From Pseudonocardia alaniniphila (lineage in GTDB: Bacteria; Actinomycetota; Actinomycetes; Mycobacteriales; Pseudonocardiaceae): a stretch of DNA of 64,000 bases. This document shows positions 1-64,000 of the stretch, piece by piece. The notes under the pieces are model-generated. The model ran no database searches, was not told the DNA's origin, and was given only the letters and a program-made list of their open reading frames with translations. The translations under genes and the position numbers were made by a program. Numbering within the stretch: the first letter of the stretch is position 1; each line of letters begins with the position of its first letter. Location of the stretch: assembly GCF_022524485.1 (NCBI RefSeq), contig NZ_JAKXMK010000030.1, forward strand, positions 1-64,000, in the 5' to 3' direction.

Positions 1-1
1 G

Positions 2-310
2 AACATGCCGACCGCGATCGAGCAGCATGTCGACTGGATCTCTGCGTGTCTGCATCACCTGCGCTCGATCGGGTCGGAGCGGATCGAGACCACCGACGAG
101 GCGGCGGACGCCTGGGGTGTGCAGGTCAACGAGGCCGCGTATCGCACGCTGCTGCCGATGGCGGAGAGCTCCTGGTACCTGGGCGCCAACGTCCCCGGGA
201 AGCCGCGGGTGTTCATGCCCTACGCCGGTGGGCTCGCCGCCTACGCCCGCCACTGTGAGGAGGTGGCCGCGGCCGGCTACGACGGTTTCCGGCTCACCCC
301 GGTGCGCTGA
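2..310 (+). CDS. Flavin-containing monooxygenase (Baeyer-Villiger type), C-terminal fragment cut by window edge
   Basis: This is the last ~102 codons of a gene that begins before the window; no start codon is visible. The residues (IEQHVDWI, then a Trp-Tyr-Gly-rich stretch with NVPGKPRVFM and a closing GYDGF) align closely with the C-terminus of the complete BVMO at 8154-9773, which has IEQHVDWI, NVPGKPRVFM and GYEGF. By that match it is the substrate/NADPH-side C-terminal region of an FAD- and NADPH-dependent monooxygenase that oxidises ketones to esters. The catalytic fingerprint lies outside the window and cannot be checked. A two-component pair follows on the same strand 70 bases on. Confidence 0.8.
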   Translation, partial: NMPTAIEQHVDWISACLHHLRSIGSERIETTDEAADAWGVQVNEAAYRTLLPMAESSWYLGANVPGKPRVFMPYAGGLAAYARHCEEVAAAGYDGFRLTPVR

Positions 311-340
311 CCACGGGCGTCCCGGAGCGGGGTCGCTGTT

Positions 341-359
341 CATACCCTGCCCCGGTATG
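341..359. promoter_or_regulatory. Inverted repeat upstream of sensor kinase gene
   Basis: CATACC at 341-346 and GGTATG at 354-359 form a perfect 6-base dyad around a 7-base GC spacer. It lies 21 bases before the kinase start at 380 and 31 bases after the stop of the monooxygenase fragment. The position fits an operator, or a weak hairpin; no run of T follows, so it is a poor intrinsic terminator. Confidence 0.35.
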
Positions 360-379
360 CAACGATTCGGCCGACGACG

Positions 380-1609
380 ATGCCGGCGGGAGGTGGTCGG
401 GTGCGGTCCGCTGCAGGCGAGGCCACCCGCCCGGACAGCCGACTTGTTCCGCCGGCCGCGTGGTCGGAGGTCGGGGCCGACGCGGGATACCGGCGTGCTC
501 GGCTCGCCACGCTCACGGCCCTGGCCATCATGTTCGTCTCGAGCGTCGCGATGCCGGCGATCGGGCTCGGAGTGGAGCAGCGGCTCCCGTGGCGGATCCT
601 CGGTGCGGCGGGAATCGCCGTGTTCACCGCAGGCCTGGGGTGGGCCCTCTGGAGTGAGTTCCGGCCAGGACGCTCCGACCGCACCCGTCGCCGGGCGTCC
701 ATCGCGTTCGTCGCCGCGTCCGTGGCGTCCGTTCCGCTGGTCGGACCGCTCGGAGCGGAGTCGGGCGCGTGGGCGAGCTGGGCCTGGCTGGGTGCCGCCG
801 TCGTCGGCGCGATTCCCCTCCTGGCGCACGGGACGCCGGCGGCGATCGTCGTGGTCGTGCTGTCCGTCGCGGTGTCGGCAGGCGTCGCCTGGGCCAACGG
901 CGGCGGCGTCGTCGAGTACGTCGTCGTCACGGCCGGCATCGGCACGAGCCTCGCGCTGATCAACGGTCTCCAGATCGGGCTGTGGCGGCTGGTCGTCCAG
1001 GCCCGCGATGCGCGGGACGCCCTGGCGCGGCTGGCGGCCGCCGAGGAGCGGCTACGGTTCGCCCGCGATGTGCACGACCTGCTCGGCCACGACCTGTCGG
1101 TGATCGCGCTCAAGGCGGAGCTGGCCAAGCGGCTGGCGCCGGTCGACCCGGAACGGACCGGCGAGCAGGCCGCGGAGATCCAACGGCTGGCGGCCTCGGC
1201 TCTCGCGCAGGTCAGGCAGGCGGTGCACGGGTACCGGGCGGTCGATCTGCGTGACCAGATCTCGGCGGTCGAGCACGTGCTCCGCTCGGCAGGTGTCCAC
1301 TGTGTGGTCCGCCTTCCCGGCTCCGATCTGCCCGGCGAGGCGTCGCACCTCGTGCCGGTCCTGCGCGAGGCGACCACGAACATGCTGCGCCACAGCCGCG
1401 CTCAGCACTGCACGATCGACGTGGATGCGACGCCCGGAGAGGTACGGATGGTCGTGACCAACGACGGGGTCGCCGAGCGCGCGCCCGACCGCTACAGCCA
1501 CGGCCTGCGTGGCCTTGCCGACCGATTGGCCGAGGTCGGCGGCACGGTGAGGGCGGATGCACAGCCCGGCACGTTCACACTCACCGCGACCGTTCCGGTG
1601 CCGGCGTGA
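380..1609 (+). CDS. Sensor histidine kinase, NarL/DesK type (HisKA_3)
   Basis: A membrane histidine kinase of 409 residues. About five or six hydrophobic segments between residues 41 and 205 form the sensor. The dimerisation/phosphoacceptor motif FARDVHDLLGHDLS follows, with His232 as the phosphorylated residue, and then a HATPase_c domain with a VTNDGV box and a GLRGLADR glycine-rich motif near the C-terminus. No periplasmic ligand domain is visible, so it probably senses membrane or intramembrane signals. The response regulator start (GTG 1606) overlaps the stop by four bases, so the two are translationally coupled partners. The exact start is uncertain; downstream GTG codons are possible. 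Confidence 0.9.
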   Translation: MPAGGGRVRSAAGEATRPDSRLVPPAAWSEVGADAGYRRARLATLTALAIMFVSSVAMPAIGLGVEQRLPWRILGAAGIAVFTAGLGWALWSEFRPGRSDRTRRRASIAFVAASVASVPLVGPLGAESGAWASWAWLGAAVVGAIPLLAHGTPAAIVVVVLSVAVSAGVAWANGGGVVEYVVVTAGIGTSLALINGLQIGLWRLVVQARDARDALARLAAAEERLRFARDVHDLLGHDLSVIALKAELAKRLAPVDPERTGEQAAEIQRLAASALAQVRQAVHGYRAVDLRDQISAVEHVLRSAGVHCVVRLPGSDLPGEASHLVPVLREATTNMLRHSRAQHCTIDVDATPGEVRMVVTNDGVAERAPDRYSHGLRGLADRLAEVGGTVRADAQPGTFTLTATVPVPA

Positions 1610-2211
1610 TCCGTGTCCTCCTCGCCGACGACGAGGAGCTCATCCGGGGTGCGGTGGCGGCGCTGCTGGAGCTCGAGCCCGACATCGAGGTGGTGGCCCA
1701 GGCCGGTGACGGCCGGGGGGCTGTCGAGAAGGTGCTGGCCCACCGGCCCGACGTCGCTGTGGTCGACCTCCAGATGCCGGGGCTGTCGGGCCTGGAGGTG
1801 GCCGCCGAGGTGGCCGTGGCGCTCGACTCGTGCGCCGTGGTGATCCTGACCGGGCACGGTCGCCCGCCCCTGCTGAGGCGGGCGTTGATGAGCGGAGCGC
1901 GCGGGTTCGTGCCGAAGGGGTCGCCCGCCGCGGTCCTGGCGGAGGTGATCCGCCGCGTTCACGACGGCGGGCGGTACGTCGATCCCGCGCTGGCAGCCGA
2001 GGCGTTGATGGCGCCGGAGTGTCCACTCACGCCCCGCGAGCTCGACGTGCTGCGCCTGGCTGACGGTGGCGTCCCGGTCGCCACCATCGCCCGGCAGGCG
2101 CACCTGTCGCCCGGGACGGCTCGCAACTATCTGGCGGCGGCCGTCGCGAAGCTGGGCGCCGGCAGCCGCGCCGAGGCGATCGCGAGGGCGCGCGAGCACG
2201 GCTGGCTCTGA
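1606..2211 (+). CDS. Two-component response regulator, NarL/FixJ family with LuxR HTH
   Basis: A DNA-binding response regulator of 201 residues. The receiver domain has the acidic pair Asp8-Asp9, the phosphoacceptor Asp54 in VVDLQMPG, and the conserved Lys104 in FVPKGSP. A C-terminal LuxR-type helix-turn-helix follows (LTPRELDVLRL, then VATIARQAHLSPGTARNYL). It starts with GTG inside the end of the kinase gene (GTGA overlap), so it is almost certainly the cognate regulator. Its targets are unknown; the membrane protein at 2309 is the nearest downstream gene on the same strand. Confidence 0.93.
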   Translation: MIRVLLADDEELIRGAVAALLELEPDIEVVAQAGDGRGAVEKVLAHRPDVAVVDLQMPGLSGLEVAAEVAVALDSCAVVILTGHGRPPLLRRALMSGARGFVPKGSPAAVLAEVIRRVHDGGRYVDPALAAEALMAPECPLTPRELDVLRLADGGVPVATIARQAHLSPGTARNYLAAAVAKLGAGSRAEAIARAREHGWL

Positions 2212-2308
2212 CGCGCGCCGCGTGCATGCCCCGACCATGCGCAGCGCATGGACGGACGATGACATCGCGCATCTGTGGCGTGCGCGGCGTCGCCGAGAAC
2301 CTGGGTTC

Positions 2309-2899
2309 ATGACCACTACTCCCCGCCCCGCCCGGCCTTGGACGACAGGCCGCGGTGCCCTGGCCGCAGTCGCGAAGCGCTGGCCCACGATCCTCGGAGT
2401 CGGCCTCGGCGTCGACATCTTCATCGGCGCGGTCACGCAGGACACGGCGCGGTCCTACGCCGAGGCGTTGCTGATCCTTCCGCTGGGCTACGTGATCGTG
2501 GCGGCCCTGGGCCGTCGCCGCGCCACCTGGCCGGTGCTCGCGGTGCTCAGCGCGTTGGTGGTCACGCTGCGCCTGCAGAACTGGGTCGAGCCGTTCGTTG
2601 TCCTCCTCGCCGTCGCTCTTGCCGTGGTGATCTGGGGCAGCGGCCACGGGCGCCATCGCGAGCGGGACTTCCGGGTGCAGCTCGCCGGCATGGCCGCGTT
2701 CGGAGCGCTCGCCCTCGCCGGGCTGGCGGTCGATTCCGATCTCGCGCGGTACCTGGTGGCCGCGGGATGGCTCGCCCACGGCGTGTGGGACTGGGTGCAC
2801 CTGGCGAAGGACCGGGTGGTCTCCCGGTCCTTCGCGGAGTGGTGCGGTGCGCTGGACGTGATGATCGCGGCGGGCCTGATCATCGTGCCGCTGCTCTGA
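2309..2899 (+). CDS. Uncharacterised integral membrane protein
   Basis: A 196-residue protein that I do not recognise. It has a short basic, proline-rich N-terminus and about five or six hydrophobic helices (for example VLAVLSALVVTL, VVLLAVALAVVIW, FGALALAGLAV and VMIAAGLIIVPLL). A polar His/Arg loop (GHGRHRERDF) separates the two halves. The ATG at 2309 begins just before the basic N-terminal segment; the frame is open further upstream, but that part has no membrane-protein character. It lies 97 bases after the response regulator and may be in its regulon. It converges tail-to-tail with the transporter at 2914. Confidence 0.7.
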   Translation: MTTTPRPARPWTTGRGALAAVAKRWPTILGVGLGVDIFIGAVTQDTARSYAEALLILPLGYVIVAALGRRRATWPVLAVLSALVVTLRLQNWVEPFVVLLAVALAVVIWGSGHGRHRERDFRVQLAGMAAFGALALAGLAVDSDLARYLVAAGWLAHGVWDWVHLAKDRVVSRSFAEWCGALDVMIAAGLIIVPLL

Positions 2900-2913
2900 T
2901 CACCGGGCGCCTC

Positions 2914-4188
2914 TCACCTCAGCCCGATCCTCCTCCAGATCACCGCCATGCTGGTCAGGCTGATCACGGCGGTGAGGATCACCCAGAAGCTCGGGGAGAG
3001 ATCGTTGCCGGTCGCGCTGATCAGCCACGCGGCGATCAGCGGCGTGAACCCGCCGAACACCGCCACACCGATGTTGTATCCGACCGCCATACCCGTGGCC
3101 CGCGTGTCGGCTGGGAACAGGTTCGCCATCACCGCGCCCATGGGCCCGAAGTACGTGCCCTTGAGCACCCCGAGGACGGCCATCATGACGAGCATGATCC
3201 CCAGGCCGGGGAAGGCGACCAGCAGCGCGAAGAGCGGGTAGATCAGCACCAGGATGAGGCCTGAGGCCGGGATCATGAGCCTGATCTGCCCGAGCCGGTC
3301 CGACCAGTGGCCCGCGAGCGGGGTGGCGACCAGCAGGGCGATCCCGCTCACGAGCGTGGCGGCGAAGCCCGTCGAGGCGGGCAGATCCAGCGTCCTGATC
3401 GCATAGGTCGGCATGTAGCTGATCAGGTAGTTGAGGCAGGTCGTCACGGCGAGAACGCCGATCGTGAGCAGTACGCGGCCCTTCTGTTCGCGCAGTACCG
3501 TGCCGCCCGGTGACCCGCGGTCACGGTCGGCGGTGGCGTCGACGAACTCCGGAGCCTCGGGAACGTGCCGCCGGATGTAGTAGCCGACCGGCCCGACCAG
3601 GAGGCCCACGGCGAACGGGATGCGGAATCCCCACGACAGCAGTTGCTCGTCGGACAGCGTGGAGGTCAGATACGTGCCCAGGGCCGCGGCGAGCAGGGTG
3701 GAGATCGACTGGCTGGTGAACTGCCAGCTCGCCGCGTAGCCCCGGCGGTGCGGAAGATGCTCGACCATGAGGGCTGTGGCACTGCCGAACTCACCGCCCG
3801 CGGAGAAGCCCTGGATGAGCCGCGCGACCAGGATCCCGATCGGGGCGATGATGCCGATCGCCTCGTACGACGGCATCACGGTGATCAGCAACGTGCCGAC
3901 CACCATCAGCCCGATCGAGAGCGACAACGCCGGCTTGCGGCCCACGCGGTCGGCGTACGAGCCCAGGACGATGGCGCCGACCGGCCGGATCAGGAAGGAC
4001 GCCGCGAACGTTCCGAGCGCCAGGAGCAGCGAGCTCGCCGGGTCGGCTGTCGGGAAGAAGACCTGGGCGACGTAGCTCGCGAAGAAGCTGTAGACGGCGA
4101 TGTCGTACCACTCGAGCGCGTTGCCCACGCAGGCGGCGGCGATGATCTGGTACGGCCTCAGCTGCTTCGCTGCGGCGGAGGTGGCCAT
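2914..4188 (-). CDS. MFS transporter, metabolite:H+ symporter (MHS/ProP-like) family
   Basis: A 12-helix major facilitator of 424 residues that moves an organic acid or similar small solute with protons across the cytoplasmic membrane. Family marks seen are GNALEWYDIAVYSFFASY in helix 1, RPVGAIVLGSYADRVGRKPAL around the first cytoplasmic loop, and IQGFSAGGEFGSA in helix 4. Its start is four bases from the stop of the M20 peptidase gene upstream (4193-5602), so the two are cotranscribed, and the LysR gene precedes them. The context suggests uptake of an amide or peptide-like substrate that the peptidase then hydrolyses; the substrate itself is not readable from sequence. Confidence 0.88.
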   Translation of the reverse strand: MATSAAAKQLRPYQIIAAACVGNALEWYDIAVYSFFASYVAQVFFPTADPASSLLLALGTFAASFLIRPVGAIVLGSYADRVGRKPALSLSIGLMVVGTLLITVMPSYEAIGIIAPIGILVARLIQGFSAGGEFGSATALMVEHLPHRRGYAASWQFTSQSISTLLAAALGTYLTSTLSDEQLLSWGFRIPFAVGLLVGPVGYYIRRHVPEAPEFVDATADRDRGSPGGTVLREQKGRVLLTIGVLAVTTCLNYLISYMPTYAIRTLDLPASTGFAATLVSGIALLVATPLAGHWSDRLGQIRLMIPASGLILVLIYPLFALLVAFPGLGIMLVMMAVLGVLKGTYFGPMGAVMANLFPADTRATGMAVGYNIGVAVFGGFTPLIAAWLISATGNDLSPSFWVILTAVISLTSMAVIWRRIGLR

Positions 4189-4192
4189 CGCG

Positions 4193-5602
4193 CTACTCCG
4201 CTGCCGTGGAGGCGCCGGGCCGGGTGCTGCCCAGCTCGCCCAGATCCCAGAAGAGTCCGCACATCATCTGCATGCCCTCGCGGGCCACGGATGCGAGCAG
4301 GTGCTCGTCGGGCCCGTGCTGGGCGCACGCGGGGTAGGAGTGCGGCACCCAGACCGTGGGCATGCCGATGACCTCGGCAAAGACGTCGTTCGGCAGCGAT
4401 CCGCCCAGGTTGGGCAGTATGACGGGCACCTTCTGCGTGCTCTGCTCGATCGAGGCGACGGCCCACCGCACCCACGGGTCGTCGGGGCTCAGGCGGGTGG
4501 CCGCCATGGTGCTGTCGACCCGGACCTGGACCATCGGGTAGCCCTGCGCGTCGAGGTGCTCGCGCACGATCCGCTCCAGCTCCTGCCACGGGGTGCCCAC
4601 CACGAACCGCAGCTGGCAGTGGGCCCGTGCCGTCGCCGGGATCGCGTTGACGGGCGCGTCGGGCGTTCCGGAGACGAACGCCAGCACCTCCAGGGAGTTG
4701 GCGCCCATCACGCGTTCGGCCGTTGTCAGCCCCGGTTCGCCCCAGCCGTCGTCGATGTCCGGATCCGTCGGACCGCCGCCGGGGGACACGTCCGCCAGCG
4801 CCGCGCGCACGGCCTCGGGAATCTCCGGTGCGCGCAGTTCGGGGACGGTGATGACGCCACGGCCGTCGACCATGCTCGCCAGTGCGTTGGCCAGCACCGT
4901 GGCGGGGTTACGCAGCAGGCCACCCCAGTTGCCGGAGTGGTAGGTGCCCTCGCGCAGGTCCAGGCTGAGCGTGAACGCGACCTGGCCGCGGGAACCGAGG
5001 AACACCGTGGGCCGCTCGGCCGCCAGCCGGGGACCGTCGGAGGCCAGCAGCAGATCGGCGGCGAGGTCGTCGGCCCGCTGCTCACACATCTCACGAAGGC
5101 CGGGCGAGCCCGACTCCTCGCCGGTCTCGATCAGCACCTTGAGGTTGAACCCCAGCCGGCCGCCCCTGGCCGCCATGACGTGTTCGAGTGCGGCGATGTT
5201 GATGGTGTGCTGACCTTTGTTGTCAGCCGTTCCGCGCCCGTACCAGCGATCGCCTTCGACGACGATCTCCCACGGCGAGAGCCCGCTCCGCCAGCGCTCC
5301 GGCTGGCCGAGCACGACGTCCCCGTGGCCGTAGACCAGCACGGTCGGCAGCGAGTCGTCCTCGTGCCGGTGGGCGATCAGGAACGGACCACCTCCGGGCA
5401 CCGAGTTCTCGACGATCGAGCAGACCGCTCCGAGCCGTTCGAGAGCGGACGACATCTCCCCGGAGAGATAGCTCTGCAGCACCGGAAGTGAGTTGTGGTC
5501 CTGGCTTTCGGTGGGTAACGCCACCCGCCTTCTCAGATCGTCGAGGAAAGCGCCGGAATCGACATATCTCGCCGACTCCCGGACAACGTCGCCACGGGTC
5601 AT
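4193..5602 (-). CDS. M20 family metallopeptidase / amidohydrolase
   Basis: A 469-residue zinc-dependent M20 hydrolase of peptides, N-acyl amino acids or related amides, probably cytoplasmic. The expected metal and catalytic residues are present: His and Asp in VYGHGDVV, Asp in YGRGTADNKG, the Glu pair in ETGEESGS, Asp in LLASDGPRL, and a C-terminal His in CAQHGPDEH. The lid domain lies between the two halves of the catalytic domain. I chose the ATG at 5602 because it opens the conserved part and has a GGAAGG element about 10 bases before it; the frame stays open 40 codons further upstream without family likeness. It lies between the LysR gene and the MHS transporter on one strand. Confidence 0.88.
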   Translation of the reverse strand: MTRGDVVRESARYVDSGAFLDDLRRRVALPTESQDHNSLPVLQSYLSGEMSSALERLGAVCSIVENSVPGGGPFLIAHRHEDDSLPTVLVYGHGDVVLGQPERWRSGLSPWEIVVEGDRWYGRGTADNKGQHTINIAALEHVMAARGGRLGFNLKVLIETGEESGSPGLREMCEQRADDLAADLLLASDGPRLAAERPTVFLGSRGQVAFTLSLDLREGTYHSGNWGGLLRNPATVLANALASMVDGRGVITVPELRAPEIPEAVRAALADVSPGGGPTDPDIDDGWGEPGLTTAERVMGANSLEVLAFVSGTPDAPVNAIPATARAHCQLRFVVGTPWQELERIVREHLDAQGYPMVQVRVDSTMAATRLSPDDPWVRWAVASIEQSTQKVPVILPNLGGSLPNDVFAEVIGMPTVWVPHSYPACAQHGPDEHLLASVAREGMQMMCGLFWDLGELGSTRPGASTAAE

Positions 5603-5743
5603 TCGCTGATTCCCTTCCGGCAAGAAGGCCGCACACGTGATCGAATGGTGCGTTTCGGCGAAGAGTAGGCAGCGGGCAGCCCGATGACCATCTCCGTCTG
5701 GGCAAGGCGCCGTTGCCCGCACGGCAAACCGCGTGGTGGCGGG

Positions 5744-6721
5744 TCAGGGGGCCTGTACGCGTTGCACCAGGTGCGTCACGAAGTCGCCTGCCGCGGGCGG
5801 CAGCGACCGGCCGGCCATCGACTGGATCTGCAGGTATCGACGGTGCATCCCCTGGTCGGACAGCGGGATCGCCACGAGCCCGTCGGTCGCGAGGCGTCTG
5901 CGCACCGGCAGATAGCCGGTGAGGGTCACGGCGTCGGCGAACTTCGTGAACGTGTAGAGGGCACCGCAGTAGTCGGTCTCGAAGACCGGCTCGAAGCTCA
6001 GCTGTTCGGCGCTGCAACAGACGTCGAACAGCTGGCGCACTGTGGTGCCCTCGTCCACGATCGCCAGCGCGTAGGGCAGCAGTTCGGCGAGCGACACCGC
6101 GGACCGCTGGGCGAGCGGATGCCGGGCGTTGACCACCGCGTGCACGTACTCGCGCTGGGAGTACTCGACGGAGATGCCCTTGATCGGCGCGAGGCTGAAC
6201 GTGACCGCGATGTCCGCCTTGCCGTCGCGCACGTGCTCGCTGGCCGCGGTCGAGGACGTGACGTGCAGGCTGAAGCCGACCTCGGGGTGGTCGCGCCGGA
6301 AGGAGGCGATCGCCTCGGGCAGGAGGTCCCAGGCGAAGCCCTCCGCCGCGACGAGCCGGACCTGGGAGCGGCGGCCACCGGGAAGCCGCCGGATCTCGCC
6401 GACCACCTGCTCGATGTCCATCATGTTGCGCTGCACGAAACCCGCGAGCCGGATGCCGGCCTCGCTCGGCACCATGCCGCGGGGATGACGCTCGAAGAGC
6501 GGCACCCCGATCTCGTGCTCGAGCCGAGCGATCTGCCGGCTGATGGCCGAGCCCGCCACGTGGAGCTGCTCGGACGCCTCGGTGATCGAGCCCGCCTGCG
6601 CCACCGCGAGGAAGTAGCGCAGGCCGGATTCGATCAGACCGGCGAACGGCGCTGGACCGGCCCCGAGTCGCCGTGTTCCCCCCGCGGCGGTGTTCTCGGG
6701 CTCGCCGCCGGATGTGCTCAC
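5744..6721 (-). CDS. LysR-family transcriptional regulator
   Basis: A 325-residue LysR-type activator/repressor. After a ~40-residue low-complexity leader comes the winged helix-turn-helix (YFLAVAQAGSITEASEQLHV, then GSAISRQIARLEHEIGVPLF), and then a periplasmic-binding-like effector domain with LPEAIASFRRDHPEV and later KFADAVTLTGYLPVRR. The GTG at 6721 is the first reasonable start; the long leader means a shorter form is possible. It is followed 141 bases later, on the same strand, by the M20 peptidase and MHS transporter, which are its likely targets. Confidence 0.85.
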   Translation of the reverse strand: MSTSGGEPENTAAGGTRRLGAGPAPFAGLIESGLRYFLAVAQAGSITEASEQLHVAGSAISRQIARLEHEIGVPLFERHPRGMVPSEAGIRLAGFVQRNMMDIEQVVGEIRRLPGGRRSQVRLVAAEGFAWDLLPEAIASFRRDHPEVGFSLHVTSSTAASEHVRDGKADIAVTFSLAPIKGISVEYSQREYVHAVVNARHPLAQRSAVSLAELLPYALAIVDEGTTVRQLFDVCCSAEQLSFEPVFETDYCGALYTFTKFADAVTLTGYLPVRRRLATDGLVAIPLSDQGMHRRYLQIQSMAGRSLPPAAGDFVTHLVQRVQAP

Positions 6722-7180
6722 ACCACCACCCGCAACGCTCGTCCCGTAAGCCGCCAGCGCACCGATCCTAGGCCGATCTACGCCGTTCGGGCGTGGGGAG
6801 CCGGCCGTCGGGTGCGGCGGCGGCACCCGGTTGTGACCCGTCAGTGGCCGGGAGTTCCGCGCGGCTGCCGGCAACGGCCCATGAGCGGGGTGAGTCGCCG
6901 TTGCGCGGAGGAGGCGCCGATCGAGGACTTGGGCGAGCCCATCGTGGGAACGGAGCGGAACACCGAGGTGGAGCACGTATTCGTGGACCTCGCGGGGATC
7001 TCCGCGGGCCGGAACTGTCACGTGAGAGTGATCCGCGCGGCGACGGCGCGGGGCCACCACCGATTCCGGAACCGATAGATCACCTCCGGGAAAGGCGCCC
7101 CGATCGGCGCATCGCCGGCCCGCGGGTCTCGCGAAAGACGCGCACAATCGCAGAGGGAGGAGACCGGAGGAGCTGACCCC
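6722..7180. other. 459-base stretch without a supported gene
   Basis: This region lies upstream of the LysR gene and upstream of the small membrane ORF at 7181. Open frames exist on both strands (for example 6881-7078 on the plus strand, 65 codons), but neither has recognisable domains, a good ribosome site or a codon pattern clearly better than its shadow. I treat it as intergenic, probably holding promoters in both directions. Confidence 0.4.
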
Positions 7181-7315
7181 TTGGACCCGTTTTACCTGAT
7201 AGTGATCGTGAGCGGCCTGCTCGCGTCGGGGAACACAGGCCTCTCGGTTGCGTGGCTCGTGATCGTCGCCATCGCTTGGCCCGCGCTGGCTCACCGCAAC
7301 CGACTCGCCGTGTGA
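7181..7315 (+). CDS. Small hydrophobic membrane peptide (44 aa), TTG start
   Basis: A 44-residue reading frame starting MDPFYLIVIVSGLLASG and ending in the basic tail HRNRLAV. Two hydrophobic runs (residues 4-16 and 22-37) would make one long or two short membrane segments. The start is TTG, supported by two purine-rich elements, GGGAGGAG and GGAGGAG, the second ending 8 bases before the TTG. No family is recognised. The neighbours are the LysR gene upstream on the other strand and the convergent GntR gene at 7371, so it stands alone. Its strong ribosome site and hydrophobic composition are the reasons for listing it. Confidence 0.5.
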   Translation: MDPFYLIVIVSGLLASGNTGLSVAWLVIVAIAWPALAHRNRLAV

Positions 7316-7370
7316 GCGAGCAGCGACCCTGGCGCCTCGTCGTCGGTTGCCCGCTCGCATTTACCTCGTC

Positions 7371-8045
7371 TCAGCGGCCGACCATCGGGTCGGCGGGTGG
7401 GTCGGCCAGCAGGGCCTGCACACGCGGCCGGTACTCCTGGTAGATCGCGCGGTACCGCTCGACGGCCGCGGCCCGGTCGCCGCGTTCGAGCAGGTCGAGG
7501 ATGTCGCGGTAGCCGTTGATCCAGACCTGCCACAGGTCGCTCTCGGCGTTGAGCGCCAGCAGGCGGCGCGTGCGCGCGACCACCAGGTCGACGTGCGTCT
7601 GCAGCTCCCGGTTGCCGCCCGCCATGATCATGATGGTGCTGAAGTCCGCACCAGCGGCGGCGGCAGCCGTCACGTCGCCCCGCTCCAGCCCGGCCACGAA
7701 CTCGTCGAGCCGCCCCCGCATCCGCGCCAGATGGCTCTCGGTGAGGTTGTCCACCCCCCACTCGACGCCGGCACAGGCGAGCACGCCCATGACGTCGATG
7801 AGCTCGAGCGCGTTCTTCTGCGTGACGTGGGTGACGCGCCGGATGCGGTTCGGCGCGATGTCGATGAGCCCCTCGGCCGCGAGCTGGGCGATGGCCTCGC
7901 GGACCGGCGTGATGCTCACCCCGAGCAGTGCGGCGACCTCGGCGTCCTTGATCACCGTGCCGGGCGGGAGGGCCCCGGTGACGATCTCGTTCCGCAGGTG
8001 GTGGGCGATCGCCTCGCGGCGGGTCAACGGGACGGCGAACGACAT
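7371..8045 (-). CDS. GntR-family transcriptional regulator with FCD ligand domain
   Basis: A 224-residue FadR-subfamily repressor. The N-terminal winged helix shows GALPPGTVIKDAEVAALLGV followed by TPVREAIAQLAAEGLI. The C-terminal all-helical FCD domain spans about residues 85-215. It lies downstream of the esterase-BVMO pair on the same strand, separated from the BVMO stop by about 108 bases, so it may be their local regulator. A 15-base palindrome at 10959-10973, upstream of that pair, is a candidate binding site. The effector is unknown. Confidence 0.88.
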   Translation of the reverse strand: MSFAVPLTRREAIAHHLRNEIVTGALPPGTVIKDAEVAALLGVSITPVREAIAQLAAEGLIDIAPNRIRRVTHVTQKNALELIDVMGVLACAGVEWGVDNLTESHLARMRGRLDEFVAGLERGDVTAAAAAGADFSTIMIMAGGNRELQTHVDLVVARTRRLLALNAESDLWQVWINGYRDILDLLERGDRAAAVERYRAIYQEYRPRVQALLADPPADPMVGR

Positions 8046-8153
8046 CGCGCGGTCCTCCCAACGGCCGAGGTCACGATGCTATGTCCGCGGCGACCGCCGC
8101 GCGGCCCGTCGTCGGGCCACGCGCCGGTCGCCGGGATGAGCTCGGGGAGTGGA

Positions 8154-9773
8154 TCAGGCCGGGGTCATCGCCCCCTTGAGCGTGAAGCCCTCGTATCCCT
8201 TGGCCGCCACCTCGTCACACAGTTGCCGGTAGGCGCCCACGCCGCCGATGTAGGCCATGAAGACCCGTGGCTTGCCGGGCACGTTCGAGCCCATGTACCA
8301 GGAGTCGGCGGTGGGGTAGAGGGTGGCGTTGCCCGCCTCCTCGACGTGCGCCACCCAGCCGTCCTCGGCCTCTGTGGTGGCCTCGATCGCTCCGATACCC
8401 CGCTCGCGCATGTAGGCGGCGCAGTCGGTGATCCAGTCGACGTGCTGCTCGATCGACACGATCATGTTGGACAGCACCGACGGGCTCGACGGTCCGGTGA
8501 TCGTGAACAGGTTCGGGAAGCCCGCGACGGCGACCCCGAGGTAGGACCGCGGGCCCTCGGCCCACTTCTCCCGCAGGGCGACCCCGCCCTTGCCGCGGAT
8601 GTCGATCGCGGTGAGAGCGCCGGTCATCGCGTCGAAGCCGGTGGCGAAGATGATCGCGTCGAACTCGTACTCCTGCTCGGAGGTGCGCAGACCGTTCTCG
8701 GTGAGCTCGACGAGCGGGGTCTTACGTAGGTCGACCAGGTGGACATTGGGCTTGTTGAACGTCTCGTAGTAGTTCGTGTCGAGGCAGGGACGCTTGGTGC
8801 CGAACGGGTAGCTGCGCGGCGACAGCGTCTCGGCGACCTCGGGGTCGTTCACCCGCTCCCGGATCTTGCGGCGGATGAACTCGGCCGCGGTGTCGTTCGC
8901 CTCCCGGTTGGTGAGGGTGTCGGTGTAACCGGCGAGGATCGACACGAGGGTGCCCTTCCGCCAGCCGGACTCGTACTTGGCGAAGCGCTCCTCCTCCGAC
9001 ACCTCCAGCGCCGACTGGGTGGGCATCTCGACCGGCACGCCGAACCCGGAGGTGCGCTGGGCCTCGCGCCATGCCCGGTAGTCGGTCTTCATCGAGTCGA
9101 TCTCGGACTGTTCGAGCGGGCGGTTGAGGGCGGCGATGGAGTAGGCGGGGGTGCGCTGGAAGACGGTGAGGTCGGCGGTCTGCTCCGCGATGACCGGGAT
9201 GGACTGGACGGCGGACGAGCCGGTGCCGATGATCCCGACGCGCATGCCGCTGAAGTCGACGCCCTCGTGCGGCCAGTGTCCGGTGTGGTAGGTCGGGCCC
9301 TGGAACCTGTCGAGCCCGGGCACCTCGGGCAGCTTCGACCGCGACAGGCACCCGGTCGCCATGATCAGGAACTGGGCGTCGACGATCTCACCCGTGTCGG
9401 TGTCCACCCGCCACCGCTGCGTCGACTCGTCGTAGACCGCCGACACCACCCGCGTGCTGAACGTGATGTCCTTGCGCAGGTCGAAGCGGTCGGCGACGTG
9501 GTTGACGTACCGAAGGATCTCCGGCTGCGTCGGGTAGCGCTCGGTCCAGTTCCACTCCTGCTCCAGCTCAGGGGAGAACGAGTAGGAGTAGGACAGGCTC
9601 TCGACGTCGCAGCGGGCGCCGGGGTAGCGGTTCCAGTACCAGGTGCCGCCGACTCCGTCGCCGGTTTCGAACACGCGCGTGCTCATGCCGCGCTCTCGCA
9701 GCTTGTAGAGCTGGTAGAGCCCGGCGATGCCCGCGCCGACGACCACGGCGTCGACCTTGCGAGACTCGGTCAT
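8154..9773 (-). CDS. Flavin-containing Baeyer-Villiger monooxygenase
   Basis: A complete 539-residue NADPH- and FAD-dependent monooxygenase that inserts oxygen next to a ketone carbonyl to give an ester or lactone. The N-terminal Rossmann motif GAGIAG (13-18) binds FAD. The motif GGTWYWNRYPGARCD follows at about 42-56. The BVMO fingerprint FxGxxxHxxxWP is intact as FQGPTYHTGHWP (157-168). The second Rossmann motif GIIGTGSS (180-187) binds NADPH. The C-terminus matches the fragment at the window's left edge, so the genome has at least two close paralogues. It follows an HSL-type esterase on the same strand, a pairing typical of ketone breakdown (ketone to ester to acid plus alcohol). The actual substrate is not evident. 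Confidence 0.93.
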   Translation of the reverse strand: MTESRKVDAVVVGAGIAGLYQLYKLRERGMSTRVFETGDGVGGTWYWNRYPGARCDVESLSYSYSFSPELEQEWNWTERYPTQPEILRYVNHVADRFDLRKDITFSTRVVSAVYDESTQRWRVDTDTGEIVDAQFLIMATGCLSRSKLPEVPGLDRFQGPTYHTGHWPHEGVDFSGMRVGIIGTGSSAVQSIPVIAEQTADLTVFQRTPAYSIAALNRPLEQSEIDSMKTDYRAWREAQRTSGFGVPVEMPTQSALEVSEEERFAKYESGWRKGTLVSILAGYTDTLTNREANDTAAEFIRRKIRERVNDPEVAETLSPRSYPFGTKRPCLDTNYYETFNKPNVHLVDLRKTPLVELTENGLRTSEQEYEFDAIIFATGFDAMTGALTAIDIRGKGGVALREKWAEGPRSYLGVAVAGFPNLFTITGPSSPSVLSNMIVSIEQHVDWITDCAAYMRERGIGAIEATTEAEDGWVAHVEEAGNATLYPTADSWYMGSNVPGKPRVFMAYIGGVGAYRQLCDEVAAKGYEGFTLKGAMTPA

Positions 9774-9921
9774 CTACTTCCTCCCGATCGCGGCCTCCGT
9801 TGGCCGCAGTTCGTTGCGCCGTTGCGAGGTCTCCGGGGAGCGGTCGAACGGTCGGGGACGCGGGCGTTCCCGCCGGGGCGGCTCTGCGCCCGGGCTGCGT
9901 ACAGCGTCGAGAAGCCGGCCG

Positions 9922-10872
9922 CTAGCGAGCCTGGTTGTCGGCGAGGGGTGTGGTCGTGGCGAGATGGTGGTCGACCTGCTCGCCGACGTACTCCAGCGCG
10001 GCCGCGGCTCCAGGCAGGACGAGCAGCGTGAAGAAGCCGTGCATCTGACCGGGGAATCGGCGGTGCACGACCGGAACCCCGGCCGCGCGCAACTTCTCCG
10101 CGTACGCCTCGCCCTCGTCGCGGAGCACGTCGTGCTCCGCGGTGAGCACGACGGCAGGTGGGAGCCCGGAGAGGTCGGCGGACTGCAGCGGGGAGGCGTC
10201 CGGGTTCTTCCGGGAGGCGAGGTCGGGGGCGTAGTGGTCCCAGAACCAGATCATCGAGTCCCGGCTGAGCATGAGCTGGTTCTCGGGGTCGACGTAGCTG
10301 GCGTTGTCGAGGTCGGCATCGGTGACCGGGTAGACGAGGACCTGGAGCGAGATCTCCGGTCCGCCCTCCTCGGCCGCGCGCCGGGCGACGATCGTCGCGA
10401 GATTTCCGCCCGCACTGTCGCCGGCGACGATCAACGGGAGCGTCATGCCGTGTTCGCCGAGATGCGCGGCGGTCCACTGCAACGCCGCCCAGGCGTCCTC
10501 GGCGGCAGTGGGGTAGCGGTGCTCGGGGGCGAGCCGGTAGTCGACGAGCACCACGGCGGAGCCCGTGCGCTGCACCATCCGCCGGGCGAGGGTGTCGAAC
10601 TCGTCGATGGCGCCGATCACCCAGCCGCCGCCGTGGTAATAGACGATCGTCGCTCGTGGGTTCTCCGGGGCGAGGATCCGCACCCCGATCTGCCCGCCCT
10701 CGACGGACACCGTGTCGTCGACGACGCGGGCGACCTCCGGGCCCGGTCCGTACATCTCGAGGAGCGCGGCGCCGAGCCCGCGGGCCTCCATGGGCGTCAT
10801 CTCGTGGAGCGGCTTCATCCCGCTCTCAGCCATCTGGGAAAGGAACGCCGCGGTCGCTTCGTCGAGAGCCAT
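9922..10872 (-). CDS. Alpha/beta hydrolase, hormone-sensitive-lipase family esterase
   Basis: A 316-residue carboxylesterase. It has the oxyanion-hole motif HGGG (80-83) and the nucleophile elbow GDSAGGN (151-157) with Ser153. The catalytic Asp lies in the region HDVLRDEGEAYAEKL and the His in FPGQMHGF. It is the first gene of a minus-strand pair with the BVMO at 8154; the gap is about 150 bases. The natural reading is that it hydrolyses the ester made by the monooxygenase, which is an inference from pairing and not from specificity residues. A perfect 15-base palindrome lies about 87 bases upstream of its start. Confidence 0.92.
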   Translation of the reverse strand: MALDEATAAFLSQMAESGMKPLHEMTPMEARGLGAALLEMYGPGPEVARVVDDTVSVEGGQIGVRILAPENPRATIVYYHGGGWVIGAIDEFDTLARRMVQRTGSAVVLVDYRLAPEHRYPTAAEDAWAALQWTAAHLGEHGMTLPLIVAGDSAGGNLATIVARRAAEEGGPEISLQVLVYPVTDADLDNASYVDPENQLMLSRDSMIWFWDHYAPDLASRKNPDASPLQSADLSGLPPAVVLTAEHDVLRDEGEAYAEKLRAAGVPVVHRRFPGQMHGFFTLLVLPGAAAALEYVGEQVDHHLATTTPLADNQAR

Positions 10873-10958
10873 GGCCGCCTCGTCGTTGAGTCGGAAAGAT
10901 GATCTGCATCACAGGCTAAGCAGGACGGTAGGTGGCAGGGAGCGCCGAACGGGTGAGA

Positions 10959-10973
10959 AATGCATCCTGCATT
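10959..10973. promoter_or_regulatory. Palindromic operator candidate upstream of esterase-BVMO pair
   Basis: AATGCATCCTGCATT is a perfect dyad (6-base arms, 3-base centre). It lies 87-101 bases upstream of the esterase start at 10872 and just past the end of the HAD gene, where a promoter for the minus-strand pair would be. The GntR protein at 7371 is the nearest regulator candidate. Confidence 0.45.
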
Positions 10974-11013
10974 GCGACGCCTGCCGACCATTCGGGTCGG
11001 CCGGACAGCAGTC

Positions 11014-11703
11014 TCAGCGAAGCCTCGGGAGCAGCGTGGCGGCCTCGCTCAGCGTGGCGGCCACGAACGTCGGAGTCGGGCCGCCGGGGTCGATCGTGTG
11101 GCCGGGCCGGCGCAAGCGGATCGTGCTGATGCCGGCGCCGAGGGCACCGCGGACGTCGCGCGCCGACGTCGCGACGTGGACGTATCCGGGCCCGGCTCGT
11201 CGGGATGCCTCGTGGTAGATCGCGGGCGAGGGCTTGTAGCTGCGCAGCTTCTCGGAGGTGAACACGGTGCCCGCATCGACGAGTGGGGCCACCCGGGTGC
11301 GGGCGAATATGTCGTCGTCAACGTTGGACAAGACGCCGACTCGGCCCTGACCGGCCAGGATCCGCAACCCGTCGGAGACATCCGGCCACAGTGGCCAGTC
11401 GGCGACGCCGGACAGGAGCGCCTCGGTGTCCTGCGCGGGATCACCTGCAAGACGCAGGTCGCGGTAGGTGACGGCGAGCGCCTGCCGGCACAACTCGCGG
11501 AACGGGGTCCACGACACGCACTGCCGTTGCAGCTCCTTGTTGGTGGAGTCCCATGCGGCGTAGACCGTCGCACCGTCAACGCTCCAGCTCCGCTCTCGCG
11601 CGAGCTCGCACAGAAACGTGCTGCCGCCGGTGCGCGAGTCGATCAGGGCGCTGAAGAGATCGAGTGTCACCAGCGGGAGCGTCGGCGCGTCGGGTGCACC
11701 CAT
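11014..11703 (-). CDS. HAD-superfamily hydrolase (haloacid-dehalogenase-like)
   Basis: A 229-residue HAD hydrolase. Motif I is TLDLFSALIDS near residues 13-23, with the nucleophile Asp followed at +2 by Phe, so it resembles the dehalogenase/phosphatase branch rather than classic DxD phosphatases. Motif II is VGVLSNVDDD and motif III is SYKPSPAIY with the conserved Lys. The final acidic motif is weaker (SARDVRGALGAG). The ATG at 11703 immediately follows the stop of the oxidoreductase gene at 11706; an in-frame GTG at 11709 would overlap that stop by four bases. Either way the two genes are coupled. The substrate is unknown. Confidence 0.82.
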   Translation of the reverse strand: MGAPDAPTLPLVTLDLFSALIDSRTGGSTFLCELARERSWSVDGATVYAAWDSTNKELQRQCVSWTPFRELCRQALAVTYRDLRLAGDPAQDTEALLSGVADWPLWPDVSDGLRILAGQGRVGVLSNVDDDIFARTRVAPLVDAGTVFTSEKLRSYKPSPAIYHEASRRAGPGYVHVATSARDVRGALGAGISTIRLRRPGHTIDPGGPTPTFVAATLSEAATLLPRLR

Positions 11704-11705
11704 GG

Positions 11706-13370
11706 TCACGTCGCGGCTGCCGTCCCGCGGCGCCTGTTCACGGCCCGGCGCGCCCCGTCGAGCACGGTCGCGCCGCGGCTGGGGCGGGTGAGCTGCTCGG
11801 CGACGAGGTGACCGGAGCCGCCGCCGAGCCCGGGGCCGGGGTGGGTCGAGGCCCCGATGTGCCAGAGACCCGGCACAACCGTCTTGTGGCGAGCGGTGGC
11901 GGGGCCGGGTCGCCACATCAGGTTCTGGTCCAGCTCGGTGGCACCGCCGTAGGGGTCGCCGTCGATCGCGTTGGCGTTGCGGGCCTCCAGCTCCGCCGGG
12001 CCGACCAGATGGCGGCCGAGGATGCGCGACCCGAGTCCGGGCGCATGGCGCTCGATACGGGCGATGACCCGGTCGGCGAATGCCTCGACGACGGCAGAAC
12101 TCCAGCCCTCGCTGGTGTCGATCTCGCCGGCGGCGTCGCCGACCAGCCGGCGTGGCAGTTCCTGCAGCTGAAGCCACAGCGTCGCTGCGCCCTCCGGGAC
12201 CCGGCTCGGGTCCAGCACGTGCTGCTGGCCGACGACCACGGTGGGGCGGCGTGGCAGCAGGCCCGCTTCGGCCTCGGCGCAGGCGATCGCGGTGCCGGCC
12301 GACCCGTCGGACAGGTGGAGCAGCGGAACCGTGGCGAGACGCTCGTCGTTCCACGGCACAGGACCCGACAGCGCCAGGTGAAGCTGCGCCGCGGCACGCC
12401 CCGCGCGGTACCCGACGGCGTCGCGGCGGGCCGCGGCCGGCACGGTGCCGGTCGGCAACAGGTCGAGGTAGAGCGCGGACGGGGTGACCGAGGCCAGCAC
12501 CGCGCGGGTGGCGCGCAGGCGCACCTCGCCCTCGGCGGTGGCGGCGCGTACCCCGGTGGCGCGCCCGCCGGTGACGTCGATCGCGTGGACGCGTGTGCCG
12601 GTCCGCACGGTGACGCCCAGTTCCTCGAGCAGCGCACGGAAGGCGGCGACGAATCGTCCGGCACCGCCGACGACCACCGGCAATCCCGCTCCGTGCATGC
12701 TGGCCGCTAACACCGGCATCATCAGCCCGCCGCTGGCGTTGTCGGGGGCGAGCCCGGCGTGCAGCAGCCAGGGCGCCCACAGGTGATCGACCTCGTGGCC
12801 GCGGAACTCGCGGCGGCACCAGGCTCGCCCGCTGGTAGCGACGTCACGGGCGTAGGCCTCGAGCTCCGTGGTGCCGCCAGGACGAGCGAGGCCGAGGGTG
12901 TGGCGCACCAGCGCCGTGCCGCGCAGCTCGCTGCCCAGCAAACCGCCGATCGCCCCGACGTGGGCACCGAAGCGGTTCAGCGCGGCGAGGTACGCAGCGC
13001 CGTCGGCCTGATCGGCGAACTGGGCGGCGGTGGCGGCGGGGTCGCGCCAGGCCATGGTGACCGAGCCGTCGTCGGCGACCGAAGCGGTGAGCGCGTCGTC
13101 GGTGTTGGCGTAGGCGAGCCCGTGTCGATGCAGGTCGGGGCCGAGCTTCGCGTAGGCCGGGCCGGTGATGAACAGGGGATGCCACGACGACCAGATGTCG
13201 TGCACGTAGCCGGGCCGGATCAGCTCGGCGGACCCGATGAACCCACCGATCTCGTCGGCACTGTCGAGCAGCGCCACCGACCAGCCCTCCCGCGCGAGCA
13301 ACGCGGCCGCGGTCATCCCGTTGATACCGGCGCCGACGACGATCGCGTCGAACTCGTGGGGGGCGGTCAT
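11706..13370 (-). CDS. FAD-dependent oxidoreductase, phytoene-desaturase/PYROXD2-like
   Basis: A 554-residue NAD(P)/FAD-binding amine-oxidase-fold protein. The N-terminal dinucleotide motif is IVVGAGINGMTAAALLAREG, followed by an ADEIGG element. The C-terminal FAD motif HIGASTHPGPGLGGGSG is typical of CrtI-like and PYROXD2-like proteins. The start ATG at 13370 opens the conserved part; the open frame further upstream is proline/arginine-rich and unconvincing. No carotenoid synthesis genes (crtB, crtE) are in the window, so a true carotene desaturase role is doubtful. The downstream HAD hydrolase is coupled to it. Confidence 0.85.
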   Translation of the reverse strand: MTAPHEFDAIVVGAGINGMTAAALLAREGWSVALLDSADEIGGFIGSAELIRPGYVHDIWSSWHPLFITGPAYAKLGPDLHRHGLAYANTDDALTASVADDGSVTMAWRDPAATAAQFADQADGAAYLAALNRFGAHVGAIGGLLGSELRGTALVRHTLGLARPGGTTELEAYARDVATSGRAWCRREFRGHEVDHLWAPWLLHAGLAPDNASGGLMMPVLAASMHGAGLPVVVGGAGRFVAAFRALLEELGVTVRTGTRVHAIDVTGGRATGVRAATAEGEVRLRATRAVLASVTPSALYLDLLPTGTVPAAARRDAVGYRAGRAAAQLHLALSGPVPWNDERLATVPLLHLSDGSAGTAIACAEAEAGLLPRRPTVVVGQQHVLDPSRVPEGAATLWLQLQELPRRLVGDAAGEIDTSEGWSSAVVEAFADRVIARIERHAPGLGSRILGRHLVGPAELEARNANAIDGDPYGGATELDQNLMWRPGPATARHKTVVPGLWHIGASTHPGPGLGGGSGHLVAEQLTRPSRGATVLDGARRAVNRRRGTAAAT

Positions 13371-13699
13371 GCCGTGGCCGCGCGGCGGGCGGGCAGGGCA
13401 GGGCCAGAGGCCTGGGCGGCGTGGAGAGGGCAGAGCACGGGCACGATGACTTCCTCGCTGTGGGATGCGGGACGGATCCACGACGTCGATGGGCGTGGCT
13501 CTTCCCGCCGGAGCCTAGTAGCGGCCGCGGTCCGAGGCCGGATATCCGTGCTACTGGTTGTCCGGACGACTCGTCGCGTTCGATCTCCGGATCGGGGGAC
13601 GTGGACGGATTTTCTCTCCGCTTCCCGCGAGGCCGGGGAGGGGGTAGGCATATCGTCAAGAGCTGCGTCTTTTGCGCCGGCTGGTGCAAGGCTTGACGC
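13371..13699. other. 329-base divergent intergenic region
   Basis: This region lies between the minus-strand oxidoreductase and the plus-strand PLP decarboxylase and must hold both promoters. It contains a stop-free plus-strand frame with no family likeness, which I do not call. Its last 46 bases hold a nested inverted repeat, listed separately. Confidence 0.5.
13654..13698 (+). promoter_or_regulatory. Nested inverted repeat immediately before decarboxylase start
   Basis: The outer arms CGTCAAG (13654-13660) and CTTGACG (13692-13698) are perfectly complementary. An inner imperfect pair, TTGCGCC with GGTGCAA around a GGCT loop, sits between them. The structure ends one base before the ATG at 13700, so it could fold in the mRNA over the ribosome site or act as a DNA operator. 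No clear Shine-Dalgarno lies outside it. Confidence 0.35.
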
Positions 13700-15112
13700 A
13701 TGCCGCACAACTTCCGGACCCACGGGGAGGAGCGTCACGGCCCCGTCGGACGCTGGGACATCGAGGAGTTCACCAAGGTCGCCGAGGTCACAACCGAGCA
13801 ACTGGCCGCATACGTCGATGACAGCCAGCGGGGCCTCGGTCCCGTTCTCCGGCGCCGGACGCCGAAGGAGCTCGAGACGCGGCTGGATCTTCGGCGGTAC
13901 ATCCGCGAGGGCGGCATGACCGCGGACAGCTACCGGGACTTCCTCCGCACCTATCTCGCTGAGGGCACCCGGCTGCATCATCCGGCCTATCTGGCCCATC
14001 AGGACGCGTCGCCCGATTTTCCCGCCGCTCTCGCCGACTTCATCCATGGAGCCACCAATAATCCGACGGCGATCTACGAGATGGGAGCGGCGGGTTCCAC
14101 CGTCGAGTTCGCGGTGCTCGAATGGATGCTGGAAAAGGTCGGTTTCGGTGCCGACAGCGGCGGCGTGCTCACCCATGGGGGCTCGCTCGCCAATCTCACG
14201 GCGCTGCTGGCCGCACGGGCTGCCGCGGCTCCCGATGCATGGGCCGACGGCAACCCGGCCGACCTCGCGCTGCTCGCGCCTGCCTCGGCCCACTACTCCC
14301 TGACCCGCGCCACCGGCATCCTCGGTCTCGGGACGAAGTGTGTCGTCCCGCTCGCGGTGGATGATCTGGGCCGGATCGACGTGGCCCGGCTCCCCGAGTC
14401 CCTCGAGCACGGTCGACGCCCGATCGCGCTCGTCGCCAATGCGTGCGCCACCGGCACGGGTCTCTACGACGACCTGCGCGGCGTCGGCGAGTTCTGTCGC
14501 GATCACGGGATCTGGTTCCATGTCGACGGCGCTCACGGCGCGTCGGCGCTCCTGTCGGACGAGCACCGGCGGCTGCTCGACGGGATCGAGCTCGCCGACT
14601 CGGTGATCTGGGATGCGCACAAGATGCTGCGGACGTCGAGCCTCGCGGCGGCCGTCCTCACACGACGCCATGCTGATCTCGATGCGGCCTTCCAGCAGGA
14701 GGGCTCGTACCTGTTCTACGGCGACCAGCGTTTCGACCTCATCGGACGGACCGTCGAGGGCACCAAGGCCGAGCAGGGGTTGAAGCTCTTCCTCAACCTC
14801 GCCTGGCGTGGCGAGCGCGGGCTGGGTGACTACGTGGCCCGGCAGTACGCCACCGCGCATCGCTTCTGGGAGTTGGCGACGCAGCGCCCCGGCTTCGAGT
14901 GTCCGTACGAGCCGGAGAGCAACATCGTCTGCTTCCGGTACGGCACCGCGGACCAGGCCGTGATCCGTGAGCGCATGATGGACGAGGGGAGCTTCCACCT
15001 CTCCTCCACGGACCTCGGTGGGAGCCGCTACCTCCGGATCACCGTGATCGCCCCCGCCACCGACGAGCGGACGCTGACATCGCTTCTCGATCACATCGCA
15101 GAGATCGGTTGA
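13700..15112 (+). CDS. PLP-dependent group II decarboxylase (DDC/glutamate-decarboxylase-like)
   Basis: A 470-residue pyridoxal-phosphate amino acid decarboxylase. The PLP lysine is Lys308 in WDAHKML, the cofactor Asp is in HVDGAHG (276 region), and the phosphate-binding region is LTHGGSLANLTAL (158-170). The substrate could be glutamate, an aromatic amino acid or 2,4-diaminobutyrate; sequence alone does not decide. It stands alone and plus-strand, divergent from the oxidoreductase, and ends in a strong hairpin that overlaps its stop codon. Confidence 0.87.
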   Translation: MPHNFRTHGEERHGPVGRWDIEEFTKVAEVTTEQLAAYVDDSQRGLGPVLRRRTPKELETRLDLRRYIREGGMTADSYRDFLRTYLAEGTRLHHPAYLAHQDASPDFPAALADFIHGATNNPTAIYEMGAAGSTVEFAVLEWMLEKVGFGADSGGVLTHGGSLANLTALLAARAAAAPDAWADGNPADLALLAPASAHYSLTRATGILGLGTKCVVPLAVDDLGRIDVARLPESLEHGRRPIALVANACATGTGLYDDLRGVGEFCRDHGIWFHVDGAHGASALLSDEHRRLLDGIELADSVIWDAHKMLRTSSLAAAVLTRRHADLDAAFQQEGSYLFYGDQRFDLIGRTVEGTKAEQGLKLFLNLAWRGERGLGDYVARQYATAHRFWELATQRPGFECPYEPESNIVCFRYGTADQAVIRERMMDEGSFHLSSTDLGGSRYLRITVIAPATDERTLTSLLDHIAEIG

Positions 15113-15128
15113 TTCCTGCGATGTGATC
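15089..15128 (+). terminator. Hairpin terminator overlapping decarboxylase stop
   Basis: GATCACATCGCAG (15089-15101) pairs perfectly with CTGCGATGTGATC (15116-15128) around a 14-base loop that contains the TGA stop. It separates the decarboxylase from the convergent LLM oxidoreductase ending at 15177. There is no U-tract, as is common in actinobacteria. Confidence 0.6.
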
Positions 15129-15176
15129 GGTTTCCGCTCGACGCGGCGGCGGGATCACGGCCGCGCGCCTCGGTCC

Positions 15177-16010
15177 TTACGCCGGAGTGGCCTGCGCGAC
15201 CGTCTCGGCCAGAAGGTCCAGGCGTTCGAGCGTCGCCTGCTCGGATGAGGCGGGCACGTGGAACACCACGCGTTCGACGCCGAGCTCGCGGTAGCCCTCG
15301 ATGAGCTCGGGCCGAACCGGCGCGATGTGTCCCACCGTGACCGGGACGTGGGCGCCGACCGTCTCGCGCAGCTGGGTGATCTGCGGCGCAAGCTGCTCGG
15401 GCGACGTGGTGTTGGGGAACCAGCCGGCGTCGAGCTGTGCGATGCGGGGGAAGGCTGCTGTGCCGCCGCCGACGTAGATCGGCGGATGGGGGCTCTGCAC
15501 GGGCTTGGGCCAGGAGTAGATCGGGTCGAAGTCGACGAACTCGCCGTGGTACTCGGCCTGTTCGTTGGTCCAGATCTGACGCATGGCCTCGAGCCGTTCG
15601 TTGGCGAGGCGTCCGCGGGTGGCGGGGTCGGTGCCGTGGTTCTCCATCTCCTCGCGGTTCCAGCCCACGCCGACGCCGAAGATGACGCGGCCGTCGGAGA
15701 CCAGGTCGAGGGAGGCGACCTCCTTCGCGGTGCTGATGGGGTCGCGTTGGGGTACGAGAGCCACGCCGGTGCCGACCCGGAGCCGGGTGGTGGCCATGGC
15801 GGCGGCGGTCAGGGCGACGAACACGTCCAGCGCCCGGTAGTACTGGTTCGGAAGGTCACCTCCTCCGGGGTAGGGCGTGCGGCGCTCGACCGGGATGTGG
15901 CTGTGTTCCGCGACGAACAGGGCGTCGAACCCGCGCTCCTCGACCGCCTTCCCGAAGGGGCCTGGCCTGAGGCCCTCGTCGGTGACGAACGCATTGATCC
16001 CGAACTCCAT
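15177..16010 (-). CDS. LLM-class F420-dependent oxidoreductase
   Basis: A 277-residue luciferase-like TIM-barrel oxidoreductase, probably using coenzyme F420. It shows the N-terminal FGINAFVTDEG strand, LFVAEHSHIPVERRTPYPGG, the RLRVGTGVALVPQRDP strand, and the cofactor region GRVIFGVGVGWNREEMENHG. These match the TIGR03619-type actinobacterial subgroup as I remember it. It is monocistronic on the minus strand and diverges from the siderophore-interacting protein gene; the intergenic region carries an iron box placed nearer the latter. The substrate is unknown. Confidence 0.88.
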   Translation of the reverse strand: MEFGINAFVTDEGLRPGPFGKAVEERGFDALFVAEHSHIPVERRTPYPGGGDLPNQYYRALDVFVALTAAAMATTRLRVGTGVALVPQRDPISTAKEVASLDLVSDGRVIFGVGVGWNREEMENHGTDPATRGRLANERLEAMRQIWTNEQAEYHGEFVDFDPIYSWPKPVQSPHPPIYVGGGTAAFPRIAQLDAGWFPNTTSPEQLAPQITQLRETVGAHVPVTVGHIAPVRPELIEGYRELGVERVVFHVPASSEQATLERLDLLAETVAQATPA

Positions 16011-16241
16011 GGTGGTCCTTCTTGTCAGATGTGGTCAGGCGTCGACGGCCCGGCCTGGGCGAGCGCGGCGGTGTGCTGCTGGTCGGCCTCGAGCCGAGCG
16101 TAGGCCGCAGGGGTTCGGAGGGTGCGTCGGTGGCCCTGGGGTCCCTGGATCTCGCCCGCGCCGGGAACGTATGCCCCGTTCACGGAATTGCGGGCCTGGC
16201 GGCGGCGAGATCGAACCGGACTCTGGCCTCCACACCGGGCC

Positions 16242-16260
16242 TTAGCTTAGGCTGCGCTAA
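16242..16260. promoter_or_regulatory. IdeR/DtxR iron box
   Basis: TTAGCTTAGGCTGCGCTAA matches the 19-base actinobacterial IdeR consensus TTAGGTTAGGCTAACCTAA at 15 of 19 positions, with both outer TTAG/CTAA arms and the central TTAGGCT intact. It lies 27 bases upstream of the siderophore-interacting protein ATG, a promoter-overlapping position that predicts repression when iron is replete. Confidence 0.8.
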
Positions 16261-16286
16261 CTCAATACGTGGATAGCGGGGGTGGG

Positions 16287-17117
16287 ATGGCAGGCCAGCA
16301 GCTCGAGACCATCGAGATGGAAGCCGTCGACGTACGGCGCATGTCGCCGAGCCTGATCAGGGTGGTGTTCGAGGGGTCGGGGCTCGCGGACTTCGCGGTG
16401 TCGGGGGTGCCCGACGAGGCGTGCCTCCTGCATCTGCCGCTGCCCGGCGGAGGGGTCGACGACCACGGCCGGTGGTACACGATTCGCGCCTTCGATCCGG
16501 CGTCGGCGCGGCTGACGTTCGACGTGGTCACGCACGAGGGCGGGATCGGAGCGAGCTGGGCCCGGCGTGCCCAGCCGGGCGACACGGTGAGCATGTCCGT
16601 CCGCAACAGCTGGTTCCGCCGTCCCGCCGACGCGGTGTGGCAGGTGCTGCTCGGCGACGTAGCGGCGTTGCCGGCGCTCTCCCGCATCGCCGAGACGGCG
16701 CCGCTCGGTGTGCGCACGCTCGCGGCGATCGAGATCCCCGATCCCGGGGACGAGATCCCCCTACCCGGGGCCATGACCACGTGGGTGCACAACACCGATC
16801 TCGCGTCGAACAGCATCCTCGAGGAGATGGCGCGCGGGATCGGACTGCCCGACGGCCCCGGTTACATCTACGTCGCCGGGGAGGCGGCCGCGACCAGGGC
16901 GGTGCGGAAGTACCTGCGGCACGAACGCGGGATGCCCGTGGGCAGCTACGGCGTGATCGGTTACTGGCGCCGCGACGCGGAGCGGTGGAGGCAGCAGTAC
17001 GAGCAGTCGGAGCCGGTGTTCGACCGCATCTGGGAACAGGCCGAGGCTGCGGGCGGCGACGAGGAAGAGGTGCTCGACATCTACGAGGCGAAGCTCGCGG
17101 AAGTAGGGCTGCTGTGA
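16287..17117 (+). CDS. Siderophore-interacting protein (FAD-dependent ferric-siderophore reductase)
   Basis: A 276-residue member of the SIP/ViuB family, which reduces Fe(III)-siderophores in the cytoplasm to release iron. The flavin-binding motif RWYTIR lies near residue 62, and the NAD(P)H-side motif YVAGEAAATRAVRKYL precedes the characteristic terminal GYWR. The ATG at 16287 is chosen; an in-frame GTG at 16269 is closer to the iron box and would suit a leaderless message, so the start is not settled. No siderophore synthesis or transport genes are beside it, so this is an isolated iron-regulated gene. Confidence 0.9.
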   Translation: MAGQQLETIEMEAVDVRRMSPSLIRVVFEGSGLADFAVSGVPDEACLLHLPLPGGGVDDHGRWYTIRAFDPASARLTFDVVTHEGGIGASWARRAQPGDTVSMSVRNSWFRRPADAVWQVLLGDVAALPALSRIAETAPLGVRTLAAIEIPDPGDEIPLPGAMTTWVHNTDLASNSILEEMARGIGLPDGPGYIYVAGEAAATRAVRKYLRHERGMPVGSYGVIGYWRRDAERWRQQYEQSEPVFDRIWEQAEAAGGDEEEVLDIYEAKLAEVGLL

Positions 17118-17199
17118 TCGCACCGTCCGAGTCCCGGAAGCGCCGTGTGATTCAGACGGCGGCCCGGCCACGGCGGTGACCTCCGCGACCTGACGAGGC

Positions 17200-17655
17200 T
17201 CAGTCCTGGGACTTGATGCGTTTCATGGTCTGGTGCGACACGACCCGGGACACGGCCGGCAGGCCGAGCAGCTTCATGTGGTGGGTCTCGTACTCGGTCT
17301 GATCCGCCACCATCACCCGCAGGAAGTAGTCGGGTGTGCCGAAGACGCGGCGCAGTTCGACCACCTCGTCGAACGTGGCGACGGTGTCCTCGAAGTCGCG
17401 CAGCGTCCCGAGATCGGTGACCCGGATCTCGACCGAGACCGTCACCTCGAAGCCCCGCCCGACAGCGGTCGGATCGACCACCGCGCGGTAGCCGGTGATG
17501 ATCCCGTCCTCCTCGAGTCGCTTGACCCGTCGCAGACACGGCGGCGGGGTCAGGCCCACGCGCCTGGCCAGCTCGACGTTGCTCAGCCGCCCATCCTTCT
17601 GGAGGTGAAACAATATGTCTCGATCGATCGCATCGAGACGGCGGTTGTTGCGCAT
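17200..17655 (-). CDS. Lrp/AsnC-family transcriptional regulator
   Basis: A 151-residue feast/famine regulator. The N-terminal HTH reads LDAIDRDILFHLQKDGRLSN then VELARRVGLTPPPCLRRVKRL, followed by the RAM ligand domain with the GTPDYFLRVMVADQTEYE strand. The start at 17655 matches the usual Lrp length; an ATG at 17706 would add 17 unrelated residues and leave almost no space to the divergent azlC start at 17718. Divergent pairing with azlCD is the arrangement known for AzlB in Bacillus, so it probably controls branched-chain amino acid export and responds to an amino acid. Confidence 0.9.
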   Translation of the reverse strand: MRNNRRLDAIDRDILFHLQKDGRLSNVELARRVGLTPPPCLRRVKRLEEDGIITGYRAVVDPTAVGRGFEVTVSVEIRVTDLGTLRDFEDTVATFDEVVELRRVFGTPDYFLRVMVADQTEYETHHMKLLGLPAVSRVVSHQTMKRIKSQD

Positions 17656-17717
17656 CTGGCAAGGATATCGGCACAACTGGAAATCTAATATCTCGCGATA
17701 CGACATAAAATTACCGA
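17656..17717. promoter_or_regulatory. Divergent lrp-azlC promoter region with TATC/GATA dyads
   Basis: This AT-rich 62-base spacer lies between the divergent starts. It contains TATCTCGCGATA (a near-palindrome with perfect TATC/GATA ends) and a further TATCG half nearer the lrp start. Lrp proteins bind several degenerate dyads, so this is the likely site of auto- and cross-regulation. Confidence 0.5.
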
Positions 17718-18461
17718 GTGTCCGAGGTGGAGAGCGATGGCGCTGTTCCTGCCCCTGACGAGGACTCTCGAACCGTCCCTCGACCAGTCGTACTGCTCGC
17801 GCTGAAGGACTCGTTGGCGGTGGCCGTCGCGGCCGCCGCGATGGGGTTGGCGTTCGGCGTGCTGGTGTCGCAGTCGGGCCTGCCCTGGTGGTGGTCGACG
17901 ATCTTCTCTGCCGTGATCTTCGCCGGGTCGCTCGAGTTCCTGCTGCTCGGCCTGGTCATGACCTTCGCCCCGCTCGGGCAGATCGCCGCCACCGCCTTCG
18001 TGGTGAACGTCCGGCACGTGTTCTACGCGCTGTCCTTCCCGTTGCACCGGGTGCACGGCGTGGCGGGGAAGGCCTACAGCACCTTCGCGCTCACGGACGA
18101 GGCGTTCGCCCTGACGGCGAGGCCGGAAGCCCGGAACTGGAGCCGGGCGCGCATCGTGTGGGTGCAGGCGTTCGTCCAGATCTTCTGGGTGGGCAGCGTG
18201 ACCGTCGGGGCGATCGGCGGCACCTTGATCCCGGCCGGGGCGGTGGGGCTGGACTTCGCGGTGACCGCCCTGTTCGTGGTGCTGGGTATCGACGCGTTCC
18301 GCGCCCGCCGCGACGTCCCGGCCGCGATCGTCGCCGTCGCGTGCGCCCTGATCGGGCATCTGCTGTTCGGCGAGCAGATGGTCCTCGCCGCGATGGGCAT
18401 GTTCACCGCATTCCTCGTCGCCAGGTACGTGATCGCCGGGAAGGCCGGTCGCCGTGCCTGA
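17718..18461 (+). CDS. azlC: AzlC family branched-chain amino acid exporter, large subunit
   Basis: A 247-residue polytopic membrane protein. After a polar N-terminal tail come six or seven helices with the family-typical segments KDSLAVAVAAAAMGLAFGVL, FAGSLEFLLLGL, and NVRHVFYALSFPLHRVHG. With AzlD it forms a proton-driven exporter of leucine, isoleucine, valine or analogues. It starts with GTG at 17718. The azlD start overlaps its stop by eight bases, and the Lrp gene diverges from it. Confidence 0.9.
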   Translation: MSEVESDGAVPAPDEDSRTVPRPVVLLALKDSLAVAVAAAAMGLAFGVLVSQSGLPWWWSTIFSAVIFAGSLEFLLLGLVMTFAPLGQIAATAFVVNVRHVFYALSFPLHRVHGVAGKAYSTFALTDEAFALTARPEARNWSRARIVWVQAFVQIFWVGSVTVGAIGGTLIPAGAVGLDFAVTALFVVLGIDAFRARRDVPAAIVAVACALIGHLLFGEQMVLAAMGMFTAFLVARYVIAGKAGRRA

Positions 18462-18786
18462 GACCGGCTATCTGATCGCGGCAGTTCTCCTGTGCGCGGC
18501 GATCACGTGGACGCTGCGCGCGGTGCCCTTCGCCCTTCTCGCGCCGCTGCGCGAGAGCGCGATCGTCCCCTACCTCGGCGCCACCATGCCGGTGGGTGTG
18601 ATGGTGATCCTCGTCGGTCACACGCTCCGCGACGTACCGTTGTCGGCGTACCCGTTCGGCCTGCCGGTCGGCCTCGCCCTGATCGCCACCGTGGGTCTGC
18701 ACCTCCTGCTCCGGAACGTGATCATCAGCATCGCCGGGGGAACTGTAGTCAACGTGATCCTGGTGAGTGCGGTGTTCACGGGCTGA
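18454..18786 (+). CDS. azlD: AzlD family branched-chain amino acid exporter, small subunit
   Basis: A 110-residue small membrane protein with three or four helices: YLIAAVLLCAAITWTLRAVP, YLGATMPVGVMVILVG, then LPVGLALIATVGLHLLLR and a terminal SIAGGTVVNVILVSAVF. The TxxLRxxPF-like motif after helix 1 is typical of AzlD. The GTG start at 18454 overlaps the end of azlC, so it is made as the obligate partner subunit. Confidence 0.9.
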   Translation: MPETGYLIAAVLLCAAITWTLRAVPFALLAPLRESAIVPYLGATMPVGVMVILVGHTLRDVPLSAYPFGLPVGLALIATVGLHLLLRNVIISIAGGTVVNVILVSAVFTG

Positions 18787-19260
18787 GCGCGCTCGATGGC
18801 GTTCGGCGACCAGGGCATGCCCACCGCGGCGGGTGGGTTGCCCGCGCGAAGTTGTGAGCGCTAACATCTCCCCCCGCGTGATCCTTCACGGCTCCGCCTG
18901 CTCCCCGGACGAGGGTGTCCCATTGGCATCGATCCACCCCGCACAGCGCGCTCACCGCGGGTGTGGGCCGTGGACGCCCGGGCACGGCCGGCATGGCGGA
19001 GTACAGCGTTTCCGGCCACGCCCACGGCCTGATCGACCGCATGTGGACCACCATCTGCTGCGCGCTCCCGTTCCGCTGGGCACGGCAGTCCCCCTCCGGC
19101 GGCGGCTATCACGGTCGCACCGCGGCTCGCGCCGCCCTGCGTCCGGCGGCCGTCCGCCGACGTGATCCGGGCCGGCACCGCGCACGCCCGATCCCAGGAT
19201 TTGCCCGGCGTGCGCCCGGTTCCGGTTCACGGATGATCCATCTAGTCACGGGAGAGAAAA
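18787..19260. other. 474-base regulatory region upstream of sugar ABC transporter
   Basis: No supported gene lies here. A plus-strand frame runs through part of it into the binding-protein gene, but its sequence is Arg/His-rich and lacks a signal peptide. The stretch holds a LacI-type operator (18852-18866) and, at the end, the GGGAGAG ribosome site of the binding protein. Confidence 0.6.
18852..18866. promoter_or_regulatory. LacI-family operator
   Basis: TTGTGAGCGCTAACA has the CG-centred dyad TGTGAGC/GCTAACA (6 of 7 positions symmetric), the usual form of actinobacterial LacI-family sugar-repressor sites. It lies about 400 bases upstream of the binding-protein start, the first gene of the sugar transporter. 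No LacI-family gene is in the window, so the repressor must be encoded elsewhere. Confidence 0.65.
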
Positions 19261-20390
19261 TGAAGCTGGCACGGCTGGCCACGGCGGCCGCAGGCATCGT
19301 GCTTGCCACGGCGCTCGCGGCCTGTGGATCGAGCGAGAAGACGATCGATCAGCAGAGCGGTGGGGCCACCTCCGCCGCCGGAGGCCTGGTGGGCGTCACC
19401 ATGCCGACGAAGGCGTCCGAGCGCTGGATCCATGACGGTGACAACATCAAGAGCGCGCTGGAGAAGCTCGGGTACACCGTCGACCTGCAGTACGCGGAGA
19501 ATGACATCCCGACGCAGGTCAACCAGATCGAGAACCAGATCAGCAAGGGCGCCAAGCTGCTGGTGATCGCCTCGATCGACGGCACGGCCCTCACGACCCA
19601 GCTGCAGGAGGCGGCCGACAGCAAGATCCCGGTGATCTCCTACGACCGCCTGATCCGCAACAGCCCGAACGTCGACTACTACGCCACGTTCGACAACTTC
19701 ACCGTCGGGGTGCAGCAGGCGACGTCGCTGCTCACCGGCCTGGGGCTCAAGAACGCCGACGGCACCGACGGCACGGCCACCGGCCCGTTCAACATCGAGC
19801 TGTTCGGCGGCTCGCCCGACGACAACAACGCCACCTTCTTCTTCAACGGCGCGATGTCGGTGCTGAAGCCCTACATCGACAAGGGCACGCTGGTCGTGAA
19901 GAGCGGGCAGACCGACTTCAACACGGTGGCGATCCTGCGGTGGGACCCGGCCACGGCGCAGCGGCGCATGGAGGACCTGCTCACCTCGACCTACAGCGGC
20001 GGCGCCACCGTCCAAGGCGTGCTCTCGCCCTACGACGGCCTGTCCATCGGCATCCTGTCGGCCCTCAAGAGCAACGGCTACGGCACCCAGGATCACCCGT
20101 ACCCGGTGGTGACCGGCCAGGACGCCGAGGTCGCCTCGGTGAAGTCGATCATCGCCGGTGAGCAGTACTCCACGGTCTACAAGGACACCCGGCAGCTCGC
20201 CGACGTGACCGTGAAGATGGCCGACGCCGTGATCAAGGGCGGCAAGCCCGAGGTCAACAACACCACCGACTACGACAACGGCAACAAGGTCGTGCCCTCG
20301 GAGCTGCTGCAGCCGGTGGTGGTCGACAAGGACAACTACCAGAAGGTGCTGGTCGACTCCGGTTACTACACCGCCGACCAGCTGAGGTAG
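19261..20390 (+). CDS. chvE: Multiple-monosaccharide ABC transporter, substrate-binding lipoprotein (ChvE-like)
   Basis: A 376-residue extracellular sugar-binding lipoprotein of the ChvE/periplasmic-binding type I family. The signal peptide [19 protein letters not shown] is followed by the lipobox LAAC, with the modified Cys at residue 21. The mature part has [40 protein letters not shown], and the closing hinge motif with [15 protein letters not shown], all as in ChvE. The start is set by GGGAGAG 5 bases upstream and by the signal peptide. It is the first gene of an operon with mmsA (6-base gap) and mmsB. Likely sugars are xylose, arabinose, galactose or glucose; specificity is not readable. 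Confidence 0.92.
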
Positions 20391-20395
20391 GGGTC

Positions 20396-21925
20396 ATGGT
20401 CGACGAGATCCTGCGGATGAGGGGGATCACCAAGAGGTTCCCTGGCGTGACCGCGCTGGAGGACGTCAACCTGTCGGTGCGCCGCGGGGAGATCCACGCC
20501 ATCTGCGGGGAGAACGGCGCCGGGAAGTCGACGCTCATGAAGGTGCTCTCCGGGGTGTACCCGCACGGCGACTACGAGGGTGAGATCCACTTCGACGGTG
20601 AGCTGTGCACGTTCTCGAGCATCCGCGACAGCGAGCAGCGCGGGATCGTGATCATCCATCAGGAGCTGGCGCTGTGCCCGCAGCTCTCTATCGCCGAGAA
20701 CGTCTTCCTGGGCAACGAGCAGGCCACCCGTGGCCTGATCGACTGGAACCGCACCAACCACCAGGCGGCGGCCCTGCTGGCCCGGGTGGGTCTCGCGGAG
20801 AACCCGGTGACCCCGGTGCTCGACCTCGGTGTGGGCAAGCAGCAGCTCGTGGAGATCGCGAAGGCGTTGTCCAAGGAGGTGCGGCTGCTCATCCTCGACG
20901 AGCCGACCGCGGCCCTCAACGACGACGACTCGGAGCACCTGCTCGACCTGCTCCGCGGGCTGCGGGACGAGGGCATCACCTCGGTGATCATCTCCCACAA
21001 GCTCAACGAGATCGCCGCCGTCGCCGACTCGATCACGATCATCCGGGACGGGCGGTCGATCGAGACGCTGGACATGAAGGCCGACGAGGTGACCGAGGAC
21101 CGGATCATCTCGCTGATGGTCGGCCGGGCCCTCGAGAACCGCTTCCCGCCCCACGAGTCGAACGTGGGGGAGGAGGTGCTGCGGATCGAGGACTGGACGG
21201 TGCACAGCTCGAGCCAGCCCGATCGGGTCGTGGTCTCGGGCGCGAACCTGACCCTGCGCCGCGGCGAGATCGTGGGGCTCGCGGGTCTGATGGGCGCAGG
21301 TCGCACCGAGCTGGCCATGAGCGTGTTCGGCCGGTCCTACGGAACCAACATCTCCGGGCGCCTCATCAAGGACGGCCAGGAGATCCAAGTGCGCACGGTG
21401 CAGGACGCGATCCGTCATCGCATCGCCTACGTCACCGAGGACCGCAAGCGCTACGGCCTCAACCTCATCGAGGACATCAAGCGCAACGTCTCCGCGGCCC
21501 GGCTGGGCAAGCTCGCCCGCCGCGGCTGGGTGGACGACAACGAGGAGTACCGCGTGGCCGAGGGGTTCCGGCGCAGCCTGAACATCAAGGCCCGCAACGT
21601 CCAGAGCGTGACCGGGAAGCTCAGCGGCGGCAACCAGCAGAAGGTCGTGCTGGCGAAGTGGATCTTCACCGACCCGGACGTGCTGATCCTCGACGAGCCG
21701 ACCCGTGGCATCGACGTCGGGGCCAAGTACGAGATCTACACGATCATCAACAGTCTCGCCGCCGAGGGCAAAGCGGTGCTGGTCATCTCCTCGGAGCTGC
21801 CCGAGCTGCTCGGCCTGTGCGACCGGATCTACACGCTCTCGAGCGGGCGGATCACCGGTGAGGTGAGCCGGGAGGACGCGACCCAGGAACGGCTCATGCA
21901 GTACATGACCACGGAACAGGAGTAG
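20396..21925 (+). CDS. mmsA: Multiple-monosaccharide ABC transporter, ATP-binding protein
   Basis: A 509-residue double ATPase of the sugar ABC type (GguA/MmsA). The first half has Walker [11 protein letters not shown] (~38-47), a Q-loop at [11 protein letters not shown], and Walker [12 protein letters not shown]. In the second half, Walker A is degenerate ([10 protein letters not shown]) while signature LSGGNQQK and Walker [12 protein letters not shown] are intact, as is normal for this class. It energises uptake by MmsB of sugars delivered by the upstream lipoprotein. The three genes are spaced by 5-8 bases and are a single transcript. Confidence 0.94.
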
Positions 21926-21933
21926 GCGAACCC

Positions 21934-23199
21934 ATGTCCAGCACCACCTCCGCAGACATCGGGGCCGCCGCTCCGGGCGGGACGGGCCTGCCTCCGGCCC
22001 CGCCGTCGTCACCGGCATTGCGCCGGTTCTCGATCAACCCCCGGCAGAGCGGCATCTACGTCGCGTTCGTGCTGATCGTCGTGCTGTTCTCGGTGCTCAC
22101 CGACGGCGCGCTGCTGACACCGCAGAACATCTCCAACATCATCGTCCAGAACTCCTACATCCTGGTCCTCGCGATCGGGATGATCCTGATCATCATCGCG
22201 GGGCACATCGATCTCTCGGCCGGCTCGGTCGTGGCGGTCACGGGAGCGTTGTCCGCGGTGCTGATGGTCAACCTCGAGGTGCCGTGGCCACTGGCGGTGC
22301 TCATCACGCTCGTGGCGGGCGCCCTCGTCGGGGCCTGGCAGGGATTCTGGGTCGCGTACTTCGGGATCCCCGCGTTCATCGTGACGCTCGCCGGGATGCT
22401 GCTCTTCCGGGCGCTCACCCTCACCGTGCTCGGCAACCAGGGGATCGGGCCGTTCCCGGACCCGATCCGCACGCTGTCCAACGGTTTCACCGAGGGCTAC
22501 CTGGGCAACATCGGGCTCGGTCCGTTGGGCGGCGCCGACCTGCTGAGCCTGCTGGTGGGTCTCGCAGTGGTGGCCGGCTACGCCATCGCGCAGTGGCGGC
22601 AGCGCGCGGGGAGGCTCGGGTACGGGCAGATCGTCGACCCGATGCCCATCTTCGTGCTCAAGATCGTCGCGGCCGCCGTCATCGTGATGGCCGTGGTGGT
22701 GCAGCTGGCGCGGTTCCGGAACCTGCCGTGGGTGCTGGTGCTGCTCGCGGTGCTCGTGCTCGGGTACACGCTGCTGACCACCCGGTCCGTCTTCGGCAGG
22801 CACATCTACGCCATCGGCGGCAACCTCTCGGCGGCCACCCTGTCAGGCGTGAAGGTCAAGTCGGTGACCTTCTGGATCTTCGTGAACATGGGGGTGCTGG
22901 CGGCGCTGGCCGGCGTCATCTTCGCCGGCCGGCTCAACCAGGCCGGTCCGACGGCGGGCACCAACTTCGAGCTCGACGCCATCGCCGCCGCGTTCATCGG
23001 AGGCGCGGCGGTGCAGGGCGGCGTCGGCAAGGTGGTCGGGGCGATCACGGGTGGCCTGATCATGGCCGTGATCAACAACGGCATGTCGCTCATCGGCGCT
23101 CCGAGCGAGCGCGTGATGCTGGTGAAGGGCCTCGTGCTGCTCGCCGCGGTCGCCTACGACATCTGGACGAAGCGCAGGGCAGCCTCGGCCGCACGGTGA
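21934..23199 (+). CDS. mmsB: Multiple-monosaccharide ABC transporter, permease
   Basis: A 421-residue permease of the BPD_transp_2 family (GguB/MmsB). An N-terminal Pro/Ser-rich cytoplasmic tail leads into about ten helices. Marks are the segment ILVLAIGMILIIIAGHIDLS, with the conserved GHIDLSAGS loop, and the C-terminal FIGGAAVQGGVGKVVGAITG. It forms the channel for the ChvE-like lipoprotein and MmsA. It is followed by a strong hairpin terminator shared with the convergent copper ATPase gene. Confidence 0.93.
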   Translation: MSSTTSADIGAAAPGGTGLPPAPPSSPALRRFSINPRQSGIYVAFVLIVVLFSVLTDGALLTPQNISNIIVQNSYILVLAIGMILIIIAGHIDLSAGSVVAVTGALSAVLMVNLEVPWPLAVLITLVAGALVGAWQGFWVAYFGIPAFIVTLAGMLLFRALTLTVLGNQGIGPFPDPIRTLSNGFTEGYLGNIGLGPLGGADLLSLLVGLAVVAGYAIAQWRQRAGRLGYGQIVDPMPIFVLKIVAAAVIVMAVVVQLARFRNLPWVLVLLAVLVLGYTLLTTRSVFGRHIYAIGGNLSAATLSGVKVKSVTFWIFVNMGVLAALAGVIFAGRLNQAGPTAGTNFELDAIAAAFIGGAAVQGGVGKVVGAITGGLIMAVINNGMSLIGAPSERVMLVKGLVLLAAVAYDIWTKRRAASAAR

Positions 23200-23229
23200 A
23201 CACCGCGCGCCGGGCACGGTAGGGCTGCC

Positions 23230-23263
23230 GATGGGCGGTTCCCCACTCGGGGAGCCGCCCATC
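23230..23263. terminator. Bidirectional hairpin terminator between mmsB and copA
   Basis: Fifteen-base arms (23230-23244 and 23249-23263) pair around the loop ACTC with one G-T wobble. It lies 31 bases after the mmsB stop and 22 bases from the copA stop on the other strand, so it can stop both transcripts. Confidence 0.8.
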
Positions 23264-23284
23264 GTGCTGTCGGGAGATCCGTGG

Positions 23285-25534
23285 TCACGCGGTGCGCCGC
23301 CGCCCGGCGAGCCGGAGGCTGTTGGTGACGACGAGGACGGAGCTGGCCGCCATGGCGGCCCCCGCGAGCATGGGATGCAACATCCCCGCGGCCGCGATGG
23401 GCAGGGCGAGGATGTTGTAGCCGAAGGCCCAGGCCAGGTTGGCCTTGATCACGGTGAGGGTGCGGCGGGAGATCCGGATGGCATCGACGGCCGCCGTGAG
23501 ATCGGCGCGGACGAGCGTGATGTCGGCTGCCGACATCGCGATGTCGGTGCCGGTGCCCATGGCGATGCCGAGGTCGGCCTGCGCCAGCGCGGCGGCGTCG
23601 TTGATGCCGTCGCCCACCATCGCGACGACCCGGCCTTGCGACTGCAACCGCGCGACGAGCTCGACCTTGTCGGTCGGGAGCGCCTCGGCCACCACGGTGG
23701 TGATCCCGACCGTGTCCGCGACCGCGCGTGCGGCGCCCTCGCCGTCACCGGTGAGGAGCACGGGTTCGAGCCCGAGCCTGCGCAGCTCGGCGATCGCCTC
23801 GGCGCTGGTCGGCCTGATCGTGTCGGACAGGACGAGCACCGCACGGGCGCGACCGGCCCAGGCCAGGGTCACGGTCGTGCGTCCCGACGCCGCGGCGTCC
23901 GTGAGCAGCCCGTCCAGGGCGTCGGGAAGCGCGATGCCGCGCTCCTGCAGCAGGCGGGGCCGACCGAGCAGCGCCTCGCTGCCGCCGATGTCGCCCTGCA
24001 TGCCGAGCCCGTCCAGCGAGACGACCTCGCGTACCTCGGCGGTGGTGTCCACCCCCTGCTCGGCGGCGTAGCGGGCGACCGCCTGGGCCACCGGGTGCGT
24101 CGACGTGCCGGCCAGCGCGCCGGCCACGGCGAGCACCTCGTCGCGATCCTCACCGTCGACGGGCACGACGTCGGTCACGTTCATCTCGCCGGTCGTGACC
24201 GTGCCGGTCTTGTCGAGCACGATGGTGTCGACCCGGCGGGTGGACTCGAGCACCGCCGGCCCCGTGACGAGCACGCCGAGCTGCGCGGCGCGGCCGGTGC
24301 CGACCAGAAGCGCGGTGGGCGTGGCGAGCCCGAGGGCACACGGGCAGGCGACGATCAGAACCGCCGTGGCGGCGGCGAAGGCCGTGCCCGCTCCGGCGGT
24401 GGAGCCGGCCCAGAACCCCCAGGTGGCGGCGGCGAGCATGAACACGACCGGCACGAACTCGCCGCAGACGCGGTCGGCGAGCCGCTGCACGGCGGCCTTC
24501 CCGGTCTGCGCGCGCTCGACGAGGGCGGCCGTGCGCGCGAGCTGGGTGTCGGCCCCGACACGGGTGGCCCGCACGACGAGTCGGCCACCGAGTACGACGC
24601 ACCCGCCGATCACGTCATCGCCCGCCGTGACGTCGACGGGCGCCGGTTCCCCGGTGATCGCCGCGGTGTCGACCGCGCACGAACCCTCGACCACCACGCC
24701 GTCGGTGGCGACCTTCTCACCGGGTCGCACCACGAAGGTGTCGCCGACGGCCAGCCGCTCGGCCGGCACGAGGTGTTCCCGCCCGTCGACCAGCAGCCGG
24801 GCGTCCGTCGCGGCGAGCGCGAGCAGGCCGCGGAGCGCGGCTCCCGAGCGCCGGCGGGCCCGCGCCTCCAGGTAACGCCCGGCGAGCACGAACGTCGTGA
24901 CCCCAGCGGCGACCTCCAGGTAGATCTGTCCTGGTGCGCGGCTCGGGGAGAGCGTGAGGTCGAAGGTGTGCGTGAGGCCCGGCCTGCCCGCCGTGCCGAA
25001 GATCATGGCGTAGACCGACCAGAGGAACGCGGCGAGCGTCCCGACGGAGACCAGGGTGTCCATCGTCGCGGACCCGTGTCGCAGGTTCCTGAGCGCCGCG
25101 CGATGAAACGGCAGCGCGCCCCACAGCACGACAGGTGCGGTGAGGCCGAGTGCGGTCCACTGCCAGTACGGGAACTGGATGGCGGGAACCATCGACAACA
25201 CGATCACCGGCACGGCCAGCGCCGCGCACGCGACGAGCTGCAGCCGCCGTCCGTCGAGCTCGAGGTCCTGGGCCAGCTCGGCCTCGTCGTCGCGTGTGGC
25301 CGGTTCCGGCTGCCGGGCCGTGTAGCCGGCGCGCTCGATCGCGGCCACGAGATCCTCGACGTTCACGGTGCCGCCGTGCGTGACTGCAGCCCGGCCCGTC
25401 GCGTAGTTGACGCTCGCCTGCACGTCGCCGAGCTTGCGCAGCGTCCGCTCGACGCGCGCGGCGCACGCTCCGCACGTCATGCCTTCGACGATCAGCTCGG
25501 TGTCCGCGGTCGGTGCGGACAGGACCGCGGTCAC
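23285..25534 (-). CDS. copA: Copper-type heavy-metal P1B ATPase
   Basis: A 749-residue heavy-metal exporter. One N-terminal HMA domain has GMTCGACAARV (CxxC at 21/24). Eight helices follow, with the metal-transport CPC in ACPCALGLATPTAL. The phosphorylation motif is DKTGTVTTG, the nucleotide-binding motif includes STHPVAQAV, and the hinge is GDGINDAAAL. CPC with the HMA domain indicates Cu(I) efflux. The GTG start at 25534 overlaps the stop of a 43-codon membrane-peptide gene by four bases (GTGA), so the two are translationally coupled. No CsoR gene or clear CsoR site is visible. Confidence 0.94.
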   Translation of the reverse strand: MTAVLSAPTADTELIVEGMTCGACAARVERTLRKLGDVQASVNYATGRAAVTHGGTVNVEDLVAAIERAGYTARQPEPATRDDEAELAQDLELDGRRLQLVACAALAVPVIVLSMVPAIQFPYWQWTALGLTAPVVLWGALPFHRAALRNLRHGSATMDTLVSVGTLAAFLWSVYAMIFGTAGRPGLTHTFDLTLSPSRAPGQIYLEVAAGVTTFVLAGRYLEARARRRSGAALRGLLALAATDARLLVDGREHLVPAERLAVGDTFVVRPGEKVATDGVVVEGSCAVDTAAITGEPAPVDVTAGDDVIGGCVVLGGRLVVRATRVGADTQLARTAALVERAQTGKAAVQRLADRVCGEFVPVVFMLAAATWGFWAGSTAGAGTAFAAATAVLIVACPCALGLATPTALLVGTGRAAQLGVLVTGPAVLESTRRVDTIVLDKTGTVTTGEMNVTDVVPVDGEDRDEVLAVAGALAGTSTHPVAQAVARYAAEQGVDTTAEVREVVSLDGLGMQGDIGGSEALLGRPRLLQERGIALPDALDGLLTDAAASGRTTVTLAWAGRARAVLVLSDTIRPTSAEAIAELRRLGLEPVLLTGDGEGAARAVADTVGITTVVAEALPTDKVELVARLQSQGRVVAMVGDGINDAAALAQADLGIAMGTGTDIAMSAADITLVRADLTAAVDAIRISRRTLTVIKANLAWAFGYNILALPIAAAGMLHPMLAGAAMAASSVLVVTNSLRLAGRRRTA

Positions 25535-25662
25535 GGGTGGCCGTGCGCGGAATCGGGGGCGGGCGGGGGCGGCGGATCGAGGATGCGGCCTGCCTGCCAA
25601 CCACCCGCCACGGTGAGAGCGAGCACCACGAGGAACGCGGCGACGCGCCCGGCATTGGCCAT
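25531..25662 (-). CDS. Small single-helix protein (43 aa) translationally coupled to copA
   Basis: A 43-residue frame. The N-terminus MANAGRVAAFLVVLALTVAG is one membrane helix; it is followed by a proline run (PPPPPAP) and a tail with two His (SAHGHP). Its TGA overlaps the copA GTG by four bases, the same coupling seen between real operon genes here. The length, topology and His tail suggest a membrane-anchored accessory peptide for copper export, but no family is recognised. It resembles the N-terminal anchor of larger actinobacterial secreted metal-binding proteins, so it could also be a remnant of one. The ribosome site is weak. Confidence 0.55.
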   Translation of the reverse strand: MANAGRVAAFLVVLALTVAGGWQAGRILDPPPPPAPDSAHGHP

Positions 25663-26047
25663 GGTGAGGGGCGGATCCTGAATGGAGGGAGGTACGGCCA
25701 CGGCGGAAATCTAGGGAGGTCAGGGGTGTCCGGGTTGCCAAGCTGAGTTCGGTCGGCGGTGTGCGCCCTTTGGGACGCGATGAGTGGTTTGGCGCTGGTC
25801 TGTTCGGCGTAGCCTACTGCTCCGTCCGCGCGTGATGATCTTCAGGTTCGTCGTGCTTCGCCCGGCTTCGTCATCTCGGCGCACCAGGGGGACCTGCAGA
25901 CGTGCGCGATTGACCGGTCGGGACGGCGGGCGGGGTGAACGCTGCGCCGGCCGGTCGCACAGCACGCCGAACGCGTCGAGCCCCGCCTGGCCCCACCGGG
26001 CACCTGATCGGCCCCGGCGGCGCCCAGCGTGTTACGCCCGCAACCGC
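25663..26047. other. 385-base intergenic region
   Basis: This lies between the copA leader gene and the hypothetical gene ending at 26048, all on the minus strand. Open frames are present in several phases but none shows family likeness. It should contain the promoter of the copper operon; I found no convincing CsoR or CopY dyad. Confidence 0.4.
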
Positions 26048-26386
26048 CTACTCGGCTTTCACCTGCTCCGACTGCATCGCTTCCACCGCTGCGTGGAGGT
26101 TGGCCTTCCACGTCCCGGCGGCGTTGTAGTAGCCCACGAGCGGCAGGTGCACGTACACCCAGTCGCCGAGGACGTCGCTCTGGCCGGCGATGAACGCCAG
26201 GTAGTAGTGCTGCCGCTCGCTGGCCGGCTGCTTGTACCTGATCTTCTCGCCGATCTCGCGGGAGAGGGGGTCGCCGGAGTCGTCGCGGTACTGGTCCCAT
26301 TGTTCGCCGATGCGTTCGGCGACCTGTCCATTGAGGGGGCCGCCGACGAAGATCACGGGTCTGGTCACGGCGAGGAATGCTCGCAT
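26048..26386 (-). CDS. Hypothetical protein (112 aa)
   Basis: I do not recognise this 112-residue soluble protein. It opens with a short hydrophobic strand and the motif VIFVGGPLNGQ, then a charged helix-forming part (ERIGEQWDQYRDD and SREIGEKIRYKQ), then aromatic segments (RQHYYLAFIAG and WVYVHLPLVGYYN) and a polar C-terminus. The GGPLNG element recalls small actinobacterial and phage hypothetical proteins. The start is uncertain: ATG 26386 is taken, and a GTG at residue 7 would also serve. It stands alone. Confidence 0.6.
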   Translation of the reverse strand: MRAFLAVTRPVIFVGGPLNGQVAERIGEQWDQYRDDSGDPLSREIGEKIRYKQPASERQHYYLAFIAGQSDVLGDWVYVHLPLVGYYNAAGTWKANLHAAVEAMQSEQVKAE

Positions 26387-26466
26387 GCCACCCACACGGC
26401 CGTCCCGCTGGTTGCACCACACCGTGGTCAGCGGACAGCGGCCCGTAGGGACTCGGCGAGAGTTCC

Positions 26467-27354
26467 TTACGTACTGAGAAGTTCGTCCTGGTCCCGGGCG
26501 GGCGTTCCGCTGTGCCAGGGCAACACGCGGCCGAAGCGGACGAGCTCCCCGTAGCGGGTTGGGTCGACGTGGTCCGCGAGCACCAGGTCGAGCACGGCCT
26601 GTGCGGCCTGTGCCGGGGTGAGTGCCCGGCTGAAGTCGTCGAACCACGGCCGGGAGGTCGGTGTGTCCACGAGTCCGGGGCAGACCGCCGCGACCAGGAT
26701 GTCCGCAGGCAGATCGGTCTCCCGGCGCTGCGCCGCGACCGCTCGTACCGCGGCAACCTGAGCCACCTTGGACGGCACGTTGATCCACCGCGGCCAGCCC
26801 GCCTCCTCGGCTGTTCCGGCGTGGACGGCCGCACGCCAGGACTCGACGGCGTGTTCGACCTCGTCGAGCGAGGCGCCGTCGAACAGGGGATGGAGCTGCG
26901 GGTCGAGACGACCGAGCGTTCCCAGTGAGCTGGCCACGACGATCAGCCGTCCGCCGGGGCGCAGAACCGGGCCGAACGAGCGCAGCATCGCGTGGGTGCC
27001 TCCGTTCGCGACGTCGATGAACTCGTCGGCCTGCTCGGACTGGGGCCGGTCCGGCGTGATCCGGGCGATCGCGTTGGAGACGACGATGTCCACCCCACCG
27101 TGACTCTCCTCGAGCTCCGTGGCCAGGCGCGCCACGGCGTCCGTGTCGGTGACGTCGAGCAGGCGGCCTTCCACCCGGCTCCTCGTGCCGGGTGCGGCTG
27201 CGACGATCGCGGTGGCGTCGGCGACCCGTTGCGCGTTGCGTCCGGTGAGCAGCACCAGGTCGTCGGGATCCATTCGAGCGGCCAGCCCCTCGACGAGCGC
27301 GAAGCCGATGCCTTGGTTCGCCCCGGTGACCAGGGCGATTCGTGTATCTGCCAC
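26467..27354 (-). CDS. SDR-family protein with altered catalytic triad
   Basis: A 295-residue Rossmann-fold protein of the short-chain dehydrogenase family. The cofactor motif TGANQGIG (10-17) and the NAG-like SNAIA (93-97) are present, and Ser143 lies in VVASSLG. At the expected YxxxK site the sequence is NVPSK, so Lys196 is kept but the catalytic Tyr position is Asn192. That suggests altered catalysis or a carbonyl-reductase-like variant with a shifted Tyr. It is divergent from a LysR gene (27425) with a 23-base inverted repeat between them, so the LysR protein is its likely regulator. Confidence 0.82.
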   Translation of the reverse strand: MADTRIALVTGANQGIGFALVEGLAARMDPDDLVLLTGRNAQRVADATAIVAAAPGTRSRVEGRLLDVTDTDAVARLATELEESHGGVDIVVSNAIARITPDRPQSEQADEFIDVANGGTHAMLRSFGPVLRPGGRLIVVASSLGTLGRLDPQLHPLFDGASLDEVEHAVESWRAAVHAGTAEEAGWPRWINVPSKVAQVAAVRAVAAQRRETDLPADILVAAVCPGLVDTPTSRPWFDDFSRALTPAQAAQAVLDLVLADHVDPTRYGELVRFGRVLPWHSGTPARDQDELLST

Positions 27355-27396
27355 GTGGCCAGGCTAGGAAGGTGAGAATCATGCGACCAGCGCGAG

Positions 27397-27419
27397 TTAC
27401 GCAGACCTGGTATGCGTAA
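27397..27419. promoter_or_regulatory. LysR-type inverted repeat in divergent SDR-lysR promoter
   Basis: The arms TTACGCA (27397-27403) and TGCGTAA (27413-27419) are perfect, with a 9-base spacer. The site lies 5 bases before the LysR ATG and 42 bases from the SDR start, so bound protein would repress its own gene and could activate the SDR gene. Confidence 0.6.
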
Positions 27420-27424
27420 AGCTC

Positions 27425-28357
27425 ATGGACCTCGGCGACGTCTCGCTGGTCGCGCTGCGGGTCTTCCGCGAGGTGGCCGAGCGCCGCACGCTCACCGCGG
27501 CCGCGGAGGCGCTCGGTTTCACCCAGTCCGGGGTCTCCCGGCAGATCGCCTCGCTCGAGCGCGCGGCGCGGGCCCGCCTGCTGGAGCGGCGCCACGACGG
27601 GGTGCGGCTGACCGCAGCCGGGCACCTCGTGCTGCGCCGGGCCGTCACGGTGCTCGACGAGATCGACGCCGCGGCGCGGGATCTCGCAGGCATGCCGCCC
27701 GAGGCGGGAACGGTTCGGCTCGGCTGGTACAGCAGCGCCGGCGCTCTCCTGGTGCCGCGCGCCCTCGCCGCGCTGCGCCGGACCCACCCCGCCATCATCG
27801 TCACCACGCAGGAGGGCGGCACGTCTGCACTGGTCCGTGCCCTGCGCGCCGGCAGCATCGATCTCGCGGTGGTGGCATCCCTGCCGCCGTTCCGGCCGCC
27901 CGACGCCGAGTCGCCACACCTGCAGTTCGAGGTGCTCGCCGAACGCAGCCTCCGCCTCGCGGTGCCTGCCACCCACCCGCTCGCCGCGGCGGACTCCGTC
28001 GACGTCGCCGATCTGCGTGGTCAGCGCTGGATCGCGAGCCCGTCCACCCGAGAGCAGGAGCGGCTGGGTGTCTGGCCCGGACTCGACGAGCGGCCGGAGA
28101 TCGCGCACACGGCTACCGACTGGCTGGCCAAGCTGAGCCTCGTCGCGGCCGGATGTGGGCTGACCACTCTTCCCGCATCACTCCTACCCGCGGTGCCGCC
28201 CGGAGTGCGGGTCCTCGCGGTGCGCGGCGGCCCGCACGAGCAGCGACGCATTCTCCTGGCGCGCCTTCCCCAGCCGCTCGCCGAACCGGCCGCCCGCCTC
28301 GCGGACGCCCTGCGCGCCGCCGTGCACGACGTCGGCGCGCCTGCCGCGGCCCCATGA
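27425..28357 (+). CDS. LysR-family transcriptional regulator
   Basis: A 310-residue LysR protein. The HTH shows LRVFREVAERRTLTAAAEAL then TQSGVSRQIASLERAARARL. The effector domain carries the GTVRLGWYSSAGALLVPRAL strand and later LVAAGCGLTTLPASLLPAVP. It is divergent from the SDR gene at 26467, 70 bases away, and overlaps the inverted repeat described there. It ends tail-to-tail 16 bases from the next LysR gene on the opposite strand, but the two differ in sequence and have separate partner genes. Confidence 0.9.
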   Translation: MDLGDVSLVALRVFREVAERRTLTAAAEALGFTQSGVSRQIASLERAARARLLERRHDGVRLTAAGHLVLRRAVTVLDEIDAAARDLAGMPPEAGTVRLGWYSSAGALLVPRALAALRRTHPAIIVTTQEGGTSALVRALRAGSIDLAVVASLPPFRPPDAESPHLQFEVLAERSLRLAVPATHPLAAADSVDVADLRGQRWIASPSTREQERLGVWPGLDERPEIAHTATDWLAKLSLVAAGCGLTTLPASLLPAVPPGVRVLAVRGGPHEQRRILLARLPQPLAEPAARLADALRAAVHDVGAPAAAP

Positions 28358-28373
28358 TCGGAGCCGCTACCGC

Positions 28374-29255
28374 TCAGGCAGGGGCGGAGAGCTGTTCCGC
28401 CTGAGCGGTGGCGATCTCGACGAACTCGTGGATGAGCGGGTCGGTGCGCGCGTCGTCCCAGGCCAGGCACACGCGGTTGGGGCCGATGTCGTCGATGGGA
28501 ACCCAGGTGACGTCGGGTCGGGTGTAGAAGGTGGCGGTGGAGAGCGGGAGGACCACCAGCCCGTGCCCCGCCGCGACGTGTTCGAGCTTCTCCTCCACCG
28601 TGCGGATGGGTCGGGGCGGTTCTCCTGTGCCGTTGCGCAGCTCCACGGCGATGTCGCGCCATTCGGGCACGGCGTCGGGGTTCTGCAGGAGGTGCTCGTG
28701 GGCGAGGTCGCTGATGCTGATGCCGTCCTTCGCCGCGAGCGGGTGGTCGAGGGGGAGCGCGGCCACGCGGGGTTCGGAGAGCAGCGGGCGGATCTGTAGG
28801 CCCTGCTGGTCGACGGGCAGGCGAACGTAACTGACGTCGACACGGCCGTCGAGCACGACCTCGGTCTGGTCGTCCCAGCCGGTGCGCAGGACGTCGACGG
28901 TGAGGTCGGGGTGGCGGGCCGCCAGTACGCGCGTGGCGGGGGTGACGATGAGTCCGGGCATGAACCCGACGGTGAAGTGGTCGGGGCCGCGTGCGGCACG
29001 TTGGACCCGTCGCTGCAGGGCATCGGCGCCGGCGAGCAGGGGCCGGGCGTCGACGAGGAGCTGTTCGCCGGCGCGGGTGAGTGCGGTGGCGCGTTTGGTG
29101 CGGTCGAACAGCTGGCTCTTCAACTCGTGTTCCAGCGCGCGGATCTGGCGGGAGAGCACTGGCTGGGCGATGTGCAGCGCCGCCGCGGCGCGGCCGAAGT
29201 GCAGGTGCTCGGCGACCGCGACGAAGTAGCGCAGCTTGCGCAGGTCCACATCCAT
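28374..29255 (-). CDS. LysR-family transcriptional regulator
   Basis: A 293-residue LysR protein. The HTH reads LRYFVAVAEHLHFGRAAAAL then AQPVLSRQIRALEHELKSQL, close to the CatR/BenM branch. The effector domain has FTVGFMPGLIVTPATRVLAA. The start ATG at 29255 opens the canonical LRxLRYFVAVAE sequence. It is divergent from the SDR gene at 29389; a perfect 15-base palindrome with T-N11-A geometry sits 31 bases upstream of its start, pointing to control of the SDR and NmrA-like genes. Confidence 0.9.
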   Translation of the reverse strand: MDVDLRKLRYFVAVAEHLHFGRAAAALHIAQPVLSRQIRALEHELKSQLFDRTKRATALTRAGEQLLVDARPLLAGADALQRRVQRAARGPDHFTVGFMPGLIVTPATRVLAARHPDLTVDVLRTGWDDQTEVVLDGRVDVSYVRLPVDQQGLQIRPLLSEPRVAALPLDHPLAAKDGISISDLAHEHLLQNPDAVPEWRDIAVELRNGTGEPPRPIRTVEEKLEHVAAGHGLVVLPLSTATFYTRPDVTWVPIDDIGPNRVCLAWDDARTDPLIHEFVEIATAQAEQLSAPA

Positions 29256-29285
29256 GCTCGCGCCTCCTGTCCGCGATGAGGCCGG

Positions 29286-29300
29286 ATACCCCCAGGGTAT
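29286..29300. promoter_or_regulatory. LysR box (T-N11-A palindrome)
   Basis: ATACCCCCAGGGTAT is perfectly symmetric with a CCA centre, and the T at 29287 and A at 29299 give the T-N11-A spacing expected of LysR sites. It lies between the divergent lysR (start 29255) and SDR (start 29389) genes. Confidence 0.65.
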
Positions 29301-29388
29301 TGCAGGCGCGGTAAGGAGTCTTGGACGTCGCGGCGCCCACGGGCACATCGTGAAGGGGTCTGACCAGCACGTCACCAGGAGGTTCGTC

Positions 29389-30108
29389 ATGGATCTACAC
29401 GGGCAGCGCGTCGTGGTTCTGGGCGGGACGTCGGGCGTCGGGCTCGCGGTCGCGGCCGGTGCCGGGTCCGCCGGAGCCGAGGTCGTCGTCGTCTCCAGCC
29501 GGCGCTCCAGCGTCGACAAGGCACTCTCGGTGCTTCCCGGCGGGGCTGTGGGCCGGGTCGCGGACCTGAGTGACCCGGCCACCGTCCGTGCCGTGATCGA
29601 GGAGGTGGGCGAGCTCGATCATCTCGTCTACACCGCAGGCGAGCCGCTGGCGCTGATGTCGGTGATCGAGCTCGACGTGGAGCAGGCGCGCCGGTTCTTC
29701 GGTCTGCGCTTCTTCAGTGCTCTGGCCGCGGTCTCGGCAGCGGCACCGCTGGTGCGCCCGGGCGGTTCGATCACGTTGACCACGGGCACCGCCAAGGACC
29801 GTCCGGGAGCGGGTTGGGCCGTCCCGGCGAGCATCTGCGGCGCGGTGGAGGCACTGACCAAGGCGTTGGCGGTGGAGCTCGCGCCTGTCCGGGTGAACGC
29901 CGTGAGCCCGGGCGTACTGCGGTCGCCGCTGTGGGCGGGGATGGGCGAGGCTGAGCGCGAGCAGATGTACTGGGACATCGCGGAGGCGATTCCGGTGGGC
30001 CGCATCGGTGAGGTCGGTGACGCCGCGCAGGCGTATCTGTACTGCATGACGCAGACCTTCACCACTGGCACGGTTCTGACCGTCGATGGCGGGGCCGTCC
30101 TCGTCTGA
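29389..30108 (+). CDS. SDR-family oxidoreductase lacking canonical YxxxK
   Basis: A 239-residue Rossmann-fold SDR. The cofactor motif is VLGGTSGVG and the structural Asn region reads VYTAGEP. After a Thr-rich strand (ITLTTGTA), the alignment to the usual YxASKxAVEALTKALAVEL gives PASICGAVEALTKALAVEL, so both catalytic Tyr and Lys are replaced; the rest of that helix and NAVSPG are intact. The start is fixed by AGGAGG seven bases before ATG 29389. It is likely controlled by the divergent LysR and may be cotranscribed with the NmrA-like gene at 30169. Confidence 0.86.
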   Translation: MDLHGQRVVVLGGTSGVGLAVAAGAGSAGAEVVVVSSRRSSVDKALSVLPGGAVGRVADLSDPATVRAVIEEVGELDHLVYTAGEPLALMSVIELDVEQARRFFGLRFFSALAAVSAAAPLVRPGGSITLTTGTAKDRPGAGWAVPASICGAVEALTKALAVELAPVRVNAVSPGVLRSPLWAGMGEAEREQMYWDIAEAIPVGRIGEVGDAAQAYLYCMTQTFTTGTVLTVDGGAVLV

Positions 30109-30126
30109 GGTTGGTTAGTCTGCAGA

Positions 30127-30149
30127 TGAGACTCAGCTGGTGAGACTCA
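30127..30149. promoter_or_regulatory. Tandem 9-base palindromes before NmrA-like gene
   Basis: TGAGACTCA occurs at 30127-30135 and again at 30141-30149, each a perfect dyad around A, with centres 14 bases apart. They fill the 60-base gap between the SDR stop and the NmrA-like start and look like a two-site operator, so the downstream gene may have its own promoter. Confidence 0.5.
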
Positions 30150-30168
30150 CTATTGACGAGGAGGCAGG

Positions 30169-31071
30169 ATGCCGATTCTCGTGACCGGGGCCGGTGGCGG
30201 TGTCGGCGGCATCGGCGGCCGGGTGGTCGAACGGCTCCAGGAGCGCGGACTTCCGGTGCGCGCCCTCGTCCACCGCGAGGACGAACGCGCTGACGCGCTT
30301 CGCGCACGCGGGGTCGAGGTCGTCGCCGCGGACCTCACGCGCGCCCCCGACGTCGTGCGGGCACTCGACGGGTGCCGCCGCGTGTACTTCGGGATGTCGG
30401 TGTCGCCGGATTACCTGGAGGCGACCGCCACCGTGGCAAGCGCCGGGCGGGCGGCCGGGGACCTCGAGGTCGTCGTGAACATGTCCCAGATGACCGTCTC
30501 GCAGATGGATCTGACCAGCACCGAGGAGTCGCGCCACCAGCGGTTGCACTGGCTCGCCGAGCAGGTGCTCGACTGGTCCGGCCTTCCGGCCACGCATGTG
30601 CGCCCCACGATCTTCATGGAGAACCCGCTCATGATGATCTTCGCGTACGGGTCCATCGCGAGGACGGGAAAGATCAGGCTGCCGTTCGGCGCGGGCCGCA
30701 CGTCACCGGTGAGCGCTCAGGACGTGGCCGATGTCGTCGCGACGATCCTCGCGGAGCCTGCCGGACACATCGGCCGGACCTACGAGCTCACCGGTCCCGT
30801 GTCGCGGGATCTGGCAGCCATGGCCGAGGAGTTCTCCGCGGCGCTCGGTCGGCCCGTCGTGTACGAGGATGTGCCGCTCGATGAGTTCACCGAGGAACTC
30901 GAAGCCGCCAAGCTCCCCGACCACGTTCTCGACCACATCCGCACGATGGCCCGGCTGCACCGGTCCAACCGCTACGACCGCGCCACGCACGACGTCGAGA
31001 AGATCCTCGGACGCCCAGCGTCGGGCGTCGCGGACTACGTCGCGATGAACCCGGAGCTCTTCCGGCGCTAA
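30169..31071 (+). CDS. NmrA/SDR_a5-like NAD(P)-binding protein
   Basis: A 300-residue atypical SDR of the NmrA type. The nucleotide motif is VTGAGGGVGGIGG at residues 5-17, longer in glycine than usual. The family pattern VRALVHREDERADAL, then VEVVAADL, then the LPATHVRPTIFMENPL loop and VSAQDVADVVATIL are all present. Such proteins act as redox sensors or as quinone/flavin-linked reductases. It starts at an ATG with GAGGAGGCAGG directly upstream. It lies downstream of the SDR gene and behind a tandem palindromic operator. Confidence 0.87.
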   Translation: MPILVTGAGGGVGGIGGRVVERLQERGLPVRALVHREDERADALRARGVEVVAADLTRAPDVVRALDGCRRVYFGMSVSPDYLEATATVASAGRAAGDLEVVVNMSQMTVSQMDLTSTEESRHQRLHWLAEQVLDWSGLPATHVRPTIFMENPLMMIFAYGSIARTGKIRLPFGAGRTSPVSAQDVADVVATILAEPAGHIGRTYELTGPVSRDLAAMAEEFSAALGRPVVYEDVPLDEFTEELEAAKLPDHVLDHIRTMARLHRSNRYDRATHDVEKILGRPASGVADYVAMNPELFRR

Positions 31072-31157
31072 TCGCGTTGACCGCCCCCGCGGAGCCGGGT
31101 GAAGATCACGGCCGGAGCAGGGCACCGGACGTACCTGCTGGCGCGAGGGCGAGGTCG

Positions 31158-31898
31158 ATGGCCGACGCGATCTTCGAGCACCCGCGCCTGGTGGCGGTCT
31201 ACGACGCGCTCGACCCCGACCGCAGCGACCTCGACGTGTACGCGGCGATCGTGCACGAGTTCGGCGCACGCAGCGTGCTCGACGTCGGCTGTGGCACCGG
31301 CACGTTCGCGCTGCTCCTTGCCTCCCGCGGGGTGCAGGTGACGGGTGTCGACCCCGCGGCGGGCTCACACGCGTACGCCTGCGGGCGAGACGGTGCGGAC
31401 CGTGTCACCTGGATCCACGGGGACGCCACAGCCCTTCCCGGGATGGCGGTCGATCTCGCCACGATGACCGGGAACGTCGCCCAGGCGATCACCGATCCGC
31501 TCGGCTGGGACGCCACTCTCCGCGGCGTGCACCACGCGCTTCGGCCCGGCGGACGTCTCGTCGTCGAGAGCCGGGACCCGGCTCGACGCCAGTGGCGCAC
31601 GTGGAACCGCACGGACACCTACCGGGTCGCCGAGATCGCCGGCGTCGGCCGGGTCGAATGCTGGACCGAACTGACGGAGGTGGCCCTGCCGCTGGTCAGC
31701 TTCCGCGGCACGTGGGTCTTCGGCTCCGACGGCGCCGTGCTGACCTCGGACTCCACCTTGCGCTTCCGCGAGCGCGCCGAGATCGAATCCGACCTGATCC
31801 GGCACGGCTACGTCGTGGACGAGGTCCGGGACGCGCCCGACCGGCCCGGTCGCGAGTTCGTGTTCGTCGCTCGCCGCGCGAGTGCTCCACCCGGGTAA
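31158..31898 (+). CDS. Class I SAM-dependent methyltransferase
   Basis: A 246-residue methyltransferase. The SAM-binding motif I is VLDVGCGTGTFALLLA with the following acidic residue in VTGVDPAAGS. A post-motif region TWIHGDATALPG matches motif II. The C-terminal half (FRERAEIESDLIRHGYVVDEV) is the usual Methyltransf_11/25 cap. The ATG at 31158 with a GAGG element is chosen; the frame is open to a TTG at 31077 but that part is unstructured. The substrate is unknown. It follows the NmrA-like gene but with a separate ribosome site. Confidence 0.85.
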   Translation: MADAIFEHPRLVAVYDALDPDRSDLDVYAAIVHEFGARSVLDVGCGTGTFALLLASRGVQVTGVDPAAGSHAYACGRDGADRVTWIHGDATALPGMAVDLATMTGNVAQAITDPLGWDATLRGVHHALRPGGRLVVESRDPARRQWRTWNRTDTYRVAEIAGVGRVECWTELTEVALPLVSFRGTWVFGSDGAVLTSDSTLRFRERAEIESDLIRHGYVVDEVRDAPDRPGREFVFVARRASAPPG

Positions 31899-32184
31899 AT
31901 CGGAGCCCTGCGGTCGCGGTTCGTTCCCGAACCTCCGGGACGCGAATTCGTCCGATTCGCTCCACCGGTCCGGAAGCGCGCCGCGCGTAATGGTCCGGTA
32001 AATCCTCCGCGGTTGCGGCGAATGGTGGACCCGGCAAGCCCGTCTGCATCAGCAAACCGCGCTCGACCAGGCGCTCGACCCGGCGGGCGGGGTGTGGTCC
32101 ACCTCACTTCTGATCGCAATTCGGCGATGGTCGGCAGCAATACGGAAAATGCGCAGCCGGGAGAGCTCGTTTACCTTCTCGGGC

Positions 32185-32691
32185 ATGGCTACTCCCACCC
32201 GGACCGGCCCGCCGGCCACAACGGTGCGCGCCTCGTTCCGTGTGAACGAGCAACACGTCGAGGTCGAGATCGACACCCGTGAGTCCCTGCTGGACGTTCT
32301 GCGCGAACGGCTGGAGCTGACCGGCACCAAGAAGGGATGCGATCACGGTCAGTGCGGCGCGTGCACCGTGCATCTCGACGGCCGGCGGGTGGTGTCCTGC
32401 CTGACCCCCGCGGTGCAGGTCAACGGACGCTCCGTCACGACGATCGAGGGCGTGGCCGGGCCGGACGGCGAGCTGCACCCGTTGCAACAGGCCTTCGTCG
32501 ACCACGACGCGCTGCAGTGCGGCTACTGCACCCCCGGGCAGGTGATGTCCGGGCTGGCATGCATCGCCGAAGGGCACGCACGGGACGACGCGTCGGTCCG
32601 CGAGTACATGAGCGGCAACCTCTGCCGCTGCGGCGCCTACACGTCGATCGTCGCCGCGGTCCGCTCCGTCGCCGACGACGTGGAGGGCTGA
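32185..32691 (+). CDS. paoA: Aldehyde/xanthine oxidoreductase, [2Fe-2S] small subunit (PaoA/CoxS-like)
   Basis: A 168-residue iron-sulphur subunit of a molybdenum hydroxylase. The plant-ferredoxin-type cluster uses [16 protein letters not shown] near residues 51-66. The second, all-helical domain has [11 protein letters not shown] and GNLCRCGAY. It passes electrons from the Mo centre to the FAD subunit. The ATG at 32185 is taken as the start; there is no Tat signal peptide, unlike E. coli PaoA, so the enzyme should be cytoplasmic. The three subunit genes are contiguous (1-base gap, then 4-base overlap). Confidence 0.93.
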
Positions 32692-32692
32692 C

Positions 32693-33697
32693 GTGCGGCC
32701 GTTCACGTACGACGCGCCGGACACCGTCGCCGACGCGCTCGATGCCCTCGCCGCCGCCGGGCCGGGTGCCAAGTTCCTCGCCGGCGGCACCACCCTCTAT
32801 GACCTGATGAAGCTGGGAGTGGAAGCGCCGCCGGCTGTGGTCGACGTCCACCGTCTCCCCGAACTGTCGCAGATCGACAGCACCGGCACGGATGAGCTCG
32901 TCTTCGGTGCCGGGGCTCGGATGGCCGACGTCGCAGAGGACCCGGTCGTCACGCGGGACTATGCGGCCCTGGCGGAGTCGCTGGCCAAGGCGGCGTCGCA
33001 GCAGCTGCGTGAGATGGCCACGGTCGGCGGCAACCTCCTGCAGCGCACGCGGTGCACCTACTTCCGCCACGGCGAGCCGTTCGCGTGCAACAAGCGTGAG
33101 CCCGGCAGCGGCTGCGCGGCGATCGGCGGGCTCGACCGTGCCCATGCGGTGCTGGGCACGAGCGACGCGTGCATCGCGACCTTCCCCGGTGACTGGCCGG
33201 TGGCATTGCTGGCGTTCGACGCGCAGGTCGACGTGCTCGGGCCCGACGGAGCCCGGACGGTCGCGCTGGCCGACCTGTACCGGGAGCCGGGGCAACGCCC
33301 GGACCTGGAGACCACCCTGCGACCGCAGGAGCTGCTCCTGCGGATCCGGGTGCCCGCCACCCCGACCGGGCGGGGCTCGACCTATCACAAGATCCGCGAC
33401 CGGGAGTCCTACGCGTTCGCGCTGGCGTCCGCCGCGGCGGCGGTGGCGCTGCACGCCGACGGAACGGTGGCGGACGTGCGGATCGGGCTGGGCGGTGTGG
33501 CCACGAGGCCGTGGCGCGCAGCCGAAGCCGAGCAGGCGCTCCTCGGACAACCCCTCACCGCCGAGACCGCCCGGCAGGCGGGCGAAGCGGCATTCGCAGC
33601 GGCCAGGCCGGGCCGGGAGAACGGCTTCAAGATCGAACTCGGGATCCGGACCGTCGCCGACGCGCTGCGGATCGCCGGAGAGCGGGCGACACGATGA
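32693..33697 (+). CDS. paoB: Aldehyde oxidoreductase FAD subunit with [4Fe-4S] insert (PaoB-like)
   Basis: A 334-residue FAD-binding subunit of the molybdenum hydroxylase. The FAD motif is FLAGGTTLYDLMK (28-40) with a second site at TVGGNLLQRTRC (110-121). Four cysteines at 121, 132, 141 and 160, in RCTYFRHGEPFACNKREPGSGC and then DAC, match the extra 4Fe-4S insert known in E. coli PaoB and in 4-hydroxybenzoyl-CoA reductase. That insert separates this family from ordinary xanthine dehydrogenases. It starts with GTG one base after the small-subunit stop; the large-subunit ATG overlaps its own stop. Confidence 0.93.
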   Translation: MRPFTYDAPDTVADALDALAAAGPGAKFLAGGTTLYDLMKLGVEAPPAVVDVHRLPELSQIDSTGTDELVFGAGARMADVAEDPVVTRDYAALAESLAKAASQQLREMATVGGNLLQRTRCTYFRHGEPFACNKREPGSGCAAIGGLDRAHAVLGTSDACIATFPGDWPVALLAFDAQVDVLGPDGARTVALADLYREPGQRPDLETTLRPQELLLRIRVPATPTGRGSTYHKIRDRESYAFALASAAAAVALHADGTVADVRIGLGGVATRPWRAAEAEQALLGQPLTAETARQAGEAAFAAARPGRENGFKIELGIRTVADALRIAGERATR

Positions 33698-35895
33698 CCA
33701 CCACGACGACCGGCGCCGCTGTTCCCACCGAGCGGGTGGACGCCCACGCCAAGGTGACGGGTGCGCTGCGCTACGGCGCGGACCGCAACCCGCTCGGGGT
33801 GCTGCATGCCGCGTTCGCCATCGCGCGGGTGCCGAAGGGCCGGATCGCACGCCTGGACATCGCGAACGCCGAGGCCGTGCCGGGAGTGCGCCTCGTGCTC
33901 ACGCACGAGAGCGACCCCGGCGTGAAGTCCGGTGGCTTCATCATGGGCGGTGGGTACGGGTTCCAGAGCCGGCAGCCGCTGACCGACGATCGGATCGCCT
34001 ACTGGGGCCAGCCGATCGCCCTCGTGGTGGCCGACACCCTCGTCGCGGCGAACGAGGCGGCCGCGCTGGTCGAGGCGGTGTACGAGACCGAGGACAGCAG
34101 CCTCGACCTCGACGCCCCGGGCGCCGAGACGCTGGTGCAGGCCGAGGCGATCCCGCTGCCCTTCCTCGCCGACGTGGTGATCGGCGACGCTGACACGGTG
34201 CTCGGAGAGTGCGCCGTGCAGGTCGACTCCGTGTTCGACCTGCCTGTGCAGCACCAGAACCCGATGGAGCTGATCCACACCGTCGTCGAGTGGCGGGGCG
34301 ACACACTCGTGGTGCACGAGGGCACCCAGAACAGCGGCGCCGTTCGGAACGGGCTGGCCACGCAGCTGGGCATCGACCCCGCGCAGGTGGAGGTGATCTC
34401 GCCGTCCGCCGGGGGAGCGTTCGGGCAGAAGAACTCGCTGCAGCCGCACACCTGCCTCGCCGCGGTCGCGGCCCGCAGACTCGACCGCCCGGTGAAGCTG
34501 GTGCTGACCAGGGAGCAGTGCTTCCACGCAGCGAGCTTCCGCCCGTTGAGCAGGCACCGCGTGCGACTCGGAGCCGACGCGGCAGGCGTGCTGCGCGCAG
34601 CCGTGTACGAGATCGACCAGCAGACCTCGCGTCACGACCTCTTCCCGGCCACCTACACGGATATAGCATCCCGGCTCTACGGCATCCCCCACTTCCGGGG
34701 CCGGCAGCGGCTCGTGCGCACCGACGTACAGACGCCGGGGTACATGCGCGCCCCGCACGAGCACCCGGCCGCGTTCGCGATCGAGTCCGCTGTGGACGAG
34801 GTCGCCTACGCCGCAGGTATCGATCCCGTCGCGCTGCGGCTGGCCAACGACACCGCCACCGACCCGGTCACCGGCCACCCGTTCTCGTCCCGCTATCTCG
34901 CCGAGTGCCTGCGCCGTGGCGCCGACCGCTTCGGCTGGTCCCGACGGAGCCCGGAGCCCGGATCGATGCGCGCGGCCGACGGCACCGAGATCGGGTGGGG
35001 AGTCGCCGGTGGCGCCTATCCCGCCCACACGGTCGCCGCCGTCGCGAGGGCTCGCGTCGAGGCGGACGGGACGGTGCGCGTCGAGGCGGGTGGCCACGAG
35101 ATGGGCCAGGGCATCCGGACGGCGATCGTGCGCACCGTCGCGGCCGACCTCGGGATCCCGACCGACACCATCACCGTCGTCGTCGGTGACACCCGCTCGG
35201 TGCCGCAGCACCTCACTGCCGGATCGTGGGGTACCGCCAGCGCGTTGCCGGTGGTCGTGGACGCCCTCGCCGAGCTACGGCGCGAGCTGGGCGTGCCGGC
35301 GCAGGGGCCCGTCGATCTCGCCGCAGCGGTGGCAGCGCTCGGCGGCGCACCGGTCGAGGTGGAGACCACCCGCACCGCGCCGGGACAGCCACCCGAGAGC
35401 CTCGACCAGTTGCGCCGTGGTCTTGTGGCGCTCGCCGGGCCCGAGTACCCGCAGTTCAGCTCCTACAGCTGGATCGCTCACTTCGTGGAGGTCAGGATCG
35501 AGGCCACCACGCGGCGGGTGCGCGTGTCGCGCGTGGTCAGCGTTGCCGACTGCGGTCGCGTCGTCAGCCCGCGCACCGCCGAGAGCCAGGTGCGCGGGGG
35601 TGTGGTCTGGGGCATCGGCGCGACGTTGCGTGAGGCCACCGAGGTCGACCCGCGCTACGGCGGCTTCCTCAACACCTCGCTCGAGGAGTACCCCGTGCCC
35701 GTGAACGCCGATCTACTGGCCGACATCCACGTGGAGTTCATCGACGAGCCGGATTCGCTGCTCAACGGGCCTGGCGTGAAGGGCCTCGGCGAGGTCTCGA
35801 TGGTGGGGGTGGCGCCCGCCGTGGCGAACGCGGTGTTCCACGCGACGGGACACCGGATACGGCGCCTGCCCATCCGCCTGGAGGACCTGCTGTAA
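33694..35895 (+). CDS. paoC: Aldehyde/xanthine oxidoreductase molybdenum-binding subunit (PaoC-like)
   Basis: A 733-residue catalytic subunit carrying the molybdopterin cytosine dinucleotide cofactor. It shows GGAFGQKNSLQPHTCLAA, the QTPGYMRAPHEHPAAFAIES loop, the cofactor-binding GGHEMGQGIRTAIV, and near the C-terminus GVKGLGEVSMVG with the catalytic Glu. The length is that of PaoC/YagR. Probable activity is oxidation of aromatic or aliphatic aldehydes to acids. No XdhC/PaoD insertion chaperone gene is next to it, so maturation must use one encoded elsewhere. Confidence 0.93.
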   Translation: MTTTTTGAAVPTERVDAHAKVTGALRYGADRNPLGVLHAAFAIARVPKGRIARLDIANAEAVPGVRLVLTHESDPGVKSGGFIMGGGYGFQSRQPLTDDRIAYWGQPIALVVADTLVAANEAAALVEAVYETEDSSLDLDAPGAETLVQAEAIPLPFLADVVIGDADTVLGECAVQVDSVFDLPVQHQNPMELIHTVVEWRGDTLVVHEGTQNSGAVRNGLATQLGIDPAQVEVISPSAGGAFGQKNSLQPHTCLAAVAARRLDRPVKLVLTREQCFHAASFRPLSRHRVRLGADAAGVLRAAVYEIDQQTSRHDLFPATYTDIASRLYGIPHFRGRQRLVRTDVQTPGYMRAPHEHPAAFAIESAVDEVAYAAGIDPVALRLANDTATDPVTGHPFSSRYLAECLRRGADRFGWSRRSPEPGSMRAADGTEIGWGVAGGAYPAHTVAAVARARVEADGTVRVEAGGHEMGQGIRTAIVRTVAADLGIPTDTITVVVGDTRSVPQHLTAGSWGTASALPVVVDALAELRRELGVPAQGPVDLAAAVAALGGAPVEVETTRTAPGQPPESLDQLRRGLVALAGPEYPQFSSYSWIAHFVEVRIEATTRRVRVSRVVSVADCGRVVSPRTAESQVRGGVVWGIGATLREATEVDPRYGGFLNTSLEEYPVPVNADLLADIHVEFIDEPDSLLNGPGVKGLGEVSMVGVAPAVANAVFHATGHRIRRLPIRLEDLL

Positions 35896-35908
35896 ATAGC
35901 GAGCTCCC

Positions 35909-36640
35909 TCAGCCCGCCGCGGTTGCGGGGCGCCGCAGGGTGAGCAACTGCTCGTAGAACCCGCCGTAACCACGATCCGGATCCACGAGGTGCACCTCGA
36001 GGATCCAGTGACACACCCGGCCGACACGGTCGGTCCTGCGCATCGGCCCGGTGCTGCCCGGGGCGATGTAGCTGTCGATCCGTTCCCCGTCGATCGTCTC
36101 GTGGGGGAACTCGCCGACGAGGTGGCCGCTGTGCACACCCCCGAAGCGCCACCCGGCTTCCTCGGACGCCCCGACGACGTACTGGTAGAGCTCCGCGCCG
36201 CTGATCTCGTCGTGCGTCTCGAAGAAGGCGCGACCGGCGTCGAATATCCGCGGCAGGTCGGCCTGCAGCTGTAGCTTCCGCGGGTCGTCGCCGAGCACGA
36301 ACGTCCGCCCGAAGTCGGCCTCCCACTCCGAGAAGATGGGCCCGAAGTCGAGGAAGACGATGTCGTCCCCGGCGAGGGCGCGGTCCGGTGGGTTCTCCCG
36401 ATAGGGCTGCAGGGTGTTCGGGCCGGAACGCACGATCCGCTTGTGCCAGTGGCGGCTCACCCCGAACAGGTCCGCGGCCAGATCCCGCACGTCGTCGCTC
36501 ACCTGGGCCTCGCGGCGGCCGGGGGCGATGATGCCCCGCCGCGCGACCTCGGCGAACAGCGCCTCCGCCTTCTCCTCGGCCTCGACCAGCTGCCGGGCTC
36601 GCTCTGCTTCGTCCGCGCTGCGATCCGCTGTGGGTGCCAT
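35909..36640 (-). CDS. M24 family metallopeptidase (Xaa-Pro peptidase fold)
   Basis: A 243-residue pita-bread-fold enzyme. Metal ligands appear in order: Asp and Asp in FLDFGPIFSEWEADFGRT, His in GVHSGHLVGEFPHE, Glu in ILEVHLVDP, and the terminal Glu in GGFYEQLL. The N-terminal helical segment is short, with no creatinase-type N-domain. It may be a peptidase or a non-peptide hydrolase of the same fold. The ATG at 36640 has a GGAAAG element; the 12-base tandem repeat and palindrome just upstream would otherwise fall within coding sequence. It follows the aminotransferase gene on the same strand. Confidence 0.82.
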   Translation of the reverse strand: MAPTADRSADEAERARQLVEAEEKAEALFAEVARRGIIAPGRREAQVSDDVRDLAADLFGVSRHWHKRIVRSGPNTLQPYRENPPDRALAGDDIVFLDFGPIFSEWEADFGRTFVLGDDPRKLQLQADLPRIFDAGRAFFETHDEISGAELYQYVVGASEEAGWRFGGVHSGHLVGEFPHETIDGERIDSYIAPGSTGPMRRTDRVGRVCHWILEVHLVDPDRGYGGFYEQLLTLRRPATAAG

Positions 36641-36660
36641 CAGCTTTCCGTTACTCCGTT

Positions 36661-36690
36661 TCTGCGGAATATTCTGCGGAATATTTCCGC
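36661..36690. promoter_or_regulatory. 12-base tandem repeat and palindromic operator upstream of M24 gene
   Basis: TCTGCGGAATAT is repeated exactly at 36661-36672 and 36673-36684. The second copy forms part of the perfect 15-base palindrome GCGGAATATTTCCGC (36676-36690, TAT centre). It lies 36-50 bases upstream of the M24 start and is unusually AT-rich for this DNA, as expected of a promoter/operator. Confidence 0.6.
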
Positions 36691-36795
36691 GTCCACGGAG
36701 AAGCCTGACGAGTTGTGGGATCCGGCGCAACCGCCGGTGGGGATCACCGATCCGGAGAATGCGCTCGCGGGGGCATCACCCCCGCACCGCGGGAT

Positions 36796-37962
36796 TCAGA
36801 CCCGTGCCCGCAGCCAGGTGCGGAACGCGTCGAGCCCCGGCTCGGGATCACTCCGGCCGACGCCGACCCGGAAATGGTCGGGCGGGGTCGCGGTGAGCTG
36901 TGAGCGGTAGATGCTCGCCGGGAGGAGAAGAACACCAGCTTCGTTCACGAGGTCGGCGCAGAACCTCTCGACCCCGTCGGCACCCTTGTAACGCAGGTAC
37001 GTGACGCACCCGCCGTCCGGTGCGTGCCAGTCGAACAGCGAGTCGAACTCGGTGAAGAAGCTCTCGAAGACCGGAAGGTTGGCGGCGATGATCGCGCGGT
37101 TGCGCTCCAGGATTGTCTCCCGCGCCTTCACGGCGATGCGGGCGAGGATCTCGGAGGGCGCCGAGTTGCAGATGGTGGTGTAGTGCTTGGCGCGCTCCAG
37201 GCGGGAGAGCAGCTCCCGGTCCCGGCAGACGATCCACCCGACGCGCAATCCGGGCAGCCCGAGCGACTTCGACGTGACGTTCAGCGAGAGCGCCCGCTCC
37301 GAGAGGTCGGTCGCGTTGGGGAGGGTGCGGCGCTGGTCGAGCTCGAGGCCGCGATACACCTCGTCGCTGAACAGATGGATGCCGCGCTCGTCGCACAGCT
37401 GCGCGAGCCGGGCGAACTCCGCTGCGTCCATGACCTTGCCGGTCGGGTTGTGCGGAAAGTTGACCGAGACCACCCGCGTGCCGGGTCGTAGCGCGGCCTT
37501 GACCTCGTCGACGTCGAGGTTCCAGTCGTTCTCCGGTCTGAGGGCGACGCCCGTGACGGAACACAAGGCGAGCGGCACCGTCTCCGCCGCCTGGTAGTTG
37601 GGCGTGACGACGACGGCGTGGTCATCGGGGCCGAGCAGCACCTGCATCGCGAGGTAGAGGCCTTCCTCGGCGCCGGCGAAGCAGAGGACGTCGTCGGATT
37701 CGGCCGCCGAGTACATCTCGGCGATGGCCTGCCGGAGCGCAGGGTCGCCGAATGTCTCGGTGTACCCGAGCGACAACGTCTCCCACGCCGCGCGGTCGTG
37801 GTCATCCGCCAGCGCGAGCAGCTCGGTCATCGTCATCGTCTGCGCGTCGGACGCGGTGAGGTGGTACCGCGCCGTGAACTCCCAGCGCGAGAAGTAGGTC
37901 TCGAGTTGGAAGTCGGGCAAGGGGGTCACGACATCGGGCCCTTCGGATCGAGCTGTGGGCAT
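36796..37962 (-). CDS. PLP-dependent aminotransferase, class I/II
   Basis: A 388-residue fold-type I aminotransferase. The N-terminal FQLETYFSRWEFTARYHLTA is typical of a small aminotransferase group often seen with amino acid or peptide natural-product genes. The PLP site shows NFPHNPTGK, DEVYRG and the Schiff-base Lys in VTSKSLGLPGLRVGW; an Arg for the substrate carboxylate lies in FRVGVG. ATG 37962 is listed, but an in-frame GTG at 37929 has a better ribosome site (AAGGG 11 bases before). It precedes the M24 gene on the same strand. The amino donor and product are unknown. Confidence 0.87.
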   Translation of the reverse strand: MPTARSEGPDVVTPLPDFQLETYFSRWEFTARYHLTASDAQTMTMTELLALADDHDRAAWETLSLGYTETFGDPALRQAIAEMYSAAESDDVLCFAGAEEGLYLAMQVLLGPDDHAVVVTPNYQAAETVPLALCSVTGVALRPENDWNLDVDEVKAALRPGTRVVSVNFPHNPTGKVMDAAEFARLAQLCDERGIHLFSDEVYRGLELDQRRTLPNATDLSERALSLNVTSKSLGLPGLRVGWIVCRDRELLSRLERAKHYTTICNSAPSEILARIAVKARETILERNRAIIAANLPVFESFFTEFDSLFDWHAPDGGCVTYLRYKGADGVERFCADLVNEAGVLLLPASIYRSQLTATPPDHFRVGVGRSDPEPGLDAFRTWLRARV

Positions 37963-38227
37963 GATCTGCGCCGGACTTGGTCGTCTCGACGCCTCATCAG
38001 CTGTGATGAGCGCCCATCCTTCCCCTCTGCGCTGCGGCCGAGGACGACGACCCGCTCGTGACAACCGGCGGACGGCGGCCATCTGCTGGATACGGGCGTG
38101 AAGGGTGTGAAAAAGAAGACCCGAAGTGACACCCGTTTTGTCCGGTTCGCGATAACTTCGTGCGCGTGGCTTGTTCGGAGCGTGGAAACCCTGTAACGGA
38201 CCGTGGTCAGCGGTCGAGTGCACCGCC

Positions 38228-38347
38228 GTGGACCAGGAGCGCAGTGCCCGTGATCTCGTCAGCCTCGTTTCCGGTCCGATCTCGCCCATCCGGCTCCTCG
38301 TGAGCGTGGGACGGGGCGACGCGGCACTCGACTGGGGCGCGGACTGA
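38228..38347 (+). CDS. Possible 39-aa leader ORF coupled to hypothetical gene
   Basis: A GTG-started frame of 39 residues (beginning VDQERSARDLVSLVSG and ending in GAALDWGAD-like acidic sequence) whose TGA overlaps the next ATG as TGATG. The amphipathic composition and the stop-start overlap are the only support. It may be a true small gene, a coupling leader, or the N-terminus of the next protein separated by a frameshift. Confidence 0.3.
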   Translation: MDQERSARDLVSLVSGPISPIRLLVSVGRGDAALDWGAD

Positions 38348-39243
38348 TGTGCCGCGAGTACTGCGGCGAACTGCGGCGTCTGGAGCCCGCGTCCCGCCCG
38401 GTGATCGACGTCCTCCAACGCCGGGGCATTCTGCATCCGATCACCGCGGAGTCCGGCCAGTCCCTGGCCGAGCTGCTGATGAAGTGCCTGACCGAGCCCC
38501 GAGCCCGGGGGATGGACCGGCGCCATGTCTATTGGGGCCTGCTCGAGCGGATCCACCGCCCGGCGAGCAACACGCAGATCGTGAACGTCGAGTTCACGGG
38601 CGGACAGCTCGACACGACGACGTGCGTCTCTGCCGCTCATGTCCTGCCTCTGATCTCCGAGACGCCGGGCGAGTACGCGCGCATCGTGGAAGGGCTCACC
38701 TCGCCGGTGATGGGGTTCTGGATCGTGCGGCCGCTTCGTCGCGAGGTGATCAAGCAACGGATGCTGTGGTTGGAGGGGACCTTCAACGCACTCCTGATCT
38801 CCGAGAACGAGCTGGGGATCTGGGTCAAGCCCGACGGGGGCGCCCCTGCGCGTGCGCTCCGCGAGCACGGCGGGCGGCTGTTCCGCGAGTACGACTTCGG
38901 AGCGAGGGCCGGGAAGAACAGCCGGCTGCTCGTCGATGTCATGGTGCAGTCGGCCCTGACGAACTACGCGATGCGCGGCAGGTACGACAGCGCCGCGGAC
39001 AACGATCGGATGACCGGTGCACGAGGCGTGCCGCGCCCGGGCTGGGGCTCGGGCGCGGGTTCGACCGACGAGTACCGGTCCTTGATCCGGGAGGTCGTGC
39101 ACGGGCAGGCGCCGCGGCTCCCGACCCGTGGCAGTCCCGTGCTCGGCGAGATGACCGAGGAACAGGCGTTGCACGCGCTGGAGGACAGGTGGACGGGCGG
39201 CCACCACCTCGAGAGACCGTTCACGATCGACATCGACGCCTGA
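38347..39243 (+). CDS. Hypothetical protein (298 aa)
   Basis: I do not recognise this 298-residue protein. It appears soluble and alpha/beta, with no signal peptide. Segments with real-protein character include RPVIDVLQRRGILHPITAES, HVYWGLLERI, MGFWIVRPLRREVIKQRM, LEGTFNALLISENELGIWVK and SRLLVDVMVQSALTNYAM. The opposite strand is open over the same span but is His/Arg/Asp-repetitive, as expected of a shadow. The start ATG overlaps the stop of a short upstream frame. It lies between the aminotransferase (divergent) and the DUF222-HNH gene (convergent). A replication, defence or transcription role cannot be argued from what is seen. Confidence 0.6.
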   Translation: MCREYCGELRRLEPASRPVIDVLQRRGILHPITAESGQSLAELLMKCLTEPRARGMDRRHVYWGLLERIHRPASNTQIVNVEFTGGQLDTTTCVSAAHVLPLISETPGEYARIVEGLTSPVMGFWIVRPLRREVIKQRMLWLEGTFNALLISENELGIWVKPDGGAPARALREHGGRLFREYDFGARAGKNSRLLVDVMVQSALTNYAMRGRYDSAADNDRMTGARGVPRPGWGSGAGSTDEYRSLIREVVHGQAPRLPTRGSPVLGEMTEEQALHALEDRWTGGHHLERPFTIDIDA

Positions 39244-39271
39244 CATCGACCCGTCACGGTTCACCGCATGC

Positions 39272-40600
39272 TCAGAACGGTGGTGGTTCATCGTCGGCTG
39301 CCGTGCTGGGGCGGGGTTCGGTGAGTGGTGGTGGGTCGACCCGGTAGGTGTGGCCGCTGGGTGTGGTCCAGATGATCGATCCGTCGACGTGTTGGTTGAC
39401 GCTCCACCCGGGGTAGCCCTTCAGCCGGTGGTGCGGTCGGCATTTGGGTCCGAGGTTGGCGGCCGAGGTGGGGCCTTGGTCGTTGGTGGGGTTGTAGGGC
39501 TGGTTGTGGTCGAGGTCGCACAGGTGTGCGGGTACGCGGCAGCCGGGGTGTTGGCAGTGCTGGTGGCGGGCGATGAGGTGTTCGGTCAGGTGTGGTGGTG
39601 GTCGGTAGCGGGTGGTGCCGTAGTCGAGCAGGGCGCCGCTGAGGGGGTCGGTGACCAGTCGGCGCCAGACACTCTCCGGATCCGCCGCCAACTCCCGAGC
39701 CTGCTCGGCGGGGATCGGCCCGTAGCCGGCGAGTTCGCCGGGTTCGTCACTGGTCCCGCGCAGGGTGTCGAGTGGGACGGTGACCCGGATCTGCACCGAC
39801 ACCTTGTTGGTCACCGTGGGTACCCCGCCGTCGGGTGTGATCCCGGGAAGCCGCTCCGATCCTGGCACCGGCGCGTCCGGCCGGGAGATCGGGAAGCTGT
39901 CGTCGAGGGACCGGGCCTGGTTGGCGGGCGGGGTGGTGTCTGTCGATGTGTGGGCGGGAGCCTTCTGGGTGTCTGCAGGGTCGGTAGTCGCGATGACGGA
40001 GGAGACGGCCGAAGTGGTGGCGGCGCTGTTCTCGGCCACTTGCTGGCTGGCGGTGCTACAGAACCCGGTCTCGCGCAACACCAGATCCACCAACGCATCC
40101 GCCCGCCGCGCCGCCATCGACCGCTCATCCGCACTCCCGCAGCCGCGGGCATGCTGATCCAACACGGCGAACGTGCCCACCGCCTCGGCCGCCGGCAACG
40201 TCGCCGACAGGGTGGCCATGCCGTCGCGTTCCGGATAGAGAACGACCCCGCGCTCACGGCGCTTGCGTTCCCGCCGTCGCAGCGCGGCTTCTGAGTCCGC
40301 GCGCAGGACGGCGCGTCGGACCGCGGCGCGCAACTGGCCGTTGGTCTGCTCCGGTGCCTGCGGCAACACCTTCTGTTCGACCACCGCCGCCGCGGCGGCA
40401 TCGAGGTCGGCGCAGCCATCGGTGATGATCCGCGCCTTGGTCAGCGTGATCGCCCCGGCATGCAACGCGGCGAACGTGGCCGGGAACTCCTCGACCAGTT
40501 GCCGGGCCTCACCGACCCGCCACGCGGCCCCGCCGGGGGAGAGCCGCAGCATCAACGCGACCTCGGCCTGCGCGGACTCCACCGCCTGCACCGCGTTCAT
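39272..40600 (-). CDS. DUF222/13E12-family HNH endonuclease, C-terminal part
   Basis: A 442-residue frame covering most of a DUF222-HNH (13E12 repeat) protein. The DUF222 helices run through EVALMLRLSPGGAAWRVGEA and FPATFAALHAGAITLTKARI. A long Thr/Pro/Ala-rich linker follows (~200-265), then the HNH nuclease with CRVPAHLCDLDHNQPYNP, LGPKCRPHHRLKGYPG. Normal family members begin with an extra ~80 residues; here that part is a separate frame (40597-40839) whose TGA overlaps this ATG (ATGA). The gene is thus either split by a frameshift or expressed as a coupled pair. These genes are multicopy in mycobacteria and are SOS-induced. Confidence 0.85.
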   Translation of the reverse strand: MNAVQAVESAQAEVALMLRLSPGGAAWRVGEARQLVEEFPATFAALHAGAITLTKARIITDGCADLDAAAAAVVEQKVLPQAPEQTNGQLRAAVRRAVLRADSEAALRRRERKRRERGVVLYPERDGMATLSATLPAAEAVGTFAVLDQHARGCGSADERSMAARRADALVDLVLRETGFCSTASQQVAENSAATTSAVSSVIATTDPADTQKAPAHTSTDTTPPANQARSLDDSFPISRPDAPVPGSERLPGITPDGGVPTVTNKVSVQIRVTVPLDTLRGTSDEPGELAGYGPIPAEQARELAADPESVWRRLVTDPLSGALLDYGTTRYRPPPHLTEHLIARHQHCQHPGCRVPAHLCDLDHNQPYNPTNDQGPTSAANLGPKCRPHHRLKGYPGWSVNQHVDGSIIWTTPSGHTYRVDPPPLTEPRPSTAADDEPPPF

Positions 40601-40839
40601 CCCGCGGCCGGGGTGGTTTCGGCGGAGGCGACGAACTGGGCGATCTCCTCGTACTGGCGGGCCTGGGCCCAGGCGATGATTTTCTCCCAGCCCCCGATCC
40701 GTTCCAGCAGTTCGAACCGGTCGGAGGTCGGCCCGGCTTGGGCCAGGAGCATGGTCATGATCCCGTCGGGGGTGTACCCGGACCAGGACAGCGGTGCGGT
40801 CTGCGGGTCGGGCGCAGTCTCCACACCAATCTCGAACAT
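40597..40839 (-). CDS. DUF222/13E12-family protein, N-terminal part (split gene)
   Basis: An 80-residue frame beginning MFEIGVETAPDP, with the family-typical helix FELLERIGGWEKIIAWAQARQYEEIAQF, and ending TTPAAG. It continues logically into the frame at 39272-40600, with a 4-base ATGA junction in the other phase. The start codon lies inside a perfect LexA box (40832-40847), the layout reported for mycobacterial 13E12 genes, which supports ATG 40839. A sequencing or natural frameshift near 40600 would restore a single ~520-residue protein. Confidence 0.75.
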   Translation of the reverse strand: MFEIGVETAPDPQTAPLSWSGYTPDGIMTMLLAQAGPTSDRFELLERIGGWEKIIAWAQARQYEEIAQFVASAETTPAAG

Positions 40840-40847
40840 GTGTTCGA
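40832..40847. promoter_or_regulatory. LexA SOS box over the HNH gene start
   Basis: TCGAACATGTGTTCGA is an exact match to the actinobacterial SOS box TCGAAC-N4-GTTCGA. It overlaps the ATG of the N-terminal DUF222 frame. LexA bound here would block transcription or initiation until DNA damage. Confidence 0.88.
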
Positions 40848-41114
40848 GTCTAGCCCCGGGCACCGACAATTCCGGCCCGCCGTGCCGCTGCCCAGCAACC
40901 ACGCGAGGGACGGGCTTGGTCAGCTCCGCAATAGGGCGAACATCAACGGCGATTCGCGGACGAGAGGCGAGCGACTGGCGACGGAGCTGTCATGCGACGA
41001 CCGTCCAGCCCCGCCCGCGGGAGAGCTCCGTGTGTGCATCTTCCCGGTGGTTCGCTGCCCTCGTGCTCACGCCCGTGACTGCCGTGCGTCAGATCCACGT
41101 TCGCGCGGCGTCGC

Positions 41115-41951
41115 TCACTTCGCCGTGAGCTGCCGGAGGAACCACTGCGTCAGGATCTCGTCGACCGCCTTGGCCGTGGGCAGCTGCGGGGCCGGTTCCA
41201 GGCCGGGCTCGTCGGCCAGCGGGTGCGCCAGGCCCGGCACGGTCCTCAGCTCGACCTCGTCCGGGTCGGCGTACCGCCTGTGTAGCGCGTCGACCAGCGC
41301 AGCCGCGTCCGTCCGCAGCGCCGGGTGGTCCAGCTCGCCGCTGACGAGCAGCAGCGGAGTGTCCGCCGCGATGTCTCCGGCTCGGGCGACGAAGTCCAGT
41401 TCGTCGGCGGTCGTGCGGGATTCGACGGTCCACGGATACTCCAGCTCGGAGCCGGCCATGTCGCGGTGGACGAGCCCGATGACGGACCGAATCCGCACAG
41501 CCGGATTGACCAGCGCGACCGCCGTGATCGGGGCCCGGCGGGTGGCCAGCACCTCCAGCGCCACGGCACCGCCGAGCGAACCGCCCAGGATGCCGATCGG
41601 CTCGTCGTCGACGGGAAGCTGATCGCGCAGCGCGACCAGCGCGGCCGGGAACTCGTCGGCCGCTTGGTGGACGAACGGGGCCAGGAAAGCCATCAAGGCG
41701 TCCTTGCGGGCGAGTTCGAGAATGGCGTCGACGCGGCCGTCGACCATCCGTGCACCACACATCGGCATGCCCAGGTGCACCCGCCAGGCGGGCACCCCGC
41801 TCATGGGCAACGCGGCCGCGAAGGCCGCGTCCGTGCGCGGCGCGTCCAGCATGTGCCAGGTCACGATCAACGGTGCGGGGCCGTCGGTGGCGCCGGTCGG
41901 TGGGAGAGCCGTGAACGGTACGCCCGCCGCGGTACCGGTGATCGTTTCCAT
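41115..41951 (-). CDS. Alpha/beta hydrolase
   Basis: A 278-residue alpha/beta-hydrolase-fold protein. The nucleophile elbow is GILGGSLGGAVAL, with a serine in the usual GxSxG position (GGSLGG). A later Asp lies in VSGELDHPALR and the catalytic His in VPGLAHPLADEPG, completing a dienelactone-hydrolase-like triad. The start is well set by GGAGGACAC immediately before ATG 41951. It lies at the end of the hexarate-catabolism block on the same strand as the glucarate dehydratase but about 200 bases downstream of it; whether it opens a lactone intermediate is conjecture. Confidence 0.85.
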   Translation of the reverse strand: METITGTAAGVPFTALPPTGATDGPAPLIVTWHMLDAPRTDAAFAAALPMSGVPAWRVHLGMPMCGARMVDGRVDAILELARKDALMAFLAPFVHQAADEFPAALVALRDQLPVDDEPIGILGGSLGGAVALEVLATRRAPITAVALVNPAVRIRSVIGLVHRDMAGSELEYPWTVESRTTADELDFVARAGDIAADTPLLLVSGELDHPALRTDAAALVDALHRRYADPDEVELRTVPGLAHPLADEPGLEPAPQLPTAKAVDEILTQWFLRQLTAK

Positions 41952-42148
41952 GTGTCCTCCAGCGGTTTCGTGGCCTGCCAGGCGACCGTAGAGAGCTGGA
42001 CGGGCCGCGGATCCCCTTTCCGCCAACGGCGAAACCAACCGCACAGATCATCCGTGGCCCTCGCAGCGCCCGGGGTGACCTCGCAAAGCCTGGCGTGCTG
42101 CGAGGACGCGCGACGGGCTGCGACGTCGCTAGTGTCCGAGCCGGGAGA

Positions 42149-43480
42149 TCAGCGCACGAACGACGGGCGCTTGGGATCGAAGGTCCACCCGTCCACGAGC
42201 TGCCGCATCGCCACGGCGTCGTCGCCGGCACCGAGTCCGTGCTCCCGGTGCAGATCGTGCGCCCGGGCCAGTGCCGCGCGGTCGAGAGTGACGCCGAGGC
42301 CGGGGCCGGCGGGCACTTCCAGGTGCGAGTCGATGATCTGCGGCGGGTCGGTGAGCAGGTGCTCGCCGTCCTGCCAGATCCAGTGGGTGTCGAGGGCGGT
42401 GATCGCGCCGGGTGCGGCGGCGCCGACGTGGGCCAGCATCGCGAGGGAGATGTCGAAGTGGTTGTTGGAGTGCGAGCCCCACGTGAGCCCCCAGTCGGCG
42501 CAGAGCTGCGCGACGCGCACGGACCCGGCCATCGTCCAGAAGTGCGGGTCGGCGAGGGGGATGTCGACCGCGTCCGCCTTCACGGCGTGGTGGAGCTCCC
42601 GCCAGCTCGTGGCGATCATGTTCGTGGCGGTCGGGAGCCCGGTCGCACGCCGGAACTCGGCCATCGTCTCCCGGCCGGAGAACGCTCCCTCGCGGCCGCA
42701 CGGATCCTCCGCGTACGCGAGCACGTCCGCCAGGCGGCGGCCGAGCCGGATCGCGTCGTCGAGCAGCCATGCGCCGTTGGGGTCGAGGGTGATCCGCGCA
42801 TCGGGGAAGCGCTCCTTCAGCGCCGATACCGCGTCCGCTTCGGCGGCGCCGGTGAACACCCCACCCTTCAGCTTGAAGTCCCGGAAGCCGTAGCGGTCGC
42901 GCGCCGCCTCGGCGAGGCGCACCACGCCGTCCGGGTCGAGCGCGGGATCCCGGCGGATACGCGCCCAGGTGTCGCCGCCCTCGTCGCCCGCGGCGTAGGG
43001 CAGGTCGGTGGCCGTGCGGTCGCCGATGTAGAAGAGGTACCCGAGCACCGGCACCTGGTCGCGGACCCGTCCGTCGCCGAGCAGTTCGGCCACGGGCACC
43101 CCGTAGTGCTGACCGGTCAGGTCGAGCAGCGCCGATTCGAGGGCGGTGACGGCGTGCACGGTGGTGCGCAGGTCGAAGGTCTGCTCGCCGCGTCCGGCTG
43201 CGTCGCGGTGGCCGTACCGCTCGGTCACGCGGCGCAGCAGCGAGCGGTACTCGCCGATCGACTCTCCGATCAGGTCGGTCCCGGCCTGCTCGATGGTGCG
43301 CTGGATGGCGGATCCGCCCGGCGTCTCACCGAGGCCCGTGCGGCCGGTGCTGTCGGTGAGGATCACGATGTTCCGGGTGAAGAACGGGCCGTGGGCGCCG
43401 CTGAGGTTCAGCAACATGCTGTCGTGGCCGGCCACGGGCACGACCTCAACCGCGTCGAGGGTCGGCCTGCCGCTGGTCAT
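42149..43480 (-). CDS. gudD: Glucarate dehydratase (enolase superfamily)
   Basis: A 443-residue enzyme that dehydrates D-glucarate to 5-keto-4-deoxyglucarate. The length and motifs match GudD: the lysine pair in FKLKGG, metal ligands beginning with Asp in TLDPNGAW and Glu in AYAEDPCG, Asn in TNMIATSW, and the catalytic His in [14 protein letters not shown] with the following DTHWIWQ. The ATG at 43480 overlaps the stop of the 5-dehydro-4-deoxyglucarate dehydratase gene by four bases, so the two consecutive pathway steps are translationally coupled (kdgD first). Confidence 0.93.
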
Positions 43481-44400
43481 GCCTGCGGGGCAATGCGCTG
43501 CACAAGCTCGGTGAGCGCGGACCTCTCTTCTGCAGTGAGGTCGGTGAGCGGGGGTCGCACGGGCCCACCGGACCGACCGACGGCGGTGAGCCCGGCCTTG
43601 ATGATCGACACCGCGTAGCCCTTCCGGCGGTCGCGGATGTCGAGGTAGGGCAGCACGAAGTCGTTGAGCCTCCGATAGACCGCGGCGCGGTCGCCTGTGC
43701 GTACGTCGGCGAAGAAGTCGAGCGCGAACCGCGGTACGAAGTTGAAGATCGCCGAGGAGTAGGTGGTGACGCCGAGCTGGAGGTAGGGCAAGGCGAACGT
43801 CTCGGCTGTCGGGAGGCCGCCGATGTAGGTGAACCTGTCGCCGAAGCGCGCATAGACCCGGGTCATCAGCTCGATGTCCCCGACGCCGTCCTTGAACCCG
43901 ACGAGGTTCGGGCAGGCATCGGCCAGCTGGGCGAGTGCATCGACGCCGATACGGGCGTTCGCACGGTTGTAGAAGACGACTCCGAGATCGGTGGCCGCGC
44001 AGACGGCCTTGACGTGGGCGACGATGCCGTCCTGGGGCGCCTCGGTCAGGTAAGGCGGGAAGAGCAGCACGCCGGAGGCTCCTGCGGCCTCGGCTGCTCT
44101 TGCCTGCTCGACGGCGATCACGGTGCCGTGGCCGGCGGGCGCGAGCACCGGCACGGCGCCCCCGACCTCCGAGACGGCCGCGCGTACGACCCGGTCGACC
44201 TCGGTGGGGGAGAGGGAGAAGAACTCGCCCGTGCCCCCGGCCGCGAAGAGGCCGGCCACGTCGTACCCCGCGAGCCAGCCGAGGTGCTTGCGATACGCGG
44301 GCTCGTCGAACTCGAGATCGGTGGTGAAGTGCGTGACGGGGAACGACAGGAGCCCGGCGCCGAGTGCTGCGGCCAGTGCGGAAGGGGCTGGTGCGGGCAC
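43477..44400 (-). CDS. kdgD: 5-dehydro-4-deoxyglucarate dehydratase
   Basis: A 307-residue (beta/alpha)8 lyase of the DHDPS/NAL family that converts 5-keto-4-deoxyglucarate to 2-oxoglutarate semialdehyde with loss of CO2 and water. The N-terminal [10 protein letters not shown], the [14 protein letters not shown] loop, Tyr in GVVFYNRAN and the Schiff-base Lys in VGFKDGVGD are those of KdgD rather than DHDPS. It is the promoter-proximal gene of the kdgD-gudD pair and divergent from the second glucarate-dehydratase-like gene. The next enzyme, 2-oxoglutarate semialdehyde dehydrogenase, is not in the window. Confidence 0.93.
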
Positions 44401-44652
44401 GTGTGCCTACCTCCGGGGAGTCACGACGTCGTGGGGGTGAACGGCCGGTCACGTCACTGTAGGTCGGGTGCCGATGGCCGTCTAAGTGCTTCTCGGCATC
44501 GAATGATGCGCGCGCAGCATCGGCAACGCGACGAGCTCAATGGCATCATCGCGATGATCGTGTTGCTTGTGGTGCTCCTCCCGCTCGTCAAGATCCTCAT
44601 CGGATGTGGAGGACATGCCGCCCGGCGGCGGCCGGGGCGACGAGGAGGGCAG

Positions 44653-45954
44653 ATGAACGGGCGGTTCTTGTCCCAGGCCGAGCGGGTGGGCGCGACCGCA
44701 CGGATCAGCCGGGTCGACGTCACGCCCGTCGCGTTCGCCGACCCGCCGCTGCTCAACGCGGTCGGGGTGCACGAGCCGTTCGCGTTGCGGGCGATCGTGC
44801 GTGTGTACACCGACGACGGACTGGTCGGCCTCGGTGAGACCTACGCTGATGACGCCCACCTCGAACGCCTGAACGCCGTGGCGGCTGCTCTGCCGGGCGT
44901 CGACGCGTTCGAGACCAGCCGCCTGCTGTGGCTCGTGCGCGACGTGCTGGGCCGGTCCGGCTCCGCGGGCGGCGACGGTGTGGCCGCCATGATCAACGGC
45001 GCGAGCACCGTCGACCGGGTGTTCTCGCCGTTCGAGGTCGCCTGCCTCGACCTGGCGGGCAAGATGACCGGACGCCCTGTCGTCGATCTGCTGGGCGGCC
45101 GCGTGCGCGACGTGGTGCCCTACAGCGCCTACCTCTTCTACAAGTGGGCAGAGCATCCGGGCGCCGACGCCGACGAGTGGGGCGAGGCACTCACACCGGA
45201 GCAGCTCGTCGAGCAGGCCCGGCGCATGATCGACAACTGGGGCTTCACCGCGATCAAGCTCAAGGGCGGGGTGCTGCCGCCGGACGAGGAGATCGAGACG
45301 ATTCACGGGCTGGCCGCGGAGTTCCCGGGCGTGCCTCTGCGCCTGGATCCCAACGCCGCGTGGACGGTCGAGACCGGCATCAGGGTCGCGAAGGCGCTCG
45401 ACGGACTCGTCGAGTACCTGGAGGACCCGTCGCCGGGGATCAGGGGGATGGCACGCGTGGCGGCGGAGGCGCCGATGCCGCTCGCCACGAACATGGCGGT
45501 CGTGGCGTTCGATCAGCTACCGCCGGCGATCGCGGCCGATGCGGTGCAGGTCGTGCTCAGCGACCACCACTTCTGGGGCGGGATGCGACGCTCACAGCTG
45601 CTCGCCGGCACCTGCGACACGTTCGGCCTCGGGCTGTCGATGCACTCGAACTCCCACCTCGGCATCTCGCTCGCGGCGATGACGCACCTCGCAGCGGCCA
45701 CCCCGAACCTCACCTACGCCTGCGACACCCACTGGCCGTGGAAGACGGAGGACGTGGTGCGGCCCGGTGCGCTGACGTTCGCCGACGGCGCGGTCGCCGT
45801 GCCGGACGGGCCCGGGCTGGGCGTCGAGCTCGACGAGGACGCGATCGGCACGCTGCACGAGCAGTACCTCGCGTCCGGTCTGCACTCTCGCGACGACACC
45901 GGCTACATGCGCCGGTTCCGGCCGGACTTCGAACGTAGGCTCGGCTCCTGGTAG
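44653..45954 (+). CDS. Glucarate-dehydratase-related enolase-superfamily enzyme
   Basis: A 433-residue paralogue of the gudD product at 42149. It has the Lys pair in AIKLKGG, metal Asp in RLDPNAAW, Glu in EYLEDPSPG, TNMAVVAF in place of TNMIATSW, and the catalytic His in SMHSNSHLGISLAAMTH with DTHWPWK. These changes suggest a glucarate dehydratase with shifted specificity (idarate, galactarate or another hexarate). The start has a strong GAGGAGGGCAG ribosome site. The frame is open upstream and contains a hydrophobic stretch, but the start at 44653 fits the family length. It is divergent from kdgD-gudD. Confidence 0.88.
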   Translation: MNGRFLSQAERVGATARISRVDVTPVAFADPPLLNAVGVHEPFALRAIVRVYTDDGLVGLGETYADDAHLERLNAVAAALPGVDAFETSRLLWLVRDVLGRSGSAGGDGVAAMINGASTVDRVFSPFEVACLDLAGKMTGRPVVDLLGGRVRDVVPYSAYLFYKWAEHPGADADEWGEALTPEQLVEQARRMIDNWGFTAIKLKGGVLPPDEEIETIHGLAAEFPGVPLRLDPNAAWTVETGIRVAKALDGLVEYLEDPSPGIRGMARVAAEAPMPLATNMAVVAFDQLPPAIAADAVQVVLSDHHFWGGMRRSQLLAGTCDTFGLGLSMHSNSHLGISLAAMTHLAAATPNLTYACDTHWPWKTEDVVRPGALTFADGAVAVPDGPGLGVELDEDAIGTLHEQYLASGLHSRDDTGYMRRFRPDFERRLGSW

Positions 45955-45974
45955 CTCGTGCGTCGCGGCGCGTC

Positions 45975-47168
45975 CTACTCGGCGATCGTGACGTCGCCGA
46001 CGGTCCACCCCAGCACCTTGTCGCTGAGCGTGAGGCCGATGCCCGGCCGGTTCGGCACGACCATGCGGCCGTCGGCGATCTCGATGCGCTCCTCGAACAG
46101 CGGCTCCAGCCACTCGAAGTGCTCGACCCACGGTTCGGTGGGGTAGGTGGCCGCCAGATGCACGTGGAGCTCCATCGCGAAATGTGGGGCGAGTGCCAGG
46201 CCCGCCTCGTCCGCGAGCACCAGGAGCTTCATGAACTGCGTGATTCCGCCGATGCGCGGTGCGTCGGGCTGGATCGTGTCGACCGCCCCGGCGGTGATCA
46301 ACTCGACGTGCTCGCGCACGCTGGTGAGCATCTCGCCGGAGGCGACGGGGGTGTCGAGCGCCGCGGCGAGCCGGGCGTGGCCGGTGACGTCGTAGGCGTC
46401 GAGGGGCTCCTCGATCCACACCAGGTCGAACTCCTCGAGCGTGCGCCCGACGCGCAGTGCGGTGGCGCGGTCCCATTGCTGGTTCGCGTCCACCATGAGC
46501 GGCACCCCGACGCCCACGTGCTCCCGTACGGCGGCGACGCGGGCGAGGTCGATCGCCGGATCGGGCTGGCCGACCTTGAGCTTGATGCCGCCGATCCCGC
46601 GGGCGAGCGAGGCACTCGCGTTCTCGAGCACGCCCTCGATCGGCGTGTGGAGGAAGCCTCCCGAGGTGTTGTAGCAGCGGATGCTCTCGCGCTGCGCACC
46701 CAGCAACTTCGCCAGCGAGAGACCGGCCCGCTTGGCCTTCACGTCGTACAGGGCGTTGTCGATCGCGGCGATCGCCTGTGTGGACGCGCCGCTACGGCCG
46801 ACGGAGGCGCCCGCCCAGACGAGCTTGGTCCAGAGGCGGGCGATGTCGTTCGGATCCTCACCGATCAGCACCGGAGCGACCTCGCGGACATGCGCGAACT
46901 GAGCCGGCCCGCCGGCGCGCTTGGAGTAGCTGAAGCCGAGACCTGTGATGCCGTCGGTGGTGGTGACCTCGGCGAACAGCATCGCGACCTCGGTCATGGG
47001 CCGCTGGCGTCCGGTGAGGACCTTCGCATCGCTGATCGGCGTCGGCAGCGGTAGCCGCACGCTGCGCAGGCGCAGGCTGTGGATGCGGTCGGCCGTGCCC
47101 GGTGCCGGCGATCGATCGGCCCGGCTGCGGTGCTGCTCCGCGGAGATGACGTCGTCGTCGATGCTCAT
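45975..47168 (-). CDS. L-talarate/galactarate dehydratase (mandelate-racemase family)
   Basis: A 397-residue enolase-superfamily enzyme. From the phrase HSLRLRSVRLPLPTPISDAK through LGFSYSKRAGGPAQFAHVRE, CYNTSGGFLHTPIEG, IKLKVGQPD, VDANQQWDR, WIEEPLDAYD and APHFAMELHVHLAATYP it follows the Salmonella/Polaromonas talarate-galactarate dehydratase almost continuously. Catalytic residues are the KxK Lys, the His in PHFAMELHVH, and metal ligands Asp, Glu, Glu. The product from galactarate enters the same keto-deoxy-hexarate route as kdgD. About 25 extra residues precede the conserved part. It converges with the gene at 44653 and has a FadR-type regulator gene behind it. Confidence 0.92.
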   Translation of the reverse strand: MSIDDDVISAEQHRSRADRSPAPGTADRIHSLRLRSVRLPLPTPISDAKVLTGRQRPMTEVAMLFAEVTTTDGITGLGFSYSKRAGGPAQFAHVREVAPVLIGEDPNDIARLWTKLVWAGASVGRSGASTQAIAAIDNALYDVKAKRAGLSLAKLLGAQRESIRCYNTSGGFLHTPIEGVLENASASLARGIGGIKLKVGQPDPAIDLARVAAVREHVGVGVPLMVDANQQWDRATALRVGRTLEEFDLVWIEEPLDAYDVTGHARLAAALDTPVASGEMLTSVREHVELITAGAVDTIQPDAPRIGGITQFMKLLVLADEAGLALAPHFAMELHVHLAATYPTEPWVEHFEWLEPLFEERIEIADGRMVVPNRPGIGLTLSDKVLGWTVGDVTIAE

Positions 47169-47283
47169 GTGAGGCCCTTCAGCCGCCGTGGCGCCGAGCG
47201 TGATCGTACGACGCCGGAATTCGTCTGATGACTCCGCAGAGATTCTCGCCGGGCTCCCCGATGCGTGAGCACGCCCATGAGCG

Positions 47284-47997
47284 TCACGCCGGTCGGGACG
47301 CGCCCCATCCCTGGTAGAAGCCGTGCAGATGGGCTTCGACGCGCCGCGCTGCGAGGCCGTCGAGGCCGTGGGTGATCGCCACGGTCACCCCCTGGTGCTC
47401 GCGGCTGAGCCGCTTCGCGGTCTCCGGCCAGTTCTCGACGGCCGCGAAGCGGGACGCCATCTGATCGGCCATGGCGTCGCGCAGTCCGAGCATGAGCTGA
47501 GCGCACAAGTGGCTTCCCGATGCGCGGGCGATCACGAGATGGAACGCCGTGTCGAGATCCTGGAACCGATCCGGCGGGATGCGGGGGTGCGCCATCTCGG
47601 TCGCGAGCTCGCGCAGCTCGGCCTTGTCGTCGTCCGCGGCGCTGACGGCGGCGCGCGCGGATGCCGTGCGTTCGAGCCGCGTGCGGACGGCCAGCAGTTC
47701 ATCGGCCGGGATCTGTGCGCATCGGAGCGAGAGCCTCAGCAGCCGTCCGATTCCGTTCTCCGGTCCGGACGTGCTCGCGAGCGCGCCCCCGGCGTCGACC
47801 ACGCCGAACAGTTCGAGGACCGCGAGGGCGTCCCGGGCGTTGCGGCGACTCACACGCAGATCGGCGACGAGCTCGTCCTCGGTGGGAGCCGTTGCGCCCA
47901 CCCGCGGTCCGACCTGCAGGAGCTGCGTCTCGACCTCGGACACGACCTGCGACAGTGGCGCGATCCTCCGCACCTCCGCGTGCTCATTCCGCAGCAT
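47284..47997 (-). CDS. FadR-type GntR transcriptional regulator
   Basis: A 237-residue GntR/FCD regulator. The winged helix is recognisable but somewhat divergent: TEDELVADLRVSRRNARDAL then VLELFGVVDA. The FCD domain contains RFQDLDTAFHLVIARASGSH, the usual metal/ligand region. ATG 47997 has a GAGGGGA ribosome site; an ATG at 48033 is possible but weaker. It is divergent from the mutase operon, with two copies of a FadR-type palindrome between them, and has a close relative at 55235 on the far side of that operon. It probably represses the operon until a CoA or hydroxyacid ligand appears. Control of the neighbouring galactarate gene is also possible. Confidence 0.88.
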   Translation of the reverse strand: MLRNEHAEVRRIAPLSQVVSEVETQLLQVGPRVGATAPTEDELVADLRVSRRNARDALAVLELFGVVDAGGALASTSGPENGIGRLLRLSLRCAQIPADELLAVRTRLERTASARAAVSAADDDKAELRELATEMAHPRIPPDRFQDLDTAFHLVIARASGSHLCAQLMLGLRDAMADQMASRFAAVENWPETAKRLSREHQGVTVAITHGLDGLAARRVEAHLHGFYQGWGASRPA

Positions 47998-48058
47998 CGC
48001 GTCCCCTCCCTCGGCATGGCCGGACGCTGCCATCGGGTGGCCTGAACGCTAGCAACGC

Positions 48059-48073
48059 TGTGGTCTGACCACA
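48059..48073. promoter_or_regulatory. FadR-type GntR operator 1
   Basis: TGTGGTCTGACCACA is a perfect 15-base palindrome matching the FadR-subfamily pattern TNGTNNNACNA. It lies 61 bases upstream of the regulator start (47997) and 81 bases upstream of the mutase operon start, in the shared divergent promoter. Confidence 0.75.
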
Positions 48074-48113
48074 ACTGTCGTCGCACCGTTGCGAGAAGGT
48101 GAACGGCCACTTA

Positions 48114-48124
48114 TGGTCTAACCA
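48114..48124. promoter_or_regulatory. FadR-type GntR operator 2
   Basis: TGGTCTAACCA, extended to TATGGTCTAACCACATA at 48112-48128, repeats operator 1 with one changed central base. It lies 30 bases before the GTG of the B12-binding subunit gene, where it would overlap or follow the promoter. Confidence 0.7.
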
Positions 48125-48154
48125 CATAGCGGTCAGGCCGAGTAAGGAGGCGCC

Positions 48155-48601
48155 GTGGACTCCGACGACGGAGAACAGCCCATCCGCGTCATGTTGGCCA
48201 AGATCGGCCTCGACGGGCACGACCGTGGGGTGAAAGTGGTGGCCCGCACGTTGCGCGACGCCGGTATGGAGGTCATCTACACGGGCCTGCACCGGAGTCC
48301 GGAGCAGGTGCTCGAGGCAGCCGTGCAGGAGGACGTGGACGTCCTCGGCGTGAGCCTCCTGTCCGGCGCCCACATGCCGATCTTCACGAAGATCTTCGCG
48401 CTCCTCGCCGAGATGCCCGACCGGCCGACCTTCTCGATCGTCGCCGGTGGCGTGATGCCGGACGAGGACGAGGCGGCGCTGCGCGAGATGGGCGTGGCCG
48501 AGGTCCTGGGGCAGGACACCACTCCCGACACCATCGTGACGACGATCCGGCGCCTCGCCCGCGACCGGGCCGTCGGCAGCGTGACGGGGAGGGACGCGTG
48601 A
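48155..48601 (+). CDS. hcmB: Cobalamin-binding small subunit of acyl-CoA mutase (HcmB-like)
   Basis: A 148-residue B12-binding domain protein. The DxHxxG motif is intact as DGHDRG (20-25), so His22 ligates cobalt. VSLLSGAH and IVAGGVMP complete the cofactor cleft. It is about the size of HcmB (~136) and much shorter than fused methylmalonyl-CoA mutases. It pairs with the large subunit at 50993 for AdoCbl-dependent carbon-skeleton rearrangement. It starts with GTG behind TAAGGAGG, the strongest ribosome site in the area, and is the first gene of the operon. The ligase ATG overlaps its stop by one base. Confidence 0.92.
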   Translation: MDSDDGEQPIRVMLAKIGLDGHDRGVKVVARTLRDAGMEVIYTGLHRSPEQVLEAAVQEDVDVLGVSLLSGAHMPIFTKIFALLAEMPDRPTFSIVAGGVMPDEDEAALREMGVAEVLGQDTTPDTIVTTIRRLARDRAVGSVTGRDA

Positions 48602-50022
48602 TGGAGCAATGGTCCTGGCCACCGCGCTACGACGAGACCTACCGTCCGCCCGCCGATCAGGAGCACTGGTTCCCCCGCCGCGAGACGATGCCGGCGCACG
48701 AGCGCGACGAGGCGATCCTGGCCCGGATCCGCGAGGTGATGCACTACGCCTGGGACAGCTCGCCGTTCTACCGGCGCAAGTGGGACGAGGCGGGGATCCA
48801 CCCGTCGTCGATCGCCTCGCTGGAGGACTTCGAGAAGGTCCCGGTGGTACTCAAGGCCGAGCTTCGCGCCGACCAGGCGGCGCACGAGCCCTTCGGCAGC
48901 TACCTGTGCGTCGACCCGGCCGAGGTCAAGCACATCAACGGCACGTCGGGCACGACGGGACGGCCCACGGCGTTCGGGATCAGCGAGCGCGACTGGCGCA
49001 GCGTGGCCAACGCCCATGCCCGGGTGATGTGGGCGATGGGGATCCGGCCGGAGGACACCGTGATCGTCGGGTCGCCACTGAGCCTGTACTGGGGCTCGTG
49101 GGGTGCCTACATCGGAGCGGAGCGGCTCGGCGCGCGCGTGTTCCCGTTCGGGGCGGGCCAGACGGGCCAGACCGCGCGGACCGTCCAGTGGATGCGCCAG
49201 ATGGGCGCGACCGTCTTCTACGGCACGCCGTCCTACGCCCTGCACCTGGCGGAGACGGCACGGCAGGAGGGCGTCGACCCGGCCGGGCTCGGCCTGCGGA
49301 AGCTGTTCTTCTCCGGTGAGCCCGGAGCGAGCGTGCCGTCGATCCGCTCGCGCATCGCCGAGGCCTTCGCCGCCGACGTCCACGACTCGGGCAGCATGGC
49401 CGAGGTCAGCCCGTGGATGCATCTCGGCTCCGGTTCCACCGAACCGGGCGTGCTGTGCTGGCAGGACCTCGTCTACACCGAGGTGTGCGACCCGGTGTCG
49501 ATGCGGCGGGTGCCCTACGGCACCGAGGGCACGCCCGTCTACACGACCCTTGAACGCACCAGCCAGCCGATGATCCGGCTGCTGTCGGGCGACCTGACGC
49601 GCTGGGAAGCCCCGTCGCCCGACCGCGGCCGGACCTACCCGCACCTGCCCCGCGGCATCTACGGGCGCATCGACGACATGTTCATCATCCGCGGGGAGAA
49701 CATCTATCCCAGCGCGATCGACGACGTGGTCATGGCCGACCCCGGTTACGGCGGGGAGCACCGGATCGTCATCAGCCGCGGGACGGCGATGGACGTGCTC
49801 GCCGTGCAGGTGGAGCACCATCCGGGGCTCGATGCGGACGCCTGCCAGGAGTTGGCCGACCGGCTCTCCGGCCGGCTCCGGCACGTGCTCGGCGTCGGGG
49901 CGAACGTCGTCCCGGTGCAGCACAACACCCTGCCGCGCACCGATTTCAAGGCACGGCGCGTGATCGACGATCGGGACCTGCTCGGGGAGATCCTGCGGAC
50001 AGGTGCCGGCGGGACCGCATGA
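48601..50022 (+). CDS. hcl: Acyl-CoA ligase of the phenylacetate-CoA ligase type; probable 2-hydroxyisobutyrate-CoA ligase
   Basis: A 473-residue adenylate-forming ligase. The ATP loop is NGTSGTTGRPT (113-123), the hinge region contains GRIDDMFIIRGENIYPSAID, and the catalytic Lys450 lies in RTDFKARR. The overall pattern and length are PaaK-like. As I remember it, the characterised 2-hydroxyisobutyrate-CoA ligase is of this type and size. Sitting between the two mutase subunit genes and MeaB, it should make the mutase's CoA substrate. ATG 48601 (TGATG overlap) with GGGAGGG upstream is preferred over GTG 48598. Its stop overlaps the GTPase start by four bases. Confidence 0.85.
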   Translation: MEQWSWPPRYDETYRPPADQEHWFPRRETMPAHERDEAILARIREVMHYAWDSSPFYRRKWDEAGIHPSSIASLEDFEKVPVVLKAELRADQAAHEPFGSYLCVDPAEVKHINGTSGTTGRPTAFGISERDWRSVANAHARVMWAMGIRPEDTVIVGSPLSLYWGSWGAYIGAERLGARVFPFGAGQTGQTARTVQWMRQMGATVFYGTPSYALHLAETARQEGVDPAGLGLRKLFFSGEPGASVPSIRSRIAEAFAADVHDSGSMAEVSPWMHLGSGSTEPGVLCWQDLVYTEVCDPVSMRRVPYGTEGTPVYTTLERTSQPMIRLLSGDLTRWEAPSPDRGRTYPHLPRGIYGRIDDMFIIRGENIYPSAIDDVVMADPGYGGEHRIVISRGTAMDVLAVQVEHHPGLDADACQELADRLSGRLRHVLGVGANVVPVQHNTLPRTDFKARRVIDDRDLLGEILRTGAGGTA

Positions 50023-50960
50023 CGACCAGCGGGCGCAGCCTCGTCGCCCGGATCCTGGACGGTGATCCGGCCGCCGTCGCCCGGGCCCTGACCCTCGTCG
50101 AGCGGCGCTCGGCCGGGGTGAACGAGATGCTGGCGCAGCTCCATGCCGTCGCTCGCGGCGCTCACGTGCTCGGCGTCACGGGTCCGCCGGGCAGCGGGAA
50201 GTCGACGCTCGTCAGCGCTCTGACCGCTGAGTACCGCAGACGTGACCGCACCGTGGGGATCATCGCGATCGACCCGTCGAGCGTGTTCACCGGCGGCGCC
50301 ATCCTCGGCGACCGGATCCGGATGTCGGAGCTGTCCGGCGACCGGGGCGTGTTCATCCGGTCGATCGCCACCCGTGGCGCCCTGGGCGGGCTCTCACGCG
50401 CTGCTCTCGACGGGATCACCGTGCTCGCCGCCGCGGGGAAGGACGTGATCATCCTCGAGACGGTCGGCGTGGGCCAGGCCGAGGTCGACGTGATCAGCGC
50501 GGCCCAGTCGGTGGCCGTGGTCAGCGTGCCCGGGATGGGCGACGACGTGCAGGCCATCAAGGCCGGTCTGCTGGAGATCGCCGACGTGCACGTCGTCAAC
50601 AAGTCCGACCGCGAGGGCGCGCACAAGGTCGTCGCGGAACTGCGCGAGATGCTGCGGCTGTCCCATCGCGAGGCCGGCCAGTGGAACGTGCCGATCGTGC
50701 AGACGGTCGCCGCGACCGGAGCGGGGGTGCCCGATCTGGCCGATCGGTTCGACGAGCACCGGACGTGGATGGAACGCAGCGGAGAAGGACTGGCGCGCGA
50801 GCGGCGCAACGCTGCCACACGCATCCGCTGGATGGCCGAGGAGCTGGTACTCGAACGGCTCCGGCCCGGCCTACCCGACTTCGACAAAGCCGTGGACGCG
50901 GTCACCGAACGTCGGTGTGACCCCGTGAGCGCAGCGCGGCGGCTGGTCGGCAGGCCCTGA
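50019..50960 (+). CDS. meaH: MeaB/ArgK-type GTPase, mutase chaperone
   Basis: A 313-residue SIMIBI-class G protein that guards and reactivates AdoCbl-dependent mutases. Walker A is GPPGSGKST (55-63), the switch regions include IAIDPSSVFTGGAILGDRIRM and ETVGVGQAEVD, and the specificity motif is NKSD. It is about the usual MeaB length. It overlaps the ligase gene by four bases and is followed within 32 bases by the mutase large-subunit gene, an order like the hcl/hcm/meaH cluster described for Aquincola. It should gate cofactor loading on the adjacent mutase. Confidence 0.92.
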   Translation: MTTSGRSLVARILDGDPAAVARALTLVERRSAGVNEMLAQLHAVARGAHVLGVTGPPGSGKSTLVSALTAEYRRRDRTVGIIAIDPSSVFTGGAILGDRIRMSELSGDRGVFIRSIATRGALGGLSRAALDGITVLAAAGKDVIILETVGVGQAEVDVISAAQSVAVVSVPGMGDDVQAIKAGLLEIADVHVVNKSDREGAHKVVAELREMLRLSHREAGQWNVPIVQTVAATGAGVPDLADRFDEHRTWMERSGEGLARERRNAATRIRWMAEELVLERLRPGLPDFDKAVDAVTERRCDPVSAARRLVGRP

Positions 50961-50992
50961 TCTCAGGCGGCGAGACATCAGTGAGGAGCACC

Positions 50993-52705
<1,713 letters not shown>

Positions 52706-52769
52706 CCTTTCCCACCTCGGCCGCGCCGACGGCCGACACAGCACTCCACCGATGATGTCGGAGGTAGTC

Positions 52770-54440
52770 GTGTACCAGCAGGTCATCGCCCCGCTCGGAG
52801 GGAGCCTCGGGTGGTCGGCCCTCGCCGCCGCGATCCCGTTGCTCGTCCTCTTCCTGCTCCTCGGGGTCTTCCGGATACGGGCCTGGTTGGCGTCGCTGAT
52901 CGGGCTACTGGTCGCGTTCGTGATCGCGGTGCTGGTCGACGGCATGCCCGTTCCGGCCGCGGCGGACGCTGCCGCCGAAGGTGCGGCGTACGGGCTGTAC
53001 CCGATCCTGTGGATCGTGATCAACGCGATCTGGATCTACCACCTGACGGTGGAGTCCGGTCACTTCGACGTGCTGCGCCGCGCCTTCGCGCGGATCAGCG
53101 CGGACAAGCGCGTACAGGGCATCATCATCGCGTTCTCCTTCGGCGCGCTGCTCGAAGCGCTGGCCGGATTCGGCGCGCCCGTCGCGATCTGCGCCGTGAT
53201 GCTGGTGGCGATCGGGATGAAGCCGCTCAAGGCCGGTGCGGTGGCGCTGATCGCCGACACCGCGCCGGTCGCGTTCGGGGCCGTCGGGATACCGATCACC
53301 ACGCTCGCGCAGGTCTCTGGCCTGCCTGTCGACGACCTCGCCGCGATGACCGGCCGCCAGGTGCCGATACTCGCGGTGTTCGTCCCGCTCGTCATGCTGG
53401 TGGTGCTCGACGGCAGGCGAGGACTGCGGGAGGCCTGGCCTGCTGGGCTCGTCGCGGGTGTGACGTTCGCCGTTGCGCAGTTCCTGGTGGCGAGCTACGG
53501 ACCCGTGCAGCTCGTCGACATCGTGGCGTCGCTGGTCTCAGCGGCTTCCGTGCTGCTCCTGCTGCGGGTGTGGCAGCCGGCAGGCACCCCGGACGATGGG
53601 CAGGACGGCGGCCGCGTGCCGGCGGGCGCCAGGCTCGTACCGGAGGGACCGGGCGCGGCGTCGCGGCCCGCGGGACCCACGCTCACCGGCGGCGACAGCG
53701 GCGGGCAGGTTCTTCTCGCCTTCGTGCCGTACCTGATCGTCATCGTGCTGTTCGTGCTCTCGGTGATCCCCGTGCTGAAGGCGGTGCTCTCCGCGCCGAC
53801 CGTGACGTTCGCGTGGCCGGGACTGGACATCCGCACGCCCACTGGGGCGCCGGTCTCGTTGACGATGTTCAAGTTCGACTGGCTGATCGCCTCCGGCACC
53901 GTGTTGCTCATAGCCGGGCTCCTCACGGGGGCGGTCCTGCGGATCTCACCGCTGCGTCTCGTCCGGGCGTACGGCCACACGCTGTATCAGCTGCGCGGCG
54001 CCGGGGTGACCGTGATGGCCGTCCTCGGGCTGGCCTACGTCATGAACCTCTCCGGCCAGACGGCGACGCTGGGCCTGTTCCTAGCCGGAGCGGGCAGCCT
54101 CTACGCGCTCTTCGCGCCGCTGCTGGGCTGGTTCGGCACAGCCGTCACCGGCTCGGACACCTCGTCGAACTCGCTCTTCGGTGCCCTGCAGGCCAGCGCC
54201 GGACACAGCACCGGAATCTCGCCGATCCTGCTGGCCGCGGGCAACACCTCCGGTGGTGTGCTCGGCAAGATGATCAGCCCGCAGAGTCTCGCGATCGGCG
54301 CGGCCGCGGTCGGGCTCGCCGGGCGCGAGGGCGAGCTCCTGCGCCGAGTGCTGGTTCCCACGGTGCTCTTCGTGGCGGCGATGTGCCTACTCGTCTATCT
54401 CCAGTCGACGCCCGTCCTGTCGTGGATGGTCGTGCGATGA
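52770..54440 (+). CDS. L-lactate permease family (LctP/LldP) transporter
   Basis: A 556-residue transporter with 12-14 helices. The N-terminus YQQVIAPLGG, the ALAGFGAPVAI core and DTAPVAFGAVGIPITTLAQV follow LldP. The family imports lactate, glycolate and similar 2-hydroxy acids with protons. GTG 52770 is preferred because GGAGG lies five bases before it and the protein then begins like LldP; two ATGs at 52752 and 52755 are in frame. Placed after the mutase gene and overlapping the next gene (ATGA), it probably imports 2-hydroxyisobutyrate, i.e. 2-methyl-lactate. A Gly/Ala/Pro-rich loop at about residues 270-305 is longer than usual. Confidence 0.9.
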   Translation: MYQQVIAPLGGSLGWSALAAAIPLLVLFLLLGVFRIRAWLASLIGLLVAFVIAVLVDGMPVPAAADAAAEGAAYGLYPILWIVINAIWIYHLTVESGHFDVLRRAFARISADKRVQGIIIAFSFGALLEALAGFGAPVAICAVMLVAIGMKPLKAGAVALIADTAPVAFGAVGIPITTLAQVSGLPVDDLAAMTGRQVPILAVFVPLVMLVVLDGRRGLREAWPAGLVAGVTFAVAQFLVASYGPVQLVDIVASLVSAASVLLLLRVWQPAGTPDDGQDGGRVPAGARLVPEGPGAASRPAGPTLTGGDSGGQVLLAFVPYLIVIVLFVLSVIPVLKAVLSAPTVTFAWPGLDIRTPTGAPVSLTMFKFDWLIASGTVLLIAGLLTGAVLRISPLRLVRAYGHTLYQLRGAGVTVMAVLGLAYVMNLSGQTATLGLFLAGAGSLYALFAPLLGWFGTAVTGSDTSSNSLFGALQASAGHSTGISPILLAAGNTSGGVLGKMISPQSLAIGAAAVGLAGREGELLRRVLVPTVLFVAAMCLLVYLQSTPVLSWMVVR

Positions 54441-55036
54441 CGGGAGAGCGGGGCATGTCTGCGCCGGACACGCACTCGGCCGCGGCGACGAGCGAGGCTG
54501 CGGTGGGGGAGGTCGAGGAGGCGAACGCCACGGTCGGCGCGGCGTTGTGCAGCGGCACGGTGCCCGACCGGTTCGTCCTGCTGTTGCGCGACGTGCAGAG
54601 CGACCTGCTGGCTCTCGCGACCGACCTGTCAGCCCTCGGATCGGACGGCTCAGATCGCGCCATCGACGCCGCGGCCGTGCAGCAGGTGCTCGCCGCCGTC
54701 GACGAGCACCGCAGCGAACCCGTGCCGGCCGATTTCGCCGTGCTCGGGGGCAGCACCAGCGCCGTCGGGCTCCTGCGGCTCGCGCGGATGACGGTGCGCC
54801 GGGCCGCCCGTAGCGTCCGCCGGCTCGAGCACGTCGGCGCGGTGCCGGACCTCAGCTGTGGCGGTGCCTACCTCGACGCGCTCGCCGAGCTGTTGCTCGT
54901 CCTGGCCTTCGAGAGCGAGCTGCTCGAGCGGCAGCAGCTCCCGGTGGGGTGGTGCGGCGACGGATCCGGCCTCATGGACTTCACCCCGATCGTGCCGCGG
55001 CGTGAGAAACATGCCGGGTTGTCCAGGCGTGGTTAG
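54437..55036 (+). CDS. Degenerate PduO-type cobalamin adenosyltransferase-like protein
   Basis: A 199-residue protein that aligns with the helical bundle of PduO/MMAB ATP:cob(I)alamin adenosyltransferases. GEVEEANATVG (24-34) corresponds to GTVDELNxxIG, LRDVQSDLLALATDLS to IQxDLFxLGADLS, LGGSTSAVGLLRLARMTVRRA (103-123) to PGGSxxAAxLHxARTVxRRAE, and YLDALAELLLVLA to YLNRLSDLLFVLA. The N-terminal ATP-loop (TKTGDxGxT) is absent and the Glu after RRA is Ala, so catalysis is doubtful. It overlaps the permease gene by four bases. It may bind or deliver B12 for the mutase rather than adenosylate it. A GntR operator overlaps its stop codon. Confidence 0.75.
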   Translation: MTGERGMSAPDTHSAAATSEAAVGEVEEANATVGAALCSGTVPDRFVLLLRDVQSDLLALATDLSALGSDGSDRAIDAAAVQQVLAAVDEHRSEPVPADFAVLGGSTSAVGLLRLARMTVRRAARSVRRLEHVGAVPDLSCGGAYLDALAELLLVLAFESELLERQQLPVGWCGDGSGLMDFTPIVPRREKHAGLSRRG

Positions 55037-55040
55037 ACCA
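55030..55040. promoter_or_regulatory. FadR-type GntR operator 3
   Basis: TGGTTAGACCA (with flanks, GTGGTTAGACCACAT at 55029-55043) is the reverse complement of operator 2. It overlaps the stop codon of the adenosyltransferase-like gene and lies about 195 bases before the second GntR gene, linking both ends of the mutase operon to one regulator family. Confidence 0.7.
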
Positions 55041-55234
55041 CATTGAGGTCCTGATGTACGCTGCCGAAGTCGTCGACGGTGCCAGGAATGCCGGATCTCG
55101 CCACAGCCGTCGGGTCGCGGGCTGCGGAGTCCTGCTCCGTCACAGCTCCGCAACGGGTCCCGTACCCCAGAAGGCGAGCCCACCGTGCTCATCCAGCCCA
55201 GTCGCCCCTCCGATCCTGCGGTGGGGCGAGCGTC

Positions 55235-55996
55235 GTGACCGCCGAGACGGGGTGGGAGCGGGTGCGGCGGCTTCGTAACCACGAGCAGGTGCTCGCGCAG
55301 ATCCAGGACAAGATCCTGGACGGTGAGCTGCGCATCGGGGCGAAGCTCCCCAGCGAGCGCGAGCTCGTCGAGATCCTCGGTGTGAGCCGCACCAGTGTCC
55401 GTGAAGCGTTGCGGGCGCTCGAGGCCATGGGCGTGATCGATGCACAGGCGGGTTCCGGACGCGACTCGGGGTCGGTCGTCTCCGGCCGTTCGTCCGAGGC
55501 TCTCGGCAACCTTCTGCGACTGCACGTCGCGCTGGCCGAGATCAGCCTCGGCGAGCTGATCGAGATCCGCGTGCAGCTGGAAGGGCCTGCTGCCGCGGGC
55601 GCCGCACAGCACAGCACAGCCGACGACATCGCGCGGCTCCGCGAGCTCAACGAGGGGATGCGGGCGCGCAGCCTCCCGTCCGACCAGTTCAACGAGCTGG
55701 ACGCCGAGTTCCACGTGAGCATCGCCAAGACCTCCGGCAACGCTCTCGCCGCTACGTTGATGCAAGCGCTGCGCGCCGCGGTGAAGTCGGAGATGGTCGC
55801 GGCGTTCACCCTGCTCGACGACTGGCGGGCCGTGGCCGACCAACTCGTGGACGAACACGAGGGGATCATCGCGGCGATCGAGGCGCGCGACCGCGTCCGC
55901 GCCGCTCGGCTCGTCGAGGAACACATCAGGCGCTTCTACGAGGAGCACGTCGCGCGGGGCGATCGGGCGGCCGCTCCGGGAACGGGAGCCGGTTGA
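55235..55996 (+). CDS. FadR-type GntR transcriptional regulator (second)
   Basis: A 253-residue GntR/FCD regulator. The winged helix is canonical: LPSERELVEILGVSRTSVRE then ALRALEAMGVIDAQAGSG. The FCD domain contains FNELDAEFHVSIAKTSGNAL, the same element as in the regulator at 47284. GTG 55235 opens the HTH domain; the frame is open to 55079 but that segment is unstructured. It lies downstream of operator 3 and its stop overlaps the TTG of the hydrolase gene, so it is cotranscribed with that gene. It may share sites with, or compete against, the first regulator. Confidence 0.88.
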   Translation: MTAETGWERVRRLRNHEQVLAQIQDKILDGELRIGAKLPSERELVEILGVSRTSVREALRALEAMGVIDAQAGSGRDSGSVVSGRSSEALGNLLRLHVALAEISLGELIEIRVQLEGPAAAGAAQHSTADDIARLRELNEGMRARSLPSDQFNELDAEFHVSIAKTSGNALAATLMQALRAAVKSEMVAAFTLLDDWRAVADQLVDEHEGIIAAIEARDRVRAARLVEEHIRRFYEEHVARGDRAAAPGTGAG

Positions 55997-57138
55997 GCGC
56001 AGCGGCGCCCTCCGACAGCTCCGGCGGATCCGATGGGTTCGTCGGTTTCATCGACGCCGGCGACGACCCCGGGCACGTCCGGGTCCGCCGCCACGGCCGG
56101 GTCGGCCGACTGACCCTCGATCGCCCCGAGGCGATCAACGCGCTGTCCCTGCGCATGATGGTCGCTCTCGACACGGTGTTGCGACGCTGGGAAACCGACC
56201 CGCAGATCGACGTGGTGGTGCTCGACGGCACCGGTCCCCGCGGGTTCTGCGCGGGTGGGGACATTCGGGTCATCTACGAGGACGCCCAGAACCGGCGCGG
56301 TGTGTCCGAACGGCTGTGGCGTACCGAGTACCTGCTCGACGCCCTCATCGCCGACTACCGCAAACCGGTCGTGACCGTCCTCGACGGGATCACGATGGGC
56401 GGCGGGATCGGAATCGGCTGCCACATCCGCCACCGGATCGTCACCGAGCGGTCCGTGCTCGCGCTGCCCGAGGTCGCGCTCGGCCTCGCCCCGGACGTCG
56501 GGGGGCTGCTCCTGCTCGCGCGCGCCCCCGGGCGGCTCGGCGCGCACCTCGCGCTGACAGCAGCCCGGATGGGCGGGGTGGACGCCGTGCGCGCAGGGTT
56601 CGCCGACGCCGTCGTGCCGTCGGAACGGCTGGGGCAACTCGTACCCCTGCTGCAACGGATGGATCCGGCCGATGCGATCGCGACACTGGCCGTCGCACCG
56701 TCGGCGCTGGGGGACGGTGAGCTCGAGGCGCACCGCTCCTGGATCGACATGTGCTACGACGCCGATGAGGTGCCCGCTGTGGTCGAGCGGCTCGCCGCCC
56801 ACCCCGAGCCGGCCGCGCGCGCCGCGGCCGAGGCGATCACGCGGATGTCACCGCTCGCGCTGTGTGTCACCTGGTGCGGGCTCGGCGAGGCCGGCAAGGC
56901 CGACGCGCTCGGACCGACCCTCGTCCAGGATCTCCGGGTGAGCTACCGCTTCCTGGACGGCCCCGACCTCGTCGAGGGCATCCGCGCCGCGGTGATCGAC
57001 AGGAGCCGATCCCCGGTCTGGTCGCCGGAGCGGCTGAGCGATGTGACACCGGCGATGGTCGAGAGGCACTTCGCGCCGCTCGGCGCAGCGGATCTCGATC
57101 TGAGCCCGGTGCTGGGCCGGCGCGCCGGGAGGCCCTGA
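55993..57138 (+). CDS. Enoyl-CoA hydratase/isomerase family; 3-hydroxyisobutyryl-CoA hydrolase-like
   Basis: A 381-residue crotonase-fold protein, the length of 3-hydroxyisobutyryl-CoA hydrolase rather than of short hydratases. The oxyanion-hole parts are FCAGGDIRVIYE (85-96) and GITMGGGIGIG (132-142). Glu160 and Asp168 in LPEVALGLAPDVGG match the hydrolase's catalytic pair. The TTG start overlaps the GntR stop by four bases (TTGA). In valine breakdown this enzyme frees 3-hydroxyisobutyrate; beside a hydroxyacyl-CoA mutase operon it could act on 3-hydroxybutyryl-CoA or on a related hydroxyacyl-CoA. The start codon assignment is moderately sure. Confidence 0.86.
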   Translation: MSAAAPSDSSGGSDGFVGFIDAGDDPGHVRVRRHGRVGRLTLDRPEAINALSLRMMVALDTVLRRWETDPQIDVVVLDGTGPRGFCAGGDIRVIYEDAQNRRGVSERLWRTEYLLDALIADYRKPVVTVLDGITMGGGIGIGCHIRHRIVTERSVLALPEVALGLAPDVGGLLLLARAPGRLGAHLALTAARMGGVDAVRAGFADAVVPSERLGQLVPLLQRMDPADAIATLAVAPSALGDGELEAHRSWIDMCYDADEVPAVVERLAAHPEPAARAAAEAITRMSPLALCVTWCGLGEAGKADALGPTLVQDLRVSYRFLDGPDLVEGIRAAVIDRSRSPVWSPERLSDVTPAMVERHFAPLGAADLDLSPVLGRRAGRP

Positions 57139-57156
57139 CCAGGACGATGTGCGAGG

Positions 57157-57672
57157 TCAGCGCTTCCCGGACGCTCGGACGCCACCACCGTTGCGTGCGC
57201 CGGACGCCGCCGCCCGATCCCAGATCAGCACCGCGGTGTGCGGTCTGCCGTCGATCACTATCGGCGTGATCGTGGTCAGCTCCAGCCTCCGGCCGTCGAG
57301 CGTCACCTTGCGGTGGAGCGATTCCCCGACCCAGTTGGGCAGGAGACTCACGTCGATCTCGTGGACGACGACCGAGTTGTCGACGACGCGATACGCGCCC
57401 GAGTAGGCGAGGTACCCGTCCGCGGCGTCGGCACGCTCCGCGGCCGTCCCGTCGCCGGGGCCGGCGACCTGGTAGGGCGGCCGGCCGGGTCGCATGATCT
57501 GTACCGACACGTGACCGTCCGGGGTGTACATGACGTACCCCGAGGCGTCATCGCCCAGGGGATGGACCGTCCGCCCATCGTCGTCGCTGCGCGCTTCGTA
57601 GGACACCAGTTCCCATGCGCCGACGAGCTGTTCCTGCAGCGGCCGTGCGGATGCGACGTCGTTTTCCGGCAC
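57157..57672 (-). CDS. Lipocalin-like domain protein
   Basis: A 171-residue beta-rich protein of the bacterial lipocalin-like (lipocalin_5) group. It begins with LVGAWELVSYEARSDDDGR and has the typical GYVMYTPDGHVSVQIMRPGRP strand pair, AYSGAYRVVDNSVVVHEIDV, and LTTITPIVIDGRPHTAVLIW. It probably binds a small hydrophobic ligand in the cytoplasm; no signal peptide is seen. The C-terminus is a short basic tail. It converges on the crotonase gene and sits downstream of the FAD-linked oxidase on the same strand, 84 bases away. Confidence 0.82.
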   Translation of the reverse strand: MPENDVASARPLQEQLVGAWELVSYEARSDDDGRTVHPLGDDASGYVMYTPDGHVSVQIMRPGRPPYQVAGPGDGTAAERADAADGYLAYSGAYRVVDNSVVVHEIDVSLLPNWVGESLHRKVTLDGRRLELTTITPIVIDGRPHTAVLIWDRAAASGARNGGGVRASGKR

Positions 57673-57756
57673 CGGGTGCTCCGTTTCGTGCGGCGGTTTC
57701 CCTCCACTCTATGCCGCAAGAAATCTTCGCATGTCCGGAAACGGGGTAAGGGACGC

Positions 57757-59160
57757 TCAGCCGGGCAGAATGTTCTGGTTTCGGTGGAACACGTTCTGCG
57801 GGTCGTATTCGGCCTTGATCCGGGCCAGCCGGGGGTATTTCTCGCCATAGGAGGCCCGTACCCGGTCGTCCTCGAACTCGGACATGGCGTTGACGTAGCT
57901 GCCGATCCCGATGGCGTGGGGCTGCAGAGCCTGCCAGCAGGACCGCACCCAGTCGCGGTCGGTGGCCATCTCCTCGTACTCGAGCGACACACCGGTGATG
58001 AACACGCCGAACTGGGGTGTGCGTGTACCGCCGAACGCGGTGTCGCTGTCAGGAACGTCGCTGTAGGCGCCGTCCAGCCGGACCATCAGGAACATGGACA
58101 GCGGTGAGGTCCGCAGCGGTGCCTGTGCGACGAGGATCTCGATGACCTCGTCGGACAGCTCGGTGAAGTTCGCGCTCTTCTCGTAGCAGTAGTGGCCCCA
58201 GGCCGTCCTTTCGTCGGAGAGCTTCTGCAGCTCGACGAAGGGCATCGGACCGACCGTGTCGAACAGCGGCGGCAGCTGCTCCCGGATCCGGGCGACCACC
58301 TGGTCGTGCGCCTCGGAGCCCTCCTCCTCCGGGCTGACGTCGGCCAGCAGAATGGCGTAACCGCGCTGGTTGTGAAACTGCTCGGGGACGAACGGAGCCG
58401 CCGGGGCGTCCGTCGCGGCCATCAGCAGCGTGAACTGCCGGGGCAGGTCGGCCAGCACCTCGCGGCCGAGCCGGAACATCTCGGCGGCCTGCTCCTGACC
58501 GTAGAACAGCATGGCGAACCGAATGTTCGGGCCGACCTCGTGGAGGCGGAACTCGAACTGCGTGACCACCCCGAAGTTGCCACCGCCGCCGCGGACGGCC
58601 CAGAACAGCTCCGGATTCTCGTCGGCGGCGGCCCGCACCACCTGTCCGGCTGCGGTGACCAGCCGTACCGACACCAGGTTGTCGATGCTCAGCCCGGCCG
58701 TTCTGGTGAGCCACCCCAGGCCGCCGCCGAGCGTCAGCCCGGCCACCCCGGTGTGGCTGATCATTCCGGCGGGTGCGGCGAGGCCGTGCTTCTGGGCGGC
58801 AGCATCCACATCGCTGAGCAGTGCACCACCACCGACCTTGACGCGCCGGGCTGCCGGGTCGACCTGCACGCTGTTCATCAGGCTGAGGTCGATGACCAGC
58901 CCGTCGTCGACGGTGGACATCCCTGCGATGCTGTGGCCGCCGCCCCGCACCGCGATCTCCAGGCCGGCGTCCCGGGCGAAGCCGATCGCCGCCACCACGT
59001 CGGCGTCCGACTCGCACCGGACGATCACCGCCGGGTGGCCGTCGGTGTCGGCGTTCCACACCCGCCTGACGTCGTCGTACTCGGACGACTCCGGGGTGAC
59101 GAGCTGTCCGGTCAGCGCCGCACGGAGGGTGTCGGCGCCGGCGGCGAGTGTGCTGGCCAT
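57757..59160 (-). CDS. FAD-linked oxidase, berberine-bridge-enzyme type
   Basis: A 467-residue FAD-binding PCMH/VAO-family oxidase. The N-terminal FAD domain has IAVRGGGHSIAGMS, where the His is the usual site of covalent 8-alpha-histidyl-FAD. The expected second cysteine attachment site reads GMISHTGVAGLTLGGG without Cys, so FAD would be singly attached. The C-terminal BBE segment ends YGEKYPRLARIKAEYDPQNV. The start ATG at 59160 has GGAGG 12 bases upstream. Substrates in this family include alcohols, sugars and alkaloid-like compounds; none can be assigned. The lipocalin-like gene follows it. Confidence 0.9.
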   Translation of the reverse strand: MASTLAAGADTLRAALTGQLVTPESSEYDDVRRVWNADTDGHPAVIVRCESDADVVAAIGFARDAGLEIAVRGGGHSIAGMSTVDDGLVIDLSLMNSVQVDPAARRVKVGGGALLSDVDAAAQKHGLAAPAGMISHTGVAGLTLGGGLGWLTRTAGLSIDNLVSVRLVTAAGQVVRAAADENPELFWAVRGGGGNFGVVTQFEFRLHEVGPNIRFAMLFYGQEQAAEMFRLGREVLADLPRQFTLLMAATDAPAAPFVPEQFHNQRGYAILLADVSPEEEGSEAHDQVVARIREQLPPLFDTVGPMPFVELQKLSDERTAWGHYCYEKSANFTELSDEVIEILVAQAPLRTSPLSMFLMVRLDGAYSDVPDSDTAFGGTRTPQFGVFITGVSLEYEEMATDRDWVRSCWQALQPHAIGIGSYVNAMSEFEDDRVRASYGEKYPRLARIKAEYDPQNVFHRNQNILPG

Positions 59161-59470
59161 GTAAGAACTACCTCCAGTAGCCATGGACGACGGATTGCGC
59201 GTGCACCCACTCGGTCGGTTCGAAGAGATTGCCGGAGCCCATCGAAGAACCGGATCCGCTGCCTCATTGCAGGTATGCGTTACCGGCTCATGGGTACTCG
59301 TTTGGTGGCGCGCTATTCTCCGGTGGGCGGCGCCGCTTCCGACGATGCCGGAGGCGGCCGGGGGCGTCAAGGTCAATCACTGCGCGCATCGAATGCGCGA
59401 TCGGTCGCAATTCGACGAACTACGCCGGTGTCTTCTCCGCGGACGAAAGTGGTCGTAGCCGATTTCTCGG
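59161..59470. other. 310-base gap between exporter and oxidase genes
   Basis: Both flanking genes run on the minus strand, so this gap holds the end of the exporter transcript and the oxidase promoter. I see no convincing gene, hairpin or operator in it. Confidence 0.4.
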
Positions 59471-60925
59471 TCAGTTCTCGTCGTGGGCGGCCGCCGAGTG
59501 GTGATCGGCAGGTGGGCGCCGGGGGATGACCAGCCCGACGGTGACGGCGGTGGCGGCCAGGATGGTCGCCGCGGTCACGAGCGCGGCATCGAACCCCGCG
59601 ACGGTGGCCGGGACGAGGCGATCGGAGGACGCGAAGTCCGGGGAGCGCTGCAGTCCACGCATCGTGACCATGGCGGCCACCGTGTTGAGCAGGGCGGTTC
59701 CGACGGATCCGCCGAGTTGCTGCACGGCGTTGACGGCTGCGGCCGCCGCTGCGGTGTCGTCGGGCCGGAGACCGTGGGTACACGTGTTGACCGCGGCGGT
59801 GAGGGCGCAGCCGAGGCCGAGGCCGATGAGGGCTTCGGCCGGCAGGAACCGGGTGAGGTAGAGAGCCGGGTCGGTGGGGTCGAGCCCGATCAGCAGCCCC
59901 GTGCCTGCCGCCATGACCAGGAGGCCCGCCGGGATGAGAACGCGGGTGGGGACGCGGGGGCCGAGACCGCCCGCGATCACGGTCGAGCCGATCGCGATGG
60001 CGACGGCGAGAGGCAGGAATGCCAGGCCGGCCTGGAGGGGCCGGTAGCCCAGGATCTCCTGGAACCAGTACGTCAGCACGAGGAAGAACCCGAACATCGC
60101 CAGCTGGGGCAGCCCGATCGCCAGGAAGGCGCCGCCGCGCGTGCGGTCGAGCACGACGTGGGGTGGCAGCAGGGGCGCGCCGACCCTGAGTTGAGCGACG
60201 CCGAACGTGACCAGGCCGATCACCCCTAGCACCAGAGATCCCTGCACCAGCGGATCGGTCCATCCGCGGGTGGCGACCTCCGTGAGCCCGAACACCGCCG
60301 CACTCATGCCGATGGCGCTGGTCGCCGTGCCGAGCAGGTCGAGCCGGACCGCTCGTCCTGCTGACCGGGGGACCACCAGCCACGCACCGGCGACAGCGAT
60401 CGCGACGATCGGGACGTTGATCCAGAGACACGAGCGCCAGCCGAGGGCCTCGGTGAGCAGTCCGCCGAGCAGCAGGCCGACCGCGGCTCCCGCTCCCGTC
60501 AGGGCGCCGAACACTCCGAACGCGAGGCTTCGCTGACGGGGTTCGACGAACACCGTCGAGATGACCGCGAGGCCTGCCGGGGCCAGGAGGGCGGCGGACA
60601 CCCCCTGCCCGGCCCGCCCGGCGAAGAGCAGCGCCGCGGTGGGCGCCGAGCCGGCGACCATCGACGCGATGGCGAAACCGGCGAGACCCGTGACGAAGGC
60701 GCGGCGTCGCCTCAGGCGGGCGACGAGTCCTCCCCCGAGAAGGAGCAGGCCCCCGAAGGGGAGGGCATACGCGGTGATGACCCAGCTGCGGGATGCATCG
60801 GTCATCGCCAGGTCCTGCTGGGCAGACGGGAGCGCGATGGTGACGACCGTCGAGTCGAGCACCACGACCAGCTGTGCCAGACCGGCCGTGACCAGCACCC
60901 ACCACCGGCCGGACGATTGCGTCAA
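59471..60925 (-). CDS. MFS drug exporter, DHA2 (EmrB/QacA) family
   Basis: A 484-residue 14-helix exporter. Helix 1 shows GLAQLVVVLDSTVVTIALPS, the DHA2 motif. The loop after helix 2-3 has LARLRRRRAFVTG, and the helix 5 antiporter motif is GAGAAVGLLLGGLLTEALGWR followed by WINVP. It probably exports toxic organic compounds with protons. The start lies 74 bases from a divergently transcribed TetR gene, with two direct-repeat operators between them, so it is under TetR-type repression. Confidence 0.92.
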   Translation of the reverse strand: MTQSSGRWWVLVTAGLAQLVVVLDSTVVTIALPSAQQDLAMTDASRSWVITAYALPFGGLLLLGGGLVARLRRRRAFVTGLAGFAIASMVAGSAPTAALLFAGRAGQGVSAALLAPAGLAVISTVFVEPRQRSLAFGVFGALTGAGAAVGLLLGGLLTEALGWRSCLWINVPIVAIAVAGAWLVVPRSAGRAVRLDLLGTATSAIGMSAAVFGLTEVATRGWTDPLVQGSLVLGVIGLVTFGVAQLRVGAPLLPPHVVLDRTRGGAFLAIGLPQLAMFGFFLVLTYWFQEILGYRPLQAGLAFLPLAVAIAIGSTVIAGGLGPRVPTRVLIPAGLLVMAAGTGLLIGLDPTDPALYLTRFLPAEALIGLGLGCALTAAVNTCTHGLRPDDTAAAAAAVNAVQQLGGSVGTALLNTVAAMVTMRGLQRSPDFASSDRLVPATVAGFDAALVTAATILAATAVTVGLVIPRRPPADHHSAAAHDEN

Positions 60926-60934
60926 CCTGACTCC

Positions 60935-60969
60935 TCGAACGTTGGACTAGTTATCGAACGTTGGTCTAG
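60935..60969. promoter_or_regulatory. Tandem TetR operators between exporter and tetR
   Basis: TCGAACGTTGGACTAG (60935-60950) and TCGAACGTTGGTCTAG (60954-60969) are near-identical 16-base repeats with a 19-base period. Each holds the AACGTT core. They lie between the divergent exporter (60925) and regulator (60999) starts. Confidence 0.7.
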
Positions 60970-60998
60970 AGACGGTGCACCGTACTAGGGTGTGGGGC

Positions 60999-61724
60999 GT
61001 GGGCGCGACCGATTCCCGTTCATCTGCCGGCGGACGAGGTGGGCGGACCAGCGGGACCGCCGGTTCGGTGTGGATGCGCGAGCCCCGTCGCTACCGCAAC
61101 TCGCCTCCGCTGACCCGGGACCGGATCGTCGAGGGTGCGGTCGAACTCCTCGACGGGGAGGGCGCCGACCGGCTGACGATGCGGAGGCTCGCCGAGCACC
61201 TCGGCGTGGGCGCCACCACCGTCTACTGGCACGTCACGACCAAGGAGGACGTCCTCGACCTCGCTCTGGACCACATCTTCGGCGAGGTGGCGCTGCCGCA
61301 GGTGAGCGACGACTGGCGGGCCGATGCGCGTGAGCTGATCCACGGCTGGCGGGCCGCCATGTTGCGTCACCCGTGGGCGCCCGGCCTGCTGGGCAGGCCG
61401 ATGCTCGGACCGAACGTGCTCGCGAGAACCGAGTGCCTCCAGTCCACGCTCGCGCGGGCCGGGTTCACGGGCGTCGGGCTCGCGGCTGCCACCCACGGCC
61501 TCGCCAACTACGTGATCGGATCCGCGCTCACCGAGACCACCTGGCGGCGCACCGACGATCCCGACGCCCGCCAGGGGGCGCGCAAGCGCCTCGAGGGCAG
61601 CCCGGCGACCTACCCGACGCTGGTCGCCTCCGGCCACCTCGGTGACCAAGCGTGGAGCGACGACGAGCTGTTCGCCCGCGGGCTGGACATCATGCTCGCC
61701 GGTCTGGGCCAGGCCGCCCGGTAG
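60999..61724 (+). CDS. TetR-family transcriptional repressor
   Basis: A 241-residue TetR-type repressor. The HTH contains [40 protein letters not shown] and the following [12 protein letters not shown]. The C-terminal domain is of the tetracycline-repressor class (TetR_C). A Ser/Gly-rich ~30-residue leader precedes the HTH, so the start is uncertain; GTG 60999, GTG 60975 and later codons are all possible. It is divergent from the DHA2 exporter and should repress it by binding the tandem repeats between them. Confidence 0.88.
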
Positions 61725-61990
61725 GCCGGCTCGCCCACCGCAGGTGTCCCTGCCCGGGCCTGGCGACCACGGTCACGGGTGACCACCCTCCGGCCCTCCC
61801 CGGGCGGGATGGTTGTATTGCGGCCTCGGCGAGAGATGGGTGTTCCGTCCCCGACCCGGCTGGGTTCTCTACGTCTGGTAGAGCTAAGCTGCGATCACCC
61901 GATATGTCCGATCGCCGGGCAGTGCAGCGGAGGTCCAGTGCAGGAGGCAATGCCAGTGCAGACACCAGCCCTCGCGCAGGAGGTCGCACC

Positions 61991-63745
61991 TTGACCGCGG
62001 TCGCACCGAAGCCGATCGCAGGACACCCGTACCCGGCGAGACGCACCCCCAAGGGTTCCGTGCTGCTCAAGATGCTGCGGACCACGGACCCCAAGGACAT
62101 CGCCATCCTCTACCTGGTGACGTCGTTCGGGTTCTTCCTGGCCGGCGGCGCGATGGCGCTGCTGATCCGGGGTGAGCTGGCCGTACCGGGCCTGCAGTTC
62201 CTGTCGAACGAGCAGTACAACCAGCTGTTCACGATGCACGGCACGATCATGTTGCTGCTGTACGCGACGCCGATCCTGTTCGGCTTCGCCAACTACATCG
62301 TGCCGCTGCAGATCGGGGCGCCCGACGTCGCGTTCCCGCGGCTCAACGCGTTCTCGTACTGGCTCTTCCTGTTCGGTGGGCTCACCGTCATCAGCGGTTT
62401 CATGACACCGGGTGGGGCCGCCGACTTCGGCTGGTTTGCCTACACGCCGCTGTCGGACGTGACGTTCTCACCGGGCGCGGGTGCCGATCTGTGGATCGTG
62501 GGTCTGGCGGTGTCCGGGCTGGGCACGATCCTCGGTGGCGTCAACTTCGTCACCACGATCGTCTGCATGCGCGCGCCGGGCATGACGATGTTCCGGATGC
62601 CGATCTTCACCTGGAACATCCTGGTGACGGCCATCCTGATCATCATCGCGTTCCCGCTGCTCACCGCCGCGCTGTTCGGCCTGCTGGTCGACCGCCACCT
62701 GGGCGGCCACGTGTTCGACCCCGACAACGGCGGCGTCATCCTGTGGCAGCACCTGTTCTGGTTCTTCGGCCACCCCGAGGTCTACATCGTGGCGCTGCCG
62801 TTCTTCGGCATCGTGTCCGAGGTCTTCCCGGTGTTCGCCCGCAAGCCGATCTTCGGCTACAAGGGCCTGATCTACGCCACGCTCGGCATCGCCGCGCTGT
62901 CGGTGGCGGTCTGGGCGCACCACATGTACGCCACCGGCGCCGTGATGCTGGCCTTCTTCTCGTTCACCACGTTCCTGATCGCGGTCCCCACGGGCGTCAA
63001 GTTCGTGAACTGGATCGGCACGTTGTGGAAGGGCCACATCACGTTCGAGCCGCCCATGCTGTTCGCGCTGGGCTTCCTGGCGACGTTCCTCTTCGGCGGC
63101 CTCACGGGCATCCTGCTGGCGTCCCCGCCGCTGGACTTCCACGTCTCGGACACCTACTTCGTGGTGGCGCACTTCCACTACGTGCTGTTCGGCACGATCG
63201 TGTTCGCCACCTACTCCGGCATCTACTTCTGGTTCCCGAAGATGACCGGCCGGATGATGGACGAGACCTGGGGCAAGGTCCATTTCTGGCTCACGTTCAT
63301 CGGGTTCCACCTGACGTTCCTGGTGCAGCACTGGCTGGGTAACGAGGGCATGCCCCGCCGCTACGCCGACTACCTCCCGACCGACGGCTTCACGATCCTG
63401 AACTCGATCTCGTCGATCGGTGCGTTCGTCCTCGGTGCCTCGACGCTTCCGTTCATCTGGAACGTCTTCCGCAGCTACCGCTACGGACGGGTCGTCACCT
63501 CCGACGACCCGTGGGGCTTCGGCAACTCGCTGGAGTGGGCCACGAGCTGCCCACCGCCGCGGCACAACTTCACGGAGCTGCCGCGGATCCGTTCGGAGCG
63601 TCCGGCGTTCGAGCTGCACTACCCGCACCTCGTCGAACGCTTCCGCAACGAGGCACACGTCGGCCACCGGGCGTCGCCGTACGAGGTGGCGGCGCAGGGC
63701 ACGGCGGGGGAGACCCAGCCCGACGCGGATCCACGCTCCCGCTAG
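61991..63745 (+). CDS. ctaD: Cytochrome c oxidase subunit I
   Basis: A 584-residue aa3-type terminal oxidase core subunit with 12 helices. Low-spin heme His is in FTMHGTIM. CuB ligands and the cross-linked Tyr are in [12 protein letters not shown], with the CuB His pair in WAHHMYATG. The two heme ligands are in [10 protein letters not shown]. The TTG at 61991 is chosen because AGGAGG lies eight bases before it and the protein then begins TAVAPKP, as is usual in actinobacteria. Other respiratory genes are not in the window; ctaD is commonly separate from ctaCEF in this group. Confidence 0.96.
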
Positions 63746-63810
63746 TGTCGCGGAAACGGGGTTCCTTGCCCGGATCCGGTGTCCAGGCGGATGGATCGCA
63801 AGGCGGAGGA

Positions 63811-63839
63811 GGCGCCGATACCGCTGTTGTATCGGCGCC
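63811..63839 (+). terminator. Hairpin downstream of ctaD
   Basis: GGCGCCGATAC (63811-63821) and GTATCGGCGCC (63829-63839) form a perfect 11-base stem with a 7-base loop, about 65 bases after the ctaD stop. It is likely a transcript end or 3-prime stabiliser. Confidence 0.6.
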
Positions 63840-63921
63840 GACGACAACGCCGCGAGGCGCCGCCTGGGCGCCGGAGATGGGTAAGACGACCTCGTTTCCT
63901 CGACACTAGGACATCGGGCCC

Positions 63922-63966
63922 ACTGAGCCACGGTGCCGACGCCGCGCGTCGGCACCGTGGCTCAGT
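63922..63966. terminator. Strong 20-base-pair hairpin at window end
   Basis: Perfect 20-base arms (63922-63941 and 63947-63966) enclose the loop CCGCG. It is the most stable hairpin seen in the window. The next bases contain a minus-strand stop (63986-63988, reading R-L-G-T-stop from the edge), so it probably ends both ctaD and a convergent gene outside the window. Confidence 0.75.
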
Positions 63967-64000
63967 CCGTTCGGGCGCCCAGTCGTCAGGTGCCGAGTCG

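Follow-up and report, generated by a model that had tools for sequence, protein, structure and literature searches.

A probable 2-hydroxyisobutyrate operon in Pseudonocardia alaniniphila with a lactate-type permease, a truncated adenosyltransferase homologue and neighboring GntR regulator genes

2-Hydroxyisobutyrate is an intermediate in fuel-oxygenate and isobutylene breakdown. The locus described here raises the question of whether a Pseudonocardiaceae operon encodes a route for its degradation, and what an adenosyltransferase homologue is doing at the end of that operon. The window (the whole stretch of 64,000 nucleotides that was analysed, from an assembly of the soil actinobacterium Pseudonocardia alaniniphila whose estimated contamination of 7.29% makes the host of the contig uncertain) contains six genes on one strand between 48155 and 55036; open reading frame analysis finds 4-base overlaps at three of the junctions and gaps of 20 and 46 bases at the other two, bearing out the first-pass annotation, which had described six tightly joined genes:

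hcmB, 48155..48601, plus strand: B12-binding small subunit of 2-hydroxyisobutyryl-CoA mutase (HCM), with a GTG start and a DGHDRG motif
hcl, 48598..50022, plus strand: 2-hydroxyisobutyryl-CoA synthetase (HCL), a PaaK-like ligase; 4-base overlap with hcmB
meaB/meaH, 50019..50960, plus strand: mutase-associated G-protein chaperone; 4-base overlap with hcl
hcmA, 50981..52705, plus strand: large subunit of 2-hydroxyisobutyryl-CoA mutase; 20-base gap after meaB, and a further ATG 12 bases inside the called start
lctP, 52752..54440, plus strand: lactate/glycolate-type permease; 46-base gap after hcmA, start codon uncertain among adjacent ATG and GTG codons
atrX, 54437..55036, plus strand: N-terminally truncated PduO-type adenosyltransferase homologue with a Gly-x-Cys tail; 4-base overlap (ATGA) with lctP

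Of the 56 HCM-type loci examined, 37 have the genes in the order hcmB-hcl-meaB-hcmA (9 others are cut off upstream and 10 deviate or have no recognisable copy of one member), so the cluster is not a chance one; and since Methylibium PM1 and Xanthobacter Py2, both among the 37, share the order of the first four genes, we take the core for a new representative of an established type. The parts that vary from known HCM clusters are the lactate-type permease and atrX. lctP lies within 3 kb of hcmA in 8/56 HCM loci, all 8 from Pseudonocardiaceae. An adenosyltransferase-family gene packaged with HCM, which had been presented as special to this locus, is not unique to it: such genes also lie behind hcmA in PM1, Py2 and the Marinobacter and Halomonas loci L050 and L053, the last two having adenosyltransferases (ATRs) with an intact ATP loop directly behind hcmA. 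A search of 19 genomes in the genus around G226 recovered three HCM loci, all previously found, and the closest matches in a plasmid search were at 64% (PM1, Py2 and an Agrobacterium plasmid), with none closer.

The identity of the mutase is suggested by several lines of evidence: i) HcmA is a member of the MM_CoA_mutase family (702 bits in a Pfam-type domain search), and its best solved relative is 4r3u chain A, at 795 bits versus 446 for human methylmalonyl-CoA mutase; ii) HcmB, which has a B12-binding domain and exceeds the TIGR00640 cut-off, has 4r3u_C as its best solved relative (175 bits), followed by 2yxb (127) and MCM (77); iii) the HcmAB pattern of a separate small B12-binding subunit with linked hcl and meaB is present; and iv) in the residue alignment the two substrate-pocket positions are occupied by Ile and Asp in both window HcmA and 4r3u, a pair that we take, in numbering and roles, to be Ile90/Asp117 of Aquincola HcmA. 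All aligned loci at or above 58.6% identity have Ile/Asp at these positions, save one with Leu/Asp; those below 58.6% have Phe/Ala or Tyr/Ala, except for one Val/Asp locus. The first-pass annotation had taken a grouping of the large subunit with methylmalonyl-type mutases as evidence against its reading; in a quick tree, window HcmA instead groups with crystallised HcmA in a single clade (57 rows, all Ile/Asp or Leu/Asp and none of any other kind, SH-aLRT 99). We conclude from these sequence comparisons that the large subunit belongs to the HCM clade. Its earlier reading as a 2-hydroxyisobutyryl-CoA mutase is supported by the 4r3u scores, the pocket pair and the clade, and the same bit scores, residues and placement led us to reject methylmalonyl-CoA mutase.

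The accessory proteins are compatible with the same substrate. HCL combines AMP-binding and AMP-binding_C_2 domains in the PaaK-like arrangement, and its nearest solved relative is the 2-hydroxyisobutyryl-CoA synthetase 6hdw (659 bits; the next, phenylacetate-CoA ligase, scores 226), which upholds the assignment of the ligase to 2-hydroxyisobutyrate activation. MeaB matches TIGR00750 at 318 bits (cut-off 240.75) and PF03308, and LctP matches the lactate permease family TIGR00795 at 447 bits (cut-off 341). NCBIfam models label HcmA merely as a methylmalonyl-CoA mutase domain, from which one might suppose a methylmalonyl-, isobutyryl-, ethylmalonyl- or pivalyl-type mutase and an operon for some other acid; the well-supported clade, the Ile/Asp pair and the nearest relative of the ligase all speak against this, and we consider it barely credible. 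The permease leaves more latitude. 2-Hydroxyisobutyrate is 2-methyllactate, which counts against import of lactate only, and 8 Pseudonocardiaceae loci have lctP within the operon; we propose that LctP is the importer of 2-hydroxyisobutyrate. Its family is nevertheless named after lactate and glycolate, and Mycolicibacterium sp. ELW1 produces 2-hydroxyisobutyrate internally from isobutylene, according to the portion of the report available to us (PMC13188929), so LctP might bring in lactate or another 2-hydroxy acid while the operon mainly processes 2-hydroxyisobutyrate made intracellularly, where isobutene, MTBE or acetone-type chemistry could be the source, an alternative that we think unlikely but by no means negligible.

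Taking the pathway as a whole, we put the probability that the operon is catabolic for 2-hydroxyisobutyrate at roughly 0.8. On the evidence of its family, LctP would import the acid; HCL, by its close homology to the solved enzyme, would convert it to 2-hydroxyisobutyryl-CoA; and HcmAB with adenosylcobalamin (AdoCbl), judging from residues and clade, would shift the carbonyl-CoA group, yielding 3-hydroxybutyryl-CoA, which is presumably the (S) enantiomer, as it is in Aquincola. Proteins of the MeaB family gate cofactor loading and remove damaged cofactor, and MeaB would do both here.

What AtrX contributes is less obvious. The description of the last gene product as adenosyltransferase-like holds for family and fold, but adenosyltransferase activity is unlikely given the absence of the ATP loop and other ATP-site motifs. 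AtrX scores 50.4 bits against Cob_adeno_trans PF01923, above the Pfam cut-off of 24, and 46 bits against TIGR00636, below its cut-off of 108; its structure model (pLDDT 86.6) finds PduO ATRs as best fold match (top 2g2d, E 6.8e-05), and the modelled fold is the PduO-type adenosyltransferase helical bundle. The N-terminal ATP loop (YTRTGDxGTT type) is absent from window AtrX and five syntenic homologues, and in place of the NRLSD motif and the Glu of RRAER window AtrX reads LDALAE and RRAAR (Glu to Ala). A database search gave 59 hits, 28 of which were aligned; the loop is missing from 26/29 AtrX family rows but 0/5 canonical ATR rows, and a Gly/Ala-x-Cys tail is present in 28/29 family rows versus 0/5 canonical ones. 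AtrX has thus lost, by sequence, the ATP loop and other ATP-site motifs and most likely no longer makes AdoCbl. A canonical ATR is encoded elsewhere in the genome.

The atrX frame is a real one: dN/dS is 0.20, 0.39, 0.54 and 0.54 in four pairs, consistent with purifying selection, and for the L123/L124 pair both alternative frames give values above 1, free of protein-type constraint, ruling out an artefact reading frame. Wherever atrX lies behind lctP (6/6 loci), its start and the stop of lctP share 1 or 4 bases. Matches of AtrX type at E<=1e-21 occur in 6/297 genomes of the family, all 6 of which carry HCM, a threshold below which the diverged AtrX-like proteins of G270 and G074 fell and at which similarly diverged ones would be missed. 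A class-wide search of 394 genomes gave, besides the window, matches of at most 73 bits that are presumably ordinary ATRs, and 343 genomes of the genus of G335 gave none at E<=1e-19, in a search that had no known positive. We were unable to place the Streptomyces relatives P0056 and P0058 in their genomes. Nor is AtrX universal in HCM loci: none could be found in L116, and L118 has only a 77-residue ORF, with a PAVMCG tail that lacks the Gly.

We can envisage AtrX as a non-catalytic holder or carrier that would pass cobalamin from the housekeeping adenosyltransferase to the HcmAB-MeaB complex, its conserved terminal Cys perhaps serving as cobalt ligand or contact; this is a contested inference, to which we give somewhat less than even odds. 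Human ATR is instructive here: its ATP contacts include the residue 68-80 hairpin, Lys78, Asn214, Ser217 and Glu193, and the E193K variant has about normal kcat but binds AdoCbl 120-fold more weakly, with chaperone function mainly harmed (PMC8633584, as far as the accessible text goes). The glutamate equivalent to Glu193 is also absent from AtrX, and the E193K result implies that a protein that has lost its ATP side should hold the cofactor less well rather than better, unless the tail compensates. The near-normal kcat of E193K could by itself be cited for an ordinary active adenosyltransferase that supplies AdoCbl on site, as could the Pfam score, the PduO fold and the intact-loop ATRs directly after hcmA in L050 and L053; against it stand the missing loop and NRLSD-type motif, the Ala in RRAER, several of the human contacts just listed, the TIGR00636 score and the canonical ATR elsewhere, and we hold it to be most improbable. 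Only slightly easier to defend is a decaying remnant without function. AtrX does diverge rapidly (36-43% identity to the window in Pseudonocardiaceae loci, versus 64-86% for the five other operon genes) and is progressively truncated, L118 has only the short ORF and L116 yielded none, but purifying selection on the frame, a tail conserved in many of the database hits and the constant overlap with lctP make mere decay improbable.

The six genes stand as the first-pass annotation delimited them, but the set extends beyond them to two GntR genes, shared operators and a hydrolase gene:

gntR1, 47284..48033, minus strand: GntR/FCD-type regulator divergent from hcmB (PF07729 56 bits; GntR domain below the Pfam cut-off)
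putative GntR-type operator TGGTCTGACCA, 48061..48071, no strand assigned: in the hcmB promoter region
putative GntR-type operator TGGTCTAACCA, 48114..48124, no strand assigned: 30 bases before hcmB
putative GntR-type operator TGGTTAGACCA, 55030..55040, no strand assigned: before gntR2, overlapping the atrX stop
position of the relatives' riboswitch, 55059..55179, plus strand: at most a decayed remnant in the window
upstream mini-ORF of 17 codons, 55185..55238, plus strand: its TGA overlaps the gntR2 start GTG; no clear ribosome-binding site in the window
gntR2, 55235..55996, plus strand: GntR/FCD regulator, LldR/GlcC/PdhR-like
ech2, 55993..57138, plus strand: 3-hydroxyisobutyryl-CoA-hydrolase-type protein (PF16113 354 bits; NF004127 362 bits, above cut-off)

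ech2 lies within 8 kb of hcmA in 8/10 Pseudonocardiaceae HCM loci, and a gntR2 homologue also follows hcmA in the Mycobacterium loci L036-L038. The operator consensus TGGTYNRACCA has three matches in the 64 kb, all at the hcmB and gntR2 promoters, where 0.07 are expected; genome-wide it is not specific (22 sites versus 12 for a reversed control). Sites of this type lie upstream of hcmB in 7/9 Pseudonocardiaceae relatives and ahead of the gntR2 leader in 5/9. The gntR2 product is, on sequence grounds, a probable repressor of the operon: a FadR-type GntR protein at these sites would keep both the operon and its own gene closed as long as neither the acid nor its CoA ester is available. For LctP as for the GntR proteins, the substrates proposed here are predictions from protein family.

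In seven relatives, found in a covariance model scan that left out L075-L115, an AdoCbl riboswitch and a coupled mini-ORF precede the GntR gene beside the operon. L117 alone of the seven exceeds the gathering score (51.6 bits against Rfam RF01482, gathering 50); L122 falls below it at 35.7 bits (E 4.7e-5). Covariation is seen as changes on both sides in 10/36 pairs, and in single-sequence folding the L122 leader is only marginally better than its shuffled versions (z -1.52, with 17/200 as good). The arrangement suggests that B12 lifts repression in these relatives, probably adding a condition of available cofactor that is not recognisable in the window. Before window gntR2 there is no Rfam cobalamin match at gathering, nor at E-value level on 401 bases; in a scan of 501 bases with filters off, our model R1 gives 8.9 bits at 55059..55179 as its best score and 6.8 for the runner-up, the best window scores of the R1-type model under default filters (13.9 bits and less) lie elsewhere, and the leader folds no better than shuffles (z 0.28). 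Scores at noise level led us to reject a riboswitch in the window and to claim one for the relatives alone.

For Pseudonocardiaceae HCM operons one might join these proposals: AtrX would be a dedicated non-catalytic cobalamin carrier whose Gly-x-Cys tail touches or ligates cobalt, offsetting the lost contacts before the cofactor is handed to HcmAB-MeaB, and an AdoCbl riboswitch would silence the GntR repressor gene through the coupled mini-ORF, which would restrict opening of the operon to conditions with both substrate and finished cofactor. This combination is doubtful, and the less probable because E193K speaks against AtrX holding AdoCbl well.

Delivery and repair of B12 cofactors have been studied mostly in the methylmalonyl-CoA mutase system, in which AdoCbl is made and handed over by a single protein; an ATR homologue that naturally lacks the ATP loop would split delivery from synthesis and let the delivery step be tested alone. 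A riboswitch on the repressor gene of the relatives would place a B12-dependent pathway under a simple gate with two inputs, substrate AND cofactor, and the operon would extend the enzymes known for 2-hydroxyisobutyrate degradation by a Pseudonocardiaceae branch.

Among known systems, the HcmAB-HCL-MeaH cluster of Aquincola tertiaricarbonis and Methylibium petroleiphilum PM1 has the same four core proteins in an operon-like arrangement, usually with a GntR gene close by (PMC7176365, in the text available); the PM1 record, unlike the window, names no LctP within the 8 kb flanks shown and carries a 3-hydroxybutyryl-CoA dehydrogenase gene as well as a pair of ATR-family genes, of which one has its ATP loop intact. 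In Mycolicibacterium sp. ELW1, ibcM, N, O and P of plasmid pELW1-1, whose order we take from their lettering only, likewise encode small subunit, ligase, MeaB-type protein and large subunit, with a FadR/GntR regulator; that cluster differs from the window in an MHS-family MFS transporter, cobalamin biosynthesis genes and a dehydrogenase, and its description, in the portion available, names no LctP and no truncated ATR (PMC13188929). AtrX shares with the PduO-type ATP:cob(I)alamin adenosyltransferases (human MMAB; M. tuberculosis 2g2d/6wgs) the fold and part of the arginine helix, but lacks their ATP loop, NRLSD motif and LWxPG end and has the G-x-C tail instead. The M. tuberculosis ppe2 relay, as outlined in the accessible part of a review (PMC12713380), likewise places a cobalamin riboswitch before a short ORF that overlaps the start of the controlled gene, although it governs PPE2 and not, as in the relatives, a catabolic regulator. 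In EutX/Rli55 of the Enterococcus and Listeria ethanolamine genes a small RNA sponge serves as negative element, whereas in the HCM relatives, as distinct from the window with no recognisable riboswitch, it would be the GntR repressor gene; there too, in the text available (PMC5821096), AdoCbl activates a B12-dependent catabolic operon by turning off a negative element.

The six open reading frames of the putative 2-hydroxyisobutyrate operon (hcmB, hcl, meaB, hcmA, lctP, and atrX) were found on the plus strand at 48155-55036, where the first-pass annotation had placed them, and the family it had named was confirmed for each of the six. The tight spacing it described was also borne out, with 4-base overlaps at hcmB/hcl, hcl/meaB, and lctP/atrX and a 20-base gap between meaB and hcmA; the hcmA-lctP gap is 46 bases when the first ATG is taken as the start. 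These overlaps and short gaps, together with families that are all as named, make a single operon likely; its G+C content (~0.70) does not differ from that of the surrounding DNA. The finding is real, and the interpretation as a 2-hydroxyisobutyrate operon stands as a reading of the sequence. Specifically, the core pathway is already known, and what varies is i) the permease; ii) an apparently disabled adenosyltransferase; and iii) in relatives, a riboswitch on the regulator gene.

In a sequence search of solved structures, HcmA, the large subunit of 2-hydroxyisobutyryl-CoA mutase (HCM), scored 795 bits against the HCM large subunit (4r3u_A) versus 446 against the best methylmalonyl-CoA mutase (MCM); HcmB, the small B12-binding subunit, scored 175 bits against 4r3u_C, 127 against 2yxb, and 77 against MCM; and HCL scored 659 bits against 2-hydroxyisobutyryl-CoA synthetase (6hdw) versus 226 against the best phenylacetate-CoA ligase. 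The large-subunit alignment comprised 113 rows, 2 of them references, with six matches excluded for an aligned part of <480 residues (L001, L005, L022, L028, L030, and L031) and duplicates omitted (L002, L006, L039, and L007-L015, the last replaced by the nine Pseudonocardiaceae relatives L116-L124). All rows with at least 58.6% identity to the window carry Ile/Asp at the 4r3u Ile and Asp positions, bar one with Leu/Asp; the remaining rows carry Phe/Ala or Tyr/Ala, with Val/Asp in L016 (the same locus as L125) as the sole exception. We take these diagnostic positions to be Ile90 and Asp117 of Aquincola HcmA, which presumably set substrate and stereochemistry. The phylogenetic half of the refutation test set in the first-pass annotation was run as a quick tree search on 111 rows (duplicates L125 and L126 removed), and the interpretation withstood it. 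In this tree, some of whose outgroup branches are long, all 57 rows with Ile/Asp or Leu/Asp, the window and 4r3u included, form a single HCM clade with no other row within it (SH-aLRT 99). Inside the clade the window groups first with the other nine Pseudonocardiaceae rows (support 92) and next with three rows from Mycobacterium (100). The Val/Asp mutase, from another Pseudonocardiaceae genome (G246), has ~50% identity and adjoins meaB- and hcmB-like genes; it is possibly an (R)-specific enzyme of the RCM type.

The core adds one more member to a known kind, because its order recurs in other loci and in published clusters. The genes hcmB-hcl-meaB-hcmA lie in the same order on one strand in 37 of 56 HCM-type loci (another 9 are truncated on the upstream side; in the remaining 10 the arrangement differs or a recognisable member is missing), and Methylibium PM1 and Xanthobacter Py2 share the window's core order, which in Mycolicibacterium ELW1 is suggested by the lettering ibcM, N, O, P (PMC13188929). 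PMC7176365 describes an operon-like arrangement of hcl, meaH, and the mutase genes across many strains, with a GntR gene usually close by. Among 297 Pseudonocardiaceae genomes, 10 have an HCM copy, the window's own included; the other nine show 82-86% identity, next-best matches fall to 50-52%, and no further genome of the window's genus in this sample matched.

Of the 56 HCM loci, 8 have LctP within 3 kb of hcmA, all of them from Pseudonocardiaceae, and a distant relative (29% identity) lies ~3.4 kb downstream in an Acidobacteria locus (L075). Since 2-hydroxyisobutyrate is 2-methyllactate, a lactate/glycolate-type carrier would be a sensible importer; a literature search by title, PMC7176365 apart, did not find 2-hydroxyisobutyrate paired with a permease. 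Genes on either side of the operon include the following.

Window 55993-57138: ech2, a 3-hydroxyisobutyryl-CoA-hydrolase-type gene
Window 45975-47168, minus strand: L-talarate/galactarate dehydratase (NF047820, 675 bits)

In 8 Pseudonocardiaceae loci a gene of the ech2 type accompanies HCM, and at 36-42% identity one also lies near hcmA in L068 and L073; its product perhaps releases trapped CoA. The dehydratase belongs to a group of sugar-acid genes adjoining the operon (43477-47168) that also holds a second enolase-superfamily reading frame and a DapA-like one, both named by eye.

AtrX, the product of the last gene, has the PduO adenosyltransferase (ATR) fold in its predicted model (pLDDT 86.6; top fold matches are PduO enzymes, e.g., 2g2d), and by sequence it matches Pfam at 50.4 bits and 2g2d at 2.4e-8. 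The N-terminal ATP loop is absent from AtrX and from five syntenic homologues (L119, L121, L122, L123, and L124), and the window's protein has RRAAR in place of RRAER and LDALAE in place of LNRLSD. Human ATR contacts ATP through hairpin residues 68-80, Lys78, Asn214, Ser217, and Glu193; E193K alone leaves kcat about normal, weakens AdoCbl binding 120-fold, and harms chaperone function (PMC8633584). It is thus the loss of the loop, rather than of the Glu, that speaks against AtrX catalysis, and cofactor holding by AtrX is not to be presumed good. A search with six AtrX rows matched 59 database proteins; three of these (P0061-P0063) resemble ordinary ATRs. When 28 of the 59 and the window (29 rows) were aligned with five ordinary ATRs, the ATP loop was present in 3/29 versus 5/5, an LWxPG-type end in 0/29 versus 5/5, and [GA]-x-Cys near the end in 28/29 (the exception is P0018) versus 0/5. 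An intact loop and the new tail occur together in three proteins (P0054, P0055, and P0057), which makes it probable that the loop was lost only after the tail had arisen. We prefer to read AtrX as a cobalamin-binding helper that would no longer use ATP; that its cysteine makes a cobalt-thiolate contact is one possibility, and a guess.

AtrX evolves under constraint: atrX dN/dS is 0.195 (L123/L124), 0.392 (L119/L121), 0.535 (L123/L122), and 0.535 (window/L119), and the other two frames give 1.7 and 3.7 for L123/L124. Constraint is stronger on hcmA (0.045 for L123/L124, 0.12 for L119/L121) and lctP (0.136 and 0.121). In each of the six loci atrX begins before lctP has ended, sharing 1 or 4 bases with its stop, and at E<=1e-21 AtrX is found in 6/297 family genomes, all HCM carriers (the profile was built from these same six). 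Two relatives encode, upstream, a diverged AtrX-like protein that also ends in a G-x-C tail, in both cases directly behind a GntR-type gene and divergent from hcmB.

L117 3898-5038, minus strand: diverged AtrX-like protein, no Pfam match taken alone
L120 3768-4995, minus strand: diverged AtrX-like protein, regulator named by eye

At the atrX position, L118 has a 77-residue reading frame resembling, by eye, the last two helices plus the tail PAVMCG; no AtrX was found within the 19.7 kb of L116 examined.

Cofactor handling is packaged with HCM as the first-pass annotation held, but this is not unique to the operon. ATRs with an intact loop directly follow hcmA in Marinobacter (L050) and Halomonas (L053) and lie near a mutase gene in L060, L076, and L092 (the last not HCM-type), and the window's genome has one ordinary ATR elsewhere. 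What differs in the window's operon is the apparently disabled form of the ATR, not its presence. Methylibium PM1 has two ATRs, of which one retains an intact loop and the other has an altered one; the single ATR of Xanthobacter Py2 also has an altered loop. Adenosyltransferase function may have been lost more than once in HCM clusters.

L168 (Methylibium PM1) 10009-10525: ATR-family gene with altered ATP loop beside HCM
L169 (Xanthobacter Py2) 11110-11584: ATR-family gene with altered ATP loop beside HCM

A candidate GntR operator, TGGTYNRACCA, occurs 3 times in the window (0.07 expected), always at the promoters of hcmB and gntR2, the regulator gene downstream of atrX; with 22 occurrences in the 9.4 Mb genome versus 12 for a reversed control, the pattern alone is not specific genome-wide. 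The looser pattern TGGTNNNACCA adds one window match, at 26409. A site of this type recurs upstream of hcmB in 7/9 relatives (in L118 it coincides with the start of ech2, which is divergent there) and before the gntR2 leader in 5/9 (L119, L121, L122, L123, and L124), with no exact match in L116 or L117. The regulators resemble LldR, GlcC, and PdhR, at scores below those models' cut-offs.

Seven relatives have, in the stretch that separates gntR2 from atrX or lctP, a leader that resembles a cobalamin riboswitch and contains the B12 box GCCACTG; a mini-ORF follows it.

L117 11401-11543: AdoCbl riboswitch and overlapping mini-ORF before GntR gene
L118 7453-7611, minus strand: the same
L119 11855-12008: the same
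L121 11827-11979: the same
L122 6539-6696, minus strand: the same
L123 11889-12036: the same
L124 11888-12035: the same

Only L117 exceeds the gathering threshold of Rfam RF01482 (51.6 bits; gathering 50), and L122, the one leader of the seven scored below it, reaches 35.7 bits (E 4.7e-5). A covariance model was derived from these seven leaders and, by construction, recovers them at 118-162 bits; of the genome's own four cobalamin riboswitches it finds two (L131 and L132, initially detected with RF00174) at 28.5 and 44.7 bits and matches the others only in part (16.4 bits). Nothing scored above 16.4 bits in L116, in L120, or in the 38 loci that remain of L036-L074 once L039 (Prauserella rugosa, the same contig as L122) is set aside. 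Standard pairs fill 94% of pair cells, in a structure derived from the same alignment; both sides change in 10/36 pairs (1/500 shuffles as high), and the number of additional pair types is unremarkable (51/500). In all seven, the short reading frame ends in a TGA that overlaps the gntR2 start, and the final hairpin of the leader extends its pairing into the ribosome-binding site of this frame. A similar reading frame occurs in L120, with a one-base overlap and no riboswitch; the window keeps a 17-codon overlapping one without a clear ribosome-binding site, and neither Rfam nor our own model recognises an aptamer before its gntR2.

AdoCbl usually shuts leaders of the cobalamin-riboswitch class. 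If it does so in these relatives, the repressor would be lowered and the operon opened. Literature searches by title, with most subscription journals outside their scope, returned no report joining 2-hydroxyisobutyryl with a riboswitch, HCM with an adenosyltransferase, or a cobalamin riboswitch with GntR and a mutase. The proposed logic is that of ethanolamine EutX/Rli55, where the negative element is an RNA sponge (PMC5821096), and a similar mini-ORF relay is described for the Mycobacterium tuberculosis ppe2 leader in a review (PMC12713380).
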